Source: Alphaproteobacteria bacterium
GTDB taxonomy: Bacteria; Pseudomonadota; Alphaproteobacteria; Micavibrionales; UBA2020
Length of the DNA: 64,000 nt
Direction: 5' to 3'
NCBI GenBank assembly: GCA_004297545.1
Contig: SCTB01000125.1
Coordinates: 1 to 64,000 of the forward strand
Shown: positions 1 to 64,000 of the stretch, one piece after another
Numbering within the stretch: position 1 is the stretch's first letter
Layout of the letters: the number at the start of each line of letters is the position of its first letter
Translations under genes and position numbers: made by a program
Notes under the pieces: model-generated
Told to the model about the DNA's origin: nothing
The model's database searches: none
The model's input: only the letters and a program-made list of their open reading frames with translations

Positions 1-2345
1 TCCCGATCTCCGCGAAATTGACCGCCATCGGGCTGGAGGTCGAGGGCATCGAGGATCCCGCCAAAACATTGCAGGGTTTCGTCGTTGGCCATGTTCTTTC
101 CGCCGAAAAGCACCCGGATGCCGACAAGCTGCAGTGCCTTGTCGTCGATAACGGCAGGGAAAAGCTCAAAGTCGTCTGCGGCGCGCCGAACGCACGCGCG
201 GGCATGAAGGGCGTCTTCGCCCCTGCCGGCAGCTATATCCCCGGCAGCGACATGACGTTGAAGAAAACCATGATCCGCGGGCAGGAAAGCAACGGCATGA
301 TGTGCTCGGAACGCGAGCTTCAGCTGTCCACCGAGCATACTGGCATTATCGAGCTGCCGGAAGCCGCGCAGACGGGTTCGCCCGCAGCGCCCGCGCTCGG
401 CATCGACGACCCGGTCATCGAAATCAACCTGACGCCCAACCGCGGCGACTGCGCCGGGATTCTGGGCATCGCCCGCGATCTGGCGGCGGCGGGCCTTGGC
501 AGGCTGAAGCCCCTGCCCGCGGCGCAGGCGCCGGTGAAATTTCCCAACCCCATTTCCGTCACGCTGAAAGACGAGAAAGCCTGCCCGCATTTCATCGGCC
601 GGCATATCCACGGCGTCAAAAACGGCCCCTCGCCCAAATGGCTGCAGGACCGGCTGAAAGGCATCGGTCTGCGCCCCATTTCGGCACTGGTCGACATCAC
701 CAACTACCTGACTGTGGCCCTTAACCGGCCACTCCACGTCTTCGACGCCGACAAGCTGAAGGGCAATATCCATGTCCGCCTGTCAAAGAAGGGCGAGAAG
801 CTGGAGGCGCTGAACGACAAAGCCTATGAACTCGACGACCAGATGACGGTCGTCTGCGACGATTCCGGCGTGCTGGCGCTCGGCGGCGTTATCGGCGGCG
901 TGCCGTCATCGGTCAGCGAAGCCACCAGGAGCGTGTATCTGGAAGTCGCCTGGTTCGACCCCGTGCGCACGGCCACGACGGGCCAGAAGCTTCAAATCGA
1001 CAGCGACGCGCGCTACCGCTTCGAGCGCGGCATCGACCCCGAATTCACCGCGACGGGCGCGGAAATCGCCACGAAGATGATCACCGACCTCTGCGGCGGC
1101 GAATCCAGCGACATTTTCGTCGCCGGCGCGGCGCCCGTCTCCCTCCGCCCCATTTCCTACGCGCCCGAACGGCTGAAGCTGCTGGGCGGCATGGATCTGC
1201 CCGCCGCGCGGCAGAAGGAAATCCTGTCGGCGCTGGGTTTCACGGTAAAGGACAGCGGCAAGGCCTGGGACATCGCGGCGCCCTCGTGGCGGCATGACGT
1301 GGAAGGCGCCGCCGATATCGTCGAGGAAATCCTGCGCATCAACGGCTATGATAACATCCCCGCCGTCATCGTGCGCCCGCCGGCAGACGAAAAACGCCAG
1401 CCGCTGAACCCCCTGTCCAGGCGCGCGGTCACGGCGCGGCGCGTGCTGGCGTCCCGCGGACTGTATGAAACGGTCACCTGGTCGTTCATGAGCGATGCGA
1501 CTTCCGATCTCTTCGGCGCGAACCATCACCAGAACAAGCGCGCGTTGACGCTGACCAACCCCATCAGCGCGGACCTGTCGGTCATGCGCCCTTCCATCCT
1601 GCCCAACCTTATCGAGGCGGCGGGGCGCAATGCCGACCGCGGCTATCCCGACGCCTGCCTGTTCGAGATCGGCAATTGCTATCGCGCGACGGATGCGGCG
1701 GGGCAGATCATGACGGCGGCGGGCCTGCGTTCGGGCAACGCCGTGCAGCGCCACTGGGCGCAAACCGCGCGCGACGTGGACGCTTTCGACGCCAAGGCGG
1801 ATGCGCTTTCCGTGCTGGAAAGCTGCGGCGTGAATCCGGCCAGCCTGCAGATCGCCGCGGACGCGCCGGACTGGTACCATCCGGGGCGCTCCGGGTGCTT
1901 GCGCCTCGGGCCCGCCGTGCTGGCGCATTTCGGCGAAATCCACCCCAATGTGCTGGTCGCCATGAAACGCGAGGAGAAATACGCGGGGTTCGAGGTTTTC
2001 CTGCAGAACCTGCCCGCCCCCAGGAAAAAGGGCTCGCGCAAGGAATTGCTGAAACCCTCGCCGTTCCAGCCGCTGCGCCGCGATTTCGCCTTCGTGCTGG
2101 AGGACAAGGTCGAGGCCGAGAAACTTATCCGCGCCATCAAGGGCGTGGACAAGGCGCTGATCGTCCATGTCGAGATTTTCGACGTCTATACGGGCAAGGG
2201 CGTCGACCCCGGCAAAAAATCCGTCGCCATCGGCGTAACCCTGCAGCCGGCCGAAAAGACGCTGACCGACGAGGAAATCGTCGCCTTAAGCCAGAAAATC
2301 ATCGACGCCGTCACGAAACAGACGGGCGGCGTTCTGCGTTCGTAA
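1..2345 (+). CDS. pheT: Phenylalanine--tRNA ligase beta subunit, 5' end cut by the window
   Basis: Large subunit of the cytoplasmic alpha2-beta2 phenylalanyl-tRNA synthetase, which charges tRNA-Phe. The open frame runs off the left edge (the codons before position 18 read PISAKL), so roughly 20-25 N-terminal residues are missing. Visible in order: the EMAP/Myf-like tRNA-binding OB domain (GHVLSAEKHPDADKLQ, then VCGAPNARAGMKG), the B3/4 editing domain (DITNYLTVALNRPLHVFDADKL), the B5 and catalytic-core-like regions, and the C-terminal ferredoxin-fold anticodon-binding domain starting near SPFQPLRRDFAFVLE. About 780 codons are present, close to the family's usual 790-810. pheS is expected just upstream, outside the window. 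Confidence 0.97.
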   Translation, partial: PISAKLTAIGLEVEGIEDPAKTLQGFVVGHVLSAEKHPDADKLQCLVVDNGREKLKVVCGAPNARAGMKGVFAPAGSYIPGSDMTLKKTMIRGQESNGMMCSERELQLSTEHTGIIELPEAAQTGSPAAPALGIDDPVIEINLTPNRGDCAGILGIARDLAAAGLGRLKPLPAAQAPVKFPNPISVTLKDEKACPHFIGRHIHGVKNGPSPKWLQDRLKGIGLRPISALVDITNYLTVALNRPLHVFDADKLKGNIHVRLSKKGEKLEALNDKAYELDDQMTVVCDDSGVLALGGVIGGVPSSVSEATRSVYLEVAWFDPVRTATTGQKLQIDSDARYRFERGIDPEFTATGAEIATKMITDLCGGESSDIFVAGAAPVSLRPISYAPERLKLLGGMDLPAARQKEILSALGFTVKDSGKAWDIAAPSWRHDVEGAADIVEEILRINGYDNIPAVIVRPPADEKRQPLNPLSRRAVTARRVLASRGLYETVTWSFMSDATSDLFGANHHQNKRALTLTNPISADLSVMRPSILPNLIEAAGRNADRGYPDACLFEIGNCYRATDAAGQIMTAAGLRSGNAVQRHWAQTARDVDAFDAKADALSVLESCGVNPASLQIAADAPDWYHPGRSGCLRLGPAVLAHFGEIHPNVLVAMKREEKYAGFEVFLQNLPAPRKKGSRKELLKPSPFQPLRRDFAFVLEDKVEAEKLIRAIKGVDKALIVHVEIFDVYTGKGVDPGKKSVAIGVTLQPAEKTLTDEEIVALSQKIIDAVTKQTGGVLRS

Positions 2346-2363
2346 CAAAGCGGAGGTATCATC

Positions 2364-2750
2364 ATGCTACGCAAGATTGTTTCTTTCTTTTTCGCCCTTC
2401 CAGTCATCCTGCTGGCCTCCTGCACCACGACGGAGAACTATGAGGCGAAGCTCGACCAATGGATCGGCAAGAGCGAGAAGGAACTGGTATCGACCTGGGG
2501 CATTCCCGACAAGCAGTACCAACTTGACGGAAATACGCGGATGCTCTCCTTCATCTCCCGCAATACGGTCTATTACCCCGGCACCCTGTCTACCTGCTTC
2601 GGCGTGGCGGGGCACAACACCGTGTTCAACAACTGCGCGGGCGGCGGCATTCCGCCCTCCACCCAGTCATACAGCTGCGAAACCATCTTCACGCTGCATA
2701 ACGGCCGCGTGACGCGCTGGGGACACAAGGGCAATAACTGCCGCGCCTGA
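2364..2750 (+). CDS. Small outer-membrane or inner-membrane lipoprotein, unknown function
   Basis: 128 residues with a classic lipoprotein signal: MLRK, a hydrophobic stretch, then the lipobox LLASC with the lipidated Cys at residue 20. The mature part has four more cysteines and a segment (WIGKSEKELVSTWGIPDK) resembling the SmpA/OmlA-like small lipoprotein fold, where a helix precedes a G-x-P turn. That resemblance is only suggestive. A strong ribosome site GGAGG lies 7 nt before the ATG. It follows pheT by 18 nt and may be cotranscribed with it. Confidence 0.8.
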   Translation: MLRKIVSFFFALPVILLASCTTTENYEAKLDQWIGKSEKELVSTWGIPDKQYQLDGNTRMLSFISRNTVYYPGTLSTCFGVAGHNTVFNNCAGGGIPPSTQSYSCETIFTLHNGRVTRWGHKGNNCRA

Positions 2751-2793
2751 CCTGGCTATTACATTGGAATATATGGCTTAATCAGTATCTTAT

Positions 2794-2822
2794 TTGACAT
2801 AAGATATATCCTGACATATAAC
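2794..2822 (+). promoter_or_regulatory. Sigma70-type promoter for the ankyrin gene
   Basis: TTGACA at 2794-2799, 17-nt spacer, TATAAC at 2817-2822, ending about 25 nt before the ATG at 2847. The -35 is followed by TAA, giving the 9-mer TTGACATAA that recurs at 40977, 53391 and 62576. Confidence 0.75.
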
Positions 2823-2846
2823 TATGGCAGTCCGGAGGTAGGGCGT

Positions 2847-3494
2847 ATGACAGGAAGCAGAATTCCCGCGAATGAAGCGCTCTGGCAGGCCGTGGTGCTG
2901 GAGGATTACGACGAAGCGGAAGAGATTATCGCGACGCGCAAGCCGAACCTGAACAAGGCGCATATCGGCGAAACGCTGCTCAGCAAAACCGTGCATAAAG
3001 GCGATGAGCAGATGATGCGGCTGCTTCTGGACAAGGGCGCCGACATCAACGGCTGCGACGATGGCAGCAAGTCCCCCTTGACCGCCGCGATCCATATGGG
3101 CCGGCACGGGCTGCTGCGGTTCCTGCTGGACAAGGGCGCCAACCCCGACCAACCGGACGGCAAGGATCTCCTCCCCTTAACCGCCGCCGTTCTCAAGCGC
3201 GACCTCGATGCGATCGGGCTGTTGCTGCACTATGGCGCGGACATCGAGGCCGCCGACAGTTGGGGAAAGACCGCCCTGGATGTTGCAAGGGACTGGCCGG
3301 GAAACCGCGACCCGGAAATCGGGGCGCTCATGAAGGGGTACGAGATCCACCGCGACCGCTACGCATCGCGCATACAGGAGGCTTTTGAAAAGGGCAGCGC
3401 ACAGCCTGTTATCCCGATGAAACCCCTGACGCTGGTGCCGAAGCGCGTGCAGCCCGCCAAAATCCGCAGAAAGGAAAACCCGGCGCCGTTGTGA
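2847..3494 (+). CDS. Ankyrin-repeat protein with shared PMK tail
   Basis: 215 residues. Ankyrin repeats span about residues 10-150, e.g. GETLLSKTVHKGDEQMMRLLLDKGADIN, each with the helix-turn-helix plus GAD/GAN hairpin turn. There is no signal peptide or membrane segment, so it is probably cytoplasmic or exported by a route that leaves no N-terminal signal. After the repeats comes a basic tail containing PMKPLTLVPKR (residues 190-200), which matches the tails of the ankyrin proteins at 52090 and 52743 and of the non-ankyrin protein at 33594. The start is supported by GGAGG at 2834-2838. It is monocistronic: its own promoter lies upstream and a terminator overlaps the stop codon. Confidence 0.9.
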   Translation: MTGSRIPANEALWQAVVLEDYDEAEEIIATRKPNLNKAHIGETLLSKTVHKGDEQMMRLLLDKGADINGCDDGSKSPLTAAIHMGRHGLLRFLLDKGANPDQPDGKDLLPLTAAVLKRDLDAIGLLLHYGADIEAADSWGKTALDVARDWPGNRDPEIGALMKGYEIHRDRYASRIQEAFEKGSAQPVIPMKPLTLVPKRVQPAKIRRKENPAPL

Positions 3495-3505
3495 CGCCGG
3501 GTTTT
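3475..3505. terminator. Bidirectional intrinsic terminator between ankyrin and serpin genes
   Basis: Perfect 11-bp stem: aaaacccggcg (3475-3485) pairs with cgccgggtttt (3495-3505), with a 9-nt loop. The ankyrin stop codon lies in the loop. T tracts on both strands suit the two convergent genes, although the serpin stop (3524) is only just upstream on the minus strand. Confidence 0.8.
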
Positions 3506-3523
3506 ATGTTTTAAAGCGCCGTA

Positions 3524-4852
3524 TTACATCGCGCGGCGCTTGGGAGCCGCCGGCTTCTTCTTCGGCTTCGCATCGGCTTTCTTTTCTTCGTTGGGCTTGT
3601 TGACAGCGCCCATGAAGAGAACAGCGCCCGTCTTCACGTCCTGCAATGCAAAGACGAAGGAACGGTCGAGCTTGAGGTCGATGCGCGGATCGGGGCGATG
3701 GATGCTGGCCGAGCGCGTCATGCCGACAACGGTCACGGCCGCCGCTTCAGAGCCTTCCTCGTCAGTCTTGAACACGACGTCATGGGAGACCTTGCTGATG
3801 TACATTTTCTCCCCGTCCTTCTTGAACATGCGGCTGAAGTCGGCGGCGCCTTCCTGGAAGGCTTGGCGGACGCCCAGGCCCTGCAGGGACGGGATCAGGT
3901 CGTGCTTCTGCTTGATGTCGAGATGCGGCAGCTCGACCGAGCCGACCGCTTTCTGGTACGCGGCCGGATCCAGCCACTGAGGGATCGTGCCGTTGGCCTG
4001 GCCGGCCAGCCAGTCGCGCGCCGAAACGCCGTCGTCCGTCGGACGGACGAGAACGATGCGCATCGTCGGGCTCTTGCCCGTCTTGCGGTCTTCCTCGCCA
4101 TAGGTCAGCGCAACGGCCTGGTAATCGGCGTCCTGCACGAAGCTCAGGCCTGCGCCCTTGCCGTAGTCCTGGTGCATGGTCGGCGTTTTCGCGGGCTTCG
4201 CGCCGTCGGCGGTGAAGTCCTTGTCTTCGGTCAGCGCCTTGTCGAACTTGTGGGTCCACTGGCCCTTGAAGTACAGCGCGCTCGCAAGAACGGCTGCATC
4301 ATCGGGGTTCAGCTGGTCGAGGACCTTGTCGATAAGGCCCTTGGTGTTTTTGGAAGCCCATTTGTTGACCTTGTCGACGGTGGCGGGGCCGAAGTTTTCG
4401 CCGCTGATTTCCGCGCCGAACTCTTTTTTCAGCTTGTCGGCGAAGTCCTCTTTCAGCTCGACGATGGCGTTGTTGGTCCAGACGCCGTTGGCGGTGGTGA
4501 GTTCAACCTGGCCCTTGTTGGCTTTGAGGATTTCCTCGTTCAGCGCGGCGTAATCGGCGGTCGCGGCGTCGAGGCCCTTGCCGTTCGTGCCGAACAGCGT
4601 TTTGGCCAGTTCTTCGCGCGTGGTCCCTTCGGCGCCCTTGGACACCATCGAAAGGGCGGCCATCGCGTTATAGGGGGAGACGACGAGGTTGTCGGCCTTG
4701 TCCTTCTGGTCCGCGCCCACTGCTTTCATGAAAGCGAGCGTGAGCTTCAGGACGTTCCGGACTTCGGGCGCCAGCTGCGCGCCGTGGCCCTGCGAGGGGT
4801 CGAATTCGGCGCCGGGGTCGGATGACAGTCCGCGTGCGGGTCTTCTTGGCAT
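3524..4852 (-). CDS. Serpin-family protease inhibitor A (Arg-Ser loop)
   Basis: 442-residue serpin. Family landmarks: NLVVSPYNAMAALSMVSKGA (about 55-74), NGVWTN, SALYFKGQWTHKFD (190s), and the hinge DEEGSEAAAVT (364-374). The hinge is of the inhibitory type, with Gly at P15, a small residue at P14 and alanines at P12-P10, so it should trap proteases by loop insertion. Counting from the hinge puts Ser381 at P1 and Arg380 at P2. A loop one residue shorter would make Arg380 P1, giving trypsin-like targeting. There is no signal peptide. The C-terminal tail (about 420-442) is rich in Lys and Pro. Ribosome site AGGAG lies 8 nt upstream. Last of three tandem paralogues, just after a terminator hairpin. 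Confidence 0.95.
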   Translation of the reverse strand: MPRRPARGLSSDPGAEFDPSQGHGAQLAPEVRNVLKLTLAFMKAVGADQKDKADNLVVSPYNAMAALSMVSKGAEGTTREELAKTLFGTNGKGLDAATADYAALNEEILKANKGQVELTTANGVWTNNAIVELKEDFADKLKKEFGAEISGENFGPATVDKVNKWASKNTKGLIDKVLDQLNPDDAAVLASALYFKGQWTHKFDKALTEDKDFTADGAKPAKTPTMHQDYGKGAGLSFVQDADYQAVALTYGEEDRKTGKSPTMRIVLVRPTDDGVSARDWLAGQANGTIPQWLDPAAYQKAVGSVELPHLDIKQKHDLIPSLQGLGVRQAFQEGAADFSRMFKKDGEKMYISKVSHDVVFKTDEEGSEAAAVTVVGMTRSASIHRPDPRIDLKLDRSFVFALQDVKTGAVLFMGAVNKPNEEKKADAKPKKKPAAPKRRAM

Positions 4853-4866
4853 GTTTTATCTCCTTG

Positions 4867-4900
4867 AAAAAATGCGGGAGCCCCTCTTGCAGGGGCCCCT
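4867..4900 (-). terminator. Intrinsic terminator between serpins B and A
   Basis: Read on the minus strand: an about 10-bp GC stem with one mismatch (4876-4885 with 4891-4900), a 5-nt loop, then a T6 tract at 4872-4867. The ribosome site of serpin A follows within 15 nt, with no clear promoter in between, so read-through probably sets serpin A expression. Confidence 0.75.
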
Positions 4901-4907
4901 TGGTTGA

Positions 4908-6236
4908 TTATGAAAGTTTCGGGCCTTTGTTCTTCGAAGCAGGCTTCATGTCGTCATTGGGTTTGTTGACGGCGCCCACGAACAGCACCGCGCCGGATTT
5001 CACATCCTGCAGCGCGAAGACGAAGGACCGGTCGAGCTTCATGTCATATTGCGGGTACATGGGGCCGATAGAGGTCGCAAAGGACATGCCGATGGTCGTC
5101 ACGGCAGCCGCTTCGGAGCCTTCCTCGTCGGTCTTGAAGACGATGTCGTGCTGGACCTTGGAGATCGCGAGCGCCTCGCCGCCTTCTTTCACCATGCCGC
5201 TGAAGTCGGCGCCCGGCTTGCCGGGAGCGGCATATTCAAACGCCTGTTTCACGCCCATGTCTTTCAGCGCCGGGATGAGGTCGAAGCGCTGCTTGATATC
5301 GAGGCGCGGCAGCTCGACCGAGCCGATCGCGGTTTCGAAAGCATTGGCGTCGAGCCATGCCGGAACGCCCTGCCCGGCCTGTCCGGCCAGCCAGTCACGG
5401 GCGGGAGTGTCTTCGTCGCGCGGGCGCGCGAAGACGATGCGCATGGTCGGGGATTTTCCGGCTTCGGCGTCTTCCTGGCCGTAGGTCATGGCGATGGCGT
5501 CATAGTCCTTGCCCTTGAGGTAGGACAGATGGCCGTTGTCGCCGCCCCAGAAGTTCTGGTGCATGGTGGGCGTTTCCAGCGGCTTCGCGCCGTCGGGCGT
5601 GAAGTTTTTCGTTTCCGTCTCGTCCTTGTCGAACTTGTGGGTCCACTGGCCCTTGAAGTAGAGGGCGCTCGCGAGTATCGCGGCGTCCTGCGGCTCCAGT
5701 TTTTCCAGCACTTTCGTGATGAGGTCGTTGGTGTTCTTCGCGGCCCAGTCGTTGATTTTCTTGACCGTCGCGGGATCCGCGAAGTCTTCGCCGCTGATTT
5801 CGGCGGCAAAGGTCTTTTTGAGGTCTGCGGCGAAAGCATCTTTCAGCTCGACGAGATTCCGGTTGGTCCAGACGCCGTTCGCGGTGGTGAGTTCCATCTG
5901 GCCCTTGTTGGACTTCAGGATCGCCTCGTTCAGCGCGGCGTAGTCGCCGGCCTGTTTGTCGAGGCTCTTGCCGTCCGTGCCGTAAAGCGTCTGCGCGAGT
6001 TCTTCGCGGGTATTGCCTTCGGCGCCCTTGGACACCATCGACAGCGCGGCCAGCGCGTTATAGGGAGAAACCACGAGGTTTTCGGCTTTATCTTCCTGAT
6101 TCTGTCCGACGGCCTTCGCGAAAGCGAGCGTCAGCTTGATGACGTTTTTGACTTCTGGCTTCAGTGTCGCGCCGTATTCCTGCGCGGGAAATTCTTCACC
6201 CTGGAAAGATTCAACGGGGCGTTTGCGGTGAGGCAT
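4908..6236 (-). CDS. Serpin-family protease inhibitor B (Phe-Ala loop)
   Basis: 442-residue paralogue of the neighbouring serpins, with the same framework motifs (NLVVSPYNALAALSMVSKGA, ALYFKGQWTHKFD, LDRSFVFALQDVKSGAVLF). Hinge EEGSEAAAVT is at 371-380, with Gly373 at P15. The loop then reads TIGMSFATSIGPMYPQY: Ala387 is P1 by count and Phe386 is P2, so the bait differs sharply from serpins A and C while the flanks stay conserved. No signal peptide; short Lys-containing tail. Ribosome site GGAGAT before the ATG. It lies between two terminators. Confidence 0.95.
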   Translation of the reverse strand: MPHRKRPVESFQGEEFPAQEYGATLKPEVKNVIKLTLAFAKAVGQNQEDKAENLVVSPYNALAALSMVSKGAEGNTREELAQTLYGTDGKSLDKQAGDYAALNEAILKSNKGQMELTTANGVWTNRNLVELKDAFAADLKKTFAAEISGEDFADPATVKKINDWAAKNTNDLITKVLEKLEPQDAAILASALYFKGQWTHKFDKDETETKNFTPDGAKPLETPTMHQNFWGGDNGHLSYLKGKDYDAIAMTYGQEDAEAGKSPTMRIVFARPRDEDTPARDWLAGQAGQGVPAWLDANAFETAIGSVELPRLDIKQRFDLIPALKDMGVKQAFEYAAPGKPGADFSGMVKEGGEALAISKVQHDIVFKTDEEGSEAAAVTTIGMSFATSIGPMYPQYDMKLDRSFVFALQDVKSGAVLFVGAVNKPNDDMKPASKNKGPKLS

Positions 6237-6260
6237 ATGGTATCTCCTGATAATGGGACG

Positions 6261-6306
6261 TTTTAAAAAGAGAAAGGGGGCCGCGAATTCAACCGCGGCC
6301 CCTTTT
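6261..6306 (-). terminator. Strong intrinsic terminator between serpins C and B
   Basis: On the minus strand, ggggccgcg (6302-6294), an 8-nt loop, cgcggcccc (6285-6277), then a T-rich run CTTTCTCTTTTT. It sits just beyond the serpin C stop and before the serpin B ribosome site, so it should reduce transcription into serpins B and A. Confidence 0.85.
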
Positions 6307-6312
6307 CGGGTA

Positions 6313-7635
6313 TTAGTGCTGTTTCTTATGCGACCTGGGCTTCGACGCCTTTTTCTTCGGCGGCTTCGGCGGCGTTGCCTGCTGCTCGGCCTTCATCTCG
6401 TTGTTCGGCTTGTTGACGGCGCCGATGAACAGAACGGCGTTCGTCTGGATGTCCTGCAGCGCGAAAACGAAGGAGCGGTCCAGCTTCATGTCGACATGCG
6501 CGGGCGCGGCGCGCACGCATTCCAGCGTCATTTTCGCGACCGTCACGGCGGCGGCCTCGGAGCCTTTTTCATCGGTCTTGAACACGATGTCATGGCTGAC
6601 CTGGCTGACGAACAGCCTGTCGCCGCCCGCCTCGACCATGCGCGTGAAGTCGGCAGCGCCTTCCTTGAAGGCTTGCTTGATGCCCATGTTCTGCAGCGCG
6701 GGGATGAGGTCGTGCTTTTGCTTGATGTCCATGCGGGGCAGCTCGATGGAGCCGATCGCATCCTGGTAGCCGTAGGGCGCGAGCCAGGCGGGAACCTTCC
6801 CGGTGGACTGGGTGGCGAGCCAGTCGCGCGCGGAAACGCTGTCGTCCGTCGGGCGGACCATGACGAGGCGCATGGTCGGGTTCTTGTATGCCTCGCGCGT
6901 GTGCTTTTCCTCGCCGTAGGTGAGGGTCACAGCCTCGAAATCCTTGCCCTTCATGTAGCGCATGGAACCTTCGTCATCGAAGTTCTGGTGCATGGTGGGG
7001 GTTTTCGACCTGGCGTTGCCGTCGGAGGTAAAGGTCTTGTCTTCGGTCAGCTTCGTGTCGAAGGGATGCGTCCATTTGCCCTTGAAGTAGAGCGAGCTGG
7101 CGAGAACGGCTGCATCATCGGGGTTCAGCTGTTTCAGCACTTCCTTGATCAGGCCGTTGGTGTTCTTGTCAGCCCAGTCGTTGATTTTCTTGACCGTCGC
7201 GGGATCGCCATAGTCTTCGGCGCTGATTTCGGCGCCGAAGGTCTTCTTGAGGTCGTCGGCGAAGGTGTCGCGCAGCGTAACAAGCGCCTGGTTGGTCCAC
7301 ACGCCGTTCGCGGTGGTGAGTTCGACCTGACCCTTGTTGGCTTTGAGGATTTCGGTGTTCAGCGAGGCGTAGTCGCCGGCCGCTTTGTCGAGTCCTGCGG
7401 CGTCGGTGCCAAAGAGAGTTTTCGCCATTTCTTCGCGCGTCAGCGTATCGGCACCCTTGGCGACCATCGACAGGCAGGCGGCCGCATTATAAGGAGATAC
7501 GACGAGGTTTTCGGTCTTGTCGCTCTGATTCTGGCCGACCGCTTTCGCGAATGCCAGCGTCAGGTTGATCACGTTTTTCACTTCGGGTTTAAGGTATTGG
7601 CCGTAATCCACTTCTTCTTGACCGTCTCTCGCCAT
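6313..7635 (-). CDS. Serpin-family protease inhibitor C (Leu-Glu-Cys loop)
   Basis: 440-residue serpin, first gene of the tandem array. Framework as in the other two (NLVVSPYNAAACLSMVAKGA, SSLYFKGKWTHPFD, LDRSFVFALQDIQTNAVLF). Hinge DEKGSEAAAVT (355-365) has Lys at P16 in place of Glu, with P15 Gly and P12-P10 alanines kept. The loop continues VAKMTLECVRAAPAHV: Glu372 is P1 by count, Leu371 P2, Cys373 P1'. No signal peptide. The C-terminal 20 residues are Lys/Pro/His-rich. Ribosome site GGAGA lies 7 nt before the ATG; a promoter-like pair lies upstream at 7693-7720. Confidence 0.95.
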   Translation of the reverse strand: MARDGQEEVDYGQYLKPEVKNVINLTLAFAKAVGQNQSDKTENLVVSPYNAAACLSMVAKGADTLTREEMAKTLFGTDAAGLDKAAGDYASLNTEILKANKGQVELTTANGVWTNQALVTLRDTFADDLKKTFGAEISAEDYGDPATVKKINDWADKNTNGLIKEVLKQLNPDDAAVLASSLYFKGKWTHPFDTKLTEDKTFTSDGNARSKTPTMHQNFDDEGSMRYMKGKDFEAVTLTYGEEKHTREAYKNPTMRLVMVRPTDDSVSARDWLATQSTGKVPAWLAPYGYQDAIGSIELPRMDIKQKHDLIPALQNMGIKQAFKEGAADFTRMVEAGGDRLFVSQVSHDIVFKTDEKGSEAAAVTVAKMTLECVRAAPAHVDMKLDRSFVFALQDIQTNAVLFIGAVNKPNNEMKAEQQATPPKPPKKKASKPRSHKKQH

Positions 7636-7692
7636 CGCCGTTTCTCCATTTTTTAAAAATTGTTTCTAGTTAGGTAAATTTAAGGTGACGGA

Positions 7693-7720
7693 CAATTAGC
7701 ATAATCATGACTCAAGTCAA
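7693..7720 (-). promoter_or_regulatory. Candidate promoter of the serpin array
   Basis: On the minus strand, TTGACT (7720-7715), 16-nt spacer, TAATTG (7698-7693), giving a leader of about 50 nt before serpin C. The -35 overlaps TGACT-TG-AGTCA, a dyad that could be an operator. The surrounding 280 bp is much more AT-rich than the genes. Confidence 0.5.
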
Positions 7721-7868
7721 GAGACATTCTCGTTTAAATTTTCATAACTTTTTTGAGCGCTGGATATTTTATGGAATTCGGAATGAAACGCGAAAAAAAT
7801 GTAAGCCTTCTCCATCAAACTTGCAGGTGTCGCCAGGCGGGGGGTTTTTCGCAAAAAGCGCCAGCCAT

Positions 7869-7891
7869 GATTCTCCGCCGGGCGGAGAATC
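7869..7891. terminator. Perfect hairpin downstream of the split gene
   Basis: gattctccgc (7869-7878) pairs with gcggagaatc (7882-7891) around a 3-nt loop. It lies about 30 nt beyond the minus-strand stop at 7918. There is no immediate T tract, so termination is only probable. Confidence 0.45.
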
Positions 7892-7917
7892 GCGGCGCGT
7901 GGAACACGGCAAAGTTA

Positions 7918-8547
7918 TCAGGGATTGGCGGGCTGGCTGGCCGCGACTTTTTTCGCAGGGACACGTCCGCCGTCGATAGCAATCTTGCCGCCGTTGGTTG
8001 TTATCTGCGCGTCCGCGGCCGCCGTGCCGGTGATTTTCACGGCAGGATCGGCGTCTTTGTAGCGCAGTTCTTCATGGCCGCCGACGACCTTCGGCTCATT
8101 GGGCACGTCCTTGGTGCAGCCATCCTGGCGGTAGCCGTAATGATAGCTGTAATCGCTGGGCCTGTTCTGTGAGGGTCCCGGCGCGTTGTTCCAGCAGGGA
8201 TATTTTTCCTGGTGCGTGCCGCCGCTCACCGTCTGGCCCCCGACGACGTCGCTGGGCTGCTGCACCTTGATGACGCTGCCCGCGCCGGCGCTGCCGTTCA
8301 GCACAAGCTTGCCGTTGGCGATATGGAGCGTCACGTTCGGCGGCAGGTCTCCGTCGATGATGAGCTTGCCTTCGAAAGCATATTTCTCGCCGCTTTTCAG
8401 CGCGGATGATGCGATGCGGGTGCTATTCTGCACGGGGCCGCCGGGAAATATGGCTTCGCGCGTCGTCACGCCCCCCAGCGCGGCGTCAGGAGAACCGGGG
8501 CCGATGGGCTGATAGCCGTCCTGCAGCATCGCGCCGATCAGCGGCAT
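7918..8547 (-). pseudogene. C-terminal part of a gene split at an A9 run (or a -1 frameshift product)
   Basis: 209 codons from an ATG with no credible ribosome site. The frame stays open upstream of this ATG to the A9 run at 8579-8587, where it would join the gene at 8556-9068 by a -1 shift. The sequence holds repeating beta-type segments (KLIIDGDLPPNVTLHIANG; AQITTNGGKIAIDGG) that suggest a beta-helix or stacked-strand domain, separated by a Cys-containing middle. No family recognised. Best read as the C-terminal two thirds of one exported protein of about 383 residues. Confidence 0.6.
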
Positions 8548-8555
8548 CAGCGCTT

Positions 8556-9068
8556 CTAGGATCTGCTCGGAGCCGGGCTTTTTTTTTGAGCCGGTTGTTC
8601 AGGTTGCTTGACTTCCGGCGCCGTGGCGGGTGCGGCGGTTTGGTGCGCCTCGGGCATTTTCGCGGGCGCTTCGACGCCCATCTCCTTCAGTTTCTGCCTG
8701 AACACCGTGTCAAAGAAAGCGACAGACGCCGGGTCCGTGAGCTGCCCGCGGCGCTGGATGATCTGCTCGTTACCGTCCTGCACGCCCTTTTCGTATTCTT
8801 CTTTCGTGGCCTTCTTGTCGTCTAAGGCTTTCTTCCAGTCCGCGTTTTGCCTTTGATAAAGCGCGGCCTCGGAGGCAAGGCGGTACACGGTGCGCTGTTG
8901 CGGCGTCAAACTGGCCTTGTCGATTTTCTGTTCCTGCTTCTGCTCCTGTTTTTGCGGTTCGCCGCCGCCCATGAAGCTGGAGGGCCCGCTGGTGTAACGG
9001 ACGATGCCCGCCGTGGCCGCAGCGAAGGCCAGAACCAGAGCGCCTTTTTTCACAAAACCCGAAGCCAC
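8556..9068 (-). CDS. N-terminal part of a split gene: membrane-anchored or exported protein
   Basis: 170 codons. The N-terminus (MASGFVKKGALVLAFAAATA) is a signal peptide or signal anchor. A Gln/Lys-rich linker (QKQEQKQEQK) and a helical region (YRLASEAALYQRQNADWKKAL) follow, then a Pro/Ala-rich stretch. After the A9 run only SPAPSRS is read before a stop. One extra A, or a -1 slip, continues into the frame at 7918-8547. Function unknown. Confidence 0.6.
   Translation of the reverse strand: MASGFVKKGALVLAFAAATAGIVRYTSGPSSFMGGGEPQKQEQKQEQKIDKASLTPQQRTVYRLASEAALYQRQNADWKKALDDKKATKEEYEKGVQDGNEQIIQRRGQLTDPASVAFFDTVFRQKLKEMGVEAPAKMPEAHQTAAPATAPEVKQPEQPAQKKSPAPSRS
8579..8587 (-). other. A9 homopolymer, slippery site at the frame junction
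   Basis: On the minus strand the codons read CAA AAA AAA AGC, containing A-AAA-AAA in the zero frame. Slipping by -1 gives AAG next and opens the downstream frame. It may be programmed slippage, a disrupting indel, or an assembly error. Confidence 0.6.
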
Positions 9069-9175
9069 ACCCGAATCCCCCGGTTGTTTATTATGCCTAG
9101 ATATAATATCACAAAAATATGGAAATTATAAGGGTCGCTGTAACCCCTTATTAATAAAGGAATATAGAGGTTAAC

Positions 9176-9361
9176 CTAGCGCTTCCGGCGGGAGCCTTCC
9201 TCCACCGCATTGCTGAACTCATCGGCAGCATGATCGATGGTATGGCCGAGTTTTTCGCCGAAGGTTTCCGGCGGAAGATGGTGGCGGTCATAGACAAGAA
9301 TGCCGATCACGGCGACAAGCGCAAAGATGACGGCGACGAGAATCTGCTGCGTGTTCTGCAT
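9176..9361 (-). CDS. Small single-pass membrane protein, unknown
   Basis: 61 residues from the ATG at 9361, chosen because GGAGG lies 8 nt upstream; an in-frame GTG 15 nt earlier overlaps that site. A transmembrane segment (ILVAVIFALVAVIGILVY) lies near the N-terminus, followed by a charged, His-rich cytoplasmic or periplasmic tail ending GSRRKR. No family recognised. It lies just after the acyl-CoA ligase pair on the same strand and could be the last gene of that operon (gap 70 nt). Confidence 0.65.
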   Translation of the reverse strand: MQNTQQILVAVIFALVAVIGILVYDRHHLPPETFGEKLGHTIDHAADEFSNAVEEGSRRKR

Positions 9362-9431
9362 GACAAAATCCTCCACGAAAGAATGGAAGACGGCCTTCCA
9401 TCCGCCAACACGGGGAAATGCCGGGCGGTTC

Positions 9432-11117
9432 CTATCTTTTCTGGATGCCTTCCTGCACCAAAAGATCGCGCTTGGAGAGCTTGCCGACCGCGGTCTTGGG
9501 CAGGGGCTCGTTGCGGATGTGGATTTTTTTCGGCAGCTCGATGGGGGAGAGCTTGTCGTGCAGCCAGGCGCGCAGGGTATCGACGCTCACCGATTCTCCC
9601 GGCCGCAGCTTCACCCAGGCATGCACGGCCTCGCCGCGCAGCTTGTCGGGCACGCCCGCCACGATGCATTCCTCGATCGCGGGATGCGCGTAGATGACTT
9701 CCTCGACATGGCGCGGATAGACGTTATAGCCGCCGACCAGGATAAGGTCTTTCACGCGGTCGACGATATAGACGAAACCGTCTTCGTCGATATAGCCGAC
9801 GTCGCCCGTATGCAGGCGCCCGTCGCGGGTGACTTCGGCCGTCGCCTGCGGGTTCTTGTAATAGCCTTTCATGACCTGCGGGCCGGTGCAGCAGATTTCG
9901 CCGCGTTCGCCTGCAGGGAGCGGCGTCTTGCCGTCCTCGAGGCTGATGATCTCGACGATAGTTCCCGGTATCGGCAGGCCAATGGAACCCGCGCGCGCCT
10001 TGGGCGATATGGGGTTGCAGGTGACGACCGGCGAGCATTCGGTGAGGCCGTACCCTTCGGCCACCAGTTTCGCCTTCGTGCGCTGTTCGTAGACTCGCTT
10101 GACGTCGGCGGGCAGCGGCGCGCCGCCCGAAAGGCAGAACTTGATGGACGAGAAATCATATTCGCCGATACGGTCGTAATTCGCCATCGCGATATACATG
10201 GTCGGCACGGCCGCGACATAGGCGGGCTTTTGCGTTTTGATCAGCTCCAGCAATTCCGGCACCGTGAACTGCGGCATGATGAAAAGCTCCATGCCCTTCA
10301 TGACCGACATGTTCATGACCACGGTCATCGCGAAAACATGGAACAGCGGCAGCACGGCGATCATGCTGTCCTCGCCGTCGTTCGCGTTGTAATACCACTG
10401 GCCGATTTGAATGGTATTCGCCACAAGGTTCTTGTGCGTGAGCATCGCGCCCTTGGGAATGCCGGTCGTGCCGCCCGTGTACTGCAGAACGGCGATGTCT
10501 TCGTCGGGGTTGATGGTCACGGGCTCGGGCTTGCCGGTGTTGCTGATCAGGTCGCAGAACCACAGCCAGGCGTCCGGCTTGGACACGGCGGGCAGATCGA
10601 GCGTCTTGGTCGTGGCCGTCAGGTTCTGCTTGACGGGGCAGACGACGGCCTTGCGGATGCGCGTCTTTTCGAGCAGCACCTTCACTTTTTCGAGCAGCGG
10701 CGGCGCGTCGATGGTGACGATGATATCGGTTTCGCTGTCATCCGCCTGCACGATCAGGTCGCGGTCGACGTAGACGGGGTTGTAATTGACGACGGTAGCC
10801 CCGGCCTTGAGGATTGCGTAGTACATGACGACCGAATAGGCGCAGTTGGGCATGAAGAGCCCCGCCTTGGCGCCTTTCTTGACGCCCAGCGCCTGCAGGC
10901 CCTTCGCCGCGCGCTCCACGAGGTTGTGGACGGTGCGGAAATCATAAACCTGACCCCCGAAATGGATGGCGGGCCGGGATGGAAACTTTTCGGCGGTTTT
11001 ATCGAGGAAGGCGAACAGCGGCTGCTGCGGCACCGTGATGTCCCAGGCGACGTTGGGCGCGTAATTCCGGACCCAGGGGAAGTCCGGTCTTTCCTGCCGT
11101 GCGGCTGGGTGGGGCAT
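9432..11117 (-). CDS. fadD: Long-chain fatty acid--CoA ligase (AMP-binding family)
   Basis: 561 residues. Activates fatty acids to acyl-AMP and then acyl-CoA. The P-loop-like motif YTGGTTGIPKGAMLTH, the central GYGLTECSPV, the HTGDVGYIDEDGFVYIVDR hinge region and the C-terminal PKTAVGKLSKRDL lysine motif are all present, so both half-reactions should be intact. Ribosome site AAGGA directly precedes the ATG. It starts 21 nt after the stop of a second ligase, so the two form an operon and probably differ in chain-length preference. The symbol is by family only. Confidence 0.9.
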   Translation of the reverse strand: MPHPAARQERPDFPWVRNYAPNVAWDITVPQQPLFAFLDKTAEKFPSRPAIHFGGQVYDFRTVHNLVERAAKGLQALGVKKGAKAGLFMPNCAYSVVMYYAILKAGATVVNYNPVYVDRDLIVQADDSETDIIVTIDAPPLLEKVKVLLEKTRIRKAVVCPVKQNLTATTKTLDLPAVSKPDAWLWFCDLISNTGKPEPVTINPDEDIAVLQYTGGTTGIPKGAMLTHKNLVANTIQIGQWYYNANDGEDSMIAVLPLFHVFAMTVVMNMSVMKGMELFIMPQFTVPELLELIKTQKPAYVAAVPTMYIAMANYDRIGEYDFSSIKFCLSGGAPLPADVKRVYEQRTKAKLVAEGYGLTECSPVVTCNPISPKARAGSIGLPIPGTIVEIISLEDGKTPLPAGERGEICCTGPQVMKGYYKNPQATAEVTRDGRLHTGDVGYIDEDGFVYIVDRVKDLILVGGYNVYPRHVEEVIYAHPAIEECIVAGVPDKLRGEAVHAWVKLRPGESVSVDTLRAWLHDKLSPIELPKKIHIRNEPLPKTAVGKLSKRDLLVQEGIQKR

Positions 11118-11138
11118 GTTCCTTGCCTTTCGTGATCT

Positions 11139-12890
11139 TTATTTGCGGATGATTCCCTCTTCCGCGAGCAGGTCCTTGCGCGACAGCTTGCCGACCGCCG
11201 TTTTCGGCAGCGGCTTTTCGCGCACAATGATCTTGCGCGGCACTTCGATGGGAGAGAGCTTGTCGATGAGGAATTCTTTCAGCGCGTCGGCGCTGACCGT
11301 CTTGCCGGCGGCCGGTTTCACCCAGGCCCAGACGTTTTCGCCGCGCTCGGCGTCGGGCACGCCCGCCACGATGCATTCTTCCACGGCGGGATGCAGGTAG
11401 ATCGCTTCCTCCACCATGCGCGGATAGACGTTATAGCCGCGCACGAGGATAAGGTCCTTGATGCGGTCGACGAGATGCAGGTAGCCTTCGGAATCGAGGT
11501 ACCCCACATCGCCCGTATGCAACCGGCCGTTCTTGATCTGCTCGGCTGTCGCCTCGGGGCGGCGGTAATAGCCCTTCATCACCTGGGGACCGGAGATGCA
11601 GACCTCGCCCTTTTCGCCGACGCCCAGAACCGTCTTGCCGTCGTCGCGGGAGATGATTTCGACAATCGTCCCCGGAACGGGCTGGCCGACGGAGCCGGGT
11701 TTTTTCTTGCCCACGGGCGGGTTGAAGGTGCAGCCGGGCGCCGCCTCGGTCAGGCCATAGCCTTCGGCCAGCGCGCGGGAATTGGTTTTTTCCTCGAACA
11801 GGCGCTGCACGTCGGCTGCCATCGGGGCGCCGCCGGTGATGCAGAAGCGCAAGGAGCTGAAATCGTAGTCGCCGACGTTCGGCGCGTTCGCGATCGCGTT
11901 GAACACGGCCGGAACGGCGGGGAACAGCGTGGGGCGGTGCTTTTTGATCGCTTCCATCACCTCGTTCACGTCGAATTTCGGGAACAGCAGGATTTTAAGC
12001 CCCGCATAGATGGAGCAGTTCATGACCACCGTCATCGCGAAGACGTGGAACAGCGGCAATACGCCGATGATGCTGTCCTCGCCGTAGCGCAGGTCTTTCA
12101 CCCAGGTCACGATCTGCATCATGTTCGCGTAGCAGTTCGCATGGGTCAGCATCGCGCCCTTCGGGACCCCTGTCGTGCCGCCGGTATATTGCAGAACGGC
12201 CACGTCTTCCTGCGCATCGACCGGGATGGCGATGGGCCGGCCCGGGTTGTCGACGATCTCGCTGAAAGGAATATGCCGGCTGTCGGCATCGACCTTCGCC
12301 GTGTTATTCTGCGCGAAGGTATTCAGCAGCATTTTGACGAAAGGCAGCGTTTCCCCGAAGGGGCAGACGATGACTTTTTTCAGCCGCGTGGTCTTGAGCA
12401 TCGCGTTCATCTTGTCGACAAGCGCCTGCTGGTCCAGCGTGACCATGATGTCGGTTTCGCTGTCCTCGATCTGCGAGGCCAGCTCGCGCTCGACATAGAG
12501 CGGGTTATAGTTGACGACCGTGCCGCCGGCCTTCAGCACGCCGAAGAAGAACATGATCGAATAGGGCGAATTGGGCAGGAACAGCCCGACCTTGGTGCCC
12601 TTGGTCACGCCGAATTTCTGCAGGCCTTCCGCCACGCGGTTGACCATCTTTCCCAGCTCGGCATAAGTCCAGGAGCGGCCCTGGAATTCGATGGCGGTTT
12701 TATGCGCGTAGCGCTCTGCCGCCTGGTCCACGATGTGAAACAGGGGCTTCTTCAAAATCGGCGCTTTCCACGATATCCCTTCGGGATAGTGGCGCTCCCA
12801 TACCCATTTGCCGTCTTCGAAAAGAGGCTGCGCGGGGGCCTTGTCCGGCGTCGCGATATCCGCTTGAATCTGTTTTACTGTATTCGTCAT
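11139..12890 (-). CDS. fadD: Long-chain fatty acid--CoA ligase (AMP-binding family), first of pair
   Basis: 583 residues from the ATG at 12890, supported by GGAG 9 nt upstream. The open frame extends about 65 codons further, but that part has no ligase character. Motifs: YTGGTTGVPKGAMLTH, AEGYGLTEAAPG, HTGDVGYLDSEGYLHLVDR, PKTAVGKLSRKDL. Paralogue of the downstream gene and transcribed with it. The 127-bp gap to the divergent GNAT gene holds a TATAGT at 12956-12951 (minus) that may be its -10. Confidence 0.9.
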   Translation of the reverse strand: MTNTVKQIQADIATPDKAPAQPLFEDGKWVWERHYPEGISWKAPILKKPLFHIVDQAAERYAHKTAIEFQGRSWTYAELGKMVNRVAEGLQKFGVTKGTKVGLFLPNSPYSIMFFFGVLKAGGTVVNYNPLYVERELASQIEDSETDIMVTLDQQALVDKMNAMLKTTRLKKVIVCPFGETLPFVKMLLNTFAQNNTAKVDADSRHIPFSEIVDNPGRPIAIPVDAQEDVAVLQYTGGTTGVPKGAMLTHANCYANMMQIVTWVKDLRYGEDSIIGVLPLFHVFAMTVVMNCSIYAGLKILLFPKFDVNEVMEAIKKHRPTLFPAVPAVFNAIANAPNVGDYDFSSLRFCITGGAPMAADVQRLFEEKTNSRALAEGYGLTEAAPGCTFNPPVGKKKPGSVGQPVPGTIVEIISRDDGKTVLGVGEKGEVCISGPQVMKGYYRRPEATAEQIKNGRLHTGDVGYLDSEGYLHLVDRIKDLILVRGYNVYPRMVEEAIYLHPAVEECIVAGVPDAERGENVWAWVKPAAGKTVSADALKEFLIDKLSPIEVPRKIIVREKPLPKTAVGKLSRKDLLAEEGIIRK

Positions 12891-13017
12891 TTTAAATAGC
12901 TCCGCTCTGCTGCATGAATGGCAACAAAGAACCAACTTTTGTAAGGGTTCACTATACTGGTTTGATTTGTAATGAAACAGAGCCCAAATATGCAATTTTG
13001 TAACAGGATTATGTGAT

Positions 13018-13554
13018 ATGAAACCGTACAAAATCCGCCGGGCGAGGGTGACGGATGCCGGTGATATCGCGCGGGTACGCATCACCGGCTGGTGGCAAAG
13101 CTATAAAGGCCTGATGCCCGACGAACTGCTGAACAAGCTCGACATCGAAGCCGACACAACGCGCCTGCGCGAGGCCTTCGCCGACAAGGAAAACAAATCG
13201 CTGCGCTTTGTGGTTGAGCAGGCGGGAAAAATCATAGGCATGGGCGCCTGCGGCAAAGCAAGGCAATCGGAAGACGCAAAGCGCGGAGAGGTCTATGCCA
13301 TCTATCTTCTGGACGAGGCCAAGGGCCAGGGCATCGGGACGAAATTCATGCGCGAAATGGTCGGGGTGCTGATGGCCAACGGCTTTGAATCCCTGCAGGT
13401 CTGCGTGCTGGAAAGCAACGCCCCCGCGCGGAAGTTCTACGAAAAACTGGGCGGGCGGCTGGCGGGCAAAGGCGTGTTTCAATATGGGGGATTCGAGATG
13501 GCAGATGTGACCTATGTGTGGGAGGATATCGGGGCACTGGTGAAGGAGGCTTAG
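13018..13554 (+). CDS. GNAT-family N-acetyltransferase
   Basis: 178 residues. The acetyl-CoA-binding core is visible as VYAIYLLDEAKGQGIGTKFM (motif A, with Q-G-x-G replacing the usual Q/RxxGxG/A) and NAPARKFYEKLGGRLAGKG near the C-terminus, typical of RimI/PhnO-like acetyltransferases. The substrate cannot be told. A 3' remnant of a second copy of this family lies 400 nt downstream (13938-14048). Confidence 0.88.
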   Translation: MKPYKIRRARVTDAGDIARVRITGWWQSYKGLMPDELLNKLDIEADTTRLREAFADKENKSLRFVVEQAGKIIGMGACGKARQSEDAKRGEVYAIYLLDEAKGQGIGTKFMREMVGVLMANGFESLQVCVLESNAPARKFYEKLGGRLAGKGVFQYGGFEMADVTYVWEDIGALVKEA

Positions 13555-13585
13555 ACTTCCCCCGAAACTTTGCTAGACTGGCCTC

Positions 13586-13930
13586 ATGAAAGTGCCACGT
13601 TCCGTCCAGGTCCTGCGTATCTATATCGGTGCATCCTATCATCACGGTTCCACCGTTCCCGTCTTTGAGACGCTGATCACCCGCGCGCGGATGATGAAAA
13701 TGGCGGGCGCCACGATCCTGAAGTGCCACAAGGGCTATGGCCCCGCCGAAATCGCCGGCTCCAGCGACTACCGCATGTCGACCGAAGCCCCGATCATCGT
13801 CGAAATCGTCGATACCCCCGAAAACATCGCCACCTTCGTCCCCGTGGCCAAAGAAATCCTCCACAACCGCGGGTTGATGACCCTGCACGAAGCGCAAGTC
13901 ATCCACCAGGGCGCCGCGCCGGAGTTGTAA
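13586..13930 (+). CDS. DUF190 (PII-like) family protein
   Basis: 114 residues matching the DUF190 pattern: LRIYIGASYHHGSTVPVFETL at the start, then AGATILKCHKGYGP and APIIVEIVDTPENIATFVPVA. The family has a PII-like ferredoxin fold and is presumed to be regulatory, binding small ligands. It follows the GNAT gene by 31 nt. Confidence 0.85.
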   Translation: MKVPRSVQVLRIYIGASYHHGSTVPVFETLITRARMMKMAGATILKCHKGYGPAEIAGSSDYRMSTEAPIIVEIVDTPENIATFVPVAKEILHNRGLMTLHEAQVIHQGAAPEL

Positions 13931-13937
13931 GGGGCTT

Positions 13938-14048
13938 GCTGTATCTGGCGGAAAGCGAACCCGCGCTGGCGTGTTCAGATTCGGCGGGTTTGGGTTGGCG
14001 GATGGAAGGTATGCGTGGGAAGATATTAAGGCATTTAGTGAAAAGTAA
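13938..14048 (+). pseudogene. 3' remnant of a GNAT acetyltransferase gene
   Basis: The frame ending at the TAA at 14046-14048 reads VFRFGGFGLADGRYAWEDI, closely matching the C-terminus of the intact GNAT at 13018 (VFQYGGFEMADVTYVWEDI). The preceding codons (SGGKRTRAG) still resemble LGGRLAGKG. No start or core domain remains. Confidence 0.65.
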
Positions 14049-14081
14049 TTTTGTCCAGAAAAATATTTTTCGGAGGCAGCT

Positions 14082-14741
14082 TTGCGGGAATCAGATGTAG
14101 ATGCGATTCGGCGGCGGCCCGGCATGTATCTCGGAAGTGTTGATGAACGCGGCGTGCATGTGATGGCTAGCGAAATTCTCAACAATGCACTGGACGAGGC
14201 TATGACTGGCCATGCGTCGATGATAGAAATTACCCTTCAAAATGATAGCAGCCTGACCATCGCCGATAATGGCCGGGGCGTCCCGGTTGAGCTTCATCTG
14301 AAGTTTCCCGGTAAGTCAGCTTTGGAGGTCATTTTTACTACGCTTCATAGCGGCGGAAAATTCCGTGAAGCTCCTCAAATTGCACATGACCGTCTACACG
14401 GCGCTGGAGCGGCGGTCGTCAATGCATTGTCAGACCGGCTGTGGGTCGAAGTCGCGCGCCCCAACCACCAGCTTTACCGGATGTCGTTCGCCCACGGCAA
14501 ACCTACTACCGAGCTTGAAAAGAAGGGCGAAGTAAAAGATCGCCGTGGCACAACAGTGTGCTTTCATCCCGACCCCCAAATCTTTGGCAATGCGATGTTC
14601 AAACCTGCCACGCTGTATTTGATGGCTCAATCCATAGCGCGCTCTTACGGTGGCGTCGAAGTTACGTGGAAATGTGACCCTGCAGTTGCTGATGAAATGA
14701 CGCCGACTGAAGGCAAGTTTCATTTTCCCAACAAGTTTTAG
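14082..14741 (+). CDS. Stand-alone ParE/GyrB-type ATPase domain (truncated topoisomerase subunit)
   Basis: 219 residues matching only the GHKL ATPase region of alphaproteobacterial ParE: IRRRPGMYLGS, EILNNALDEA (catalytic Glu/Asn box), IADNGRGVPVE, then FPGKSALEVIFTTLHSGGKF. The ATP lid, normally TSGGLHGVG, is changed to a sequence ending LHGAG. The transducer, TOPRIM and C-terminal domains are absent; it stops soon after FHFPNKF. The TTG start has a strong CGGAGG 5 nt upstream, so it may well be translated. It is more AT-rich than its neighbours. Either a decayed duplicate or a recruited regulator of topoisomerase IV; which cannot be told here. Confidence 0.75.
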   Translation: MRESDVDAIRRRPGMYLGSVDERGVHVMASEILNNALDEAMTGHASMIEITLQNDSSLTIADNGRGVPVELHLKFPGKSALEVIFTTLHSGGKFREAPQIAHDRLHGAGAAVVNALSDRLWVEVARPNHQLYRMSFAHGKPTTELEKKGEVKDRRGTTVCFHPDPQIFGNAMFKPATLYLMAQSIARSYGGVEVTWKCDPAVADEMTPTEGKFHFPNKF

Positions 14742-14873
14742 AACCCCATGCCAAAACAGGGCGGGCATCGCAGCTTTAATCCTTGCGCATTATGAAAATC
14801 ATAAACCTTCCCCTTGCTTGCCGTATATGGCATCCTTCTATAGGTTACGGGGCGGCGAAGGGATGGAAACAGA

Positions 14874-16238
14874 ATGACACGCAAGCTTTTCGGCACCGAC
14901 GGCGTTCGCGGCAAGGCGAATGTGGAGCCTGTGACGGCGGAAACCGCGATGCAGGTGGCCATGGCCGCGGCGATCGAGCTCAAGCGCGGCCCGCATCGCC
15001 ACCGCGTCGTCATCGGCAAGGACACGCGGCTGTCCGGTTACCTGCTGGAGCCCGCGATGACAGCCGGGTTTATTTCGATGGGCATGGACGTGATGCTGCT
15101 GGGCCCGATGCCGACGCCCGCGGTCGCGATGCTGACGCGCAGCCTTCGCGCGGATCTTGGCGTGGTCATTTCCGCTTCCCACAATCCTTACCAGGACAAC
15201 GGCATCAAATTTTTCGGCGCGGATGGTTACAAGCTGTCTGATGATGTTGAAGCGGCAATTGAAAAACGCGTGGCAGAAGACCTGTCGTCTTTCCGCGCGG
15301 CATCATCCGACCTTGGCCGCGCGAGCCGGTTGGATGACGAGCGGGGCCGCTATATCGAGAACGTGAAAAGCTCCTTCCCCAAGCACCTGCGCCTCGATGG
15401 GTTAAAGATTGTCGTCGACTGCGCGAACGGCGCGGCCTATAAGGTCGCCCCGCGCGTCTTGTGGGAACTGGGCGCGGAAGTGGTGCCGATGGGCGTCTCG
15501 CCGGACGGCACGAACATCAACAAAGACTGCGGCGCGACAGCCACCGCCGCGATGCAGGAAGCCGTGGTCAAGCACAAGGCTGATATCGGCATCGCGCTCG
15601 ACGGCGACGCGGACCGCGTGATTTTATGCGACGAGAAAGGCAAGGTCATCGACGGCGACCAGATCATGGCGCTGATTGCGCGCTCCTGGCACAAATCGGG
15701 CCAGCTGAAAGGCAACGGCGTGGTGGCCACCGTCATGTCGAACCTTGGGTTCGAGCGGTTCCTGAGCAGCCTGAAACTCACGCTGAAGCGCATGCCCGTC
15801 GGCGACCGCTATGTCGTCGACCATATGCGCACCAATGCCTATAACCTGGGCGGCGAGCAGTCGGGGCATATCATCCTGGGCGATTACTCGACCACGGGCG
15901 ACGGGCTGATCGCGGCGCTGCAGGTGCTGGCCGTGATAAGGCAGGCGAACAGGCCGGTATCCGAAGTCTGCAAGGTATTCGAACCCGTGCCGCAGCTTTT
16001 GAAGAACGTGCGCTATAAAACGAAAATCTCGCTCGAGGCCAAGCCGATGCAGGACGCGATCCGCGAGGCCGAAGGGCGCCTCGGCAAATCCGGCCGCATC
16101 CTCGTGCGCCAGTCCGGCACCGAGCCCCTTATCCGCGTGATGGCGGAAGGGGATGACGAGAAACTGGTGACCTCGGTGGTGCAGGAGCTCTGCGCTTTCG
16201 TTGAAACGCTCGATGCAAAATCGGGGGCGAATGTTTGA
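14874..16238 (+). CDS. glmM: Phosphoglucosamine mutase
   Basis: 454 residues. Converts glucosamine-6-phosphate to glucosamine-1-phosphate for UDP-GlcNAc and cell-wall synthesis. Visible: GTDGVRG at the N-terminus, the phosphoserine loop [17 protein letters not shown] (about 100), the metal-binding DGDADRV, the sugar-binding GEQSGH, and the C-terminal phosphate-binding [15 protein letters not shown]. All catalytic elements are intact. A purine-rich AAGGGA precedes the ATG. Confidence 0.97.
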
Positions 16239-16266
16239 CTTGATCACCGATGCAATTTCCATCCCC

Positions 16267-16370
16267 GTCACCCCCGCCTTGCGCGGGGGTCCGGCGCGCC
16301 GCGTCTGCGGCGCATATAAGTCATATGACGGCCTGACGGCCTCCGGATGCCCGCACAAGGCGGGCATGAC
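16267..16370. repeat. Palindromic repeat pair, family A copy 1
   Basis: Two GC-rich hairpins face each other: gtcacccccgcc... at 16267-16294 and its inverted partner ...ggcgggcatgac at 16343-16370. The centre (gcgtctgcg, agtcatatgacggcc, gacggcctccgg) is shared with the copy at 20613-20726. It lies between glmM and nadK. Confidence 0.85.
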
Positions 16371-16379
16371 AGGAGGCGT

Positions 16380-17138
16380 ATGAAACCCCATTTCTTCGCA
16401 GCAGAGACGACACAGGCGCAGGAAGCGCGCAAGCGGCTGACCGCGACCTATGGCGATGCGCCGCTGGAAGAAGCCGACTGCATCGTGGCGCTGGGCGGCG
16501 ACGGTTCGATGCTGCGCGCCTTGCACGATTCCATCCGCCACAAGAAACCCGTCTTCGGCATGAACCGCGGCTCGGTCGGGTTTCTTCTGAACGAATACCG
16601 CGAAAAGGGTCTGACCGAAAGGCTCGACCGCGCGCAGACGGTGAAACTGAACCCGCTTTGCATGCGCGTCACCACCATGACGGGGCGCATGCGCGACGCG
16701 CTGGCGGTCAACGAAGTCTCCCTGCTGCGCGAGACGCGGCAGGCGGCGAAGCTGAAAGTCACCATCGACAATGTGGTGCGCCTTGAGGAACTCATCTGCG
16801 ACGGCATCATTTTTTCCACGCCCGCGGGCTCGACGGCCTATAACCTCTCGGCGCATGGCCCCATCATCCCGCTGAACGCGGGCATTCTGGCGCTCACCCC
16901 CATCTCTGCGTTTCGTCCAAGACGGTGGCGCGGCGCGCTGCTGCCGCAAGACACGGTTTTGAAGATCACCATCCTCGAAGCGCCCAACCGCCCCGTCTCG
17001 GCCGTGGCCGACTTCACCGAAATCCGCGACGTCGAAACGGTCGAGTGCTGGCTCGACAAATCCATTGAAATATCACTGCTTTTCGACCCCGAAATGAACC
17101 TCGACGAGCGCATGATCAAGGAACAGTTCATGCCGTGA
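16380..17138 (+). CDS. nadK: NAD kinase
   Basis: 252 residues from the ATG at 16380 (AGGAGG 3 nt upstream, a tight spacing). Phosphorylates NAD to NADP. Signature motifs: ALGGDGSML (the GGDG nucleotide loop), [13 protein letters not shown], the AVNEVSLLR segment (conserved NE), and [13 protein letters not shown]-type sequence [19 protein letters not shown]. Length is normal for the short bacterial form. A palindromic repeat separates it from glmM. Confidence 0.95.
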
Positions 17139-17151
17139 TGGCGGCTTTTCC

Positions 17152-17180
17152 TTGACAGAATTCGGGACTCAGCCTATCCT
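17152..17180 (+). promoter_or_regulatory. Sigma70-type promoter upstream of ligase paralogue 1
   Basis: TTGACA (17152-17157), 17-nt spacer, TATCCT (17175-17180). The expected start is near 17187, only a few nt before a short ORF at 17191, so that ORF would be almost leaderless. Confidence 0.75.
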
Positions 17181-17190
17181 CGAACGCATT

Positions 17191-17241
17191 ATGACGAACA
17201 AATGGAACATCGCATTCTTTAGCTATTCCTATTTTGGCTGA
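17191..17241 (+). CDS. Candidate leader peptide, aromatic-rich (16 aa)
   Basis: Reads MTNKWNIAFFSYSYFG then TGA. Five of the last eight residues are Phe or Tyr. It starts within about 5 nt of the predicted transcription start and has no ribosome site, like known leaderless trpL leaders of rhizobia. Its stop codon lies in a perfect hairpin. The same layout precedes the paralogue at 19216. Inference: a translation-coupled attenuator. Confidence 0.5.
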   Translation: MTNKWNIAFFSYSYFG

Positions 17242-17253
17242 CCCCAGCCAAAA
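17232..17253 (+). promoter_or_regulatory. Hairpin at the leader stop codon
   Basis: ttttggctg (17232-17240) pairs perfectly with cagccaaaa (17245-17253) around a 4-nt loop. The leader's TGA spans the arm and loop. A ribosome stalled on the aromatic codons would keep the left arm open. Two weaker hairpins follow near 17266-17280 and 17311-17336. Confidence 0.55.
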
Positions 17254-17351
17254 TCATTGTCGTTTACGGGTATAACCCGCTCAACCTAAATCATCGCAAT
17301 CAAATCATAAGAACCGCCCTTATCAAGGGTCGGCTCAAGAGGGATAGCCAC

Positions 17352-18782
17352 ATGACGGACGTCGTCAAAAACAAGAACCGCTTAATCAGTTCACCGGAAG
17401 ACGCAAGGCAGCTGTACACCGCGACCCCGCCCGAGTACCGCGGCAAGGTCGGCCTCGAGGTCGAAATGCCGCTGTTCAGGCCGGGCGCGTGCAAGCCTGA
17501 GATTCCGAAGGCTGCAGAAATGGAGAGCCTGCAGAGGGAACTCAAGGCCAAGGGTTATGACGCGCAGCTCGAACCCGCGGGCGTGCTGGAATACGCAAGC
17601 CCGCCCGTGCCCGTGGCCGAGACGCCCCGGCTGGTCGCGCAGGCGAAGAAGGATATCGCCGTGTTCGAGGCCGCGATGGAAGACAAGGGCTATGCGCGCT
17701 CCCCCTTCTGCGTCCTGCCCACCACGACGCCCGCCGAAGCGCTGGCGAATAAAGTCTCGCGCGAGCGTCTGGAGGCGAGCCTCGACTGCCTGAAAACCTC
17801 TTACCCGGCAGAAACCAGCAAGGTGCCGCTGCTGACCACCGGCGTGCAGACGAGTTTTTCGCCTGCCGACCAGGACGAAATGTTCCGCATGGCCAAACGC
17901 GCCTATGCGCTGACGCCTTTGCTCTACGCCGCGATGAACAGCTCTTCAGGATTTGCGTGTAACGAACCCGCACGCCAAGACCAGCAGATACGCGGCAAAT
18001 ACTACGAATGCTACGGCAAGTCCGGCGGCATCGCGGAGAGCTTTTTGAAGTCGTCGACAAGCGAGGAGCTGATCCGCAACCATATCGCCGCCGTTTTCGA
18101 AACGCCGATGTTCTTCTGCTACGACCTCGACGGCAATCTTGTGCGGCCCGAGAAAGGTAAGGTCTTCACCTTCCGTGAACTGAAGGACAAGGTTCTTAAC
18201 ACCCAGTCGAACTATGAACTTGCCGAGACCTTTATCTATAACGACGTGAAAATCTGCAACCTGCGGGATGCGGAGAACAACGTCGTCGGCAAGCGCATCG
18301 AGGTCAGGCCGGCGGATTCAGGACTGCACCAGCCGTATAGCGTCTTGTTGCTGACGGCTGCGCTGATCCCCGACGGCAAGACAGCGGATACCTTCGATGA
18401 GTTGCTGAAGGAATACGGCATTACCGGCAACCCGCCGAAGGATGCGCCCATTCTTCTCGCGGGCCGCAAGGCGGCGGTCGAGCATAACGGGAAATTCATG
18501 GATGTGAATTTCGGCGTCGACCCTGACACGGGCAAGCCGAGGTCCCTGCGGGAATTCGCGGCGGATGTGGCAGGTATCATCTCCGCCCATTACGCGAACG
18601 ACAAGGAAGTCGCCCCCGATGTCGCGAAACTCTGCGACCTGCTGCTGACCGGCGAATGCGATGCGAAGGCCCATGCGGCGAAATACAAGTCGCTGGAGGA
18701 TGTCACCGCCGTACTGCAAAAATCCCAGCCACTCGCTGCCAACGGCAACCGCCCGCAGCCGGGGAGGAAACATGTCGCCTGA
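17352..18782 (+). CDS. Glutamate-cysteine-ligase-like (GCS2-type) carboxylate-amine ligase, paralogue 1
   Basis: 476 residues. Resembles the GCS2 family: GLEVEMPLFRPG near residue 35 (the G-x-E-x-E metal/ATP motif), LEPAGVLEYASPP, VQTSFSPADQDEMFRMA, and IEVRPADSG late in the chain. Members join an amino group to a glutamate-type carboxylate using ATP; the actual substrates here are unknown. 41 residues precede the first motif. The long leader region upstream holds a mini-ORF and hairpins. It is a close paralogue of the gene at 19216. A 29-codon ORF overlaps its 3' end. A role in glutathione or another gamma-glutamyl product is possible. Confidence 0.75.
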   Translation: MTDVVKNKNRLISSPEDARQLYTATPPEYRGKVGLEVEMPLFRPGACKPEIPKAAEMESLQRELKAKGYDAQLEPAGVLEYASPPVPVAETPRLVAQAKKDIAVFEAAMEDKGYARSPFCVLPTTTPAEALANKVSRERLEASLDCLKTSYPAETSKVPLLTTGVQTSFSPADQDEMFRMAKRAYALTPLLYAAMNSSSGFACNEPARQDQQIRGKYYECYGKSGGIAESFLKSSTSEELIRNHIAAVFETPMFFCYDLDGNLVRPEKGKVFTFRELKDKVLNTQSNYELAETFIYNDVKICNLRDAENNVVGKRIEVRPADSGLHQPYSVLLLTAALIPDGKTADTFDELLKEYGITGNPPKDAPILLAGRKAAVEHNGKFMDVNFGVDPDTGKPRSLREFAADVAGIISAHYANDKEVAPDVAKLCDLLLTGECDAKAHAAKYKSLEDVTAVLQKSQPLAANGNRPQPGRKHVA

Positions 18783-18861
18783 TCATGCCGAGACAACTCC
18801 GCCCGTGCAGAAGAAGCAAACGCCGAAGGATAAGGACGATCATTCTTTCGATGTGATTTGA
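18772..18861 (+). CDS. Candidate 29-aa charged small protein, coupled to the ligase
   Basis: ATG at 18772 overlaps the last codons of the ligase (stop 18782) in another frame and is preceded by an ideal GGGGAGG 4 nt upstream. The product is highly charged (PVQKKQTPKDKDDHSF). No homologue recognised. The strong site and the overlap argue for translation. Confidence 0.45.
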   Translation: MSPDHAETTPPVQKKQTPKDKDDHSFDVI

Positions 18862-18869
18862 CGCCATGC

Positions 18870-18981
18870 GTAACCCCGGCGAAAGCCGGGGTCTAAAATG
18901 TCTCCATTCGTCCGGTGGTGTCTCAGTAACCACCACCGGACAAGCGGATAGATCCGAGACCCCGGCTTTCGCCGGGGTTAC
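18870..18981. repeat. Nested MITE-like inverted repeat, family B
   Basis: 25-bp perfect inverted ends: gtaaccccggcgaaagccgg... (18870-18894) and its exact complement (18957-18981). Each end is itself a hairpin. Inside lies another palindrome, tccggtggtg / caccaccgga (18910-18939). A half copy lies at 23535-23584. Confidence 0.85.
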
Positions 18982-19017
18982 GAAAGCATTGAAATATCAC
19001 TGAGTTGTTGAATTTTA

Positions 19018-19047
19018 TTGACAGAATCACCCTAAATCAGCGACACT
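19018..19047 (+). promoter_or_regulatory. Candidate promoter upstream of ligase paralogue 2
   Basis: Perfect -35 TTGACA at 19018-19023. The -10 is weak (GACACT at 19042-19047, 18-nt spacing). TTGACA-to-leader-ATG distance (31 nt) matches that of paralogue 1 (33 nt). Confidence 0.45.
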
Positions 19048-19054
19048 CTCTCCC

Positions 19055-19114
19055 ATGACAAACCGCGTGGAAAAATTCTCCGCCCTGCATTCCCGTCGCC
19101 ACCACTGGCGCTAG
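19055..19114 (+). CDS. Candidate leader peptide, Arg/His-rich (19 aa)
   Basis: Reads MTNRVEKFSALHSRRHHWR then TAG. It shares MTN with the leader at 17191 but is rich in Arg and His instead of Phe and Tyr. The TAG lies in a perfect hairpin. No ribosome site is seen, and the predicted transcription start is very close. Confidence 0.42.
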   Translation: MTNRVEKFSALHSRRHHWR

Positions 19115-19145
19115 CCAGTCGTATTGTTAACAGGCCATAGCCTGT
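19104..19145 (+). promoter_or_regulatory. Two consecutive hairpins at and after the leader stop
   Basis: actggc (19104-19109) with gccagt (19114-19119), loop gcta holding part of the TAG; then acaggc (19130-19135) with gcctgt (19140-19145), loop cata. No T tract follows, so the mechanism might be translational or Rho-linked rather than an intrinsic terminator. Confidence 0.5.
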
Positions 19146-19215
19146 CCCCATCCAGATAACCGAAGTTTTAACCGCCAGCGCCATAGACGCGTGGGCCATT
19201 GCAGGATTAACCGTC

Positions 19216-20604
19216 ATGACCGACGTACAGAAAACCAACAACAAAAAAATCGCCTCGATCACCGATGCGCTGCCGCTCTATGCGCCACCGCCCGCCGAAT
19301 ATGCCGGTAAAATCGGCGTGGAGGTGGAAATGCCGCTCATCAAGCCAGGCATCGGCAAGCCCGCCATCCCCACAGCCCTCGAAATGCAGGCGCTGCAGGC
19401 GAAGCTGAAAACAAAGGGCTTCGACGCGCAGCTGGAACCCGCCGGCGTGCTGGAATATGCGGGCCCGCCCTTTGCCACGAATGATACGGCGGCGCTGCTG
19501 AAGAAGATGAAAACCGATATCGGCGTCTTCGACGCGGCGGCGGCGGAAGCGGGCTTTACGCGATCCCCCTTCTCCATCGTGCCGACGACGACGAAGGAAG
19601 AGGCCCTCGGCAACATGGTCAGCCGCGAGCGTTTGCAGGTGAGCCTGAAAGCGATGCAGGAAATTTTTGACGAGAACACCCTGCGCCTGCCGATGCTGAC
19701 CTCCAGCGTGCAGACCAGCTTTTCACCCAAGGACGCCGATGAAATGTTCCGCATGGTCTATCGCGCCTATGCGCTGAACCCGCTGCTGACGGCAGCCTGC
19801 AATTCGTCGAGCGGATATATCGTCAATGAAGACGAAAAACTCGATTACATTCCGCGCGGCAAATATTACCTGGGCTATGGCGAAGCGGGCGGGGTTTCGC
19901 CGGCTTTCCTGAAGTCGGAGAATGGCGAGGAGTTTATCCGCAATCACATCGAGGCCGTGTTCAGGGCGCCGATGCACTTCGCCTATAACCCCGACAGCAG
20001 CATTATCCCCGCCACGAAGGAAAACCGCATCACGTTTGAAAAACTCATCGAACAGGGGCTCAATACCCAGTCGAACTATGAGCTGGCCGAGACCTTTCTT
20101 TATAACGACGTGAAGGTCTGCAACCTGCGCGACGAAGACGGCCGCGTGATCGGCAAGCGCATGGAAGTGCGCGGCGCAGACAGCGGCATGGACCAGCCCG
20201 TGATGGCCGTGATATTGAGCGCGACGCTGATTCCGGAAGGCCCGGCGGCGAAAGCTTTCGATGAGCTGCTGAAGGACTACGGCTTCACCGGCAACCCGAA
20301 GACCGATGCCGCGCTGTTCCTGTCGTCCCGCGATGCGGCCGTGAATAACGGCGGCAGGTTCATGGATGTGGCTTTCGGCACCGGCCGTCTGCGTGATTTC
20401 GCGCAGGACGTCGCCGGCATCCTCGCGACCTATGCCGAAGTACCGCAGAAAGACCTGGCGCGGCTGACGGATGTGCTGATGACGGGAGAGTGCGACGCGA
20501 AGATATTCGCGGAAAAATTCGCAACGCTGAAGGACGCGGCGGATTACATGCAGAAGGATGCCGCGCCGAAACAGGGCAAAGGGCCGAAGGCGGCGTTGGG
20601 GTGA
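19216..20604 (+). CDS. Glutamate-cysteine-ligase-like (GCS2-type) carboxylate-amine ligase, paralogue 2
   Basis: 462 residues, close paralogue of the gene at 17352. Shared landmarks: IGVEVEMPLIKPG, LEPAGVLEYAGPP, RSPFSIVPTTT, MLTSSVQTSFSPKDADEMFR, NTQSNYELAETFLYNDVK, MEVRGADSGMDQP. The last of these matches the family's E-x-R-x-x-D motif better than paralogue 1 (VRPADSG). A weak AGGA lies 10 nt before the ATG. The two copies are not contiguous: each has its own promoter and leader, implying separate control. No cytoplasmic-exit signal. Confidence 0.75.
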   Translation: MTDVQKTNNKKIASITDALPLYAPPPAEYAGKIGVEVEMPLIKPGIGKPAIPTALEMQALQAKLKTKGFDAQLEPAGVLEYAGPPFATNDTAALLKKMKTDIGVFDAAAAEAGFTRSPFSIVPTTTKEEALGNMVSRERLQVSLKAMQEIFDENTLRLPMLTSSVQTSFSPKDADEMFRMVYRAYALNPLLTAACNSSSGYIVNEDEKLDYIPRGKYYLGYGEAGGVSPAFLKSENGEEFIRNHIEAVFRAPMHFAYNPDSSIIPATKENRITFEKLIEQGLNTQSNYELAETFLYNDVKVCNLRDEDGRVIGKRMEVRGADSGMDQPVMAVILSATLIPEGPAAKAFDELLKDYGFTGNPKTDAALFLSSRDAAVNNGGRFMDVAFGTGRLRDFAQDVAGILATYAEVPQKDLARLTDVLMTGECDAKIFAEKFATLKDAADYMQKDAAPKQGKGPKAALG

Positions 20605-20612
20605 AACAGCTC

Positions 20613-20726
20613 GTCATGCCCGCCTTGCGCGGGCATCCGGAGCGCGTCTGCGCGTCTTATATCCTTATATTATGAGTCATATGACGGCCGGACGGCCTCC
20701 GGACCCCCGCGCAAGGCGGGGGTGAC
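20613..20726. repeat. Palindromic repeat pair, family A copy 2
   Basis: gtcatgcccgcc... (20613-20640) faces ...ggcgggggtgac (20699-20726). The centre matches the copy at 16267, but the two hairpin types are swapped between the ends. It lies between convergent genes and may terminate both. Confidence 0.85.
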
Positions 20727-20745
20727 GGCAATCCGGAATTTTAGG

Positions 20746-21354
20746 TTACCCGCCCTTCACCTGCTGCAGGAAATCCTGCCGCAGCCCCGCGTCGCGTTTA
20801 TACACGCCGAGGAATCTGGTGGTGATAGTCTTGGAATGATCCTTGCGCACGCCGCGAATTTTCATGCAGAAATGTTCCGCCTCGATCATCACGGCGACGC
20901 CCTTGGGCTTCACGAACTGGTAAAGCGTATTGGCGATTTGTGACGTCAGGCGTTCCTGCACCTGCATGCGGCGCGCGTACATGTCGACGACGCGGGCGAG
21001 TTTTGAAATGCCCAGAATGCGGCCGTCGGGGATATAGGCCACATGCGCGAAGCCGATAAAGGGCGCCATATGGTGCTCGCAGCGCGATTCAACTTCGATA
21101 TGGCGGATCAGGACCGGGTCGGAATAACCGCCCATGTCTTCCTTGAAGGTGCGCGACAGCACATCTTCGGCTTTCACCTGGTAGCCCTGGAAATATTCCT
21201 CGAAAGCCTTCACGACGCGGCGCGGCGTTTCTTTTAAGCCCTCGCGGTTCGGGTTTTCGCCGATCCAGCGGATAAGGGTCGTCACCGCCGCCTCCGCTTC
21301 CTCGCGGGTGGGCTGCTGGACTTTCGCTACCGATAATTTGCTTTTGGTCGCCAT
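20746..21354 (-). CDS. folE: GTP cyclohydrolase I
   Basis: 202 residues. Converts GTP to dihydroneopterin triphosphate, the first step to folate. Zinc ligands and catalytic His are visible in [14 protein letters not shown], and the second zinc Cys in [11 protein letters not shown]. Other hallmarks: [47 protein letters not shown]. Length is normal. A 20-nt gap separates its start from the stop of the glycosylase gene upstream, so the two are likely cotranscribed. Confidence 0.97.
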
Positions 21355-21375
21355 AGGGCGATTCTATAGCATTTT

Positions 21376-22029
21376 TCAGGCGCGCCAGACAATCAAAGAA
21401 GCGGCGGAGCGGTAAGGCGCCCAGATTTCGCCCATTTGGCGGGTTTTTTTGATGTCCGGCCGGGTTTTTAACCCGTGCAGCCGCTGCATCCCCGCCTGCA
21501 GGCCCAGATCCCCCGCCGGCCAGATATCGGCGCGGCCGAGCGAGAACATCAGGTAAATCTCGGCGCTCCAGGGGCCGATGCCTTTCAGGCTGGTGAGGGC
21601 CGCGAAAGCCTCCGCGTCATCCATGGAGGACAGATCGGCAGGCCTGAATTTTTTATTCACGATACGTTCCGCAAGGTCGCGGCAATAGGCCATTTTCTGG
21701 CGGCTGAGGCCGATTTCGCGCAGTTGCATATCATCGAGCTTCAGGAAGCGGCGCGGGGTAATCTCGGGCGTCATGCTGTGCAGCCGTGCGATCATATGCG
21801 CGGCTGCGGCCACCGAAACCTGCTGGCCGATTATAATGTAAACAAGCCCCGCGAAATCATCCGGCTGTTTTTTCCACGGCAGGATGCCGATGCGCTTGTG
21901 CGCGGCCTTCAGCTCCGGGTGATTCCGGCCCAGCGCCCGCAGCCCCTTGCCGATTTCCGGTAAATCATGCAGGTAAACCTCGCCCTCGTACCAGATATTC
22001 GGCGGCTTTTTCTCTTGTTTTTCAGGCAT
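21376..22029 (-). CDS. DNA-3-methyladenine glycosylase II-like (HhH-GPD family)
   Basis: 217 residues. Base-excision repair glycosylase of the AlkA type. The helix-hairpin-helix is LKGIGPWSAEIYLMFSLGRADIWPAGDLGL, with the catalytic Asp in WPAGDLG and the conserved PWSAE. FAGLVYIIIGQQVSVAAAA is the usual upstream helix. No FeS cysteine loop, which separates it from Nth. Probably removes alkylated purines. Confidence 0.9.
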   Translation of the reverse strand: MPEKQEKKPPNIWYEGEVYLHDLPEIGKGLRALGRNHPELKAAHKRIGILPWKKQPDDFAGLVYIIIGQQVSVAAAAHMIARLHSMTPEITPRRFLKLDDMQLREIGLSRQKMAYCRDLAERIVNKKFRPADLSSMDDAEAFAALTSLKGIGPWSAEIYLMFSLGRADIWPAGDLGLQAGMQRLHGLKTRPDIKKTRQMGEIWAPYRSAASLIVWRA

Positions 22030-22052
22030 GATGGGCTATGTCTAATGTTGCT

Positions 22053-22081
22053 TTGAGTTATTGACGCCGCAAGGCTAAAAT
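22053..22081 (+). promoter_or_regulatory. Promoter of the ATPase-inhibitor gene
   Basis: TTGAGT (22053-22058), 17-nt spacer, TAAAAT (22076-22081), 38 nt before the ATG at 22120. Confidence 0.6.
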
Positions 22082-22119
22082 AGCCGAGGTTTTAAAGATT
22101 ACAAGCAGAGGGGCAAGTC

Positions 22120-22446
22120 ATGACAACAGCATCTTTCGACGACCGCGAGAAGGCTTTCGAAAACAAGTACAAGCATGACCAGGACCTGCAGTTCAAGGTG
22201 CAGTCCAAGGCCGTGCGCCTGTTCGGCCTCTGGGCCGCCGAAAAGCTCGGCAAGAAAGGCGACGACGCCCAGAAATACGCCGATGAGGTGCTCGACTCCG
22301 ATTTCGACGAACCCGGCATCAAGGACGTACTGCGCAAGGTGCAAAAAGACTTCACCGCCAAAGGCATCACCATGACCGACCACCACCTGGAGAACGAATA
22401 CAATGTTCACCTGACGGCGGCGAAGAAGGCGTTGTCGGCGGCTTAA
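22120..22446 (+). CDS. F1-ATPase inhibitor zeta subunit (DUF1476)
   Basis: 108 residues with the DUF1476 pattern: FDDREKAFENKYKHDQDLQFK, then LFGLWAAEKLGKKGDDAQKYA and VLRKVQKDF. In Paracoccus denitrificans this protein binds F1 and inserts its N-terminal helix to block ATP hydrolysis. The family is essentially alphaproteobacterial, which helps place the organism. Ribosome site GAGGGG lies upstream. Confidence 0.92.
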   Translation: MTTASFDDREKAFENKYKHDQDLQFKVQSKAVRLFGLWAAEKLGKKGDDAQKYADEVLDSDFDEPGIKDVLRKVQKDFTAKGITMTDHHLENEYNVHLTAAKKALSAA

Positions 22447-22455
22447 TTTCCACCG

Positions 22456-22480
22456 CAACCCCGGCGAAAGCCGGGGGTCT
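22456..22480. repeat. Single family-B palindrome
   Basis: caaccccggcgaaagccggg... is one end of the family-B element (compare 18870-18894), here without a partner. It lies just after the inhibitor gene and may act as a terminator. Confidence 0.7.
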
Positions 22481-22531
22481 AGCATCTCTCAGCGCGAAAT
22501 GGCGGTGCCGTATTTTTAACGGAGAGTGCCT

Positions 22532-23479
22532 GTGCGTATTTTAGTTATTGCTTTTCTGGCGCTTCTCCTTTCCCCCGGCATCGCATTCGCTGCGGATGAC
22601 ACCTGCAAGGGAGTTCCCTTGAACGAGCAGGAATACTATGAAATCCGCGCCAAGCAGGGTGACAGGCCGGCACAGCACAAGCTGGGAGAGATTTACCTGA
22701 GCAAGCGGACGCCGGAGTATCAGAAGAAGGCGCGCGAGTGGTTAAAAAAAGCAGAGGCGCAGGGATACGTCAATGCTCCCGCCGGGGAAGAGAAGTTTTT
22801 TCAGCCCGGCTACAAAGAACCCGAAAAGTCCCCCTCTGACCCGTTTCTGAATATTGACGGCATTCTATGCGGCGGCGAGTCCAATGGGTGTAAGGCTGTT
22901 GCCACATGTGGCGATTTGACAGCAATAAATTGCTATCAGAAAAATGTCCGGTATTTTTCACGCGGGTTTGTCGGAGAGAAAAGCATTTTCTACTTCGCAA
23001 ACAAAATAACCAAAAAGACCATAAATCGTTGTGCTTTTTTTCACGGAGAAAAGGATTGTGCAGCGGGCGATTTGAAGGAATGGACATGCGACCCGCCAAA
23101 GCCACCAAAGCCGCTGATCTCGGAGGAGGAATGTCGGATCATTCCAGATAACTCACAACAGGAAACCATGGCGGCAGAGCACAGCGAATATGCACAGAGG
23201 ATTGATGTTCGTGGATTGGCTTGCGGCAAGTCATCGCCGGTAAAGATTACGGATGTTTGCGGTGATTTGGTAAGAATGATTCCCTATCCCAATCCTTCCC
23301 CCCTTGATCGAAGCTCTCCACTCGAGCAAAGTAGCTATTTCGGTAATATCCGGACAAATAAAATAGTGGCCGAGTATTCGAAAGGTGACGGCGCTCCAAA
23401 GGAATGGTCTTGCGACTGGCCACCTTATGAACCTGCCCCTCCAGAAGATCTTTGGCCGAATTGGGGCATGATACGTTGA
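22532..23479 (+). CDS. Secreted Sel1-like protein with duplicated Cys-rich module
   Basis: 315 residues from the GTG at 22532, chosen because GGAG lies 7 nt upstream; another GTG at 22526 is too close to it. Signal peptide MRILVIAFLALLLSPGIAFA. Next a Sel1/TPR-like pair (QGDRPAQHKLGEIYLSKRTP; AREWLKKAEAQG). Two copies of a Cys-rich module follow: CGG..CKAVATCGDL..LKEWTCDPP and CGK..KITDVCGDL..PKEWSCDWPP, likely held by disulfides in the periplasm. Its base composition is lower in GC than its neighbours. Function unknown. Confidence 0.75.
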   Translation: MRILVIAFLALLLSPGIAFAADDTCKGVPLNEQEYYEIRAKQGDRPAQHKLGEIYLSKRTPEYQKKAREWLKKAEAQGYVNAPAGEEKFFQPGYKEPEKSPSDPFLNIDGILCGGESNGCKAVATCGDLTAINCYQKNVRYFSRGFVGEKSIFYFANKITKKTINRCAFFHGEKDCAAGDLKEWTCDPPKPPKPLISEEECRIIPDNSQQETMAAEHSEYAQRIDVRGLACGKSSPVKITDVCGDLVRMIPYPNPSPLDRSSPLEQSSYFGNIRTNKIVAEYSKGDGAPKEWSCDWPPYEPAPPEDLWPNWGMIR

Positions 23480-23534
23480 TCGTTTCCAACCATCCTGAAC
23501 GTCGTTCTTGTTAAAAAGTTCAGATACAACAACA

Positions 23535-23584
23535 ACCACCGGACAAATGTAGATATCCAAGACCCCGGCGTGCGCCGGGGTTAC
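23535..23584. repeat. Half copy of the family-B element
   Basis: ccaccggacaa... followed by agaccccggcg.. and ..cgccggggttac matches the right half of the element at 18870-18981. The left half is missing. Confidence 0.7.
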
Positions 23585-23703
23585 AGCATTTGTTTTTCCT
23601 CCTCCTCCACTCTCCCCACCCCCTAAGTTTCACATTATGTAAATAAAAAGCGCCTTCCTCCACGCCGAAACCAAACTTGCATTTTGTTGCAGTTGCCAGT
23701 CTT

Positions 23704-23725
23704 CGGAGTATGTGCGGAGTATGTG
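23704..23725. repeat. Tandem 11-mer duplication
   Basis: cggagtatgtg occurs twice back to back (23704-23714 and 23715-23725). Confidence 0.8.
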
Positions 23726-23861
23726 CTCCCGAGGCGCTCTATTGGCGCTCTCCGCATGCGGAAAAGCCAATGAAATGGCGGTTTTTTGCGTGTTGAGGGG
23801 GCCTTAAAAGGCTTTTTGCGAAAAGCGGTGTTTGGGGGATGGAGGCGCTATCTAACCCCTC

Positions 23862-23961
23862 GCCACCCCGGCGAAGGCCGGGGTCCACGCACCTTCAGCA
23901 CGTATGACGGAGCCGCCATGAGTGCGTAGGCAGTCTTGACCCCGGCCTTCGCCGGGGTGGC
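23862..23961. repeat. MITE-like inverted repeat, family C
   Basis: gccaccccggcgaaggccgg... (23862-23885) and its exact complement (23938-23961) enclose 52 bp. Each 24-nt end is a hairpin. It lies 22 bp beyond the helicase stop and may end its transcript. Confidence 0.85.
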
Positions 23962-23982
23962 ATGCTTGTTTGATGATGGCTC

Positions 23983-26775
23983 TCAAGCTTCTTTCAGAAA
24001 ACTCTTCGTCACCGCAACCGCCTCGGCGAGGCCGATGCGCTGGACCTCGACGCCTTCGGGGAAGGCGGTGAGGAGGCGCGTGGGGAGTGCGCCGTCGAGC
24101 ATGACGAAGACGCCCTTGTCGTCGGCACGCCTTATGAGTCTCCCGTAGGCCTGCTTGAGCTTGAAGCGCGTCAGCATGTCGTCAGTGCCCTTGCCGAAGT
24201 GTTCGCGGCGCGCTTTGTGCAGCAGCGTGGGGCGCGGCCAGGGCACGCGATCGTAGACGACGAGCCGCAGCGAACGGCCTGGAACGTCGATGCCGTCGCG
24301 CGTTGCATCTGTGCCCAGCAGGCAGGCGTTTTCTTCCTCGCGGAAAATATCGATGAGCGTGCCGGTATCGAGCGGATCGACGTGCTGGCCGTATAAGTGG
24401 ATGCCGGCGTTTTCGAGCGGCTGGATTATTTTTTCATGCACCGCGCGCAGGCGCTGCACGGCCGTGAAAATGCCGAGCGCGCCGCCGCCCGACGCGAGAA
24501 ACAATTCGCGGAAGGCCGCCGAGACTTCGCCCGGATTATCCTTGCGCACGTCGCCGACGACAAGCACACGCGTCTGTTCGGCGTAATTGAACGGCGAGGC
24601 GACGTTGAAAAGTTTCGGCTGCGGAGAAAGATAATTCAAACCCGTGCGCGAGGCCGGACTTTTCCAGCCTTCCGGATCTTCGTCGGACACGTCGCGCAAT
24701 GTGGCCGATGTTATAACCACGCCCTGCGCGTGTGGTTTCAGCGTTTCCGCGAAAACGCGCACGGGGTCGATGTAGTAGCGGTAAAATCCGGTATCTTCAT
24801 CCTTGCCGTCGCCGCGCGTGACTTCGAGCCAGTCGACCACGCCTTCGGATTTTTCTTTTTTCAGCGATTCCAGCATTTCAATCCAGGCGCCGACTTCGTA
24901 ATGCGCGCGACGGAACAGCGAATTGCGCACGAAGTGTATCCTCTCGCGCATACTGGTCTCAAGCGTTTCGGCCTCGTCTTCCAGTTTCTGCTGCAGCAGT
25001 TTTATCAGCGCCAGCATGGGTTTCTGCAGGCCCTTCAGGCGATGCGCAAGAACGTCCGCCGTTTCCAGCAGGCCCGGAATCGGCGGACGGGTTTCGGTTT
25101 CAAGCGAGTAAAAACCGCCGTGTTCCTTGTTGCGCGCATAGACCTGCTGGCGGCAGAGCAGTAAAAACTGCTCGACGACGCCTTTCGGGTTGTTGTCAGC
25201 CAGTCGCTGCCGCCACTGCGGGCCGGGCAGCGAGCGGGCCGCTTCCATCAGATTTTCGATTTCGGTCGTCGCGGCATCGTCGCCGGCGATGATATCTTCC
25301 AGTCTGCGTTTCACGCCGCGCGCGCGGCTTTTCTGACCCGTCTCCGAACCCAATAACCAGCGGCGCAGATCGGCGGTCCATTGTCCGTTCAGCTGCGCAT
25401 CGAAGGCGCTGTCGGCGGCTTCGAACAGATGATGGCCTTCGTCGAAAATATAGCGGCCCGGCAAAACATCATCCGGCCCCACGCCAGCCACCTGATGCAT
25501 CACCAGCGCATGGTTGGCGATAACGATATCCGCGCGTTTTGCCTTGCGGATGCTTTTTTCGACGAAGCATTTGTTGAAATGCGGGCAGGCAGTGTAGATG
25601 CATTCGCCGCGCTTGTCGGCGAAGCTGGTGATGCGGTTCCAGCCCATGAGGCTGACGAGCCAGCCGGGAAAATCTTTTCCGGCGAGATCGCCGTCTTCCG
25701 TCACCGCGGCCCAGCGGATCATAAGGCCCAGCGCCGTGGCGTTGAGTTCATTCGTCATGATGCCGGCCGATGCGGCGGCGTCTTCCAAATTCAGCAGGCA
25801 CAGATAATTCTCGCGGCCCTTGCGCACGACGACCTTGCGCGATTTCATCACCGGGTCGTCGTATAATCTGTCCAGTTCCTGATCCACCTGTCTTTGCAGG
25901 TTGCGCGTAAACGTCGAGACCCAGACCGCGCCGCCGTTTTTTTCGGCCCAGACGGTGGCGGGCGACAAATAGCCCAGCGTCTTGCCGACGCCGGTTCCCG
26001 CTTCGGCCAGCACGACATGCGTTTGATCTTCGTTATCGCAGGGCGCGAAAGCGGCGGCCAGCGTCGCGGCGTAATTTTTCTGTTCGGGGCGGTCTTCTTT
26101 TTTCTGGCGCGCGAGCAGGCGGGTAAGGCGTTCCGCTACTTCCGCTTCATCGACGCCGAAGTGCCCGGGCGCGGGTTCCGGCGCATGGATCGACCATTCC
26201 GGCAGCTTGTCCCAGACGCGCGTCGCCGCTTTCATTTCGCTGCGCGTCGGCGGGTTATCCTCGCGGCCCAGCGCGGCGATGATAACTGTCGCCCAAGGCC
26301 AGCCGCTTTGCTCATCATTCGCCTTGTCCATCAGTCCCATCATCGCGGCCAGCGCCGCAGGGTCGCTTTTTTCCGCGCGTCCCGCGGCGGTCAGGTCCGC
26401 CAGCAAATGACGGATGGCGTCGCGTAAGCTCAGGCACTGGTCTTCGGGCGATACCGGCTCCATCAAATTCAGCGCCCTCGAAATGCCGCGCGGCGTCGGC
26501 ACGCAGAATTTTCCGGGATGAATAAAGGCAAACAGCTCCAGCAAATCATAGGCGGGAAACCTGTCGATCTTCAGCCGCTGCGCCAGCGCGGGCGCGTTGC
26601 AGGCGATGGGCATATGCATCTGCACCGTCAGCCGCGCATCGTCGTCAGACAGTTTTTTCAGTTCGCCATCCAGCGTCAGGCAATAGAGACTGTGCCCCGC
26701 CGTGACCAGCACGGGAGCTTTTGGAATCAGCAAACGCCCTTTCGGCGCCGCGGTCTGGATGACTGCCTGAGACAC
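23983..26775 (-). CDS. ATP-dependent DNA helicase, DinG/XPD-like (FeS superfamily 2)
   Basis: 930 residues. Walker A in AEAGTGVGKTLGYLSPA (about 265), DEGHHLFEAADSAF as the DEAH-like box, and the four FeS-cluster cysteines spread through YLCLL, GECIY, TACPHF and NKCF. C-terminal helicase motifs include TDATRDGIDVPG and KLKQAYGRLIRR. Such helicases unwind 5'-3' and resolve R-loops or G4 structures. An N-terminal region of about 250 residues before Walker A is extra compared with DinG. It begins at GTG with only a weak ribosome site. Confidence 0.9.
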   Translation of the reverse strand: MSQAVIQTAAPKGRLLIPKAPVLVTAGHSLYCLTLDGELKKLSDDDARLTVQMHMPIACNAPALAQRLKIDRFPAYDLLELFAFIHPGKFCVPTPRGISRALNLMEPVSPEDQCLSLRDAIRHLLADLTAAGRAEKSDPAALAAMMGLMDKANDEQSGWPWATVIIAALGREDNPPTRSEMKAATRVWDKLPEWSIHAPEPAPGHFGVDEAEVAERLTRLLARQKKEDRPEQKNYAATLAAAFAPCDNEDQTHVVLAEAGTGVGKTLGYLSPATVWAEKNGGAVWVSTFTRNLQRQVDQELDRLYDDPVMKSRKVVVRKGRENYLCLLNLEDAAASAGIMTNELNATALGLMIRWAAVTEDGDLAGKDFPGWLVSLMGWNRITSFADKRGECIYTACPHFNKCFVEKSIRKAKRADIVIANHALVMHQVAGVGPDDVLPGRYIFDEGHHLFEAADSAFDAQLNGQWTADLRRWLLGSETGQKSRARGVKRRLEDIIAGDDAATTEIENLMEAARSLPGPQWRQRLADNNPKGVVEQFLLLCRQQVYARNKEHGGFYSLETETRPPIPGLLETADVLAHRLKGLQKPMLALIKLLQQKLEDEAETLETSMRERIHFVRNSLFRRAHYEVGAWIEMLESLKKEKSEGVVDWLEVTRGDGKDEDTGFYRYYIDPVRVFAETLKPHAQGVVITSATLRDVSDEDPEGWKSPASRTGLNYLSPQPKLFNVASPFNYAEQTRVLVVGDVRKDNPGEVSAAFRELFLASGGGALGIFTAVQRLRAVHEKIIQPLENAGIHLYGQHVDPLDTGTLIDIFREEENACLLGTDATRDGIDVPGRSLRLVVYDRVPWPRPTLLHKARREHFGKGTDDMLTRFKLKQAYGRLIRRADDKGVFVMLDGALPTRLLTAFPEGVEVQRIGLAEAVAVTKSFLKEA

Positions 26776-26846
26776 GGTTATATGAATACTTCGCTTTGTT
26801 TAGTTCTCGTTTTGTTTTAGCTGATTTTGCGGCAGCAAACCAGCCG

Positions 26847-27230
26847 TTATACGGCGGGCGCGGCGAATTCGTGGCGGATGAGTTTCGCCACCTGCACCGG
26901 GTGGTTGTAAACGCCGCTCCTGCGCGTCATGCCGTCCGGGCACTTCTGGCTCAGCAGGTCCAGCGCCGTTTCCAGCGACATTCCATTGCCCTGCGTTTCA
27001 TGCATGGTCTGGAAAGTCTTGTCGTATTTGACTTTGTAGATGCGGTAAACCGCCCAGCTTCCCACCGCGTCGCGCCGCGCCTCGTAATGCGTGCCGCTGC
27101 CTTCGGTCATCTGGATGACCGAAATATCCTCGAGAGATATAGGAAGGTTTGCGAAAAATTTGTACCAGCGGATCAGGCGGCGGCGCAAATGGGTGGCGGG
27201 TGTCTCGTGTTCGCAGCTTATTTTTGACAT
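26847..27230 (-). CDS. Hypothetical protein, possibly leaderless
   Basis: 127 residues, mixed alpha/beta by eye, no signal peptide and no recognised domain. A perfect TATAAT on the minus strand at 27241-27236 ends 5 nt before the ATG, so the transcript should start at or next to the start codon. The -35 is poor (CTGTCA). It faces a DinG-like helicase gene in the same direction 71 nt downstream. Confidence 0.6.
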   Translation of the reverse strand: MSKISCEHETPATHLRRRLIRWYKFFANLPISLEDISVIQMTEGSGTHYEARRDAVGSWAVYRIYKVKYDKTFQTMHETQGNGMSLETALDLLSQKCPDGMTRRSGVYNHPVQVAKLIRHEFAAPAV

Positions 27231-27422
27231 AATTCATTATACCGCATCAAGCCCGGAAATGACAGGAAATAGCGGATTCCAGCAGGTTAGATGGCGTTTA
27301 TGCGGTGCGTGACGGGGGTATCGCGCGTTTACCGGCCTCGGAGCCCGCCTGTGGATAAATATTCGCTGCTTGCGTCAACTGCCTGTTTTAGCAACAATTC
27401 TCGGGTGATTTAAGGAGCTGCC

Positions 27423-27854
27423 ATGCAGGTCAGGTGCTTTCCCGTCGCGAGTGAGGAGGATATGAAACGCTGTTTCGATATCCGGCGCGAGGTATTCGTG
27501 GGCGAGCAGAATGTGCCCGCGGAGCTGGAAATCGACGGACAGGACCCCTCGGCGCGGCACTTCGCGGTGAAGGCGGACGGCAACATTATCGCCACCTGCC
27601 GCGTGCGCCTGATGGGCTCGGCCGCGAAAATCGAGCGCGTCGCGGTGCTGAAGGATTTCCGCAGCAAGGGCATCGGCCGGGTGCTGATGCGCTATATCAT
27701 GAACGAGCTGAAAAAGAACGGCGAGATACGGTTGTTCAAATTAAGCTCGCAGAGCTATGCGGTGCCCTTCTACGAGAAGCTGGGGTTCAAAACCCGCGGC
27801 GGCGAATATATGGATGCGGGCATTCCGCATTATGATATGGTGCTGGAGAATTGA
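27423..27854 (+). CDS. GNAT-family acetyltransferase (ElaA-like)
   Basis: 143 residues. CFDIRREVFVGEQNVPAELEIDGQDP is the N-terminal signature of ElaA-type GNATs; KIERVAVLKDFRSKGIGRVLM is the acetyl-CoA loop (R-S-K-G-I-G), and PFYEKLGFKTRGGEYMDAGIPHYDM the C-terminal part. Ribosome site AAGGAG before the ATG. The substrate is unknown. Confidence 0.88.
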   Translation: MQVRCFPVASEEDMKRCFDIRREVFVGEQNVPAELEIDGQDPSARHFAVKADGNIIATCRVRLMGSAAKIERVAVLKDFRSKGIGRVLMRYIMNELKKNGEIRLFKLSSQSYAVPFYEKLGFKTRGGEYMDAGIPHYDMVLEN

Positions 27855-27860
27855 CGCTTG

Positions 27861-27932
27861 TCATCCTGAGGGCGCAGCCCGAAGGATCTCCCTTTTCTTA
27901 ATAAGAGAGATTCTTCGCTTCGCTCAGAATGA
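27861..27932. repeat. BIME-like inverted element, family D
   Basis: tcatcctgagggcgcagccc.. (27861-27889) and ..cttcgctcagaatga (27908-27932) form an imperfect inverted repeat of the TCATYCTGAG type. It lies between the GNAT gene and lysS. Confidence 0.75.
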
Positions 27933-27953
27933 CAACAAGGAAAGAGATGGAAA

Positions 27954-29462
27954 ATGGCAAAGCAGAAAGTTCAGGAGGCGCAAGTGGCCACGGATGACAA
28001 CGATCTTATAAAGTCGAAGATCGAGAACATGAAGCAGTTGCAGCTGCGCGGCATTAACCCGTTCCCCTACCGCTTCGCGCAGACGGCTTTCGCGGGCGAG
28101 CTGCAGAAGAAATATGCGCATCTGACGAACGGCGAGGCGACGACGGATACGGTGTCGGTCGCGGGCCGCGTGATGTCGCACCGCAATTCGGGCATGTTCA
28201 TCGACCTGCGCGACGGCACGGGCAAGATCCAGATCTTCAGCCACAAGGACAGCGTCCCCGCCGACCTGCTGGAGCAGATGGCCTATTACGATATCGGCGA
28301 TATCATCGGCGTGACCGGCGTCGTGCGCCGCACCCCGCGCGGCGAGCTGACCATCAACACGCAGAAATCCGAAATGCTCGGCAAGTCGGTGCGGCCGCTG
28401 CCCGAAAAATACCACGGCATCCACGACACGGAAATCAAGTACCGCCAGCGCTACCTCGACCTCATCATGAGCGAGGAAAGCCGCGAGACCTTCCGCCGCC
28501 GCAGCCAGATCATCACCTTTATCCGCCAGCAGCTATTGTCCGAAGACTTCATGGAAGTCGAGACGCCGATGCTGCACCCGATCCCGGGCGGCGCTTCGGC
28601 CAAGCCTTTCGTCACGCATCATAACGCGCTCGACATGAAGCTGTACCTGCGCATCGCGCCGGAACTTTACCTGAAGCGCCTCATCATCGGCGGCTTCGAC
28701 CGCGTGTTCGAGATCAACCGCTGCTTCCGCAACGAAGGCATCTCGATCAAGCACAACCCCGAGTTCACCTCGGTCGAGATCTACCAGGCCTATGCCGACT
28801 ACAGCGACATGATGGACCTGACCGAGCGCCTGATCGAGGGCGCCGCGAAGGCGGTCAACGACGGCCAGACGAAGCTGAAATATGGCGACAACGAAATCGA
28901 CTTCAAGGCGCCCTGGCCGCGCAAGACGATGGTGGAGCTGGTGAAGGACGCGACGCGCGTCGATTTCTCGCATATCCCGAACGCCGTCGAGGCGGCTGCG
29001 AAAGCGGAAGAGCTCGGCGTCAGCATCAAGCCCGGCTCCAACTGGGGCGAGGTGGTGGAAGCCGTCTTCGCGGAAAAAGTGGAAGACACCCTTATCCAGC
29101 CCGTGCATATCATCGACCTGCCGAAGGATATTTCGCCGCTGGCCAAGGTGCACCGCGCGAACGACAACCTGACCGAGCGTTTCGAGTCCTATGTCAACGG
29201 CTGGGAAGTCGCCAACGCCTTCTCCGAATTGACCGACCCCTTCGACCAGCTGGCAAGATTCAAGGCCCAGATGGAAGCCCGCGAGCAGGGCAACGAGGAA
29301 GCGCAGATGCTGGACGAAGACTTCGTCGAAGCCCTCGAATACGGCATGCCGCCCACCGGCGGCCTCGGCATTGGCATCGACCGCCTCGTCATGCTACTCA
29401 CCAATTCGCAAAGCATCCGCGACGTGATCGCGTTTCCGACGTTGAGGCAGACGGGGAAGTAA
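27954..29462 (+). CDS. lysS: Lysine--tRNA ligase, class II
   Basis: 502 residues. N-terminal OB anticodon-binding domain (VSVAGRVMSHRNSGMFIDLR), class II motif 2 (CFRNEGISIKHNPEFTSVEI) and motif 3 (GGLGIGIDRLVMLL) are intact; length is normal. Charges tRNA-Lys in the cytoplasm. An AGGA lies about 17 nt before the ATG with GAGATGG nearer, so the ATG is adequately served. Confidence 0.97.
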   Translation: MAKQKVQEAQVATDDNDLIKSKIENMKQLQLRGINPFPYRFAQTAFAGELQKKYAHLTNGEATTDTVSVAGRVMSHRNSGMFIDLRDGTGKIQIFSHKDSVPADLLEQMAYYDIGDIIGVTGVVRRTPRGELTINTQKSEMLGKSVRPLPEKYHGIHDTEIKYRQRYLDLIMSEESRETFRRRSQIITFIRQQLLSEDFMEVETPMLHPIPGGASAKPFVTHHNALDMKLYLRIAPELYLKRLIIGGFDRVFEINRCFRNEGISIKHNPEFTSVEIYQAYADYSDMMDLTERLIEGAAKAVNDGQTKLKYGDNEIDFKAPWPRKTMVELVKDATRVDFSHIPNAVEAAAKAEELGVSIKPGSNWGEVVEAVFAEKVEDTLIQPVHIIDLPKDISPLAKVHRANDNLTERFESYVNGWEVANAFSELTDPFDQLARFKAQMEAREQGNEEAQMLDEDFVEALEYGMPPTGGLGIGIDRLVMLLTNSQSIRDVIAFPTLRQTGK

Positions 29463-29543
29463 CGCGCAGACTTATCCCCGCCCTTCCCGCGCAGGCTACC
29501 GTGGCAATAGACCGGAAAACAAGTGATTAAAAATCAACAAAGT

Positions 29544-30158
29544 TCAGCGCGCATTTTGACAATGCATGTCACGTTGAACCTTTGCATTGCGGGTTGTGGG
29601 ACTTGATTCGCACAGCTTCTTTTTCCAATCCTTGATACGCTGCTCGGCGACGGAGATTTGCTCTGCCGTGAGATGTTTTGCGGCCACATCTCGCTGGGTA
29701 ACCGCGATGTGTTTGTCCACAATGCGCACCGCGTACCAGAAATACGCATCCGGCCAGCTCTGAGAAAGACCGCCCTCGCCAGTTGAATATAAGTTGCCTA
29801 AAAGATACTCGGCCTGAAGGCTTCCCTGGTCGGCATCATTTCGACACCAAGAGACCACTTTAAGGTAATAATCCGGCGCGACGTCTTTCTTAATGCCATG
29901 AGAGCCGCATTGTTGAGATTGCGCTTGTCTATCGCCCTTCTCCGCAAGTCGCTTCCATTCATCGTCCGTTCGCATGGGCCCAAAAATTTCTTCTATCGCC
30001 CGGGCAGCGCAGGGGGGCTTCTCGCACAATGCAGCATTTAGCGCGCCCGCGGCCCACTGCTCGGAGGTCATGCCTTTTGGGGTCGATGAGGACTGTGCAT
30101 AAGCGGCAATACTGGACAAGAAGAGAGTAATGAAAAGAACGACATTTGCTAATTTCAT
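29544..30158 (-). CDS. Secreted Sel1-repeat protein
   Basis: 204 residues from the ATG at 30158 (GAGG 7 nt upstream; the ATG 12 nt earlier is less well placed). Signal peptide MKLANVVLFITLFLSSIAAYA. Sel1-like repeats: RLAEKGDRQAQSQQCGSHG and ADQGSLQAEYLLGNLYSTGEGG, then DAYFWYAVRI. Four or more Cys suggest disulfides. Lower GC than its neighbours. It is 17 nt after the stop of a GNAT gene on the same strand. Confidence 0.8.
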   Translation of the reverse strand: MKLANVVLFITLFLSSIAAYAQSSSTPKGMTSEQWAAGALNAALCEKPPCAARAIEEIFGPMRTDDEWKRLAEKGDRQAQSQQCGSHGIKKDVAPDYYLKVVSWCRNDADQGSLQAEYLLGNLYSTGEGGLSQSWPDAYFWYAVRIVDKHIAVTQRDVAAKHLTAEQISVAEQRIKDWKKKLCESSPTTRNAKVQRDMHCQNAR

Positions 30159-30175
30159 CGGATACCTCATGTTAG

Positions 30176-30667
30176 CTACCCCGGCCCCGCCGGCTTAAAC
30201 CGCTTGGTCATCTGCATCCCGTCGCCGTCCTGGTAATAGCCGGGCATATCTTTGGTCTTTTCGAATCCGGCGGTTTCGTAGAGGTGAATGGCGGCGGCGT
30301 TGTCGGTGCGCACATACAGCAGGATTTCGGCGGCTCCCAAATCGCGCAGGCTTGTCGATACGCGCTCCAGCAAGTCGCGCCCCAAACCCTGCCCGCGGTG
30401 CTGTTTCATGACGGCGAGGTCGATGATTTCGCCGTGGCGGTCGTCGCCGGTGATTTCGCCCAGCACATAGCCCGCGGAATCGCCGGCGATCAGCATCACC
30501 ACATCGGGGTTTTCGCGCGAGGCTTCGAGGTAACCTTCGAGCAGCTCGCGCGGGTAACGGTCGACGCCGGTATAGCCGTCGTTCTCGATTTTCTCGATCG
30601 CGTCGAGGTCTTGCGACCGCACGGGGCGTATCGCCGCGTTGAAGGAATGGCGGAGATCTTTTTTCAA
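30176..30667 (-). CDS. GNAT-family acetyltransferase (RimI-like)
   Basis: About 163 residues if it begins at the TTG at 30667 (AAGG 9 nt upstream). The frame stays open further, but that extension overlaps a palindromic repeat and looks noncoding. IRPVRSQDLDAIEKIENDGY opens the domain; IIDLAVMKQHRGQGLGRDLLERV carries the R-G-Q-G-L-G acetyl-CoA loop; NAAAIHLYETAGFEKTKDMPGYY ends it. Probably protein N-acetylation or small-molecule acetylation. Confidence 0.82.
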   Translation of the reverse strand: MKKDLRHSFNAAIRPVRSQDLDAIEKIENDGYTGVDRYPRELLEGYLEASRENPDVVMLIAGDSAGYVLGEITGDDRHGEIIDLAVMKQHRGQGLGRDLLERVSTSLRDLGAAEILLYVRTDNAAAIHLYETAGFEKTKDMPGYYQDGDGMQMTKRFKPAGPG

Positions 30668-30713
30668 CTCTTGTTGCCTTTGCAATGATTGAGGCAATGT
30701 ATCACACGACTTC

Positions 30714-30741
30714 CGCCACCCCGATGAAAATCGGGGTGGCG
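30714..30741. repeat. Single perfect palindrome
   Basis: cgccaccccgat / atcggggtggcg with a 4-nt loop. It resembles the ends of the family-C element at 23862. Confidence 0.8.
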
Positions 30742-31063
30742 AAGATGTCACGGTCGCCTCTATTCCGGCGCGACTCCGCCGTGACGATTCGCACACATTC
30801 ATTAAAGTTCCGCCTGCCTCGAATATTTTTTATGCCTTATGTAATCACCAAAAACAAATTCCTATCCCCCTGAAACTCCACGCACGGGGCCGTCATTCGC
30901 GCAAATAAACGCCGCTAATTATGTTTAATGATAAACAATGAGTCGCGATTTGCCCCCAAAGCGTGGTATGGATTCACCCGTTCCCCACATAAATACATAA
31001 TCTGATTTATTCACGATTAGGTATTGGCAAAGGGGATGTCCGCTTTAGAATGAGGCACAAAGC
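30742..31063. other. Upstream region of the bactofilin gene
   Basis: 322 bp with no coding signal. AT-rich from about 30890. It must hold the promoter of the gene at 31064, but I find no confident -35/-10 pair and no perfect CtrA box. Confidence 0.5.
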
Positions 31064-31606
31064 ATGTCAGTCGAAAAGAAAACCATCCGCAGTGATATTC
31101 CGGGTCACAACACGTTCATGAACGGCTCCATTTCCTATGCAGGCTCCACGCAGGAAGAAGGCCGCCGCCTCATCGTCGGCCGCGACATCAGCCTGAACGG
31201 CGATATCGGCTGCTGCGACCACCTGGTGGTCGAGGGCACCGTGAACGCCCAGGGCTTTTCCGCCCGCCGCATCGACATCCTGGAAGCAGGCTTCTACGCC
31301 GGTTCCGCCCATGTGCAGGACGCCGTCATCGCGGGCCGCTTCGAAGGCAAACTTACCGTCACCGGCCGCCTGACCGTCAAATCGACCGGCCGCCTCTATG
31401 GCGAAATCGAATACGGCACCGTCGAATGCGAGGCCGGCGCCCGCATCGAAGGCCAGATGAACGTCATGACACCCCCCGTGGCCGCCGAGCAGCCCGTGCT
31501 GACCGCGCCGCTGGTGAATGACAATGTTGAAAACCTGTTCGAGAGTTCGGATGAGGAATCAACAGAGGAACGCCCCCGCGTGTTTCGCCGGGCGGTCGGG
31601 TATTAA
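31064..31606 (+). CDS. Bactofilin (DUF583)
   Basis: 180 residues. Polymer-forming cytoskeletal protein built of a right-handed beta-helix. The core GRDISLNGDIGCCDHLVVEG, VNAQGFSARRIDILEAGFYAG and GRLTVKSTGRLYGEIEYG show the repeating hydrophobic/Gly pattern, flanked by disordered ends as in BacA/BacB. No signal or membrane segment. GAGG lies 9 nt before the ATG. The lipoprotein-like gene that follows starts at its stop codon. Confidence 0.92.
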   Translation: MSVEKKTIRSDIPGHNTFMNGSISYAGSTQEEGRRLIVGRDISLNGDIGCCDHLVVEGTVNAQGFSARRIDILEAGFYAGSAHVQDAVIAGRFEGKLTVTGRLTVKSTGRLYGEIEYGTVECEAGARIEGQMNVMTPPVAAEQPVLTAPLVNDNVENLFESSDEESTEERPRVFRRAVGY

Positions 31607-32221
31607 TTGAAAAGCGCCAGCATACATTTCCGGACGCTGCAGGACTCTGACCCGGCCCAGCGGCTGCTGGCGTTTGCCGACAGCGCGTTCATGGGTTTCT
31701 ACGCCCATGTTCGCCGGAACGCCCGCCGTATCACGCGCCTTGTTATTGCCTTCCTGCCGCTGATGATGCTGCTGGTCGGCAGCTGCAAGACGTCGCAGAC
31801 CTCCGGCATCGACAATATCATCGCGGGCATGGACGACCTCCGCGCCGCCTTGTTCCCCGATCGCGTCATCGCGCGGGACGCCGGCGACTATCACCCGGCG
31901 GCGGGATACGTGACCCGGGCGCGCGGATACGTCGAAGGCAACCCGTCGTCGCTGACGCATCTGACCGATCAGGAAATCCGCTTTATCTTCGGCGAACCCA
32001 CGATGCAGCGCCATGACGCCGACGCCCGCATCTGGCAATACCGCAGCGGCGCCTGCGTGGTGGACTTTTACTTCTACGACCAGCCGGGACTGACGAATGA
32101 AAGCGCCGTCGCCTATGTCGACTTCCGCCTGAAAAACGACCTCATCCCCGGCAGCGCCCCGCGCCTCGAGCCCGTGGCGCTGAAAAGCCAGTCGAAATGC
32201 CTGAAGCGGATTGCGGGCTGA
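31607..32221 (+). CDS. Putative lipoprotein coupled to bactofilin
   Basis: 204 residues from the TTG next to the bactofilin stop; an ATG at 31691 would instead give a normal lipoprotein signal (MGFYAHVRRNARRITR, hydrophobic core, lipobox VGSC). The mature part includes IRFIFGEPTMQRHDADARIWQYRSGACVVDFYFY, a small-lipoprotein-like beta domain. Neither start has a good ribosome site, so translational coupling is likely. Membrane partner of the bactofilin is a plausible inference. Confidence 0.7.
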   Translation: MKSASIHFRTLQDSDPAQRLLAFADSAFMGFYAHVRRNARRITRLVIAFLPLMMLLVGSCKTSQTSGIDNIIAGMDDLRAALFPDRVIARDAGDYHPAAGYVTRARGYVEGNPSSLTHLTDQEIRFIFGEPTMQRHDADARIWQYRSGACVVDFYFYDQPGLTNESAVAYVDFRLKNDLIPGSAPRLEPVALKSQSKCLKRIAG

Positions 32222-32237
32222 TTTTTTTCGTCACCAA

Positions 32238-32378
32238 AGTACCCTCGCCCTAGCCCTCTCCCTTAAGGGAGAGGGGACTAACGACGTCCTCCGGATGAAA
32301 ATATATTTTGTAATCTCTTTCGCGTAGCGAAAGTCAGGAATCCCCTCTTCTTTGGGAGAGGGTTAGGGTGAGGGTACT
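32238..32378. repeat. MITE-like element with 25-bp terminal inverted repeats, family E
   Basis: agtaccctcgccctagccct.. (32238-32262) against the inverted copy at 32354-32378, two mismatches. Inside are a perfect ccctctccc/gggagaggg hairpin (about 32254-32275) and cttttcgc-type ctttcgc/gcgaaag (32318-32334). It lies at the 3' end of nth. Confidence 0.85.
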
Positions 32379-32383
32379 ACCCC

Positions 32384-33016
32384 CTACGCTGTCTTGTCCC
32401 TGAACGCGCATAAATCATTCACGACGCATTTGGCGCATTCGGGCTTGCGCGCCTTGCAGGTATAGCGCCCATGTAAAATCAGCCAGGTATGCGCGTGGCG
32501 CAGGTATTTTTCGGGCACAACTTTCAGCAGCTTTTCTTCCACCTGCTCGGGCGTCTTGCCCGGCGCGAGGCCGGTGCGGTTGCCGATGCGGAAGATATGC
32601 GTGTCGACCGCGATCGTCGGCTGGCCGAAGGCGATGTTGAGCACCACGTTCGCCGTCTTGCGCCCCACACCCGGCAGTCTCACCAGTTCCTCGCGCGTCT
32701 TTGGCACCTGCCCGCCGTGATGCTCGACCAGCAGGCGGGAGAGTTCCATGATGAATTTTCCCTTGTTCTTGTAGAGGCCGATGGTTTTGATGTGTTCGGT
32801 GAGGCCCGCCGCCCCCAGCTTCAGCATGTCCTGCGGCGTCTTGACGATTTTGAAAAGCGCGCGCGTCGCCTTGTTCACGCCCGTATCCGTCGCCTGCGCC
32901 GACAGGACGACCGCGACCAGCAGCGTATAGGGATTGGTGTATTCCAGCTCCCCTTGCGGCTCGGGGTTCTGCTTTTTCAGCCGCGCGAAAAACGATTCGA
33001 CTTTTTCGGGTTTCAT
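32384..33016 (-). CDS. nth: Endonuclease III
   Basis: 210 residues from the ATG at 33016. DNA glycosylase/AP lyase acting on oxidised pyrimidines. Helix-hairpin-helix LPGVGRKTANVVLN with the catalytic Lys, VDTHIFRIGNRTGLA with the catalytic Asp, and a C-x6-C-x2-C-x5-C FeS loop (CKARKPECAKCVVNDLC). Intact and of normal length. Head-to-head with ogt, 47 bp apart, so two repair genes share a promoter region. Confidence 0.97.
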   Translation of the reverse strand: MKPEKVESFFARLKKQNPEPQGELEYTNPYTLLVAVVLSAQATDTGVNKATRALFKIVKTPQDMLKLGAAGLTEHIKTIGLYKNKGKFIMELSRLLVEHHGGQVPKTREELVRLPGVGRKTANVVLNIAFGQPTIAVDTHIFRIGNRTGLAPGKTPEQVEEKLLKVVPEKYLRHAHTWLILHGRYTCKARKPECAKCVVNDLCAFRDKTA

Positions 33017-33063
33017 GCCATATTCCGCCTTGAACAATCCCTTATATATTGCCGGGGCCGGAA

Positions 33064-33597
33064 ATGAAAGTCATCACCCGAACCGCATCGAAAACCTTGC
33101 GCGGCAGGCACCTGACTCTCGTCTGGGGCATCCATGACTTCCCGGTCGGGAAAATACTGGTGGCCTTGTCCGCGGAGGGCCTGTGCTGGCTGGGCATCAA
33201 CTGCGATCGCGCCGCGCTGGCGAAAAACTGGCCCGGCGCCGAACTGGTCGAGGACGCGAACGTGACCAAAAAGGCCGCCGCCGAAATCGCGAAACTCTGG
33301 CCCGCGAAACTCGACAAACTCTCGGTGCCCCTTGTGCTTTATGGCACGCCGTTCCAGCTGAAGGTCTGGAAGGAGCTGCTGAAAATAAAATCCGGCTCTC
33401 TCACCACCTATGCGGCGGTCGCAAAAAAGATCGGCGAGCCGAAAGCCGTGCGCGCCGTGGGATCTGCCGTCGGCAAAAATACGGTTTCCATCGTCGTACC
33501 CTGCCACCGCGTCGTGAACAAGGATTCCGGCCGCGTCAATTACGGCTGGGGGCCGGCGGTGAAGCTGGCGCTGCTGAAGGGAGAGAAAGCGGCTTAA
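33064..33597 (+). CDS. ogt: Methylated-DNA--protein-cysteine methyltransferase
   Basis: 177 residues from the ATG at 33064. Suicide repair of O6-methylguanine. Active site IVVPCHRVV with the acceptor Cys, preceded by GTPFQLKVWKELLKI and TYAAVAKKIGEPKAVRAVGSA. Its stop overlaps by 4 nt that of the convergent gene at 33594. Confidence 0.95.
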   Translation: MKVITRTASKTLRGRHLTLVWGIHDFPVGKILVALSAEGLCWLGINCDRAALAKNWPGAELVEDANVTKKAAAEIAKLWPAKLDKLSVPLVLYGTPFQLKVWKELLKIKSGSLTTYAAVAKKIGEPKAVRAVGSAVGKNTVSIVVPCHRVVNKDSGRVNYGWGPAVKLALLKGEKAA

Positions 33598-34127
33598 GGC
33601 GTTTTCGGCTTCAGGTGGATGGGTTTCATCGGCTTGAAGGTCTTTTCGGTCTTCACATCCGGCGCGACAGGCGGCCAGAGCTGCAGACCCTTGTTGTCGA
33701 AAACCTTTTCGTCCTTGCCGACGCCGATGAATTCGCCGTGGCGCTCAAGGCCGGTGATATGGATCGAATCCGCCGGCTTCTCCTTGTAATGCTCGATGAC
33801 CGACCGGATAGAGTCGCGCATCGACGCATAGAGGCCGTTCATATCGGCCTCCATGGACTGGATAACCTCGTCGCGCGTATAAAGCCGGTCGATGCCGACA
33901 TAACGGCGGGCGGAATAGTTCTCAGGCTTGCCCTTCAGCGTCTGCCCGTCAAGCTCGACAGTGGTGATTTCGCAGGTACTAAAACAAATGCCCCGCGCCG
34001 CGAGCGTCTTCTGCGCGGCATCGACGTCGTCCGTCACGGGAACAGGCGTCCGCGAGACATCCCAGTTATAATCCGTGATGAAAGCATATAATTGTTTTTT
34101 CGGCTCCATGGGCGCCCCTTCGTTCAT
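33594..34127 (-). CDS. Hypothetical protein with the ankyrin-type PMK tail
   Basis: 177 residues (171 if the ATG at 34109, with AAGGGG before it, is used). No signal peptide, no ankyrin repeats, no recognised domain; mixed alpha/beta with a helical stretch MRDSIRSVIEHYKEK. Its last residues, KTFKPMKPIHLKPKTP, match the tails of the three ankyrin proteins in this window (for example TFRPMKKLTLKSPQ). Confidence 0.65.
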   Translation of the reverse strand: MNEGAPMEPKKQLYAFITDYNWDVSRTPVPVTDDVDAAQKTLAARGICFSTCEITTVELDGQTLKGKPENYSARRYVGIDRLYTRDEVIQSMEADMNGLYASMRDSIRSVIEHYKEKPADSIHITGLERHGEFIGVGKDEKVFDNKGLQLWPPVAPDVKTEKTFKPMKPIHLKPKTP

Positions 34128-34173
34128 GACGGGCGCATCCTAAAGGAAATCCGGGATTATGCAAATGATATTT

Positions 34174-35388
34174 TCAGCTGCGGATAAGCCCTTCCAGCGG
34201 CGGCAGATTCGCGCCCGGGAAGACACGGCTGCCGACGTCGCCGGGGGGCAGGCGCAGGTGCTGGGTCAGCACCGCGGCCGCAATCTGGCGCAGGTCCGTC
34301 GTCGGCTGCAGGTCGCGATTCTCGTAGAGCTGCGTCTTGTCGAGCCCCGGCCATTTCCCGAGCACTTTGCCGCCCTTCACCGCGCCGCCCAGCAGCAGCG
34401 CGCAGGACGCCGTGCCGTGATCAGTGCCTGCCGTGCCGTTCTGCGCGACGGTGCGGCCGAATTCGGTCGCGACAAGCACGACGGTTTTTTTCCAGTGCGG
34501 GCCCAGCGCGGCTTTCATCGCGCCGAAGCCGGCATCGAGCGCGGCGAAGTTATTGGCAAGAATGCCCTTCTCGACGCCTTGCTGCGCATGGGTGTCCCAG
34601 CCTCCCATCTCGATGGTGCAGAGGCGCGGGCCCTTGGGGTCGGAGAGGATCTTGCCGACAGCCTCGACGGTTTTCACCATCGCGCCCGCGTTCCTGAGGC
34701 CGCCACCGCCCCCCATCATCTTGCCGCCATTGCCGACGGCTTCGTCGGCGATGTTATGCACATCGATGGCCTGCGCGAGCGCCGTATGGAACAGCATGTC
34801 ATGCTGGTAGAGCTTATCCAGCGCGAGAAGCATCGTCTGGTCGGGCAGGCCTTGGGCGGAAGGCGCCCAGGTGCCGACCGGCACGTCGCCCTGCAACGCC
34901 AGCGGTATCGTCTGACCGACGGCGAGACCCAGCTTTTCCCGCTGAGCGCCGTAAAGGCCGAGGGCGCGGTTGATCCAGCCGGTATTGACGATGTGCGGCC
35001 CCGTGCCGCCCGATTCCAGCACGTTCTGCGCATCGAAGTGGGAACGCTCGCGATAGGGCGTGGCGACTGCATGCACAGCCAGCGCCTCGCCCTGCCTGAG
35101 CATCGCGGCGAAGGAGGCAAGATTTTTATGCACGCCGAAAAAGTCATCAACCCTCGTATAGGCCGAAGAGGGCAGCGCCATGCCGTTGCGCGCGGAGGCA
35201 TAGTCACGGTCGCCATAGGGCGGAATGGCGGCAAGACCGTCCATCGCGCCGCGCAGGATAACGAAAATGAACCGCTCCTCCACAGGTGCTGCCGCGAAGG
35301 CGACGCGAATGCCGGAAAACATGGTGGCGGCGGCGAGGCACCCAGCGCCCTGCAACAGCTTCCGGCGGGAGATGTCGAGGTCTTTCAT
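34174..35388 (-). CDS. DUF1501 family protein, Tat-exported
   Basis: 404 residues. A twin-arginine signal (ISRRKLLQGAG, then a hydrophobic stretch ending VAFAAAP) sends it folded to the periplasm. The body has the alkaline-phosphatase-like pattern of DUF1501: FVILRGAMDGLAAIPPYGD, EMGGWDTHAQQG, VLVATEFGRTV, GTDHGTASCALLLGG. It lies 2 nt after the DUF1800 stop with AGGAG before its ATG. DUF1501 and DUF1800 genes are usually paired, and their function is poorly known. Confidence 0.88.
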   Translation of the reverse strand: MKDLDISRRKLLQGAGCLAAATMFSGIRVAFAAAPVEERFIFVILRGAMDGLAAIPPYGDRDYASARNGMALPSSAYTRVDDFFGVHKNLASFAAMLRQGEALAVHAVATPYRERSHFDAQNVLESGGTGPHIVNTGWINRALGLYGAQREKLGLAVGQTIPLALQGDVPVGTWAPSAQGLPDQTMLLALDKLYQHDMLFHTALAQAIDVHNIADEAVGNGGKMMGGGGGLRNAGAMVKTVEAVGKILSDPKGPRLCTIEMGGWDTHAQQGVEKGILANNFAALDAGFGAMKAALGPHWKKTVVLVATEFGRTVAQNGTAGTDHGTASCALLLGGAVKGGKVLGKWPGLDKTQLYENRDLQPTTDLRQIAAAVLTQHLRLPPGDVGSRVFPGANLPPLEGLIRS

Positions 35389-35390
35389 GG

Positions 35391-36767
35391 CTATCTCCTC
35401 TGAAATTCAGGGCTGGCGAATAACAATGTGATGCCCTCCTGCGCGCTGCCCGCGCGGGTGACGGCGTCGCGCGTGGTGGCGGAAACGACGGGGCCTACCG
35501 TATCCTCCATCAGCTGGACGGGATCAAGGCGCGCGTGCACCGTTTCAGCGGCGAACTTCGCGAACTCAATGCGCTGCAGCAGCGCCTCCGCCCCCATCCA
35601 GTCGGCGGCGCGGTCGCTCCAGCCGGCCGGCGACGGCGCGGACCACGGCATCTGCCCCGCGCGCTTGAAAATATCCACCACCTTTGAATCGCCCACCGAA
35701 CCGACGATATCCGTTGCGCGCAGGACGGAGAAAACCACATCCTCCGGCGTTTTCAGCTTAGGCGACGGTTCCTTCCAGGCCTCATCCAGCGCGATCAGGG
35801 CATGATAGAGCGGCAACAACTCTCCCTTGCCGTCGTGAAAAACGGATTCCAGTTTCTTCACGGCCGATGCCGGGGGATCGTCGGCGATAAAATGCCGCGC
35901 CAGCTTGGTTGCGACGAATTTCGCGGTAGAGGGATGCTGCGCCAGCCTGTCCAGCGCGCTTTCGGCTTCCTTCACGCCGCCTTCGGCATATACCTCTCCC
36001 AGCAGCGTCTTGCTGCCGGGCTCATGCTGGCTGGCCGCAAAGAGGAATTCCTGCCCCTCGCCCGTATCCTGCGTGCGCACCGTCCATCCGGTCAGGATTT
36101 TTGCGAATTCCGTCACGTCTTTCTGCGTATAGCCCCCCTGCACGCCCAGCGTATGCAGCTCGAGAATTTCCCGCGCAAGGTTTTCATTCAGCCCCATGCC
36201 GGCTGCGCCGCCCATCTGCGACCGCGGCCCGGTGGACAGAAGATTGTCGAGATAGGACGTCATGGCCGGGTGATGCGTGGATGCCTGCAGCATGTCGCGG
36301 AAATTGCCAAGCACATGCGGTCGTATCGCGTCGCATTCGAAGGCGGAGAGCACGTCCATATCCTGCCGCCTTGTCACGGAAACGGTAAAATGATTGGCCC
36401 AGAACCGGGCCAGACGCTCGAAAAAAGGCGCCCCGGAGGAGAGAATGGCGCGTGTGCGCGCAGCCGCCAGTTTCGTGTACGCGCGGTTCGACTGCGCCAG
36501 AATTTCCTTCAGTCTTTCGGTGCGCGCCTCGTCGGGCTGGTCGTCGCCGGCAGCGGGCGAGGCGCAGGCCATGACGCAGGGCTCGCCCGACTGCTCCTGC
36601 CCCGCATCTTCGGGCGGCCCCTTGATGGCGGCCCACGGGATATATTTCGGGTCGAGCTGGCCGGTCAGCCAATCTTTAGGATTGCCGCTGATGACGTCAA
36701 AGTCCCCCTGCTTCGCGCCGAGGCCGAAGCGGGTGGCGGCAATGAAGGCTTGCCTCGTATCGGCCAT
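35391..36767 (-). CDS. DUF1800 family protein, copy 2
   Basis: 458 residues from the ATG at 36767 (GGGGGA 8 nt upstream). DUF1800 hallmarks: FIAATRFGLGAKQGDF, FWANHFTVSVTRRQD, LNENLAREILELHTLGVQGGYTQKDVTEFAKILTGWTV, KFVATKLARHFIADDPP, LFASPEFQRR at the end. No N-terminal signal peptide, as is common. Paralogue of the gene at 36879. Confidence 0.9.
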   Translation of the reverse strand: MADTRQAFIAATRFGLGAKQGDFDVISGNPKDWLTGQLDPKYIPWAAIKGPPEDAGQEQSGEPCVMACASPAAGDDQPDEARTERLKEILAQSNRAYTKLAAARTRAILSSGAPFFERLARFWANHFTVSVTRRQDMDVLSAFECDAIRPHVLGNFRDMLQASTHHPAMTSYLDNLLSTGPRSQMGGAAGMGLNENLAREILELHTLGVQGGYTQKDVTEFAKILTGWTVRTQDTGEGQEFLFAASQHEPGSKTLLGEVYAEGGVKEAESALDRLAQHPSTAKFVATKLARHFIADDPPASAVKKLESVFHDGKGELLPLYHALIALDEAWKEPSPKLKTPEDVVFSVLRATDIVGSVGDSKVVDIFKRAGQMPWSAPSPAGWSDRAADWMGAEALLQRIEFAKFAAETVHARLDPVQLMEDTVGPVVSATTRDAVTRAGSAQEGITLLFASPEFQRR

Positions 36768-36878
36768 AACATAATCCCCCTGATCCGATACATATTCCGA
36801 TACATATATAGTACATGCAAGGAAAGGCGCGGGGCAATCCCCCGGAAACGGCGCTATGGCATACATGGCTTCCATGGC

Positions 36879-38252
36879 TCATCTCCTCTGGAATTCGGGG
36901 CTGGCGAATAAAAGGGCTATACCTTCTTCCGCGGAACCGGCGCGGGTAACCGCGAACCTGGTCTCCGGCGATGCCACCGGGCCGATGGTATCTTCCAGCA
37001 GGGTCGCGGGGTTGAAACGCGGATGCACGCCGCGTGCGGCGAAGCGGGCGAGGTCGATCCGCTGCAGCAGCGCTTCGGCCCCGATCCAGTCCTTGCCCTT
37101 GTCGCTCCAGCCCGCCGGCGACGGCGCGGAGAAAGGCAACTGGTTCAGCATGCGGTAGGCGCGCGCGATGGTCTTGTCGTCGGTTTCCGCGGCGACGCCG
37201 GTTGCGCGCAGGATGGAGAGGATAAGGTCGTTGGGCGTCTTGACCTTCGCAAGCGGGTTTTGCCAGGCCTCGTCCAGGGAAATCAGCGTGCGGTAGACGG
37301 CCACGAGATCGCCGTTGTAGCGGCGGAATGCTGCCGCAAGCCTGTCGACGGCGCCGGGGGGCGGGTCGTCCGCGATAAAATGCCGCGCGAGCTTTGTCGC
37401 GACGAATTTCGCCGTCGACGGATGGCTGGCGAAAGCAGATAAGGCGCGTTCGCCTTCGTGGACTCCGTCTTCGCGATAGGTGTCGCCCAGCAGCGTCTTG
37501 GAACCCGGCTGGTGCAGCAGGCGTGCGAAGAAAAAGCCGCTGCCGTCGCCGCGCCCGTCGGCATCGACGGTCCAGCCGGTGAGGATTTTCGCGAATTCCG
37601 TCACGTCCTTCTGCGTATAGCCCCCCTGCACGCCCAGCGTATGCAGCTCCAGAATCTCGCGCGCGAGGTTTTCGTTCAGCCCCTTGCCCTTAAAGCGCCC
37701 GGCGGGCGAATCCGGCCCGATGGAGCGGGCGTTATCGAGGTACACCTGCATCGCCGGATGGCGCGTCGAGGCGCGCAGCATGTCGTGAAAGTTACCTAAT
37801 ACATGCGGACGGATGGCGTCGCGCTCGAAGAGGATGGCAAGCGCTGTATCCTGCTTCTTCGTCGTGGAGACGGTAAAATGATTGCTCCAGAACTGCACAA
37901 GGCGCTCGATAAACGGCGCGGGAGCGTTTGCCATGGCGCGGGTGCGCGCCGCGACCTGCGCGATATAATCCTGGCGCAGCTCCATGAGCGCGCCCTTCAG
38001 TTTTTCCTGTATCTGTTCAGGGCTTTCCTTTGCGGCGCGTTTTTCCTCGCGCATCTCCATCTTCTTTTCGCGCCAGAGCCGGATGGTCTCCATGGTGGAT
38101 CGGGCGTCCGCGAGCGGCGGCGCGGCGAGATATCTTGCATCAAGCTGGACCTCAAGCCAGCCGCGCGGGTCGGAAGAGAGCAGTGCAAAATCGTCGCGTT
38201 TAGCCCCAAGGCCAAAGCGCGTGGCGGCGATAAAGGCTTGCGGCGTGGCCAT
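36879..38252 (-). CDS. DUF1800 family protein, copy 1
   Basis: 457 residues. Same hallmarks as copy 2: FIAATRFGLGAKRDDF, FWSNHFTVSTTKKQD, LNENLAREILELHTLGVQGG, and the identical C-terminus LFASPEFQRR. A charged helical insert (MEMREEKRAAKESPEQIQEK, about 65-85) is more pronounced here. First gene of the DUF1800-DUF1800-DUF1501 operon; a perfect -10 lies upstream at 38293-38288. Confidence 0.9.
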   Translation of the reverse strand: MATPQAFIAATRFGLGAKRDDFALLSSDPRGWLEVQLDARYLAAPPLADARSTMETIRLWREKKMEMREEKRAAKESPEQIQEKLKGALMELRQDYIAQVAARTRAMANAPAPFIERLVQFWSNHFTVSTTKKQDTALAILFERDAIRPHVLGNFHDMLRASTRHPAMQVYLDNARSIGPDSPAGRFKGKGLNENLAREILELHTLGVQGGYTQKDVTEFAKILTGWTVDADGRGDGSGFFFARLLHQPGSKTLLGDTYREDGVHEGERALSAFASHPSTAKFVATKLARHFIADDPPPGAVDRLAAAFRRYNGDLVAVYRTLISLDEAWQNPLAKVKTPNDLILSILRATGVAAETDDKTIARAYRMLNQLPFSAPSPAGWSDKGKDWIGAEALLQRIDLARFAARGVHPRFNPATLLEDTIGPVASPETRFAVTRAGSAEEGIALLFASPEFQRR

Positions 38253-38287
38253 AGATTATCTCCCCGGCTATGCAGGATACATATGAC

Positions 38288-38293
38288 ATTATA
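38288..38293 (-). promoter_or_regulatory. -10 element of the DUF1800/DUF1501 operon
   Basis: Perfect TATAAT on the minus strand, about 36 nt before the ATG. No convincing -35 at normal spacing, so an activator may be needed. Confidence 0.45.
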
Positions 38294-38327
38294 CGAAGGG
38301 AACGGGAACAATCCTGCGCTTAGGACG

Positions 38328-38879
38328 CTAGAGCTTGAATTTCAAGGATTTTGCCGGGACGGCGCGGCAGGCTGCGATATTCGCATCCCGGTACCGCCTC
38401 AGCGCGTCGGCGCCGAGCAATTCGGTGACGCGGTCAATGACCACCTGCGCGCGCCTGGAGGGCTTCTGCTGCGGCTGCATGAAACCGGTGTTGTGACCGT
38501 TTTCGTAAGGAAAGGGATCGGGATACTGGCGCACCGTGACGTCGAACAGCCGGCCCTGCCCGCGCTTTCCGTCCTTCGGGCCGCGCACCCACCAATGCGT
38601 TTCCTTGTGCCAGGCGGGATTTTTGAGCGCCTCGGTTTTCTCTGCACCGAACTTCATCTTGCCGCTGCCGTCCGCCGCATAGCCGCAGACGACAGGAATG
38701 AACCCTGCCTTTCGTCCTCCGGCGATATGATAGAAAGCCTCGGACGCGACGGCGCAATGGCCGGTCTCTGGCGGGTCGTCCGGCGAAAGCTGCTCGCGAT
38801 ATTTCTTTTCCAGCAGGTCGGGGGACAGGCTGGCCAGGATGGCGCGCTTGATCTCGTCGAATGCCGGCGTCTTTGACAT
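38328..38879 (-). CDS. Hypothetical protein with a papain-like Cys-His-Asp pattern
   Basis: 183 residues, no signal peptide. GHCAVASEAFYHIAGG (Cys42), ETHWWVRG (His95) and GRLFDVTVRQYP (Asp113) are spaced like the catalytic triad of small papain-fold proteins such as the YunG-like group. This is inferred from pattern only. Function unknown, perhaps a peptidase or amidase. Confidence 0.6.
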   Translation of the reverse strand: MSKTPAFDEIKRAILASLSPDLLEKKYREQLSPDDPPETGHCAVASEAFYHIAGGRKAGFIPVVCGYAADGSGKMKFGAEKTEALKNPAWHKETHWWVRGPKDGKRGQGRLFDVTVRQYPDPFPYENGHNTGFMQPQQKPSRRAQVVIDRVTELLGADALRRYRDANIAACRAVPAKSLKFKL

Positions 38880-39000
38880 GCCTCTAGGGGCTCCTGAATA
38901 TGAATAATACTATTCATAATGTAACTTCAGCGGACAGGCAATGGATTTTTTGAACAATGATTTCAAAGGTTTTCTAAGGCGTATTGCCATAGCGCCCGCA

Positions 39001-39028
39001 TTGACAGGGACCGCCGCAACTGTATTAT
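39001..39028 (+). promoter_or_regulatory. Sigma70-type promoter
   Basis: TTGACA (39001-39006), 16-nt spacer, TATTAT (39023-39028), 30 nt before the ATG at 39059. Confidence 0.7.
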
Positions 39029-39058
39029 GAACCTCCATTTCAAAATCGAGGAACGCGT

Positions 39059-40237
39059 ATGCTGGATTATCTCTGGAAGAAATTCAAACGCGACAACGAC
39101 GTGGCGCCGGAGGCCGAAGAATCCTCCTACCTCAATATCAAGGGCCTCGAGCAGGACATCAAGGTTCCCGCGCCGACGAAAGCCGACAAGCGCTGGGCGC
39201 GCAAGCTGAAAAACGCCACGACCGGCGATGTCACCACGGCGCTGATTTCCGCCATCGAGACGGGGCAGAACTGGCGCGTCTGGTATCTCATCAACCGCCC
39301 CCTGCGCACCACCGGCAACATGCTGCTGGGCAAAATCAAAAACCTCGGGTTTCAGGGCAACGTCGACCTGGCCGAAGGTCTGGCGAAGGCCGCCGAGAAC
39401 GACAACGTGACCGCCGCCTACCTGCTGCTGAAATTCGCCGAGAAGAAGCAGACCACCTGCTTCGGCGCGGATGACGTCGTGCGCGAGGAGATCGAGCACT
39501 ACACGCGCAACGGCCTGGTGGACATCGCCGAGAAACCCGGCAGCGGCGTATTCCGGCTGGTCGCGCAGACCTTCGCCGCGCTGACCGACAATCATTCCGT
39601 GATGCACCGGGCGGAACAGCAGATGCTGCTCGCCCAGGCCGCCATCCGCGCGGCGGCGCAGGGGAACCAGGCGCATCTCGACGCGATTCTCGACAACCAC
39701 CTGCTCGAGCCCCGGAAATTCGTCGAAGCCTATATGCACAGCTTTTACTACACGGACGTGTTCGGCGGCGAAAAGGACGTCACGCAGGAGGAGCGCAAGC
39801 CTTTCCTGGAATGGCTCAAGCGCCGCGGCATCGTGGACGAGGTTTTCGAGGAAGAGGCCGCCGCCGTCGAGGTGCGCGTGGCCGGCCAGAAGGCCGTTCA
39901 CCGCGACGCCGTCGCGAAGGGCTGGAAGCTCAGCGAGCGCTGGATGCCCAATGAAGACGGCGCGCTCACCCCGCCCGGCTCCGGACTGGTCGAGATCGAC
40001 GTCAGGGACAGGTCGAACGGCAAGCCCCTCACCTTCGTCTTCAATTACGCCGCCGGGTGTGCGCACCGGCTGGACGGCGCCCAGACCTGCACCTTCGGCT
40101 TCGGCCAGATCAGCGATACCGCGCTTCTGGACGAGGGCCGCGCCTTCCTTGATTCCTGCCGCGTCGCGACGCCGGAGCTGGTGTGGAAAAAAGGCGAGCC
40201 CTTCCGCCTGCGGCTGAAAGACCAGAAGCCCGGCTGA
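39059..40237 (+). CDS. Hypothetical alpha-helical protein, possibly degenerate ankyrin-like
   Basis: 392 residues, no signal or membrane segment. The N-terminal 250 residues are helical, with segments such as NVDLAEGLAKAAENDNVTAAYLLL that look like worn ankyrin-type helix pairs. The C-terminal 100 residues turn to beta (GLVEIDVRDRSNGKPLTFVFNYAAG). No family recognised. Ribosome site GAGGA. Its TGA overlaps the ATG of the PAP2 gene (TGATG), so the two are translationally coupled. Confidence 0.7.
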   Translation: MLDYLWKKFKRDNDVAPEAEESSYLNIKGLEQDIKVPAPTKADKRWARKLKNATTGDVTTALISAIETGQNWRVWYLINRPLRTTGNMLLGKIKNLGFQGNVDLAEGLAKAAENDNVTAAYLLLKFAEKKQTTCFGADDVVREEIEHYTRNGLVDIAEKPGSGVFRLVAQTFAALTDNHSVMHRAEQQMLLAQAAIRAAAQGNQAHLDAILDNHLLEPRKFVEAYMHSFYYTDVFGGEKDVTQEERKPFLEWLKRRGIVDEVFEEEAAAVEVRVAGQKAVHRDAVAKGWKLSERWMPNEDGALTPPGSGLVEIDVRDRSNGKPLTFVFNYAAGCAHRLDGAQTCTFGFGQISDTALLDEGRAFLDSCRVATPELVWKKGEPFRLRLKDQKPG

Positions 40238-40953
40238 TGCAGCAGAAAAAATCCCACGTCCATAACCTCCGCCGCGCGGCCAAAGAAAACCCGGTCATCG
40301 TCGCCATCATCGCGCTCTGCCTCGCCTGCTTCGCGCTGTTCGTCGGCGTCGCCGACCAGGTGACGGAAGGAGACACGCTGGCCATCGACAAGCAGATCAT
40401 GCTGGCCCTGCGCAACCCCGCCGATGTCACCGACCCCTTGGGCGGACCCTGGCTGGAAGAAATCATGCGCGATCTCACCGGGCTTGGCGGCGTCTTCGTG
40501 TTGTGTTTCGTGACCATTTCCGTCTTCATTTATCTCCTCGTGATCAGGCATGGCGCACACGCGCTTTATATCGGCCTGTCGATCGGTACGGGCCTCGCCT
40601 TCAGCAGCATGCTGAAGTACGGCTTCGACCGCCCGCGCCCCGACCTCGTTCCGCATGGGTCGTTCGTCTATACATCAAGCTTCCCGAGCGGCCATTCGCT
40701 GATGTCGGCGCTTGTCTACCTGACGCTGGGCGCGTTGCTGGCGGAATTCCAGCCGAACCGCGCGCTGAAGGTCTATATCCTGGCCATATGCGTGACCGTA
40801 ACGCTGATGGTGGGCTGCAGCCGTGTTTATCTCGGCGTCCACTGGCCAACCGACGTGCTGGCGGGCTGGCTGGCGGGAGCCTCCTGGGCGATGCTGACCT
40901 GGCTGGTCTGGGCGCGGGTTCTCCATACGCGCAGGCAGCGAAAGTCCTTATAA
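40237..40953 (+). CDS. PAP2-family membrane phosphatase
   Basis: 238 residues from the ATG inside TGATG at 40235-40239. Six membrane segments by eye. The three phosphatase motifs are complete: KYGFDRPRP, FPSGHS and SRVYLGVHWPTD. Such enzymes dephosphorylate undecaprenyl pyrophosphate, phosphatidate or lipid A; which one cannot be told. Coupled to the hypothetical gene upstream. Confidence 0.92.
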   Translation: MQQKKSHVHNLRRAAKENPVIVAIIALCLACFALFVGVADQVTEGDTLAIDKQIMLALRNPADVTDPLGGPWLEEIMRDLTGLGGVFVLCFVTISVFIYLLVIRHGAHALYIGLSIGTGLAFSSMLKYGFDRPRPDLVPHGSFVYTSSFPSGHSLMSALVYLTLGALLAEFQPNRALKVYILAICVTVTLMVGCSRVYLGVHWPTDVLAGWLAGASWAMLTWLVWARVLHTRRQRKSL

Positions 40954-40976
40954 CTACAATATATTTATCCAGCATC

Positions 40977-41004
40977 TTGACATAATAAACGAAGCTGCTA
41001 TTGT
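40977..41004 (+). promoter_or_regulatory. Promoter with TTGACATAA signature
   Basis: TTGACA (40977-40982), 16-nt spacer, TATTGT (40999-41004), 33 nt before the ATG at 41038. It shares TTGACATAATAAA with the promoter at 53391. Confidence 0.65.
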
Positions 41005-41037
41005 GCGGCCGTCTTTGCCATTTGCCCCGGAGGGAAG

Positions 41038-41469
41038 ATGAAAAAACCCAGCGCCGAAATGAAGGAATACCTGATTGTCACCGCGCATCCGGCCCTGCCC
41101 GCGCATATGAAAGGCCCCGGTAAGTCCTTTGACGACGTGCGCAGGCTGATGTCGCTGGGCGAGGCGTGGAAAAAATCCGCCCACCGCAACAAACTTGTCA
41201 TGCTCTCCCGTGAAATACAAATGCAGGTTGTCGACAGGCACGGCGGGCAGATTATCAACGACGGCTCCGGCTACGGCATCGAGGGCAATCCGAACCAGTT
41301 CAACGACATGCTGTGCGTGCGCACGACAGCGGCGGGACTCAAGGCCCTGAAGAAAATCGACGATGTCGGCCGAATTTCCGAGACCATCGACTTCAACAAC
41401 CTGCAAAAGCAGCCGGATGGCGTCAGCAACGTCCCGCCCGGCGTCTGCTGGAGCCTCAAGCACCCTTAA
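41038..41469 (+). CDS. Hypothetical protein
   Basis: 143 residues, no signal peptide or membrane segment; basic N-terminal half and a Pro/Gly-containing C-terminus (NVPPGVCWSLKHP). No family recognised. CCGGAGGG precedes the ATG. It is monocistronic, convergent with flgH, with a shared terminator after it. Confidence 0.65.
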   Translation: MKKPSAEMKEYLIVTAHPALPAHMKGPGKSFDDVRRLMSLGEAWKKSAHRNKLVMLSREIQMQVVDRHGGQIINDGSGYGIEGNPNQFNDMLCVRTTAAGLKALKKIDDVGRISETIDFNNLQKQPDGVSNVPPGVCWSLKHP

Positions 41470-41500
41470 AAAAAGAAAAAAGGCCGGCTTTTGGCCGGCC
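41468..41500 (-). terminator. Intrinsic terminator of the flgFGAH operon
   Basis: On the minus strand, ggccggc / gccggcc (41500-41494 and 41488-41482) with a 5-nt loop, followed by TTTTTTCTTTTTTT (41481-41468). It also forms a stem for the + strand gene. A second small hairpin (ttcagg/cctgaa) lies at 41503-41520. Confidence 0.85.
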
Positions 41501-41576
41501 CTTTCAGGATGAAACCTGAAAAAAGTTGGGGTGGTCAGGGTTAATCTCTCCAATCGTCTGTGTGAAGCGTATCTTC

Positions 41577-42359
41577 CTAGAAGGGGAAGATCGCGTCGAA
41601 GACCTGGTCGCCGTAGCGCGGCTGCTGGATGTCGCTCATGGTGCCTTTGCCGCCGTAGGAAATACGGGCTTCCGCGATCTTCTCGTAAGAAATCGAATTG
41701 TTGTTCAGGATATCCTCGGGCCGGATGACGCCGGCCAGCGTCAGGTCGCGCAGCTCGAAATTCACACGCACCTGCTGGCTGCCCTTGATGACGAAGTTGC
41801 CGTTGGGCAGCACCTGCGTCACGATGGCGGCGAGTTTCAGCTTGATGTCTTCCTTGCGCTTGAGCGTGCCGTCGCCGGTCGAGGTCGAATCTGAATTCAT
41901 GCCGACCGCGGTGGTCGGGTCGAAGCCTTTCGGCAGCACCTTGCCGATCGTATTCTCGAAGCCCAGAAAGGCAGGCAGGCCCTGTTTTTCGTCGTTGGTG
42001 CGCGTGCGCTCGGTCTTGTTCTTCATGTCGGCCTGGTCGCTGATGTTGATAAGAATGGTCACGATGTCGCCGACCTTGTGCGCGCGCTGGTCCTTGAAGA
42101 ATGTCTGGCGCGCGGGCTCCCACAGCGAGTTCGGGTGGCCGTTGACGGCCTCCACCGTCGGCATCGGCATGGATACCGGCTGGTAGCCCTTTTGCTTGTA
42201 GGGGTTTTCGATCTTGTCCATCGGGGGTGGAACGCCGATGCGCGACATGCGATCGTTGATGCCGGCGCAGGCCGTCAGAGACAGCACGGCCGCGCAGGAA
42301 ATCGCCATGACGGCTTTCCGCGATATTTCCACCCAGATTTTGTTTTCGTTGTTGCTCAT
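41577..42359 (-). CDS. flgH: Flagellar L-ring protein (lipoprotein)
   Basis: 260 residues. Lipoprotein signal with lipobox LTAC (Cys31) and the FlgH pattern: SLWEPARQTFFKDQRAHKVGDIVTILINIS, FRL-type strand VNFELRDLTLAGVIRPEDI, ending GDQVFDAIFPF. Forms the L ring in the outer membrane. Last gene of the flgF-flgG-flgA-flgH operon, followed by a strong terminator. Confidence 0.95.
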   Translation of the reverse strand: MSNNENKIWVEISRKAVMAISCAAVLSLTACAGINDRMSRIGVPPPMDKIENPYKQKGYQPVSMPMPTVEAVNGHPNSLWEPARQTFFKDQRAHKVGDIVTILINISDQADMKNKTERTRTNDEKQGLPAFLGFENTIGKVLPKGFDPTTAVGMNSDSTSTGDGTLKRKEDIKLKLAAIVTQVLPNGNFVIKGSQQVRVNFELRDLTLAGVIRPEDILNNNSISYEKIAEARISYGGKGTMSDIQQPRYGDQVFDAIFPF

Positions 42360-42388
42360 TTCCCTTTACTCCCTAAAGTTTCTTGAAT

Positions 42389-43369
42389 TCAGGTTCCGTC
42401 CGCCGGCGCGATGACGGACACGGCCTTTGCCCCCGTCACGACCGCCTGCACGACATGATGCGACGACGGGTTTTCGATATGCACTGTCTCCCCTTCGGCG
42501 CCGCTGTCGATGGCCTTGCCCTGCGTGGTCAGGTGGATGCCGCCGCTTTTCAGCTCCATGACGACCATATCGCCCTTTTTCACGAGGACGGGCAGCGCGA
42601 TCTCGCTCATCGCGACGGGCTTCAGGCCTGCCACCCCGCGACGCGGCGACATGCCGATGAGGCGGTTCGCATCGACGATGGTCGAGGCCGCGACGTTATT
42701 GGAACGGATGTCGATATAATCGATATCGTCCGCGGAAATCACATCCCCCTGCCGCATCGGATTTTTGAGCACCGGCACGGATGTCACGGGGTAGATGCGT
42801 CCAAAGATTTCCTGCTTCACGGCAGGATGCGCGGCGCCCGCGGGCGCCGCCAGCACGGCGCGGAATTCGCCTTTCGCCAGGTCATATCGCAGGCTCTGCG
42901 CCTCGGCCGTCGCAGGCAGGGATTCAGGGAGATGAACGGAAATATTGCGATCGGAAAGCTCGATGTCGAATTTCTGTCCCGTCACGGCGGCCGCAAGAGA
43001 TTTCTGCACGGCGGCTTCGACGCCGTAGCGGTCGATTTCATGGGAGGAGCGGTGAATGACCGATTGCTCAAACCCGCTGACCGGCGCCCAGCCCAGGTTG
43101 AAGGCGTCGGACACGCGCTGCAGGTCGCGCGCGTTCAGCGTCAGCGACTGGCCGTAGCCGGGCGCCGGCGCCAGCACATAACCCGCATCATGGGTCACGC
43201 CCGCGAAAACATCGCCGACCGTCACGTTGTCGCCCGTGATCGTGACATCGGCCTTGGGCGTAAGATAGCCTTCCGAGGCCCAGGCGCTGTTGATGACGCA
43301 GGCCGTCATGGCGACCGCCAGCATCAGGCGTTTCATGTCGGGCGTTTTTACGATTTCGATGTCGGACAT
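42389..43369 (-). CDS. flgA: Flagellar P-ring assembly chaperone
   Basis: 326 residues; a second ATG at 43336 would give the signal peptide MKRLMLAVAMTACVINSAWA directly. The first has AAGGA just before it. The C-terminal SAF-type domain shows PVLKNPMRQGDVISADDIDYIDIR, RGVAGLKPVAMSEIALPVLVKKGDMVVMEL. Periplasmic; helps FlgI form the P ring. Longer than enterobacterial FlgA, as usual in alphaproteobacteria. Confidence 0.93.
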   Translation of the reverse strand: MSDIEIVKTPDMKRLMLAVAMTACVINSAWASEGYLTPKADVTITGDNVTVGDVFAGVTHDAGYVLAPAPGYGQSLTLNARDLQRVSDAFNLGWAPVSGFEQSVIHRSSHEIDRYGVEAAVQKSLAAAVTGQKFDIELSDRNISVHLPESLPATAEAQSLRYDLAKGEFRAVLAAPAGAAHPAVKQEIFGRIYPVTSVPVLKNPMRQGDVISADDIDYIDIRSNNVAASTIVDANRLIGMSPRRGVAGLKPVAMSEIALPVLVKKGDMVVMELKSGGIHLTTQGKAIDSGAEGETVHIENPSSHHVVQAVVTGAKAVSVIAPADGT

Positions 43370-43395
43370 TGTCCTTAACCCCTTATGCCTCGCGG

Positions 43396-44184
43396 TTAGC
43401 GCATCTGCGTGATGGTGGTGAGCATTTCATCGCCCGCCTGGATGACTTTCGAGTTCATTTCGTAGGCGCGCTGCGCCTGGATAAGCGCGGTGATTTCCTG
43501 CACGATGTTGACGTTCGAGGTTTCGAGCGCGCCCTGTTCGAGCGCGCCGTAGCCGGGGTCGCCGGGGTTGCCGGTCACGGCGGCGCCGGAGGCTTCCGTT
43601 TCCTTGAACAGGTTGTCGCCCAGGGCGTCGAGACCCGCGTCGTTCGGGAAGACCGAGATCTGTATCTGGCCGACGTTAGTCAGGTTGACCTGGTTCTGCA
43701 GTTTGACCAGAACCTGCCCCGTCGAGTTGACCGTCACGTCGACGGCATCGGACGGGATAGTGATGCCGGGCAGCAGCTGGAAGCCCTTTGATGTCACCAT
43801 GCGGCCGTTCTGGTCCACCTGGAACGAGCCGTCGCGGGTGTAGGCAGTCGAGCCGTCAGGCAGCTGTATCTGGAAGTATCCCTGGCCTTTATTTGCAAGG
43901 TCGAGCTTGTTGCCGGTGATCTGGAGAGCGCCCTGTTCGTTGATGCGGTAGACCGAGCCCGTCTTGACGCCGAGGCCCTGCTGGATACCCGCCGGGATCG
44001 TCGTGCCCTGGTCGGAGGAGGCCGCGCCGGGCCTGATCTTCGTCTGGTAGAGCAGATCCTGGAATTCCGCGCGCTGGCGCTTGAAGCCGGTCGTCGTCAT
44101 GTTGGCGATGTTGTTGGAAATCACGTCCACATTGAGCTGCTGCGCGAGCATCCCGGTGGCGCCGATGTCGAGGGTGAGTGACAT
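43396..44184 (-). CDS. flgG: Flagellar distal rod protein
   Basis: 262 residues, the family's normal length. N-terminal rod motif SNNIANMTTTGFKRQ and the C-terminal heptad region (ETSNVNIVQEITALIQAQ) match FlgG. Exported through the flagellar type III apparatus, no signal peptide. Lies between flgF and flgA. Confidence 0.97.
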   Translation of the reverse strand: MSLTLDIGATGMLAQQLNVDVISNNIANMTTTGFKRQRAEFQDLLYQTKIRPGAASSDQGTTIPAGIQQGLGVKTGSVYRINEQGALQITGNKLDLANKGQGYFQIQLPDGSTAYTRDGSFQVDQNGRMVTSKGFQLLPGITIPSDAVDVTVNSTGQVLVKLQNQVNLTNVGQIQISVFPNDAGLDALGDNLFKETEASGAAVTGNPGDPGYGALEQGALETSNVNIVQEITALIQAQRAYEMNSKVIQAGDEMLTTITQMR

Positions 44185-44205
44185 GATTTTTCTCCTTATA
44201 TTCTC

Positions 44206-44931
44206 TTAAGCATTCACGCTGGTGAGTTTTTGTATCGCGCCCGTCACGCGCTCGTGGTCAGCCTGCAGCATCTGCTGCGTCGCCTGGAACATGCGCATCA
44301 GCGTGATCATCTTGTTCATTTCCGCGATGGGGTTGACGTTGGAGCCCTCGAGGACGCCCTGCGACACGAAGCGGTTTTCCAGCACCTGCTCGGGCATGCT
44401 GCCGGCGTCGTAAAGATTGGCGCCGATTTTTTTGAGCGCCTGCTCGTTCTCAAAAGACACGAGCTTCAGTTTTCCGATATCGCCGACCTCGCTCGAGATG
44501 GAGCCGTCGACGGAAACCGTGATCTGCTTGGCCTCCGGCTGCACGACGAGGGGGTTGCCGGTTTCGCCGATCACGACGTTGCCGGACTGGTCGACGAGCT
44601 GGCTCTCCGTGTTCAGCGCGAAGGATCCGTCCCGCGTATAGCGGATGCCTTCGGGCGTCTGGACCACGAAATAGCCCGCGCCGTTGATCGCCATGTCGAG
44701 CGGGTTATAGGTCTGGGTCAGGTTGCCCATCGTGAGGTCGCGGTAGGTCGCGTAGTCGTAGGACTGGTTGATTTTCGACCCGCCCTTGGGCTGGGTGACG
44801 TAGTCGAGGAACATGACGTTCTGCGCCTTGAAGCCGGGCGTGCTCATGTTCGCGATATTGTTCGAGGTCACCTCGATCTGCTGGGAAAGCGCAATCTGAT
44901 GCGACATCCCGATATAGGAGATATTTTCCAT
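44206..44931 (-). CDS. flgF: Flagellar basal-body rod protein FlgF
   Basis: 241 residues from the ATG at 44931; the open frame extends upstream without FlgF-like sequence. Rod motif SNNIANMSTPGFKAQ, then GYFVVQTPEGIRYTRDGSF, and the C-terminal EMNKMITLMRMFQATQQ. First gene of the flgFGAH operon. A sigma54-type promoter lies about 85 nt upstream of the ATG. Confidence 0.95.
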   Translation of the reverse strand: MENISYIGMSHQIALSQQIEVTSNNIANMSTPGFKAQNVMFLDYVTQPKGGSKINQSYDYATYRDLTMGNLTQTYNPLDMAINGAGYFVVQTPEGIRYTRDGSFALNTESQLVDQSGNVVIGETGNPLVVQPEAKQITVSVDGSISSEVGDIGKLKLVSFENEQALKKIGANLYDAGSMPEQVLENRFVSQGVLEGSNVNPIAEMNKMITLMRMFQATQQMLQADHERVTGAIQKLTSVNA

Positions 44932-45026
44932 TGCCGGACCACCTTTGACTTTCTTATCCGTCCGTGCCCCCTTATTTGTTTTTTTTGAAGTCCGGGAGAC
45001 GGACATGATTAACCCGCATCGAATAA

Positions 45027-45042
45027 TGCAGAAACCATGCCA
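45027..45042 (-). promoter_or_regulatory. Sigma54-type promoter for flgFGAH
   Basis: On the minus strand, TGGCATG-N5-TGCA. The -24 GG and -12 GC are at the correct spacing. The expected start is near 45016. Confidence 0.65.
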
Positions 45043-45260
45043 GACTCGATTACCTTTTGTTTTCAGGCGTTTGAGATTCCGGCGGATGGGAAATAGCCGG
45101 CGCAGGAGAGGGCTGGAGCGGAAGCACGGACGAGGATCGTGCGGAAATTTTTTCCAAAAGACGCGGGAGGCGAACAGTTCGGTGGATTTTTACGAAAAGT
45201 GAATGTTTAGGTATCGGCTGCGATTCCTGATAAAATGAAACTGACAAACTATATTAATCA

Positions 45261-45276
45261 TGGCACGATATATGCA
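45261..45276 (+). promoter_or_regulatory. Sigma54-type promoter for the fliL operon
   Basis: TGGCACG-N5-TGCA, matching TGGCACG-N4-TTGCA at all but one conserved position. The expected start is about 48 nt before fliL. Confidence 0.7.
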
Positions 45277-45335
45277 GGGTTATGAGGAGTTTAATGGCGG
45301 TCCCTGACATGGGATTGTCATAAGGGGTCTGGGGA

Positions 45336-45980
45336 ATGGCAGAGACCAAGAAAGCCAAAAAAGATGCCGAGAAGCCGGCTGCCGCCAAGCCGGAGCTGAA
45401 GGCTGTCGACAAGGACGTGCTGCCCTCCGCCGACGATCTTCCGGCCCAGGAGGGCGCCCCTGCCGAAGGCGGCGGCATATCCAGGAAAAAACTCGCCCTG
45501 TTCATCGCGCTGCCCATCCTCGTTGTGCTGGGCGCCGGCGCCGGGCTTTATTTCACGGGCCATCTCGGCAGCTTCGGCGCGAAAAAAATCGATTGCGCGA
45601 CCGTCACCGAGGGCGACAAGGATTACGCCGCCTGCGCCCAGGAGCTCGCCCAGGCGTCCGCGTCGCTGCCGCCCGGCATCTTCGTCGACATCCCCGCCAT
45701 GATCGTGAACCTGAGCGGCAACGCCAGGAAAACCACTTACCTGAAGATCGTGCTGAAAATCGAGCTGGAAGGCAAAGACGACGCCAAGGGATTCAACGCC
45801 ATCATGCCGCGCGTCGTCGATCAGTTTCAAACATACCTGCGCGAGCTGAGGATCGACGATCTGAAAGGATCCTCGGGAATTTACCGCATGAAGATCGAGC
45901 TGTTGAGCCGCGTGCGCGCGGCGGCGCCCGAAATCAAGGTCCGCGACGTGTTATTCCAGGAAATACTGGTGCAGCAATGA
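45336..45980 (+). CDS. fliL: Flagellar basal-body-associated protein FliL
   Basis: 214 residues. Cytoplasmic Lys/Ala-rich N-terminus, one membrane segment (KLALFIALPILVVLGAGAGL, about 53-72), and the periplasmic FliL domain (IVNLSGNARKTTYLKIVLKIEL; IRMRIELL-type end IYRMKIELLSRVRAAAPEIKVRD). Surrounds and stabilises stators. Its TGA overlaps the fliM ATG. Confidence 0.93.
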   Translation: MAETKKAKKDAEKPAAAKPELKAVDKDVLPSADDLPAQEGAPAEGGGISRKKLALFIALPILVVLGAGAGLYFTGHLGSFGAKKIDCATVTEGDKDYAACAQELAQASASLPPGIFVDIPAMIVNLSGNARKTTYLKIVLKIELEGKDDAKGFNAIMPRVVDQFQTYLRELRIDDLKGSSGIYRMKIELLSRVRAAAPEIKVRDVLFQEILVQQ

Positions 45981-47059
45981 CGAAAACGACCGACAAATCC
46001 CCGCCCGTCGACGTCGCCGAAAAGAAGAAGATGTCGGAATGGAACCAGCTGGCCGACGAGCAGGCCCCGGCCGAAGACGCCAGCGGAGAAGACGGCCGCA
46101 TCCTCGACCAGAAGGAAATCGACAGCCTGCTCGGCTTTGACGATTCCACGAGCAGCGAGAAAACCGGCATCATGGAGCTGATCAACTCCGCGCTTGTCAA
46201 TTACGAACGCCTGCCGATGCTTGATGTCGTCTTCGACCGGCTTGTGCGCCTGATGTCGACCAGCCTGCGCAACCTGACCTCCGACAACGTCGAAATCAGC
46301 CTCGACCATATTTCTTCCGTGCGCTTCGGCGATTACCTGAATTCCATTCCGCTACCCGCGATGCTCTCCATCTTCAAGGCGGAAGAATGGGACGACCACG
46401 GGTTGATGGTCATCGATTCCGCCCTCATCTATTCCATCGTGGACGTTCTGCTGGGCGGAAGGCGCGGCACGTCGGCCCTGCGTGTCGAAGGGCGCCCCTA
46501 CACGACCATCGAGACCAAGCTTATCGAGCGCATGGTGCATGTCGTGCTCAACGACCTGTCCTCGGCCTTCGACCCGCTCTCGCCCGTCAGTTTCCGCCTG
46601 GAGCGCATCGAGACCAACCCGCGCTTCGCCACCATCACGCAGAGCAACAACGCGGGCGTGCTGGTGCGCCTGCGCATCGACATGGGCGACCGCTCCGGCC
46701 GCATCGAAATCCTCATCCCCTATTCGACGCTGGAGCCGATCCGCGAGCTGCTGCTGCAGATGTTCATGGGCGAGAAATTCGGCCGCGACACGATCTGGGA
46801 GACGCACCTGACCCGCGAGTTGTACCAGACCGATATCCAGCTTTCCGCCATCCTGGGCGAGACGACGGTTTCGCTCGACGACCTCGTCAACTGGGAGGTC
46901 GGCTCGACCGTCATCCTGAACACGCGTCCCGATGACCTGATTGAAATGCGCGTGGGCGACCATTCGATGTTCATGGCCAAGGTCGGCCAGAAGCAAGGCC
47001 AGATCGCCTGCAGCATCGAGGAATACATCGAACCTGAGGAGCAATCCGAGGATATGTGA
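45977..47059 (+). CDS. fliM: Flagellar motor switch protein FliM
   Basis: 360 residues from the ATG overlapping the fliL stop (ATGA). ILDQKEIDSLLGF is the typical N-terminal part, though here it lies about 40 residues in; the CheC-like middle domain (LDHISSVRFGDYLNSIPLPAML; IETNPRFATITQSN) and the C-terminal SpoA domain (ETTVSLDDLVNWEVGSTVIL) follow. Binds phospho-CheY and FliG/FliN in the C ring. Confidence 0.96.
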   Translation: MTKTTDKSPPVDVAEKKKMSEWNQLADEQAPAEDASGEDGRILDQKEIDSLLGFDDSTSSEKTGIMELINSALVNYERLPMLDVVFDRLVRLMSTSLRNLTSDNVEISLDHISSVRFGDYLNSIPLPAMLSIFKAEEWDDHGLMVIDSALIYSIVDVLLGGRRGTSALRVEGRPYTTIETKLIERMVHVVLNDLSSAFDPLSPVSFRLERIETNPRFATITQSNNAGVLVRLRIDMGDRSGRIEILIPYSTLEPIRELLLQMFMGEKFGRDTIWETHLTRELYQTDIQLSAILGETTVSLDDLVNWEVGSTVILNTRPDDLIEMRVGDHSMFMAKVGQKQGQIACSIEEYIEPEEQSEDM

Positions 47060-47517
47060 TGAACCCGTATGCCGGCATCATCCTTGACATCATCGTCCTC
47101 TGCGTGCTTGCCGCCACGATCATCCACGCCCGCCGCCTGTCGCGCCAGTTCGCCGAAATGCAGCAGGGCCGCAAAACCTTTGAAAAACTGATCGAGTCCA
47201 TCAACCAGGCGGCAGCCCGCGCCGACGGCGCGACGAAATCCCTGCGCGAGGCGGCGCAGCAGGGCGGCGACCGGCTGCAGGACAAGATCAACACGGCGCG
47301 CGGGCTTGCCGACGAGCTCGAAATCATCGTGCAGGCCGGCGACAGCCTTGCCGGGCGCCTGGAAGGGCTTGCGCGCAGAACATCTGCGCCCCGCGAACCC
47401 GTTCTGCCCCGCAACGAAAACCGGACGGAGAAAGTCCCTGACGGCCGCGCGGAGCCGCGCACCCGCGCCGAGAAGGAACTTCTGGATGCCCTGCGCGCCA
47501 AGCGTCAGTCGTCATGA
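47059..47517 (+). CDS. DUF6468-type membrane protein of the flagellar cluster
   Basis: 152 residues from the ATG overlapping the fliM stop (TGATG). One N-terminal membrane segment (YAGIILDIIVLCVLAATIIH), then a long amphipathic coiled-coil-like region (FEKLIESINQAAARADGATK...) and a basic end. In alphaproteobacteria a protein of this layout sits between fliM and motE. Function unknown; coupling suggests a role in motor assembly. Confidence 0.8.
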   Translation: MNPYAGIILDIIVLCVLAATIIHARRLSRQFAEMQQGRKTFEKLIESINQAAARADGATKSLREAAQQGGDRLQDKINTARGLADELEIIVQAGDSLAGRLEGLARRTSAPREPVLPRNENRTEKVPDGRAEPRTRAEKELLDALRAKRQSS

Positions 47518-47528
47518 AGGAGGGGTGA

Positions 47529-48296
47529 ATGAAGATATTCCGCCCCGCCAACCTCTTTACCTGTCTTGCCGTGCTGCTGACAGCCGCCTTTATCTTCCGG
47601 CTGGCGAACCTGGCCATTCCCCGCAGCCCGGACGACCCCGGCGTGACGAGGTCCGCGCAGGCGGCCGATCTCGCGCCGTCGAGCTCGAACGAGGAGCCGC
47701 CGCCGCTCACGCAGGCCGACGTCGACAGGGCGGTCAGGGAAACCGCCGAGAGAACCGAGGCGGCTGAAGCGCCGAAGCCCGCGAAACCGGGCACCAAAAA
47801 AGAGGACGACCTGCCGCCCCCGCCCCCGGATACACCTTCCTTCAGCGCGTCGGAAGTCGAAGTGCTGCAGTCGCTTGCCAAGCGCCGCGACGAACTTGAC
47901 CGCCGCGAAAAACTCCTGGTCCAGCGCGAAGCGCTTCTGGACGCCGCCGGGCAGGAGGTGGACCATAAAATCGCCGAGCTCAACAAGCTCAAAGGCGAAA
48001 TCGAAAACCTGCTCGGGCAGCAGCAAAAACTCGAAGACGATCGCATCGGCAGCCTGGTGAAGATTTACGAAGGCATGAAGCCCAAGGAGGCGGCCACGAT
48101 TTTCAACACGCTCGACATGGACGTGCTGTTGCCAGTGATCGGCCGCATGAGCGAGCGCAAGAGCGGCCCCATCCTGGCCAGCATGGACCCCGAAAAGGCG
48201 CGCCTCGTGACGATTCGCCTGGCCCAGCAGCGCGAGCTGCCGGTGGCGGGCGCCGCAAAGAAAGCCCTCTCCGGGCCTCCGGCGCCCTCCCCGTAA
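47529..48296 (+). CDS. MotE-like motility chaperone
   Basis: 255 residues. N-terminal membrane/signal segment (FRPANLFTCLAVLLTAAFIFRL), Pro/Glu-rich linker, coiled coil (RDELDRREKLLVQREALLDA), and the MgtE-N-like domain GSLVKIYEGMKPKEAATIFNTLDMDVLLPVIGRMSERKSGPILASM. In rhizobia MotE is a periplasmic chaperone for MotC. Fourth gene of the fliL operon. Confidence 0.85.
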   Translation: MKIFRPANLFTCLAVLLTAAFIFRLANLAIPRSPDDPGVTRSAQAADLAPSSSNEEPPPLTQADVDRAVRETAERTEAAEAPKPAKPGTKKEDDLPPPPPDTPSFSASEVEVLQSLAKRRDELDRREKLLVQREALLDAAGQEVDHKIAELNKLKGEIENLLGQQQKLEDDRIGSLVKIYEGMKPKEAATIFNTLDMDVLLPVIGRMSERKSGPILASMDPEKARLVTIRLAQQRELPVAGAAKKALSGPPAPSP

Positions 48297-48310
48297 CCCC
48301 TTCTGCCGCC

Positions 48311-48325
48311 TTAACTTTAGATTAA
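48311..48325 (+). promoter_or_regulatory. CtrA-binding box
   Basis: Perfect TTAA-N7-TTAA, about 85 nt upstream of the CheY-like gene. CtrA is the cell-cycle regulator controlling early flagellar and chemotaxis genes in alphaproteobacteria. TTAA also recurs just downstream (48345). Confidence 0.7.
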
Positions 48326-48407
48326 AGGCATTGTTTACAATTGTTTAACGGGTCCACGGCACAATAGTAGTTAGGGGGCTCAGGCCTGCCAGTTGTGGGG
48401 TAACCGC

Positions 48408-48788
48408 TTGTCGATCGATAAAAACATCAACATTCTGGTCGTGGACGATTTCGTCACGATGACGCAGCTGATGCGATACTTGCTCAAGAGCCTCGGCTTC
48501 AGGAATGTGGACGAAGCGCAGGACGTGGGGACGGCACTGACCAAGATGTCCGAAAAACACTATAGCCTCGTCATCTCGGATTGGAACATGGAACCAGTCT
48601 CCGGCCTTGACCTGCTCAAACAGTTGCGCGCGCAGGGCAATGCTATCCCCTTCATCATGGTCACCGCCGAAGGAAAGACCGAAAGCGTGATTGAGGCCAA
48701 ACAGGCCGGCGTCACCAATTACATCGTAAAGCCGTACAATGCCGTCACTCTCAAAAACAAGCTTGTCAGCGTCTTTGGCGAGTTCTAG
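48408..48788 (+). CDS. CheY-like single-domain response regulator
   Basis: 126 residues from the TTG at 48408 (GGGG 7 nt before it; another TTG lies 15 nt upstream). Acidic pair VVDDF, phospho-acceptor Asp in VISDWNMEP, Thr in MVTAEGK, and Lys in IVKPY are all present, so phosphotransfer should work. No output domain. Probably acts on FliM, encoded nearby. Confidence 0.9.
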   Translation: MSIDKNINILVVDDFVTMTQLMRYLLKSLGFRNVDEAQDVGTALTKMSEKHYSLVISDWNMEPVSGLDLLKQLRAQGNAIPFIMVTAEGKTESVIEAKQAGVTNYIVKPYNAVTLKNKLVSVFGEF

Positions 48789-48921
48789 GGGCGCGCCCTT
48801 GAAGGATAGGGCCGAGGCCTTATGTCAATCACGTTTCCTTTCTCTTTACCAACTGATTTTCAAAGGTTTTTCATGTATTCTGGAGATTGGGAAACTGCGT
48901 TTTCAGGGAACACTTTTTCCG

Positions 48922-51900
48922 ATGCTGTCGCGCCTGAAAAATATGGCCGGAAGACTGCCGCCGCTTTTGTGCATTGCGGCGATGCTGATGCTGTGCGCCG
49001 CGCCGACGGCCGCCGCCGAAGACGCGCCAACAGCGCAGCCGGTTGCCCCCGCCGCTCCCGTCACGTTGCGCGTGGGCGAGCATACCGAATACACCCGGCT
49101 CGTCTTCGACTTTACGCGGCTCACCGCTTACACGGCGGAAAGAAGCGGACAGTCGATCACGCTGCTTTTCGAAACCAGCAGCGCCATTGCGCTGCCAGCT
49201 GATAAATTTCATCTCATCACCAGCATGACGGCCTCCCGGCCCGACAGCGATTCCGTCGCGCTTGTCATCAACATGGTCGAGGGAGCCAGCGCCCGCGATT
49301 ACCGACTGAAGAACAAGATCGTCGTCGATGTCTATGCCCAGGCCAAGAAGACGGCGCATCCCAAGGTCGCGGAGGCGACGCCCCAACCCGCACCGCCAGC
49401 GCCCGCCGTAAAACCACCGGAACCGAAAAAGGAAGACAAACCCGTAACAGCAACGGGACCGATACCGCTCACGCTCCCCTCTGTGCCGCCCCCCGCTCCC
49501 GCCGCTGCATCTGCACCGCCGCCGGCGGCCGCAGCCGCTTCAACGCCGGCGTCTCCGCCTGCGCCCGCTCAACCACCGGCAACGGCCGCCGCGGTTCCTG
49601 CGCCTGCGGTCATAAAACTTGCCGAACCGGCGGGACCGCCCATTCCTCCCGCTCCTGCAGTCCCCGCTGCGATCGCCGCGGCTGCCGCCATTCCCTCCAT
49701 CATCATGGACAAGGCCCCCGTCGCGCCGGTCGAGGCAGCCGTGCTGCCGGAAGAGCCCACGAAGATTTCCATCTCGACCGTCGAGCCCGCGCGGCTGGCG
49801 GTTTTCTCGCGCTTCGACGTGCTGTGGATCGTGCTCGATTCAGAAGCCGCCGGCGCCGTGCTGCCGGGCGCAAGCGGGCCGGAAGCCGGGCTTCTCGGCA
49901 CGCCGCAGGTCGTCGGTTTCAAGGGCGGCACGGCCTATCGCTATACCTTGCCCCCGAAACGCTACCTGAGCATCGAAAAGAAAAGCCTGACGTGGAATGT
50001 TTATATTTCAACGTCGCAGCGGCAGACGCCCGCGAATACGCTGGTCCATGTCGATTACGACGAGTCGAAAAAGATCGCGAAGCTGATGACCGAGCTGGAG
50101 GACGCGAGCAACCCGCTGGAGATTCAGGATCCCGCCTCTGGTGACACACTCTACGTGCTGGCGACGACGGGGCAGGGAGCAAGGATCGACCAGGCTCAGC
50201 GTTTCCCGGATGTCGAGATACTTCCGGCTGCCATCGGCATGGCCATCCGCCCGCTCGCCGACGACATCCGCGTCAACCGTATCGAGAATTTCGTCATGAT
50301 CACGGCCCCCGACGGTATTCAGGCGACGCCGGGAGCAATCAGATGCTACGACTGCGACAAGGACGACGGCGAAGCAACGCGACTGTTCAACTTCCCCGCC
50401 TGGCGCATGGGCGGGATCCCCAAGCTCTACCGCAACCGCCGGCTGCTGGAAGACAAAATCGCTTCTGCCGCCAAGCCCGAAGAGCGGCAGGAACTGCTGA
50501 TGAAGCTGGCGCTGCTCTACTTCGCCAACAATTTCGGACAGGAGACCCTGGGCGTCCTGTCGCTGATCGAGCAGGAAAACGAAGATATGGCCAAGAACCC
50601 CAACTTCATCGCGCTGCGGGGGGCTGCGAGCGCGATGGCGGGGCATTACCAGGACGCGCTGAAGGATCTCTCTCACCCGCTCCTGCAAAAGCACCCGGAG
50701 GTCAATCTGTGGATCGGCTACGCAGCGGCGGGTTCGGAACAGTGGCGCATGGCGAACAGCTCCTTCCCGTCAAGCAACCGGCTGCTGCTGCAGTATCCCG
50801 ACAACATTTCGGTGCCCTTCACGATTTACATGGCGGAATCGGCGCTTCGCCTTGGCCGCACGGATTCCGCGAACGCGCTGCTGTCGTCGCTGGATTCCAT
50901 GTCCGCTGACCTTGACCGCCACTATGTCGCCGCCATCCAGTACCTGAAGGGCGAAGCCGCGCGGCAGGCCGGGAAGAACGAGGAAGCCATCCGCCTGTGG
51001 CAGCCCGTCGCCTTCGGGCTCGACCGGCTTTACCACACCAAGGCCTCGCTGGCGCTGGCGAACTTAAGACTGCAGGACAAGAAAATCACCCTCAAGCAGG
51101 CTATCGACGTCGTGGATTCCCTGCGCTTCGCCTGGCGCGGCGACGGGCTGGAGGTGCAGATACTGCAGAATCTGGGCGACCTGAAGGTCAGGAACAGGCA
51201 GTATCTGTCCGGCCTCGAAGACATGAATACGGCAGCGGCGCTGGCCGACGACATGCTCGACGACAGCCAGCCGATCCGGGACGAGATGAGGCAGGTATTC
51301 TCGGAAGTGTTCGTGGGCGGCAAGGCGAAGGACATGCCGCCCTTGGAGGCCGTTTCCCTGTATACGGAATTCAAGCCGCTGATGCCCGAGGGCGCAGACG
51401 GGTCGACCGCAACACTCAATTTCGCCGACAGCCTGATCAGCATCGATTTGCTGGACAAGGCCGAAAAGCTGCTGGAAGAGCAGATAAAAAGCAGCTACCT
51501 GTCCGCGGAAAAAACCTTTTCCGTCGGCGCGAAGCTGGCTGCCATTTACCTGCTGGACAATGCCCCTGACAAGGCGCTGACCGCGCTGCAGAACACCGCC
51601 GGCAACGCGGGCAGCGACGCGCTGAAGACCGAACGCGAGCTGCTGAAAGCCCGCGCGCTGTCGCAGCTCAACCGGACCGACGACGCGATCGCCGTGCTGT
51701 CGGAAATCGGCTCGAAAGAGGCCAAACACCTGAAAGCCGACGTGCTGTGGCGCGCGCGGAAGTGGGGCGAAGCCGCACAAGCCATCGAAGACCTGCTGCC
51801 CCCGCCCGAAAAGGGATTGTCGGACGACGACGCGCAGATGGTTGTGAATGCCGCCGTGGCCTGGAAACTGGAGAAGAAGGCGGATCGCCTGCAGCAACTG

Positions 51901-52086
51901 AAGGTTCGCTACGGCGCCTCCATGGCCGCGATCACGACCTCGAAGATCGGCGACACTTTCGGCACCATCACGCGTTCCACCGGCGGCTCGTCGCTGGCGG
52001 ACCGCGACACGCTCCTGAAGATCACGGGCGAAGTCGATATGTTCAAGGGCTTCCTTGAGAATTACAAGGCGGGCAAGGGCTCCTGA
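48922..52086 (+). CDS. Large periplasmic AMIN/TPR-like protein of the flagellar cluster
   Basis: 1,054 residues from the ATG at 48922, chosen for its signal peptide (LPPLLCIAAMLMLCAAPTAAA); the open frame begins about 60 codons earlier. An AMIN-like beta domain (TLRVGEHTEYTRLVFDFTRL) is followed by a Pro/Ala linker (about 145-245), a second domain, then a long TPR-like helical region (ALLYFANNFGQETLGVLSLIEQ; YQDALKDLSHPLLQK). Likely peptidoglycan-bound. Convergent with an ankyrin gene only 3 nt away. Confidence 0.8.
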   Translation: MLSRLKNMAGRLPPLLCIAAMLMLCAAPTAAAEDAPTAQPVAPAAPVTLRVGEHTEYTRLVFDFTRLTAYTAERSGQSITLLFETSSAIALPADKFHLITSMTASRPDSDSVALVINMVEGASARDYRLKNKIVVDVYAQAKKTAHPKVAEATPQPAPPAPAVKPPEPKKEDKPVTATGPIPLTLPSVPPPAPAAASAPPPAAAAASTPASPPAPAQPPATAAAVPAPAVIKLAEPAGPPIPPAPAVPAAIAAAAAIPSIIMDKAPVAPVEAAVLPEEPTKISISTVEPARLAVFSRFDVLWIVLDSEAAGAVLPGASGPEAGLLGTPQVVGFKGGTAYRYTLPPKRYLSIEKKSLTWNVYISTSQRQTPANTLVHVDYDESKKIAKLMTELEDASNPLEIQDPASGDTLYVLATTGQGARIDQAQRFPDVEILPAAIGMAIRPLADDIRVNRIENFVMITAPDGIQATPGAIRCYDCDKDDGEATRLFNFPAWRMGGIPKLYRNRRLLEDKIASAAKPEERQELLMKLALLYFANNFGQETLGVLSLIEQENEDMAKNPNFIALRGAASAMAGHYQDALKDLSHPLLQKHPEVNLWIGYAAAGSEQWRMANSSFPSSNRLLLQYPDNISVPFTIYMAESALRLGRTDSANALLSSLDSMSADLDRHYVAAIQYLKGEAARQAGKNEEAIRLWQPVAFGLDRLYHTKASLALANLRLQDKKITLKQAIDVVDSLRFAWRGDGLEVQILQNLGDLKVRNRQYLSGLEDMNTAAALADDMLDDSQPIRDEMRQVFSEVFVGGKAKDMPPLEAVSLYTEFKPLMPEGADGSTATLNFADSLISIDLLDKAEKLLEEQIKSSYLSAEKTFSVGAKLAAIYLLDNAPDKALTALQNTAGNAGSDALKTERELLKARALSQLNRTDDAIAVLSEIGSKEAKHLKADVLWRARKWGEAAQAIEDLLPPPEKGLSDDDAQMVVNAAVAWKLEKKADRLQQLKVRYGASMAAITTSKIGDTFGTITRSTGGSSLADRDTLLKITGEVDMFKGFLENYKAGKGS

Positions 52087-52089
52087 CGC

Positions 52090-52746
52090 CTATCTTGCAA
52101 ACATGGGCCTGTTCTGCGGGGATTTGAACCGCAGCGCCCGCATCGGCTTGACCTCGACGCCGTTATGCGCGACGGCGGCCTCGCTCTCGACGAATTCCTC
52201 GTGGCGGCGGCGCTCGGTAGCGATAACATTCTCCCGCTGCGCCTTGAAGGCCTCCATCAACCAGCCCCTCATCTCGGGGCGCCGTTTGTAGCCCGCCACA
52301 TCCAAAGGCGTCTGATTTTCGCCGTTCAGCGTGTCAAAACTGGCGCCCGCAAGCGCGAGCATGAAAACGATCTCCTTGTCCTTCGCGGAGGACGCCGTCA
52401 CATGCAGCGGCGTATAGCCGGTGCCGTTCTGCGCCGTCAGGCTGCAGTTTTTTGCCAGCAGGTAGCGGACAGCCTCCGTCTGGCTTTTCATGACCGCGTG
52501 CATCAGGGGCGTCGTCTGGCCGCTGGGCCAGCGCGCGTCGAGGGGAAGAATGCCGGACTCGGAAAAAACCTCAAGCACGTTGATGTAGCCCTCTTTCGCG
52601 GCCCGGAAGAGCTCCCTGCGCTGACGGTCCTCGTCCGCCCCCGACAGGAAACGGCGTATCGCTTCGCGGTCGTCGCGCTGGCGCGCCTTCGCCAGCAGCG
52701 CCGGCTCTTCGGCGGGATCCGGGGCATCTGGAGGCGTTAATGTCAT
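52090..52746 (-). CDS. Ankyrin-repeat protein, distal gene of pair
   Basis: 218 residues with three to four ankyrin repeats (GQTTPLMHAVMKSQTEAVRYLLAKN; GYTPLHVTASSAKDKEIVFMLALAGAS). No signal peptide. The C-terminal EVKPMRALRFKSPQNRP shares the PMK/PMR tail motif. Its ATG overlaps the stop of the preceding ankyrin gene (ATGA), so both are cotranslated. Confidence 0.88.
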   Translation of the reverse strand: MTLTPPDAPDPAEEPALLAKARQRDDREAIRRFLSGADEDRQRRELFRAAKEGYINVLEVFSESGILPLDARWPSGQTTPLMHAVMKSQTEAVRYLLAKNCSLTAQNGTGYTPLHVTASSAKDKEIVFMLALAGASFDTLNGENQTPLDVAGYKRRPEMRGWLMEAFKAQRENVIATERRRHEEFVESEAAVAHNGVEVKPMRALRFKSPQNRPMFAR

Positions 52747-53297
52747 TGCGGGCTCTTCAGGGTGAGTTTCTTCATGGGGCGGAAGGTCTCTCGCGCGCCC
52801 CTGAGCATCTGCTGCGCCGCCTCGTCGGGGAAGTTCGCGAGCTTGTCCTCGATCCAGGCGGCGGCGTCGAACTGCATGCAGATGTCGGCTTCCTCCAGCG
52901 CGTTTTTGCCGCGGCTGCTCCTGTCCAGCAGGCTGAGGCCCATTTCATCGACGAGGAACGAAAGCGCGTCCACATCGCCCTCGCGCGCCGCATGAAACAT
53001 CGCCGCCCGTAATTCGTGCTGCTTCAGCTGCCGGAAAAGCATATTGCGCCCTTCCGCGTTTTCGCTGCCAATCGCGATATCCAGAGCGGTTTTGCCGTTA
53101 TCTTCTTTCAGGTGGATCCGCGCGCCTTTTTCGAGCAGTCTTTTCGCGACGCCGTTGAAGCTCTGCGCGACCGCCAGCATAAGGGCCGTGCGCCCCACAT
53201 CGTCCTGCGCGTCGAGGGGAACATTGCCGCTGTCGATAAGCGCCAGGGCGACTTTGCTGTTGCCTGCTACCAGCGCCTGATGAAGCTTTGTGGTCAT
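52743..53297 (-). CDS. Ankyrin-repeat protein, first gene of pair
   Basis: 184 residues. Repeats include GRTALMLAVAQSFNGVAKRLLEKGARI and FHAAREGDVDALSFLVDEMGLS. No signal peptide. It ends TFRPMKKLTLKSPQ, the clearest example of the shared tail. Promoter at 53355-53327 (minus). Divergent from a helical-repeat gene. Confidence 0.9.
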   Translation of the reverse strand: MTTKLHQALVAGNSKVALALIDSGNVPLDAQDDVGRTALMLAVAQSFNGVAKRLLEKGARIHLKEDNGKTALDIAIGSENAEGRNMLFRQLKQHELRAAMFHAAREGDVDALSFLVDEMGLSLLDRSSRGKNALEEADICMQFDAAAWIEDKLANFPDEAAQQMLRGARETFRPMKKLTLKSPQ

Positions 53298-53326
53298 GGT
53301 TTACCGGCCCCAAAATTATTTGGAAC

Positions 53327-53355
53327 AAGGTATCACCATGATTCAACGGTGTCAA
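53327..53355 (-). promoter_or_regulatory. Promoter of the ankyrin pair
   Basis: On the minus strand, TTGACA (53355-53350), 17-nt spacer, TACCTT (53332-53327), about 30 nt before the ATG. Confidence 0.65.
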
Positions 53356-53390
53356 TATGGAAAATAGCCACCTTGTTTACCTTGGTTAAT

Positions 53391-53419
53391 TTGACATAAT
53401 AAAGAATCGGGCGTAGTGT
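53391..53419 (+). promoter_or_regulatory. Promoter with TTGACATAA signature
   Basis: TTGACA (53391-53396), 17-nt spacer, weak TAGTGT (53414-53419), 96 nt before the ATG at 53516. Divergent from the ankyrin promoter 35 bp away. Confidence 0.5.
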
Positions 53420-53515
53420 GGTGGCTACGGTTTTCAGCAAGCGGTCAGGCCTTTGATGTAAGCGCTCCCCGACTTCCGCGAAATCAGCAGTTTTGTTTAT
53501 TCCAGAGGCATGAAA

Positions 53516-54706
53516 ATGACCAGCACCGGAACTCAACCTGAAAATGACGGCGTGGCGCGCTTAAGCAGCGTCCTGAACAAAATCGCGGGCGGCGCCTTAA
53601 GCTTCAGCGAGATGGAGGGCCCGCGCAGGGAACTGGCCGGAATATCTTCGGATTTCAACGGCGTCTCGGGCGCCGCGGCGGAAAAACTGGCGGAAGCGCT
53701 GCCCCGCATCACCGATTACGGTTCGCGCTGGATCGCGGCGCGCATGCTGCGCGATATCGCGCTGAAGAACGAAACACAAGGAGCGGCTGCCCTGACCGCC
53801 TTATGCGGCGCGGTATCCCGCGAGAAGGACGCGGGGATGCGCTATATGCTCTGCGACCTGCTGCGCGATGTGGGGCTGAAGCATGAAAATCTTGCGGTGT
53901 CGGCCGCGACGACCATTGCAGAAGCCGCCGGCCGCGAAAACGATATTCCCGCGCTGATGTCGGAGAAGGCGGCGCTCCTGGCGCTGGGCCTGAAATACGC
54001 TTCGGCTGCCCCCGTCGCCATAGCGGGCCTCAGCAATGTTATGCAGGGCGCGAACGCACCTCATACAAGTATTCGCCTGTCGGCGGGCCTTCGCGATATC
54101 GCCCTGCAACATCCCTTGTTTTCCGCCGATGTCATCGGCGTAATGGCGGATGCCGCGCGGAACGGCGCGGATTCCGTGACGGTACAGCAGATCACGCGGC
54201 ATATGACGGAGATTGCGCTGAACGCCCCTGACGTCCTGCCGCAGGCCGTGGAAGTCGCTTCGGCGCGCGTGAAATCCGAAAACAAATTTGAAAATATATT
54301 CGCCTGGACGAATGTGCTGCATAACTTAAGCGCGGCAGACCCGGCGCTGGTTATCACGATACTGAAGGACGGGCTCGCCAGCCCTGCCGTCATGTCCCAT
54401 GCGGACAAGCGCCGCGCCTATATCTGCAACCTGTCTGACCTTGCGGACACCGGCAAGACTGAATCCGGCATCTGCAGCGGCGCGCTCCTGAAAGCGCTGA
54501 AGGAAGAGCCCGACGCGCATCACCGCCGCCTGATTATCGGCGGCCTGATGACATGCGTGCGCAACCGGATCAACCCGAAGGCGATCCGGCAGGGACTGAA
54601 GGACCAGCTGCGCAAGGAGCGGGACCGCGAGACGAAGGACACGCTCGAACGCGCCCTGCGGTCGCTGGGTTACCTTGCCCCGGCGCCCAGGCTGGTTCCG
54701 CTGTAG
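53516..54706 (+). CDS. Helical-repeat (HEAT-like) hypothetical protein
   Basis: 396 residues from the ATG at 53516 (AGAGG 7 nt upstream; the ATG at 53510 is too close). Almost wholly helical with repeating pairs: WIAARMLRDIALKNE, YMLCDLLRDVGLKHENLAV, RLSAGLRDIALQHPLF. The recurring LRDI/VGLKHE pattern every 35-45 residues suggests a HEAT-like solenoid. No signal peptide. Function unknown; its divergent layout with two ankyrin genes hints at shared control. Confidence 0.7.
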   Translation: MTSTGTQPENDGVARLSSVLNKIAGGALSFSEMEGPRRELAGISSDFNGVSGAAAEKLAEALPRITDYGSRWIAARMLRDIALKNETQGAAALTALCGAVSREKDAGMRYMLCDLLRDVGLKHENLAVSAATTIAEAAGRENDIPALMSEKAALLALGLKYASAAPVAIAGLSNVMQGANAPHTSIRLSAGLRDIALQHPLFSADVIGVMADAARNGADSVTVQQITRHMTEIALNAPDVLPQAVEVASARVKSENKFENIFAWTNVLHNLSAADPALVITILKDGLASPAVMSHADKRRAYICNLSDLADTGKTESGICSGALLKALKEEPDAHHRRLIIGGLMTCVRNRINPKAIRQGLKDQLRKERDRETKDTLERALRSLGYLAPAPRLVPL

Positions 54707-54776
54707 CCTGCGATGGCATGACCCGTTAAATTTTTCCTCATGAAAACAAGCCGATAGAGACGCGGCGCGTACGCGG

Positions 54777-54805
54777 TTGACAGAATACCGGCCAGCCGTT
54801 TAAAT
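54777..54805 (+). promoter_or_regulatory. Promoter of the esterase-like gene
   Basis: TTGACA (54777-54782), 17-nt spacer, TTAAAT (54800-54805), 38 nt before the ATG. Confidence 0.6.
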
Positions 54806-54843
54806 GCTCCGGCATCACAGGCGAAACTCATCAGGAGAAAGCC

Positions 54844-55665
54844 ATGTCCGAGCCTATTCAAGACCCCGCTTCCGGTCTTCGTTATGTCGCCGCCGGCACC
54901 ACGGAAAATCCAAAACATATACTGGTCATGCTGCACGGCGCAGGCGCGGATTACAGCGAGATGGAGCAGGCCGCGCCGTTTTTCGCCAAGCGGCTGCCGG
55001 ATACCCTGATTCTCCTGCCCGATGCGCCTTACTCTTTTGCCGACCTGCTGCCGCCCGAAGAGGTGGAGGAACTGAAGAAATCCCTGCCGGCGGGCGCGGA
55101 CATCAACAGGATGCGCAGCTGGTTCGGCGCCGCGGAAACAAAGGGCATCGACGCGGACGACGAGGAAGACATGGGGATGGCGGCAGCCGTGAAAGTGCAG
55201 GAGACCGTTCATACGCTGCACGACCTTATCGACGCGCAACTTCAAAAGTTCCATCTTAAGGACGGCGACCTCGCCCTTTACGGATTTTCACAGGGCGGCG
55301 TGCTGGCGCTCGCCACCGGTGTGGACCGCTATGAGCAAACCGGCGCCGTCGTCTGCCATTCGGGATATACCGTCGACCCTGTTTATCCCTTTTCGCGGCC
55401 CCAGACGCTTCTGATCGTGGGCGCGCAGGAGCTGGACGAGGACGAGCCCATGCAGGAGAAGCACGAGAACACAAAAAGCACGCTGGAAGACCTGGATGTG
55501 CCGTTCCGGGAATACATCGCCCCCGGTATCGGCTGTGGAATGAACGAGAAAACCGCCGAGATTGCGACGCGCTTTATCCGCTCGGAACTTGGAATCCCCG
55601 AGCCTGCGGCTGCCGTGGCGCTCGCCGCCGCGAAGCCTTTTGCGCCGAAACCGCCCGCGTTCTAG
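54844..55665 (+). CDS. Phospholipase/carboxylesterase-like alpha/beta hydrolase, catalytic His apparently lost
   Basis: 273 residues of the PF02230-like group. VMLHGAGADYSEM is the oxyanion-hole region, LYGFSQGGVLALATG the nucleophile elbow (Ser149), and VGAQELDEDEPM the Asp region (about 198). Where the family has G-x-G-H-G/E, here APGIGCGMNEK puts Cys231 in the His position. The enzyme may therefore be inactive or altered. Ala/Pro-rich C-terminus. AGGAG before the ATG. Convergent overlap with the Nudix gene. Confidence 0.8.
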   Translation: MSEPIQDPASGLRYVAAGTTENPKHILVMLHGAGADYSEMEQAAPFFAKRLPDTLILLPDAPYSFADLLPPEEVEELKKSLPAGADINRMRSWFGAAETKGIDADDEEDMGMAAAVKVQETVHTLHDLIDAQLQKFHLKDGDLALYGFSQGGVLALATGVDRYEQTGAVVCHSGYTVDPVYPFSRPQTLLIVGAQELDEDEPMQEKHENTKSTLEDLDVPFREYIAPGIGCGMNEKTAEIATRFIRSELGIPEPAAAVALAAAKPFAPKPPAF

Positions 55666-56087
55666 GCGATTTTATCGAGCAGCGCGTCGAAGTCGTAAAA
55701 CAGGTCCGCGCGTTTCTTTTCAACCCATTTCAGATCGAAGGCGACCGGCGTCTTGTCGTCGCCCGACGGCGTCATTTCCCAGTGCTGCCATTGCTCCGGG
55801 GCAGGGTTCGCGGCCTCCAGGTGAAAAAAGTGCCGCTCATGAATTTCGTCCGGCCGTAAAACTTTCGCCGCGTCGAAATCACGGGCCCCCAGATATTTCA
55901 CAAGTTTCAAATTTTTGAGCCCCGTCTCCTCCTCCGCCTCGCGCAGCACAGCGGTGTAAATCGGCTCGCCCGTCTCGACGGTTCCGGCCGGGACCTGAAC
56001 GCCTGCATCGGGGTAGTCACGCTGCGTAAAAACGAGAAGCCGGTCGCCCAGCGTGATATAGGCCACGACTTTCTGAACACGCTTCAT
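55662..56087 (-). CDS. Nudix hydrolase
   Basis: 141 residues. The Nudix box GTVETGEPIYTAVLREAEEETGL is complete (G-x5-E-x7-RE-x2-EE-x-G). Hydrolyses a nucleoside diphosphate-linked substrate of unknown identity. Its 3' end overlaps that of the esterase gene by 4 nt. Nudix, LapA-like and ihfB genes run in the same direction with short gaps. Confidence 0.92.
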   Translation of the reverse strand: MKRVQKVVAYITLGDRLLVFTQRDYPDAGVQVPAGTVETGEPIYTAVLREAEEETGLKNLKLVKYLGARDFDAAKVLRPDEIHERHFFHLEAANPAPEQWQHWEMTPSGDDKTPVAFDLKWVEKKRADLFYDFDALLDKIA

Positions 56088-56105
56088 TGTCTTTCCCTTT
56101 AAAAA

Positions 56106-56435
56106 TTATTTCGATACGATGGCCGGCGGCGACGGCCTGGCCGCTCTTTCAGATTCGGCCTTCTGGTGGAGGCTGTCGAGTTCCTTTTCGAGCCTTGTGA
56201 CCTTGCGGCTTTCCTGCCAGTAGCGGTAACGCATTTTCTGATACAGCAGCCAGACGAAGAGCGCACCGGACAAAAACCCCGTCCCCAGCATGCCAAGCCC
56301 CAGGATGCTTAAGGGCAGTTCCCATGTCTGGTCCAGCGGCCAAAGTCCCGCCTTCACCGCAGCGCTGTTGGACGCGGCAAAGGCCAGCGCAAACAAGGTC
56401 AGCGGTATTGTAATGATAAGGGTCAGGTAAGCCAT
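56106..56435 (-). CDS. LapA-domain (DUF1049-type) membrane protein
   Basis: 109 residues. Two membrane segments (LIITIPLTLFALAFAASN and LSILGLGMLGTGFLSGALFVWLLY) followed by a coiled-coil tail (TRLEKELDSLHQKAES), the LapA/YciS layout. In enterobacteria such proteins help control lipopolysaccharide levels. Directly downstream of ihfB, the usual place for this gene. Confidence 0.85.
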   Translation of the reverse strand: MAYLTLIITIPLTLFALAFAASNSAAVKAGLWPLDQTWELPLSILGLGMLGTGFLSGALFVWLLYQKMRYRYWQESRKVTRLEKELDSLHQKAESERAARPSPPAIVSK

Positions 56436-56475
56436 TCATCTTCCCCGTAAAAGCGGGATAACTGAAGGGCCGCGA

Positions 56476-56787
56476 TCAGTCCTTCATATCGTCTTCATCA
56501 TCGGAGACGATGCCGTTAAGGCGCTCGTGCATTTTCTTGCCGATTTTGAAGAAGGGGACGCGCTTGTCGTCGACTTTCACCGTTTCGCCCGTGCGCGGGT
56601 TGCGGCCCATGCGGGCCTTGCGCTGCTTGACCGAGAAAGCACCGAAGCCGCGCAGCTCGACGCGCGAGCCATTCGCCAATGCCTTTGTAATCTCTTCGAA
56701 AATCGTGTCCACGATCTGCTCAGCGTGGCTCTGGTACAGATGCGGATTGAGCTCGGCGAGCTTGAGGATTAATTCTGATTTGGTCAT
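56476..56787 (-). CDS. ihfB: Integration host factor beta subunit
   Basis: 103 residues. [17 protein letters not shown] start, [29 protein letters not shown]-binding arm and [16 protein letters not shown] are diagnostic. DNA-bending architectural protein, also needed at many sigma54 promoters like those in this window. A TTGACG / TACGCT pair in the 106-bp gap upstream may be its promoter. Confidence 0.95.
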
Positions 56788-56893
56788 GGCGGCTGCTTAT
56801 CCCTCGGGTTGGAAATCATGAGCACATTCCAAGCGTACTCAAAGACATCGCGAACCGTCAAGAAAAAACCTTAGAAATCAAATGAATAAAAGG

Positions 56894-58126
56894 TTAAAGC
56901 CGGCCTTCCCGGACGATCCGGGGCGCTTTGCCCCCCAGACCCATGGCCTGACGGGCGAAAAACCCCTTCAGGGGCGGTATTTTGTCAACAATTCCAATCC
57001 CCAAATCCCTCATTACGGCAACTGAAACGAGATTATTGGAAAACAACCGGTTCAGAACATCGGTGAAACCCGCCATGAGCAACGTATCGGTGCGCCGCCA
57101 CCGGTCATAGGTTTGCAAAGCCGCTGGTGCGCCGATGTCGAGTCCCAGTTTCAACCGGTCGACAATGATTTCGGAGAGCACGGCGATATCGCGCATGCTG
57201 AGGTTCAACCCCTGCCCTGCAATCGGGTGAATCACATGCGCAGCCTCCGCCATCAGCGCAGTGCGGGGACCAGTGTATTTTTTGGCATGCATCAGTCGCA
57301 GCGGATAGGACATAGGCTTCGAGACGTGATGCACATCACCCAGATGTTCGCCGAAAAGTTTCTGCAGCTCCGCGTCGAATTTCTCCGGAGAAAGCTTCAG
57401 AAAATGCGCGCTTTGTTTTTCCTCGACGGTCCAGACGATGGAGGAGCGATATTCCCCCGTCTCGCTGCGCGTCATGGGCAGCACGGCGAAAGGGCCTGCG
57501 GACATGAAATGCTCGACCGCGACATTTTCATGGTCATGCCGGTGCGCGACGTTGCAGACAATAGCGTTCTGTTTGTACGACCATTCATGAATGCCGATGC
57601 CAAGCCACTTCCGGGTAGGCGAGACGCGCCCGTCCGCGCCGATCAGCAGCGGCGCTTCAAGCCTGCGGCCGTCCTTCAGCACCACGCCGGCTGAGCCCGC
57701 TTCGCTGAAAAATTCTTTAATCTCAACGGGCGCGAGATGCCGCACGGTATCGAGGCGCTTCAGGTTTTCAAACAGGAAATGCCGGAGCAGCCTGTTTTCG
57801 ATGATCCAGCCGAAGGGCTCGCCGTTCGCGTCTTCATCGGTGGCGAAATGCAAAAACAGCGGCGCATTGCCGTCCGCCACGCGGATATCGAGGATCGGCT
57901 CGCTGTCTTTCCGCATCGCGTCCCAGGCGCCCGCCGCCTGCAGCACGCGGTGGGAGGCGAAGGAAATGGCGGTCGTGCGGCCGTCGTAATTTTCGTTCAG
58001 CTGGGATACGGGCGGCTCCCGGTCGACGACGATGACCTCCGCCCCCGCCTCCCCCAGCACCGCCGCCTGCGTCAGGCCCGCAAGCCCGCCGCCGATAATC
58101 AAAACATCTGCCTGCATCGTTTTCAT
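56894..58126 (-). CDS. UbiH/UbiF/COQ6-family FAD monooxygenase
   Basis: 410 residues from the ATG at 58126 (another at 58117). FAD motifs: VLIIGGGLAGLTQAAVLGEAG at the N-terminus, LIGADGRVSPTRKWLGI in the middle, and AEAAHVIHPIAGQGLNLSMRD late. The last has Glu where most members have Asp (GDAAH). Probably hydroxylates a ubiquinone precursor; the ring position cannot be told. Confidence 0.9.
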   Translation of the reverse strand: MKTMQADVLIIGGGLAGLTQAAVLGEAGAEVIVVDREPPVSQLNENYDGRTTAISFASHRVLQAAGAWDAMRKDSEPILDIRVADGNAPLFLHFATDEDANGEPFGWIIENRLLRHFLFENLKRLDTVRHLAPVEIKEFFSEAGSAGVVLKDGRRLEAPLLIGADGRVSPTRKWLGIGIHEWSYKQNAIVCNVAHRHDHENVAVEHFMSAGPFAVLPMTRSETGEYRSSIVWTVEEKQSAHFLKLSPEKFDAELQKLFGEHLGDVHHVSKPMSYPLRLMHAKKYTGPRTALMAEAAHVIHPIAGQGLNLSMRDIAVLSEIIVDRLKLGLDIGAPAALQTYDRWRRTDTLLMAGFTDVLNRLFSNNLVSVAVMRDLGIGIVDKIPPLKGFFARQAMGLGGKAPRIVREGRL

Positions 58127-58201
58127 GGCTTTGTTGTAGTCCTGTTGGCAGGACAAGGACAAGGTTCATCGGCAAGGGGGCCGGTTTTCCCGAAAAATTC
58201 A

Positions 58202-58230
58202 TTGACTTTATGGAAAGATTCCCATAATCT
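58202..58230 (+). promoter_or_regulatory. Promoter of the HExxH pair
   Basis: TTGACT (58202-58207), 17-nt spacer, TAATCT (58225-58230), 37 nt before the ATG. Confidence 0.6.
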
Positions 58231-58267
58231 TTCCCCTTCCTACATAAACAGGCACCGGAATCCCCGC

Positions 58268-58939
58268 ATGGCGGAGAAACGAAAGAAATCGCTGTTAAAG
58301 ACGTTTGCCCGAGCCGTGGCGGGGCTGACCCTGGGCTGCGCCCTTGCCTATGGGGGATTCGTCGGCGTCTTCTATGCGGGCCGCGGCGACAAGCTGACTG
58401 AGGGCGAGTCGAACCTCGTCACCAGCATCTTCGGCGACGAGGTCGACGCCTCCAAAATCCGCAAGCACTTCAAGGACGACAACCACATCACCCATCTCTT
58501 CGGCAGCAAGACGGGCACGGTGCTGCCCTTTTTGAACCATATCGACATTTTCGGCCCCTACGGTAGATCGCCGGACTACGCCCGGGAGGGGGAAGTGCTC
58601 TACGGGCTTTTTGTGCATGAGTCCACGCATGTCTGGCAGAACCAGAACTGGGCCTGGACGACCAAGGCGATGCGCGTCTACGAATACGAGTTGAAGCCGG
58701 AGTCGAAATTCTCCGACTTCGGCGGCGAGCAGCAGGCGAGCATCATCGAGAATTATGCCCAGCGCTTCCTGCACCCGCAGGGGCGCAAGGATGCGACGGC
58801 CGAGACCGCCGCTTTCGACGCGATGCTGCAAAAAGTCGTCGAGGAGCGTTTTCCGCGCGCGAAAGAAACAAGGATGGCGCTGGATGCCGCCGATGCGGTC
58901 AAACCCGCGATGAAGGTCGCCGAGGGGTTCCGGCCATGA
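58268..58939 (+). CDS. Membrane-anchored HExxH protein (vgr-related/DUF4157-like), copy 1
   Basis: 223 residues. Basic N-terminus and one membrane or signal segment (AVAGLTLGCALAYGGFVGVFY). IFGDEVDASKIRKH and LFVHESTHVWQNQ give a zinc-protease-like HESTH (His117, Glu118, His121), with a possible third ligand Glu154 in FGGEQQAS. The same pattern (IFGDxID...HE-x-x-H-x-WQ...EQQA) occurs in alphaproteobacterial vgr-related proteins. Activity is inferred. Overlaps copy 2 by ATGA. Confidence 0.75.
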   Translation: MAEKRKKSLLKTFARAVAGLTLGCALAYGGFVGVFYAGRGDKLTEGESNLVTSIFGDEVDASKIRKHFKDDNHITHLFGSKTGTVLPFLNHIDIFGPYGRSPDYAREGEVLYGLFVHESTHVWQNQNWAWTTKAMRVYEYELKPESKFSDFGGEQQASIIENYAQRFLHPQGRKDATAETAAFDAMLQKVVEERFPRAKETRMALDAADAVKPAMKVAEGFRP

Positions 58940-59592
58940 CGGAACAAAAGACGGAAAAGACGGAGCAGAAGAAGAAAAGACATTTTCTGGTGCGCGCCTT
59001 CCGCAAGGCGATGTTCACGACGCTGGCCGTCTGCGGGCTCTACACCGGCTGGTACGCCGCCCTTTACGCGGGGCGCGGGCAGAAGCTCACCAACGGCGAG
59101 ACGGAACTGGTGAAAGGGATTTTCGGCGACGAAATCAACCCGTCGAAAATCCGCAAGCATTTCCGCTCCGAATCCTCCATCGCCCATGTGCTGCCCTCCA
59201 AGGCCGGCATGGTGCCGCCGCCGTTCAGTCATATCGACTTCTACGGCACGAAAGTGCATTCGCGGGACTACAGCAGGGACACGAAGAGAAACTTCGGCCT
59301 CTTCCTGCACGAGGCCACGCATACCTGGCAGGGGCAGACGATGACCTTTCCCATGAAGAACATCGGCGTCTATGAATACACGCTGACCAAAAACTCGCGC
59401 TTCAACGATTTCGGCACCGAGCAGCAGGCGGAAATCATCGAGGATTACGCGCAGACCTGGCTGTACAAAGACCCCAAGGCCAAACCCCATACCGCGCAGG
59501 ACACGCTGCTGTTCAAAGTCGTTGAAAAACGCTTCCCGCGGGCCCACAAGACGCGCGTGCAGTTCCAGAAGACAGGGACGATCAGGATTTGA
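58936..59592 (+). CDS. Membrane-anchored HExxH protein (vgr-related/DUF4157-like), copy 2
   Basis: 218 residues, paralogue of copy 1. N-terminal Lys/Glu-rich stretch, then a membrane segment (MFTTLAVCGLYTGWYAALYA), IFGDEINPSKIRKHF, LFLHEATHTWQGQ (His125, Glu126, His129) and FGTEQQAEIIEDYAQ. The metal-binding residues are kept while the surrounding sequence diverges. Confidence 0.75.
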   Translation: MTEQKTEKTEQKKKRHFLVRAFRKAMFTTLAVCGLYTGWYAALYAGRGQKLTNGETELVKGIFGDEINPSKIRKHFRSESSIAHVLPSKAGMVPPPFSHIDFYGTKVHSRDYSRDTKRNFGLFLHEATHTWQGQTMTFPMKNIGVYEYTLTKNSRFNDFGTEQQAEIIEDYAQTWLYKDPKAKPHTAQDTLLFKVVEKRFPRAHKTRVQFQKTGTIRI

Positions 59593-59599
59593 CTCGACT

Positions 59600-59687
59600 G
59601 TCATGCCCGCGCAGGCGGGCATCCGGCCTGCGGCGCAGCCGCATTTATAAATGCATGCGGCCAGACCCCGCCTTCGCGGGGGTGGCG
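59600..59687. repeat. Palindromic repeat pair, family A variant
   Basis: gtcatgcccgcgcaggcggg.. (59600-59626) faces ..gccttcgcgggggtggc (59661-59687); the centre (gcatttataaatgc) is a palindrome unlike that of the two main family-A copies. Confidence 0.75.
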
Positions 59688-59705
59688 AGTAGGTAAAATT
59701 ATCGC

Positions 59706-60386
59706 TTAATAATTCGGCTTGATTTTCCGGACCGGCAGGTCGGCGGCGACGGGTTCGTCGTCGATCATTTCGATCATGCCGTTTTCGGTCATCGAGAAAC
59801 GCGCGGAGAAGAGCGCGTTGCCGTAGAGGACCATGGCGGAAGCCTCGAACGCGCCTTCGGCCGTGCGGCCTTCGAAGGTGGCGGGGCGGATGGCACCCTC
59901 GATGACTTTTTTGGTGTTGGGGTCGAGCTTCTGCTGGTCGAGGGCCGGGTGGTCGAGGCCTTCGACGATCAGGAAGGGCCCTTCGTCGCCGTGGACGAAG
60001 TAGCAGAAGAAGCGTAAGTATTCGAGCGTGTTCTGCTCGGTGACCTTGATGGGGTCCGCCTCGTTCGCGTCATGGATGGGCGCGGAGGAGCCGTCGAGCA
60101 GGAACATGCGGCCTTGCTTGGCCAGGAACCAGAAGGGGCCCGTGTTGGGCGCCCAGGCGGTGTCGTTCACGCGCACGAGGCCGATGGAATTGTAGAAGGG
60201 CAGCTGGCACCATTCCGCGGTCGAGGTCGCGGCGGCAGCATTATGCTTGCCCTGGATGGGGTTGATCAGCTTCAGGAAGGGCTCCAGCTGGGCACCCGTC
60301 ACTTTCTGCCAGTTATACTGATCAAACATCGTGTTGCCTGCCTTGTCAGGTGAATCCCGTAATGCCGTCTGCTGTGATGTTGTCAT
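59706..60386 (-). CDS. Hypothetical protein downstream of argE
   Basis: 226 residues (a second start, ATG at 60329, is possible). No signal peptide, mixed alpha/beta; aromatic-rich middle (GPFWFLAKQGRMFLLDGSS; YLRFFCYFVHGDEGPFLIVEGL). No family recognised. 41 nt after the argE stop on the same strand, so likely cotranscribed. Confidence 0.7.
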   Translation of the reverse strand: MTTSQQTALRDSPDKAGNTMFDQYNWQKVTGAQLEPFLKLINPIQGKHNAAAATSTAEWCQLPFYNSIGLVRVNDTAWAPNTGPFWFLAKQGRMFLLDGSSAPIHDANEADPIKVTEQNTLEYLRFFCYFVHGDEGPFLIVEGLDHPALDQQKLDPNTKKVIEGAIRPATFEGRTAEGAFEASAMVLYGNALFSARFSMTENGMIEMIDDEPVAADLPVRKIKPNY

Positions 60387-60427
60387 GACTGTCCCAATAA
60401 AGCAAGGGTTTGAAATACAAGACCGTT

Positions 60428-61597
60428 TTAGGCCGCCGTGCGCAATTTGTCAACAAGTCTGTCCATAAAGTTCTCGCATTTGACCAGCTGTTCCTTGGCG
60501 ATGAACTCGTTGGGCTTGTGCGCCTGGGCGATAGACCCCGGCCCGCAGACCACGGTCGGGATGCCCTGATGGGCGAAAATCCCGGCTTCGGTCGCGAAAC
60601 TGACCTTCTCCGTTGAGTTAGCGCCGGAGAGGGACAAAACAAGGTCCACCATGGGGTTGTCGTTGGCGATGTCGAAGGAGTGTACCCCAGCCGTATACTT
60701 GAATTCGAAGCCCGATTTGGGGTCGATGTCCTTCATGCGGGGCTCGAGGTTCTTGAAGGCGTACTGGCGGATTTCCTCGATGATCTGTTCGGGGTCGACC
60801 TCGGGGATATTGCGCACCTCAAGCGAGAATTCGCAGCGGTTGGGCACGATGTTGAGAGCCGTGCCCCCCTTCATGATGCCGACGTGAACAGTGGTAAAGG
60901 GCGGATCGAACTGCTTGTTGAAGGGCCCTTCGTTGCCAATGCGGCGCGCAACCGACTTGGCATAGGCGACAAGCTCGGCCGCGTATTCGACGGCGTTCAC
61001 CGCGTAAGGGGCGAGCGACGAATGGGATTCCTTGCCGTGCACCGTGCATTCGAGATCGCAAATGCCTTTGTGGCCGGTAATCGTTTTCATGGATGTGGGC
61101 TCGCCCACGACGCAGAGTTTCGGTTTCACCGGCATTTTGCCGATGAATTCGGCGAGGCTGTGCGCGCCAAGGCAGCCCAGTTCCTCGTCGTATGAAAACG
61201 CGAAGTGTATCGGTGACTTCAGCGGTTTTTTGACCATCTCGGGCAGCTTCGAGAGCGCGACCGCGATAAAGCCCTTCATGTCGCAGGTGCCGCGCGCATA
61301 GAGCATCTCGTTCTGTTCGCGCAGCTTGAAGGGGTCGCTGTCCCAGGCCTGGCCTTCGACGGGCACGACATCGGTATGCCCCGACAGGACGACGCCGGGC
61401 TTGTCGGCGGGGCCGACGATGGCGTGCAGGTTGGCCTTGTTCTTCGTCTCGTCGTGGATGAGCGTCGACTTGATGCCGTATTCGTCCAGGTAATCCTGAA
61501 CCCAGTGAATGAGTTCGAGGTTCGTCTTCACGCTGGTGGTGTCGAAGCTGACCAGCTTCGCGAGCATTTCCTGGGAGGACAGGACGGTTTTTGTCAT
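60428..61597 (-). CDS. argE: Acetylornithine deacetylase
   Basis: 389 residues from the ATG at 61597. M20-family metallohydrolase removing acetate from N-acetylornithine in arginine synthesis. VVLSGHTDVVPVEGQAW (metal His and catalytic Asp), YARGTCDMKGFIAVAL (bridging Asp), FAFSYDEELGCLGAHSL (Glu pair) and VCGPGSIAQAHKPNEFI (C-terminal metal His) are all present. A succinyl-diaminopimelate desuccinylase is the main alternative, but the sequence is closer to ArgE. Confidence 0.92.
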   Translation of the reverse strand: MTKTVLSSQEMLAKLVSFDTTSVKTNLELIHWVQDYLDEYGIKSTLIHDETKNKANLHAIVGPADKPGVVLSGHTDVVPVEGQAWDSDPFKLREQNEMLYARGTCDMKGFIAVALSKLPEMVKKPLKSPIHFAFSYDEELGCLGAHSLAEFIGKMPVKPKLCVVGEPTSMKTITGHKGICDLECTVHGKESHSSLAPYAVNAVEYAAELVAYAKSVARRIGNEGPFNKQFDPPFTTVHVGIMKGGTALNIVPNRCEFSLEVRNIPEVDPEQIIEEIRQYAFKNLEPRMKDIDPKSGFEFKYTAGVHSFDIANDNPMVDLVLSLSGANSTEKVSFATEAGIFAHQGIPTVVCGPGSIAQAHKPNEFIAKEQLVKCENFMDRLVDKLRTAA

Positions 61598-61690
61598 GAT
61601 GGCGCCGCTCTTTCGCAAGGTGTATAATGGAAGCTATAGGCCTTCCGCCCTGCAGTGTTAGCAGTAATTTCGCCCGTTTTGAAGGATTTC

Positions 61691-62551
61691 ATGGCCGAGG
61701 AGAAAGTGCTGATTTGTCAAAAACCGGCCCGGGCCGCGGCCCCGCTGGTGCTCGACAGCCCCCACAGCGGCAATGTGTACCCCGAAGATTTCGGCCATGC
61801 CTGCCCGAAGGAATGGCTGGAGGAGACGGAGGACGCCTTCGTCCATGAGCTTTTCGGCTCAGGTCCCGCGCAGGGCGTACCGCTGCTTTCCGCCCTCTTC
61901 CCGCGCTGTTATATCGACGCCAACCGGGCGGAGGACGACATAGACCCCCTGCTGCTGGAGGCCCCCTGGCCCGGCAAAATCAACCCTTCCGCACGCTCGT
62001 CGATGGGCATGGGGCTGATCCGCCGCCTGTATAAAACAGCCCATCCGGAGCCTATTTATGACCGCTTTTTGAGCCCGGAAGAGGTCGAAAAGCGCCTTTC
62101 CGCCTATTACCGGCCCTATCACAGCGCCCTTGAAGGGCTTCTGGAAGAGACTTACAGCGCTTTTGGCGCGGTATGGCACCTGAACTGCCATTCCATGCCC
62201 GCCACTGCCAGCGGGTTGACGCGCCATGCGCCCGATATCGTGCTGGGGGATCGCGACGGGACGACCTGCGATGCCGCCTTCACGCGCCATGTCGCCGCCT
62301 GCCTGAAACAGATGGGATACCGGGTCGCCGTCAACCGGCCCTACAAGGGCGTGGAGATCGTGCGACGCTATGCCGACCCCGCCCGCAACCGCCACAGCCT
62401 GCAGATAGAGCTAAAGAGATCCCTCTACATGGATGAGCAGACCCGCCGCAAAACCCCCGGCTTCGCCCATACCCGCCAGAACATGACCCTGCTGATTTCA
62501 CAAACAATTGATTTTACAAGAAAAAACACCATTGACTTGGCGGCGGACTGA
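61691..62551 (+). CDS. N-formylglutamate amidohydrolase family protein
   Basis: 286 residues from the ATG at 61691 (AAGGA 5 nt upstream). LVLDSPHSGNVYPEDF, CYIDANRAEDDIDPLLL, HLNCHSMPA, DIVLGDRDGTTCDAAF and NRPYKGVEIVRRY are typical of FGase/HutG-like zinc amidohydrolases. No hut genes lie nearby, so the substrate is open. Divergent from argE. Confidence 0.9.
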   Translation: MAEEKVLICQKPARAAAPLVLDSPHSGNVYPEDFGHACPKEWLEETEDAFVHELFGSGPAQGVPLLSALFPRCYIDANRAEDDIDPLLLEAPWPGKINPSARSSMGMGLIRRLYKTAHPEPIYDRFLSPEEVEKRLSAYYRPYHSALEGLLEETYSAFGAVWHLNCHSMPATASGLTRHAPDIVLGDRDGTTCDAAFTRHVAACLKQMGYRVAVNRPYKGVEIVRRYADPARNRHSLQIELKRSLYMDEQTRRKTPGFAHTRQNMTLLISQTIDFTRKNTIDLAAD

Positions 62552-62575
62552 CCCTTTGTTTCACATAACTAATTA

Positions 62576-62605
62576 TTGACATAATATTTGCGGAAGTGGT
62601 AAACA
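62576..62605 (+). promoter_or_regulatory. Candidate promoter with TTGACATAA signature
   Basis: TTGACA (62576-62581) followed by TAA; a weak -10 TAAACA lies at 62600-62605 (18-nt spacing). Confidence 0.4.
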
Positions 62606-62662
62606 TAATGCCACAGAATTGAAAAGCCTTGCGCCAAAAATCCATAAAGAAATGGTGTGCAC

Positions 62663-63979
62663 ATGATCGAATGCCGCGATACGGGACTGCCCATGAACGA
62701 GCCGGAGGTCTTCAAGGCCTTCTGCGCCTGGCGCACCAACGCAAAGGAATTCGCAAAAGAGTCGGGCCTCAGCGAAGATTACCCCGTGGAGGTGGCGCAG
62801 ATCGTCAACGCCGCCAATCCGAACGACACGGAACTCATGAAGCTCGCGATGCTGATGAGCGTTCCCGAAGCCGCCTGGACAGTCATGGAAAAACGCTTCG
62901 GCGCGGAGACAGTCGCGAAGCTTGAAGAGGCCTGGAAGCATGTGCGCACGGGCTACACCTATGCCGATGAAGCCAGCGACGACGTGAAGGGCCTGGCGCT
63001 GGCCGCCGCCATCAAGTCTTTCGACAAATTCATCTCCGACGCCGGCAAGCTCGGCCAGACCATGTCGATGGCGCAGATGGGAAAACCGCCCCAGGAAATT
63101 CTCAACCAGATCATGGCGCCCGAATGCAAAATGTATGAGCGCCTCGGCAATAAGATCTCCGGCACGAAATATACGGCGCTCGAAGAACTCTATGCCGAAA
63201 AACTTTTCGAATACCGCGCGGCGCGCAAGCAGCAGAGCGAGGAATTGCTTCAGAGCGGCTTCCCGGTTGACGAGGAAGATGATGAAGAAGCGCTCAGCAT
63301 CCCCTTCGAAAGCCAGGGCCTGCTGGATGCGCCGGAAGTCAGAAAAGCCTACGACCTGCTGACACATGACACGCGCGTCCAGATGACGGGCCTTGCCTCC
63401 GCGCTTTCCGTCGCGCGTCTGCTGACGGAACTGCCGGGACAAAAGGACCCAGGCGTTATTGCTGCCGGCATGATCGAGGCCGGGCTGCCGCGCCGCAACC
63501 GCCTTGACGACGAATTCCTGAACAAAAAATTCTCCGACAACGTGATGGGCGTTCTCGAGAATTACGATATCCGCGGCGCCTATACCGAGACAGCGAAATA
63601 CATCACCGAAGCGCCGCCCGCCGTAAGACAGCTTGCCGTCGCGGGCGGCATCGTCATGCTCGACATGGCGCGCCGGCAGGGCGAAGGGATCATGGAGTAC
63701 ATCGAGCACAAGTCGGACTCGATGCCCGCACAGCTGACGGCGCAAATGAAAGTGGAACAGCTGGAGCCGCTGCAGACGATGACCGTGGTCATCCCGCAGG
63801 CCCTCTCCCCCATCCTGGGAAAAACCGGCTGCCGCCAGCTGGAGCAGATTTTCGATGCACAGGTCAAAGATGTCCGCCGCTTCGTCGCGCAGCATATGCC
63901 GGAAGCGCCGGGAGCTGAATCCAATGGCGGTCGCATCGTCATCCGCCGTAAAAAACCGGGCCCGGATGTCGACTTCTGA
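62663..63979 (+). CDS. Hypothetical protein
   Basis: 438 residues from the ATG at 62663; a GTG 6 nt earlier and an ATG at 62693 are alternatives, and none has a strong ribosome site. No signal peptide; mostly helical (VKGLALAAAIKSFDKFISDAG; LEELYAEKLFEYRAARKQ) with an acidic patch (DEEDDEEA) near residue 210, and a basic C-terminus (IVIRRKKPGP). No family recognised. Confidence 0.7.
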   Translation: MIECRDTGLPMNEPEVFKAFCAWRTNAKEFAKESGLSEDYPVEVAQIVNAANPNDTELMKLAMLMSVPEAAWTVMEKRFGAETVAKLEEAWKHVRTGYTYADEASDDVKGLALAAAIKSFDKFISDAGKLGQTMSMAQMGKPPQEILNQIMAPECKMYERLGNKISGTKYTALEELYAEKLFEYRAARKQQSEELLQSGFPVDEEDDEEALSIPFESQGLLDAPEVRKAYDLLTHDTRVQMTGLASALSVARLLTELPGQKDPGVIAAGMIEAGLPRRNRLDDEFLNKKFSDNVMGVLENYDIRGAYTETAKYITEAPPAVRQLAVAGGIVMLDMARRQGEGIMEYIEHKSDSMPAQLTAQMKVEQLEPLQTMTVVIPQALSPILGKTGCRQLEQIFDAQVKDVRRFVAQHMPEAPGAESNGGRIVIRRKKPGPDVDF

Positions 63980-64000
63980 TAATTTTTTCAGGTCCCGATT

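Follow-up and report, generated by a model that had tools for sequence, protein, structure and literature searches.

The role of serpins in prokaryotes has been called enigmatic, and intracellular housekeeping has merely been hypothesised (PMC8233489). Among the described bacterial representatives, miropin from Tannerella forsythia (PDB 5ncu and 5nct) carries the inhibitory hinge and inserts its loop; it is encoded by a single gene, presents one broad loop and acts on proteases around its host-associated bacterium. Chloropin is likewise a single serpin, with Arg at P1, a signal peptide and an inhibitory activity that is accelerated by DNA (PMC10090351). Tandem serpin duplicates with different loops are known from rodents, where the specificities of SERPINA3 array members have been shown experimentally, and where these extracellular inhibitors undergo rapid birth and death under diversifying selection (PMC12646145). 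The loops of animal serpins evolve at an accelerated rate and serpin loops are generally hypervariable, as attributed to Hill and Hastie in PMC3966226. A related logic, in which a cytosolic inhibitor shields its producer from its own export-bound protease, is provided by the staphostatins, which have an unrelated fold and occur as one inhibitor per adjacent protease gene. According to a title cited in PMC2873492, staphostatin B is a cytoplasmic inhibitor of a secreted staphopain.

The locus described here lies in a 64,000-nucleotide stretch of DNA (the window) from an alphaproteobacterium of the UBA2020 lineage, which is placed under Micavibrionales (PMC10994693). Positions 3,524 to 7,635, where the original prediction had located three tandem serpins, coincide with the outer bounds of three complete open reading frames on the minus strand, which we term S1 (440 amino acids), S2 (442) and S3 (442) from first to third gene (Table 1). 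Each covers PF00079 from profile position 5 or 6 to 370 of 370, a full-length serpin domain. The three genes are adjacent and intact, and S1 shares 64-65% identity with each of S2 and S3. The proposed tandem duplication is supported. No further serpins were found in the 3.86 Mb draft genome. Misassembly or contamination (estimated at 7.9% for this metagenome-assembled genome) was rejected, as the array locus is conserved within the genus.

Table 1. Features of the serpin array, in window coordinates.
Feature	Position	Strand	Details
S1, first gene, L-class serpin, bait ...KMTL-EC	6313..7635	-	PF00079 E 5.8e-79; SD GGAG and ATG
S2, second gene, F-class serpin, bait ...GMSF-ATSI	4908..6236	-	PF00079 E 1.6e-74; SD AGGAG and ATG
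S3, third gene, R-class serpin, bait ...GMTR-SASI	3524..4852	-	PF00079 E 1.8e-77; SD AAGGAG and ATG
Reactive centre loop of S1 (hinge Gly358 onward)	6496..6564	-	alignment and sequence; modelled strand 358-371
S1 candidate bait Leu371	codon 6525-6523	-	alignment and sequence
Reactive centre loop of S2 (hinge Gly373 onward)	5049..5120	-	alignment and sequence
S2 candidate bait Phe386	codon 5081-5079	-	alignment and sequence
Reactive centre loop of S3 (hinge Gly367 onward)	3668..3754	-	alignment and sequence; modelled strand 367-380
S3 candidate bait Arg380	codon 3715-3713	-	alignment and sequence
S1 C-terminal Lys/Pro-rich tail after NKPN	6316..6402	-	29 aa, 9 K/R
S3 C-terminal Lys/Pro-rich tail after NKPN	3527..3589	-	21 aa, 9 K/R
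Candidate array promoter, TTGAC (7720-7716) ... GCTA (7700-7697)	7693..7720	-	
S1-S2 intergenic hairpin with T-run (possible attenuator)	6277..6302	-	
S2-S3 intergenic hairpin with T-run (possible attenuator)	4877..4899	-	
Hairpin and T-run 3' of S3, probable array terminator	3470..3501	-	

Serpins are as scarce in bacteria as had been supposed: they are present in 17 of the 142 genomes of the order, in 9 of 385 sampled across the class and in 7 of 398 sampled across the phylum, the last two samples both including the window's genome. Three in a row is indeed unusual, since among the genomes sampled none outside the order has more than two serpin matches and none outside this genus has a triple array. 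We likewise found no description of a comparable conserved three-serpin bacterial array in the open-access literature.

All three proteins carry the hinge DE[EK]GSEAAAVT, and the residues that follow it, VAKMTLECVRAAP, TIGMSFATSIGPM and VVGMTRSASIHRP, diverge, as the original prediction held. Read as E-[EK]-G-S-E-A-A-A-V-T, the hinge agrees with the inhibitory consensus (P17 Glu, P15 Gly, P14 Thr or Ser, small residues at P12 through P9), with Val at P9 in place of the usual Ala, Gly or Ser. S1 through S3 are thus members of the serpin superfamily (PF00079, MEROPS I4) whose sequences and models display predicted inhibitory features.

In serpins of the antitrypsin type, P1 lies 14 residues after the hinge glycine. 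The candidate baits of S1 (Leu), S2 (Phe) and S3 (Arg) lie at a spacing of 13, and the caution that the scissile bond might fall there or one residue later was therefore well placed. The shorter spacing is shared with alpha-2-antiplasmin and C1-inhibitor, and for alpha-2-antiplasmin the position of its Arg is confirmed in PDB 2r9y as GVEAAAATSVAMNRMS, which makes Arg, Phe and Leu plausible P1 residues of S3, S2 and S1, respectively. Under the longer spacing P1 would instead be Ser, Ala and Glu. We favor the column at 13 because it tracks array position (see below). Alpha-2-antiplasmin and C1-inhibitor are secreted plasma proteins of vertebrates, and the resemblance of the alpha-2-antiplasmin loop (AMxRM) to that of S3 (GMTRS) represents convergence rather than kinship.

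Structure prediction is consistent with loops that function in the serpin manner. AlphaFold2 models of S3 and S1 (pLDDT 83 and 86, pTM 0.80 and 0.79, respectively) each retrieve 415 PDB chains at E <= 0.001 with serpins on top, and the best matches of both are loop-cleaved miropin (rmsd 1.9-2.1 Å, TM-score by target 0.92-0.94), at a sequence identity of only 23-25%. In both models the loop forms a 14-residue strand directly after s5A, which is the outcome anticipated if the loops can insert. Because AlphaFold2 leans toward relaxed serpin states, this modelled insertion is weak evidence, and we take it to mean that the loops of S1 and S3 are compatible with insertion as strand s4A.

Loop divergence among the paralogues was proposed to exceed that of the remainder of each gene, and this is observed in the window's genome. 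Paralogue loops there are only 12-33% identical, compared with a mean of 67-69% for frame windows of the same size, so that they rank no higher than the 3rd percentile of such windows. Likewise, dN is 0.76-1.10 in the loop versus 0.22-0.24 in the frame; with dS at about 0.7-1.2, near saturation, and only ~18 loop codons (~54 bases), the contrast in dN is the interpretable quantity. A similar pattern is seen in G003. In the sister genomes G001 and G005, the F-R and L-F loop divergence does not exceed that of the frame. Their F and R loops are identical at 13 of 18 residues, and the bait is the main non-conservative change (GMVRATSI versus GMVFATSV).

Comparison of orthologues yields a different picture. 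The F loops of G000 and G003 are identical at 15 of 18 residues, with a dN of 0.19 in loop and frame alike, and orthologous loops of G001 and G005 are 94-100% identical. Since baits are kept between species, the loops appear to have specialised and then been conserved, with no visible diversification at present, which distinguishes these arrays from animal serpins with their accelerated loops. Duplication, the retained hinge and three distinct baits uphold part of the proposal that duplication was followed by selection for different targets, whereas ongoing diversification is not borne out, as dN in orthologous loops is about that of the frame.

The conservation of the baits is most evident when the arrays of related genomes are aligned by position. 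Neighbour clustering indicates that the locus is orthologous across the genus, with acyl-CoA ligase (FadD) genes on one side and a small convergent lipoprotein gene plus PheT on the other. The first copy carries the Leu-Glu bait and the second the Phe-Ala bait in all five array genomes (G000, G001, G002, G003 and G005), and the third carries the Arg bait in all four genomes in which it can be read, the G002 contig ending before this copy. Three of these genomes (G001, G002 and G005) are mutually about 95% identical, so the five represent three effective lineages, between which the array frames are 60-76% identical. Array position was used for this comparison because a column-by-column search for class determinants is circular at the bait column, the classes being defined by the bait. 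The L and R motifs extend into other families: MTLEC recurs in G013, G020 and G021 and appears as MSLEC in G139, and the R motif ([RM]RAT or VIRAT) recurs in G013, G015, G016 and G020 through G022. That position predicts bait strengthens the earlier reading of the locus as a panel of specificities. It suggests a stable complement of inhibitors, each for a distinct protease, and not an arms race still under way.

The frames themselves are not sorted by bait. A tree of serpins from relatives within the order, with two outgroups added and the loop columns removed, unites neither all F copies nor all R copies. Rather, the F and R copies of G000 and G003 form one pairing, and those of G001 and G005 group with R of G015 and G016. 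Support from the AU test is modest (p 0.032 against a single F clade and p 0.052 against a single R clade). The N-terminal halves of F and R group by lineage, and the C-terminal halves unite the L copies. A GENECONV-like run test returns p < 0.01 for 2 of 12 same-genome pairs, versus 2 of 18 and 5 of 36 pairs in the comparison sets. Frames that are unsorted by bait, together with the shared locus and order, are most simply read as an ancestral L-F-R array that later underwent gene conversion sparing the baits; parallel R-to-F change is a possible alternative.

Several sequence elements suggest that the array is expressed as an operon. Intergenic gaps in the arrays are short, at 9-79 nucleotides overall (55-76 in the window, 9-48 in relatives). 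Preceding the first gene in all five array genomes is a TTGAC...TATGCTA sequence, which resembles the alphaproteobacterial housekeeping promoter TTGAC-N-GCTA; a sigma-70 scan did not pick up this candidate. Downstream of S3 lies a hairpin with a T-run, and relatives have an equivalent after their third gene. Hairpins between the genes are confined to the window's genome, where they might attenuate the downstream genes; in the hairpin scan the overall count was not above that of shuffled sequences.

Neither S1 through S3 nor any other L, F or R protein of the set has a signal peptide by inspection, their SD-preceded ATG starts leading into hydrophilic N-termini. In this respect they depart from secreted bacterial serpins of the miropin and siropin type, which have an N-terminal transport peptide. 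Clear Sec signals are present in four serpins encoded at different loci (L042, L044, L045 and L047), which carry other baits (loops MAGSAM and MRSLAM) and end soon after NKPN without a Lys/Pro-rich tail. Most of the putatively cytosolic relatives carry such a tail, the G139 protein being tailless, and S2 has 4 Lys or Arg residues in 15; the tails showed neither an RTX motif nor another signal for export. The effect of DNA on chloropin is only a lead to what these Lys-rich tails might do. A cytosolic location is most likely for S1 through S3, with the missing signal peptides as its one basis; export by routes other than Sec, such as type I secretion or cell lysis, is possible.

Candidate targets were sought by co-occurrence of serpins with three protease families. 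The trypsin family is uninformative as a target class, with PF00089 matches in 140 of 142 genomes. As judged by open-frame lengths only, these matches are consistent with ubiquitous HtrA/DegP-type proteins. Caspase-like C14 proteases were rejected, as they occur in only four genomes, none with serpins. Strong S8 subtilase matches occur in 13 of 17 serpin genomes versus 36 of 125 without a serpin (Fisher p 2e-4), and, when only the two nearest families are counted, in 11 of 15 versus 2 of 10 (p 0.015), both values being uncorrected for phylogeny; strong S8 is thus also found in 36 serpin-free genomes. The only strong S8 of G000 is a kexin-like enzyme with a P-domain, RTX repeats and no Sec signal, and so is probably synthesised in the cytosol and exported as a type I substrate. 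Relatives of this enzyme are found in G001, G003, G005 and G139, the last of an unrelated family and with an L-class serpin. Across the order it occurs in 6 of 17 serpin genomes versus 21 of 125 serpin-free genomes, a difference that is not significant (p 0.095), and as the target it is attractive within the genus but unsupported order-wide. No protease gene adjoins the array by neighbour clustering, in contrast to the arrangement of the staphostatins. Self-protection against export-bound subtilases is our best lead, not a result.

We infer inhibition, P1 identity, cytosolic location and targets from these data, and assign a probability of roughly 60% to the reading that the locus is an operon of three intracellular inhibitors with fixed baits against the cell's own cytosolic proteases. 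Each protein would offer its exposed loop to a serine protease, whereupon cleavage at the bait bond would cause the loop to snap into sheet A and trap the enzyme. On a common frame, the distinct and fixed P1 residues would direct S1 (Leu) to chymotrypsin/elastase-like or subtilisin-like enzymes, S2 (Phe) to chymotrypsin-like enzymes and S3 (Arg) to trypsin- or kexin-like cutters. The panel would be older than the divergence of the genus, with purifying selection acting on the baits since then. Lacking signal peptides, S1 through S3 most likely function in the cytosol of the bacterium itself, where the targets would be its own misplaced or prematurely active proteases, possibly export-destined subtilases. 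A fuller version, in which conversion homogenises the frames, selection fixes the baits by position and the operon guards the cytosol specifically against the cell's own exported subtilases, is quite unlikely to be correct in all its parts.

The original prediction left the targets as host, prey or own proteases. Own proteases survive as candidates, and the absence of signal peptides makes an extracellular target such as a host or prey protease less likely than an intracellular one. We nonetheless give some weight to a defensive panel that acts outside the cell against the proteases of hosts, prey, grazers or competitors after signal-less export or lysis, given that most characterised bacterial serpins, including miropin, the siropins and the Bifidobacterium serpins, face outward (PMC8233489), that the order is named after the predatory Micavibrio, and that the many RTX proteins in the genome indicate type I export in this lineage. 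This is unlikely when relatives keep a separate group of serpins with signal peptides, when the tails offer no export signal, and when the loops are conserved between species instead of diversifying. The same conservation bears on whether the loop differences are mere drift among relaxed duplicates with a hypervariable loop and no distinct targets. General loop hypervariability (Hill and Hastie, cited in PMC3966226) is compatible with drift, as are the near-saturated synonymous sites and the noise of dN/dS over about 54 bases. Drift is highly improbable, however, as an account of baits that follow array position without exception across three independent lineages with such divergent frames, of L and R motifs that persist into other families, and of F and R loops in G001 and G005 that share most of their residues yet differ in bait.

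A narrower possibility is that the whole array targets one class of the cell's own enzymes, namely the unsignalled kexin-like RTX proteases, which would be exported by type I secretion and lethal if prematurely active in the cytosol. The G000 enzyme and its orthologues in G001, G003, G005 and G139 match this idea, G004 lacks both array and enzyme, P1 Arg suits kexin-type enzymes, and cytoplasmic inhibitors of secreted proteases have a precedent in staphostatin B, going by the title cited in PMC2873492. Against this, the enzyme is present in 21 serpin-free genomes, in f2 genomes that have R and L serpins the subtilases are Sec autotransporters instead, RTX proteins generally stay unfolded until export, and only one of the three baits is explained. 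We regard this restricted target range as very doubtful.

What sets S1 through S3 apart is where they occur, in a conserved and probable bacterial operon whose three serpins lack signal peptides and have baits fixed by position. Miropin presents one broad loop where the array presents three narrow ones, and the rodent SERPINA3 arrays turn over rapidly, whereas the order and baits of the bacterial array are conserved. The locus supplies a naturally ordered series of three near-identical, putatively cytosolic serpins that differ mainly at the bait, in which bait diversity is conserved instead of racing as it does in animals. The array bears on a recognised question, what serpins do within free-living bacteria (PMC8233489).

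Two adjacent ORFs in different frames, lying just upstream of the serpin array, correspond to a single 292-aa ORF in the related genome G003 (L004 4758-5636), and the pair represents a split gene, a frameshifted gene, or an assembly error. The array in G003 is likewise adjoined by two FadD-like acyl-CoA ligase paralogues. At the other end of the array, the stop of the ankyrin-repeat gene overlaps the terminator hairpin region 3′ of S3, the third serpin gene, and no equivalent of this gene was seen at the matching spot in the arrays of relatives. The four long ORFs that lack a Pfam match may encode lineage-specific proteins, or some of them may be non-coding frames.

Features near the serpin array, elsewhere in the window, and at the protease locus of the same genome (G000)
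Feature	Position	Strand	Remarks
Ankyrin-repeat protein gene	window 2847-3494	+	convergent with S3
Adjacent ORFs	window 7918-8547 and 8556-9068	-	
Adjoining long-chain acyl-CoA ligase (FadD-like) paralogues	window 9432-11117 and 11139-13085	-	beside array
ORF, 476 aa	window 17352-18782	+	no Pfam match at E <= 1e-5
ORF, 462 aa	window 19216-20604	+	as above
ORF, 1115 aa	window 48739-52086	+	as above
ORF, 398 aa	window 53510-54706	+	as above
Kexin-like protease	L097 1729-4509 = G000:C195:59228-62008	-	S8, P-domain, RTX repeats; no Sec signal
Second, related RTX frame	G000:C195:62146-63360		adjoins protease

Differing serpin loop residues occur in the relatives G018 (VMRATAF; contig C7, L059) and G008 (TLVMKSAI, with Met-Lys at the bait position; L048). 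Within the genus of the array, loci elsewhere encode a distinct serpin group (L042, L044, L045 and L047), whose members carry Sec signal peptides and have MAGSAM or MRSLAM loops. These proteins are probably the exported counterpart to the cytosolic array.
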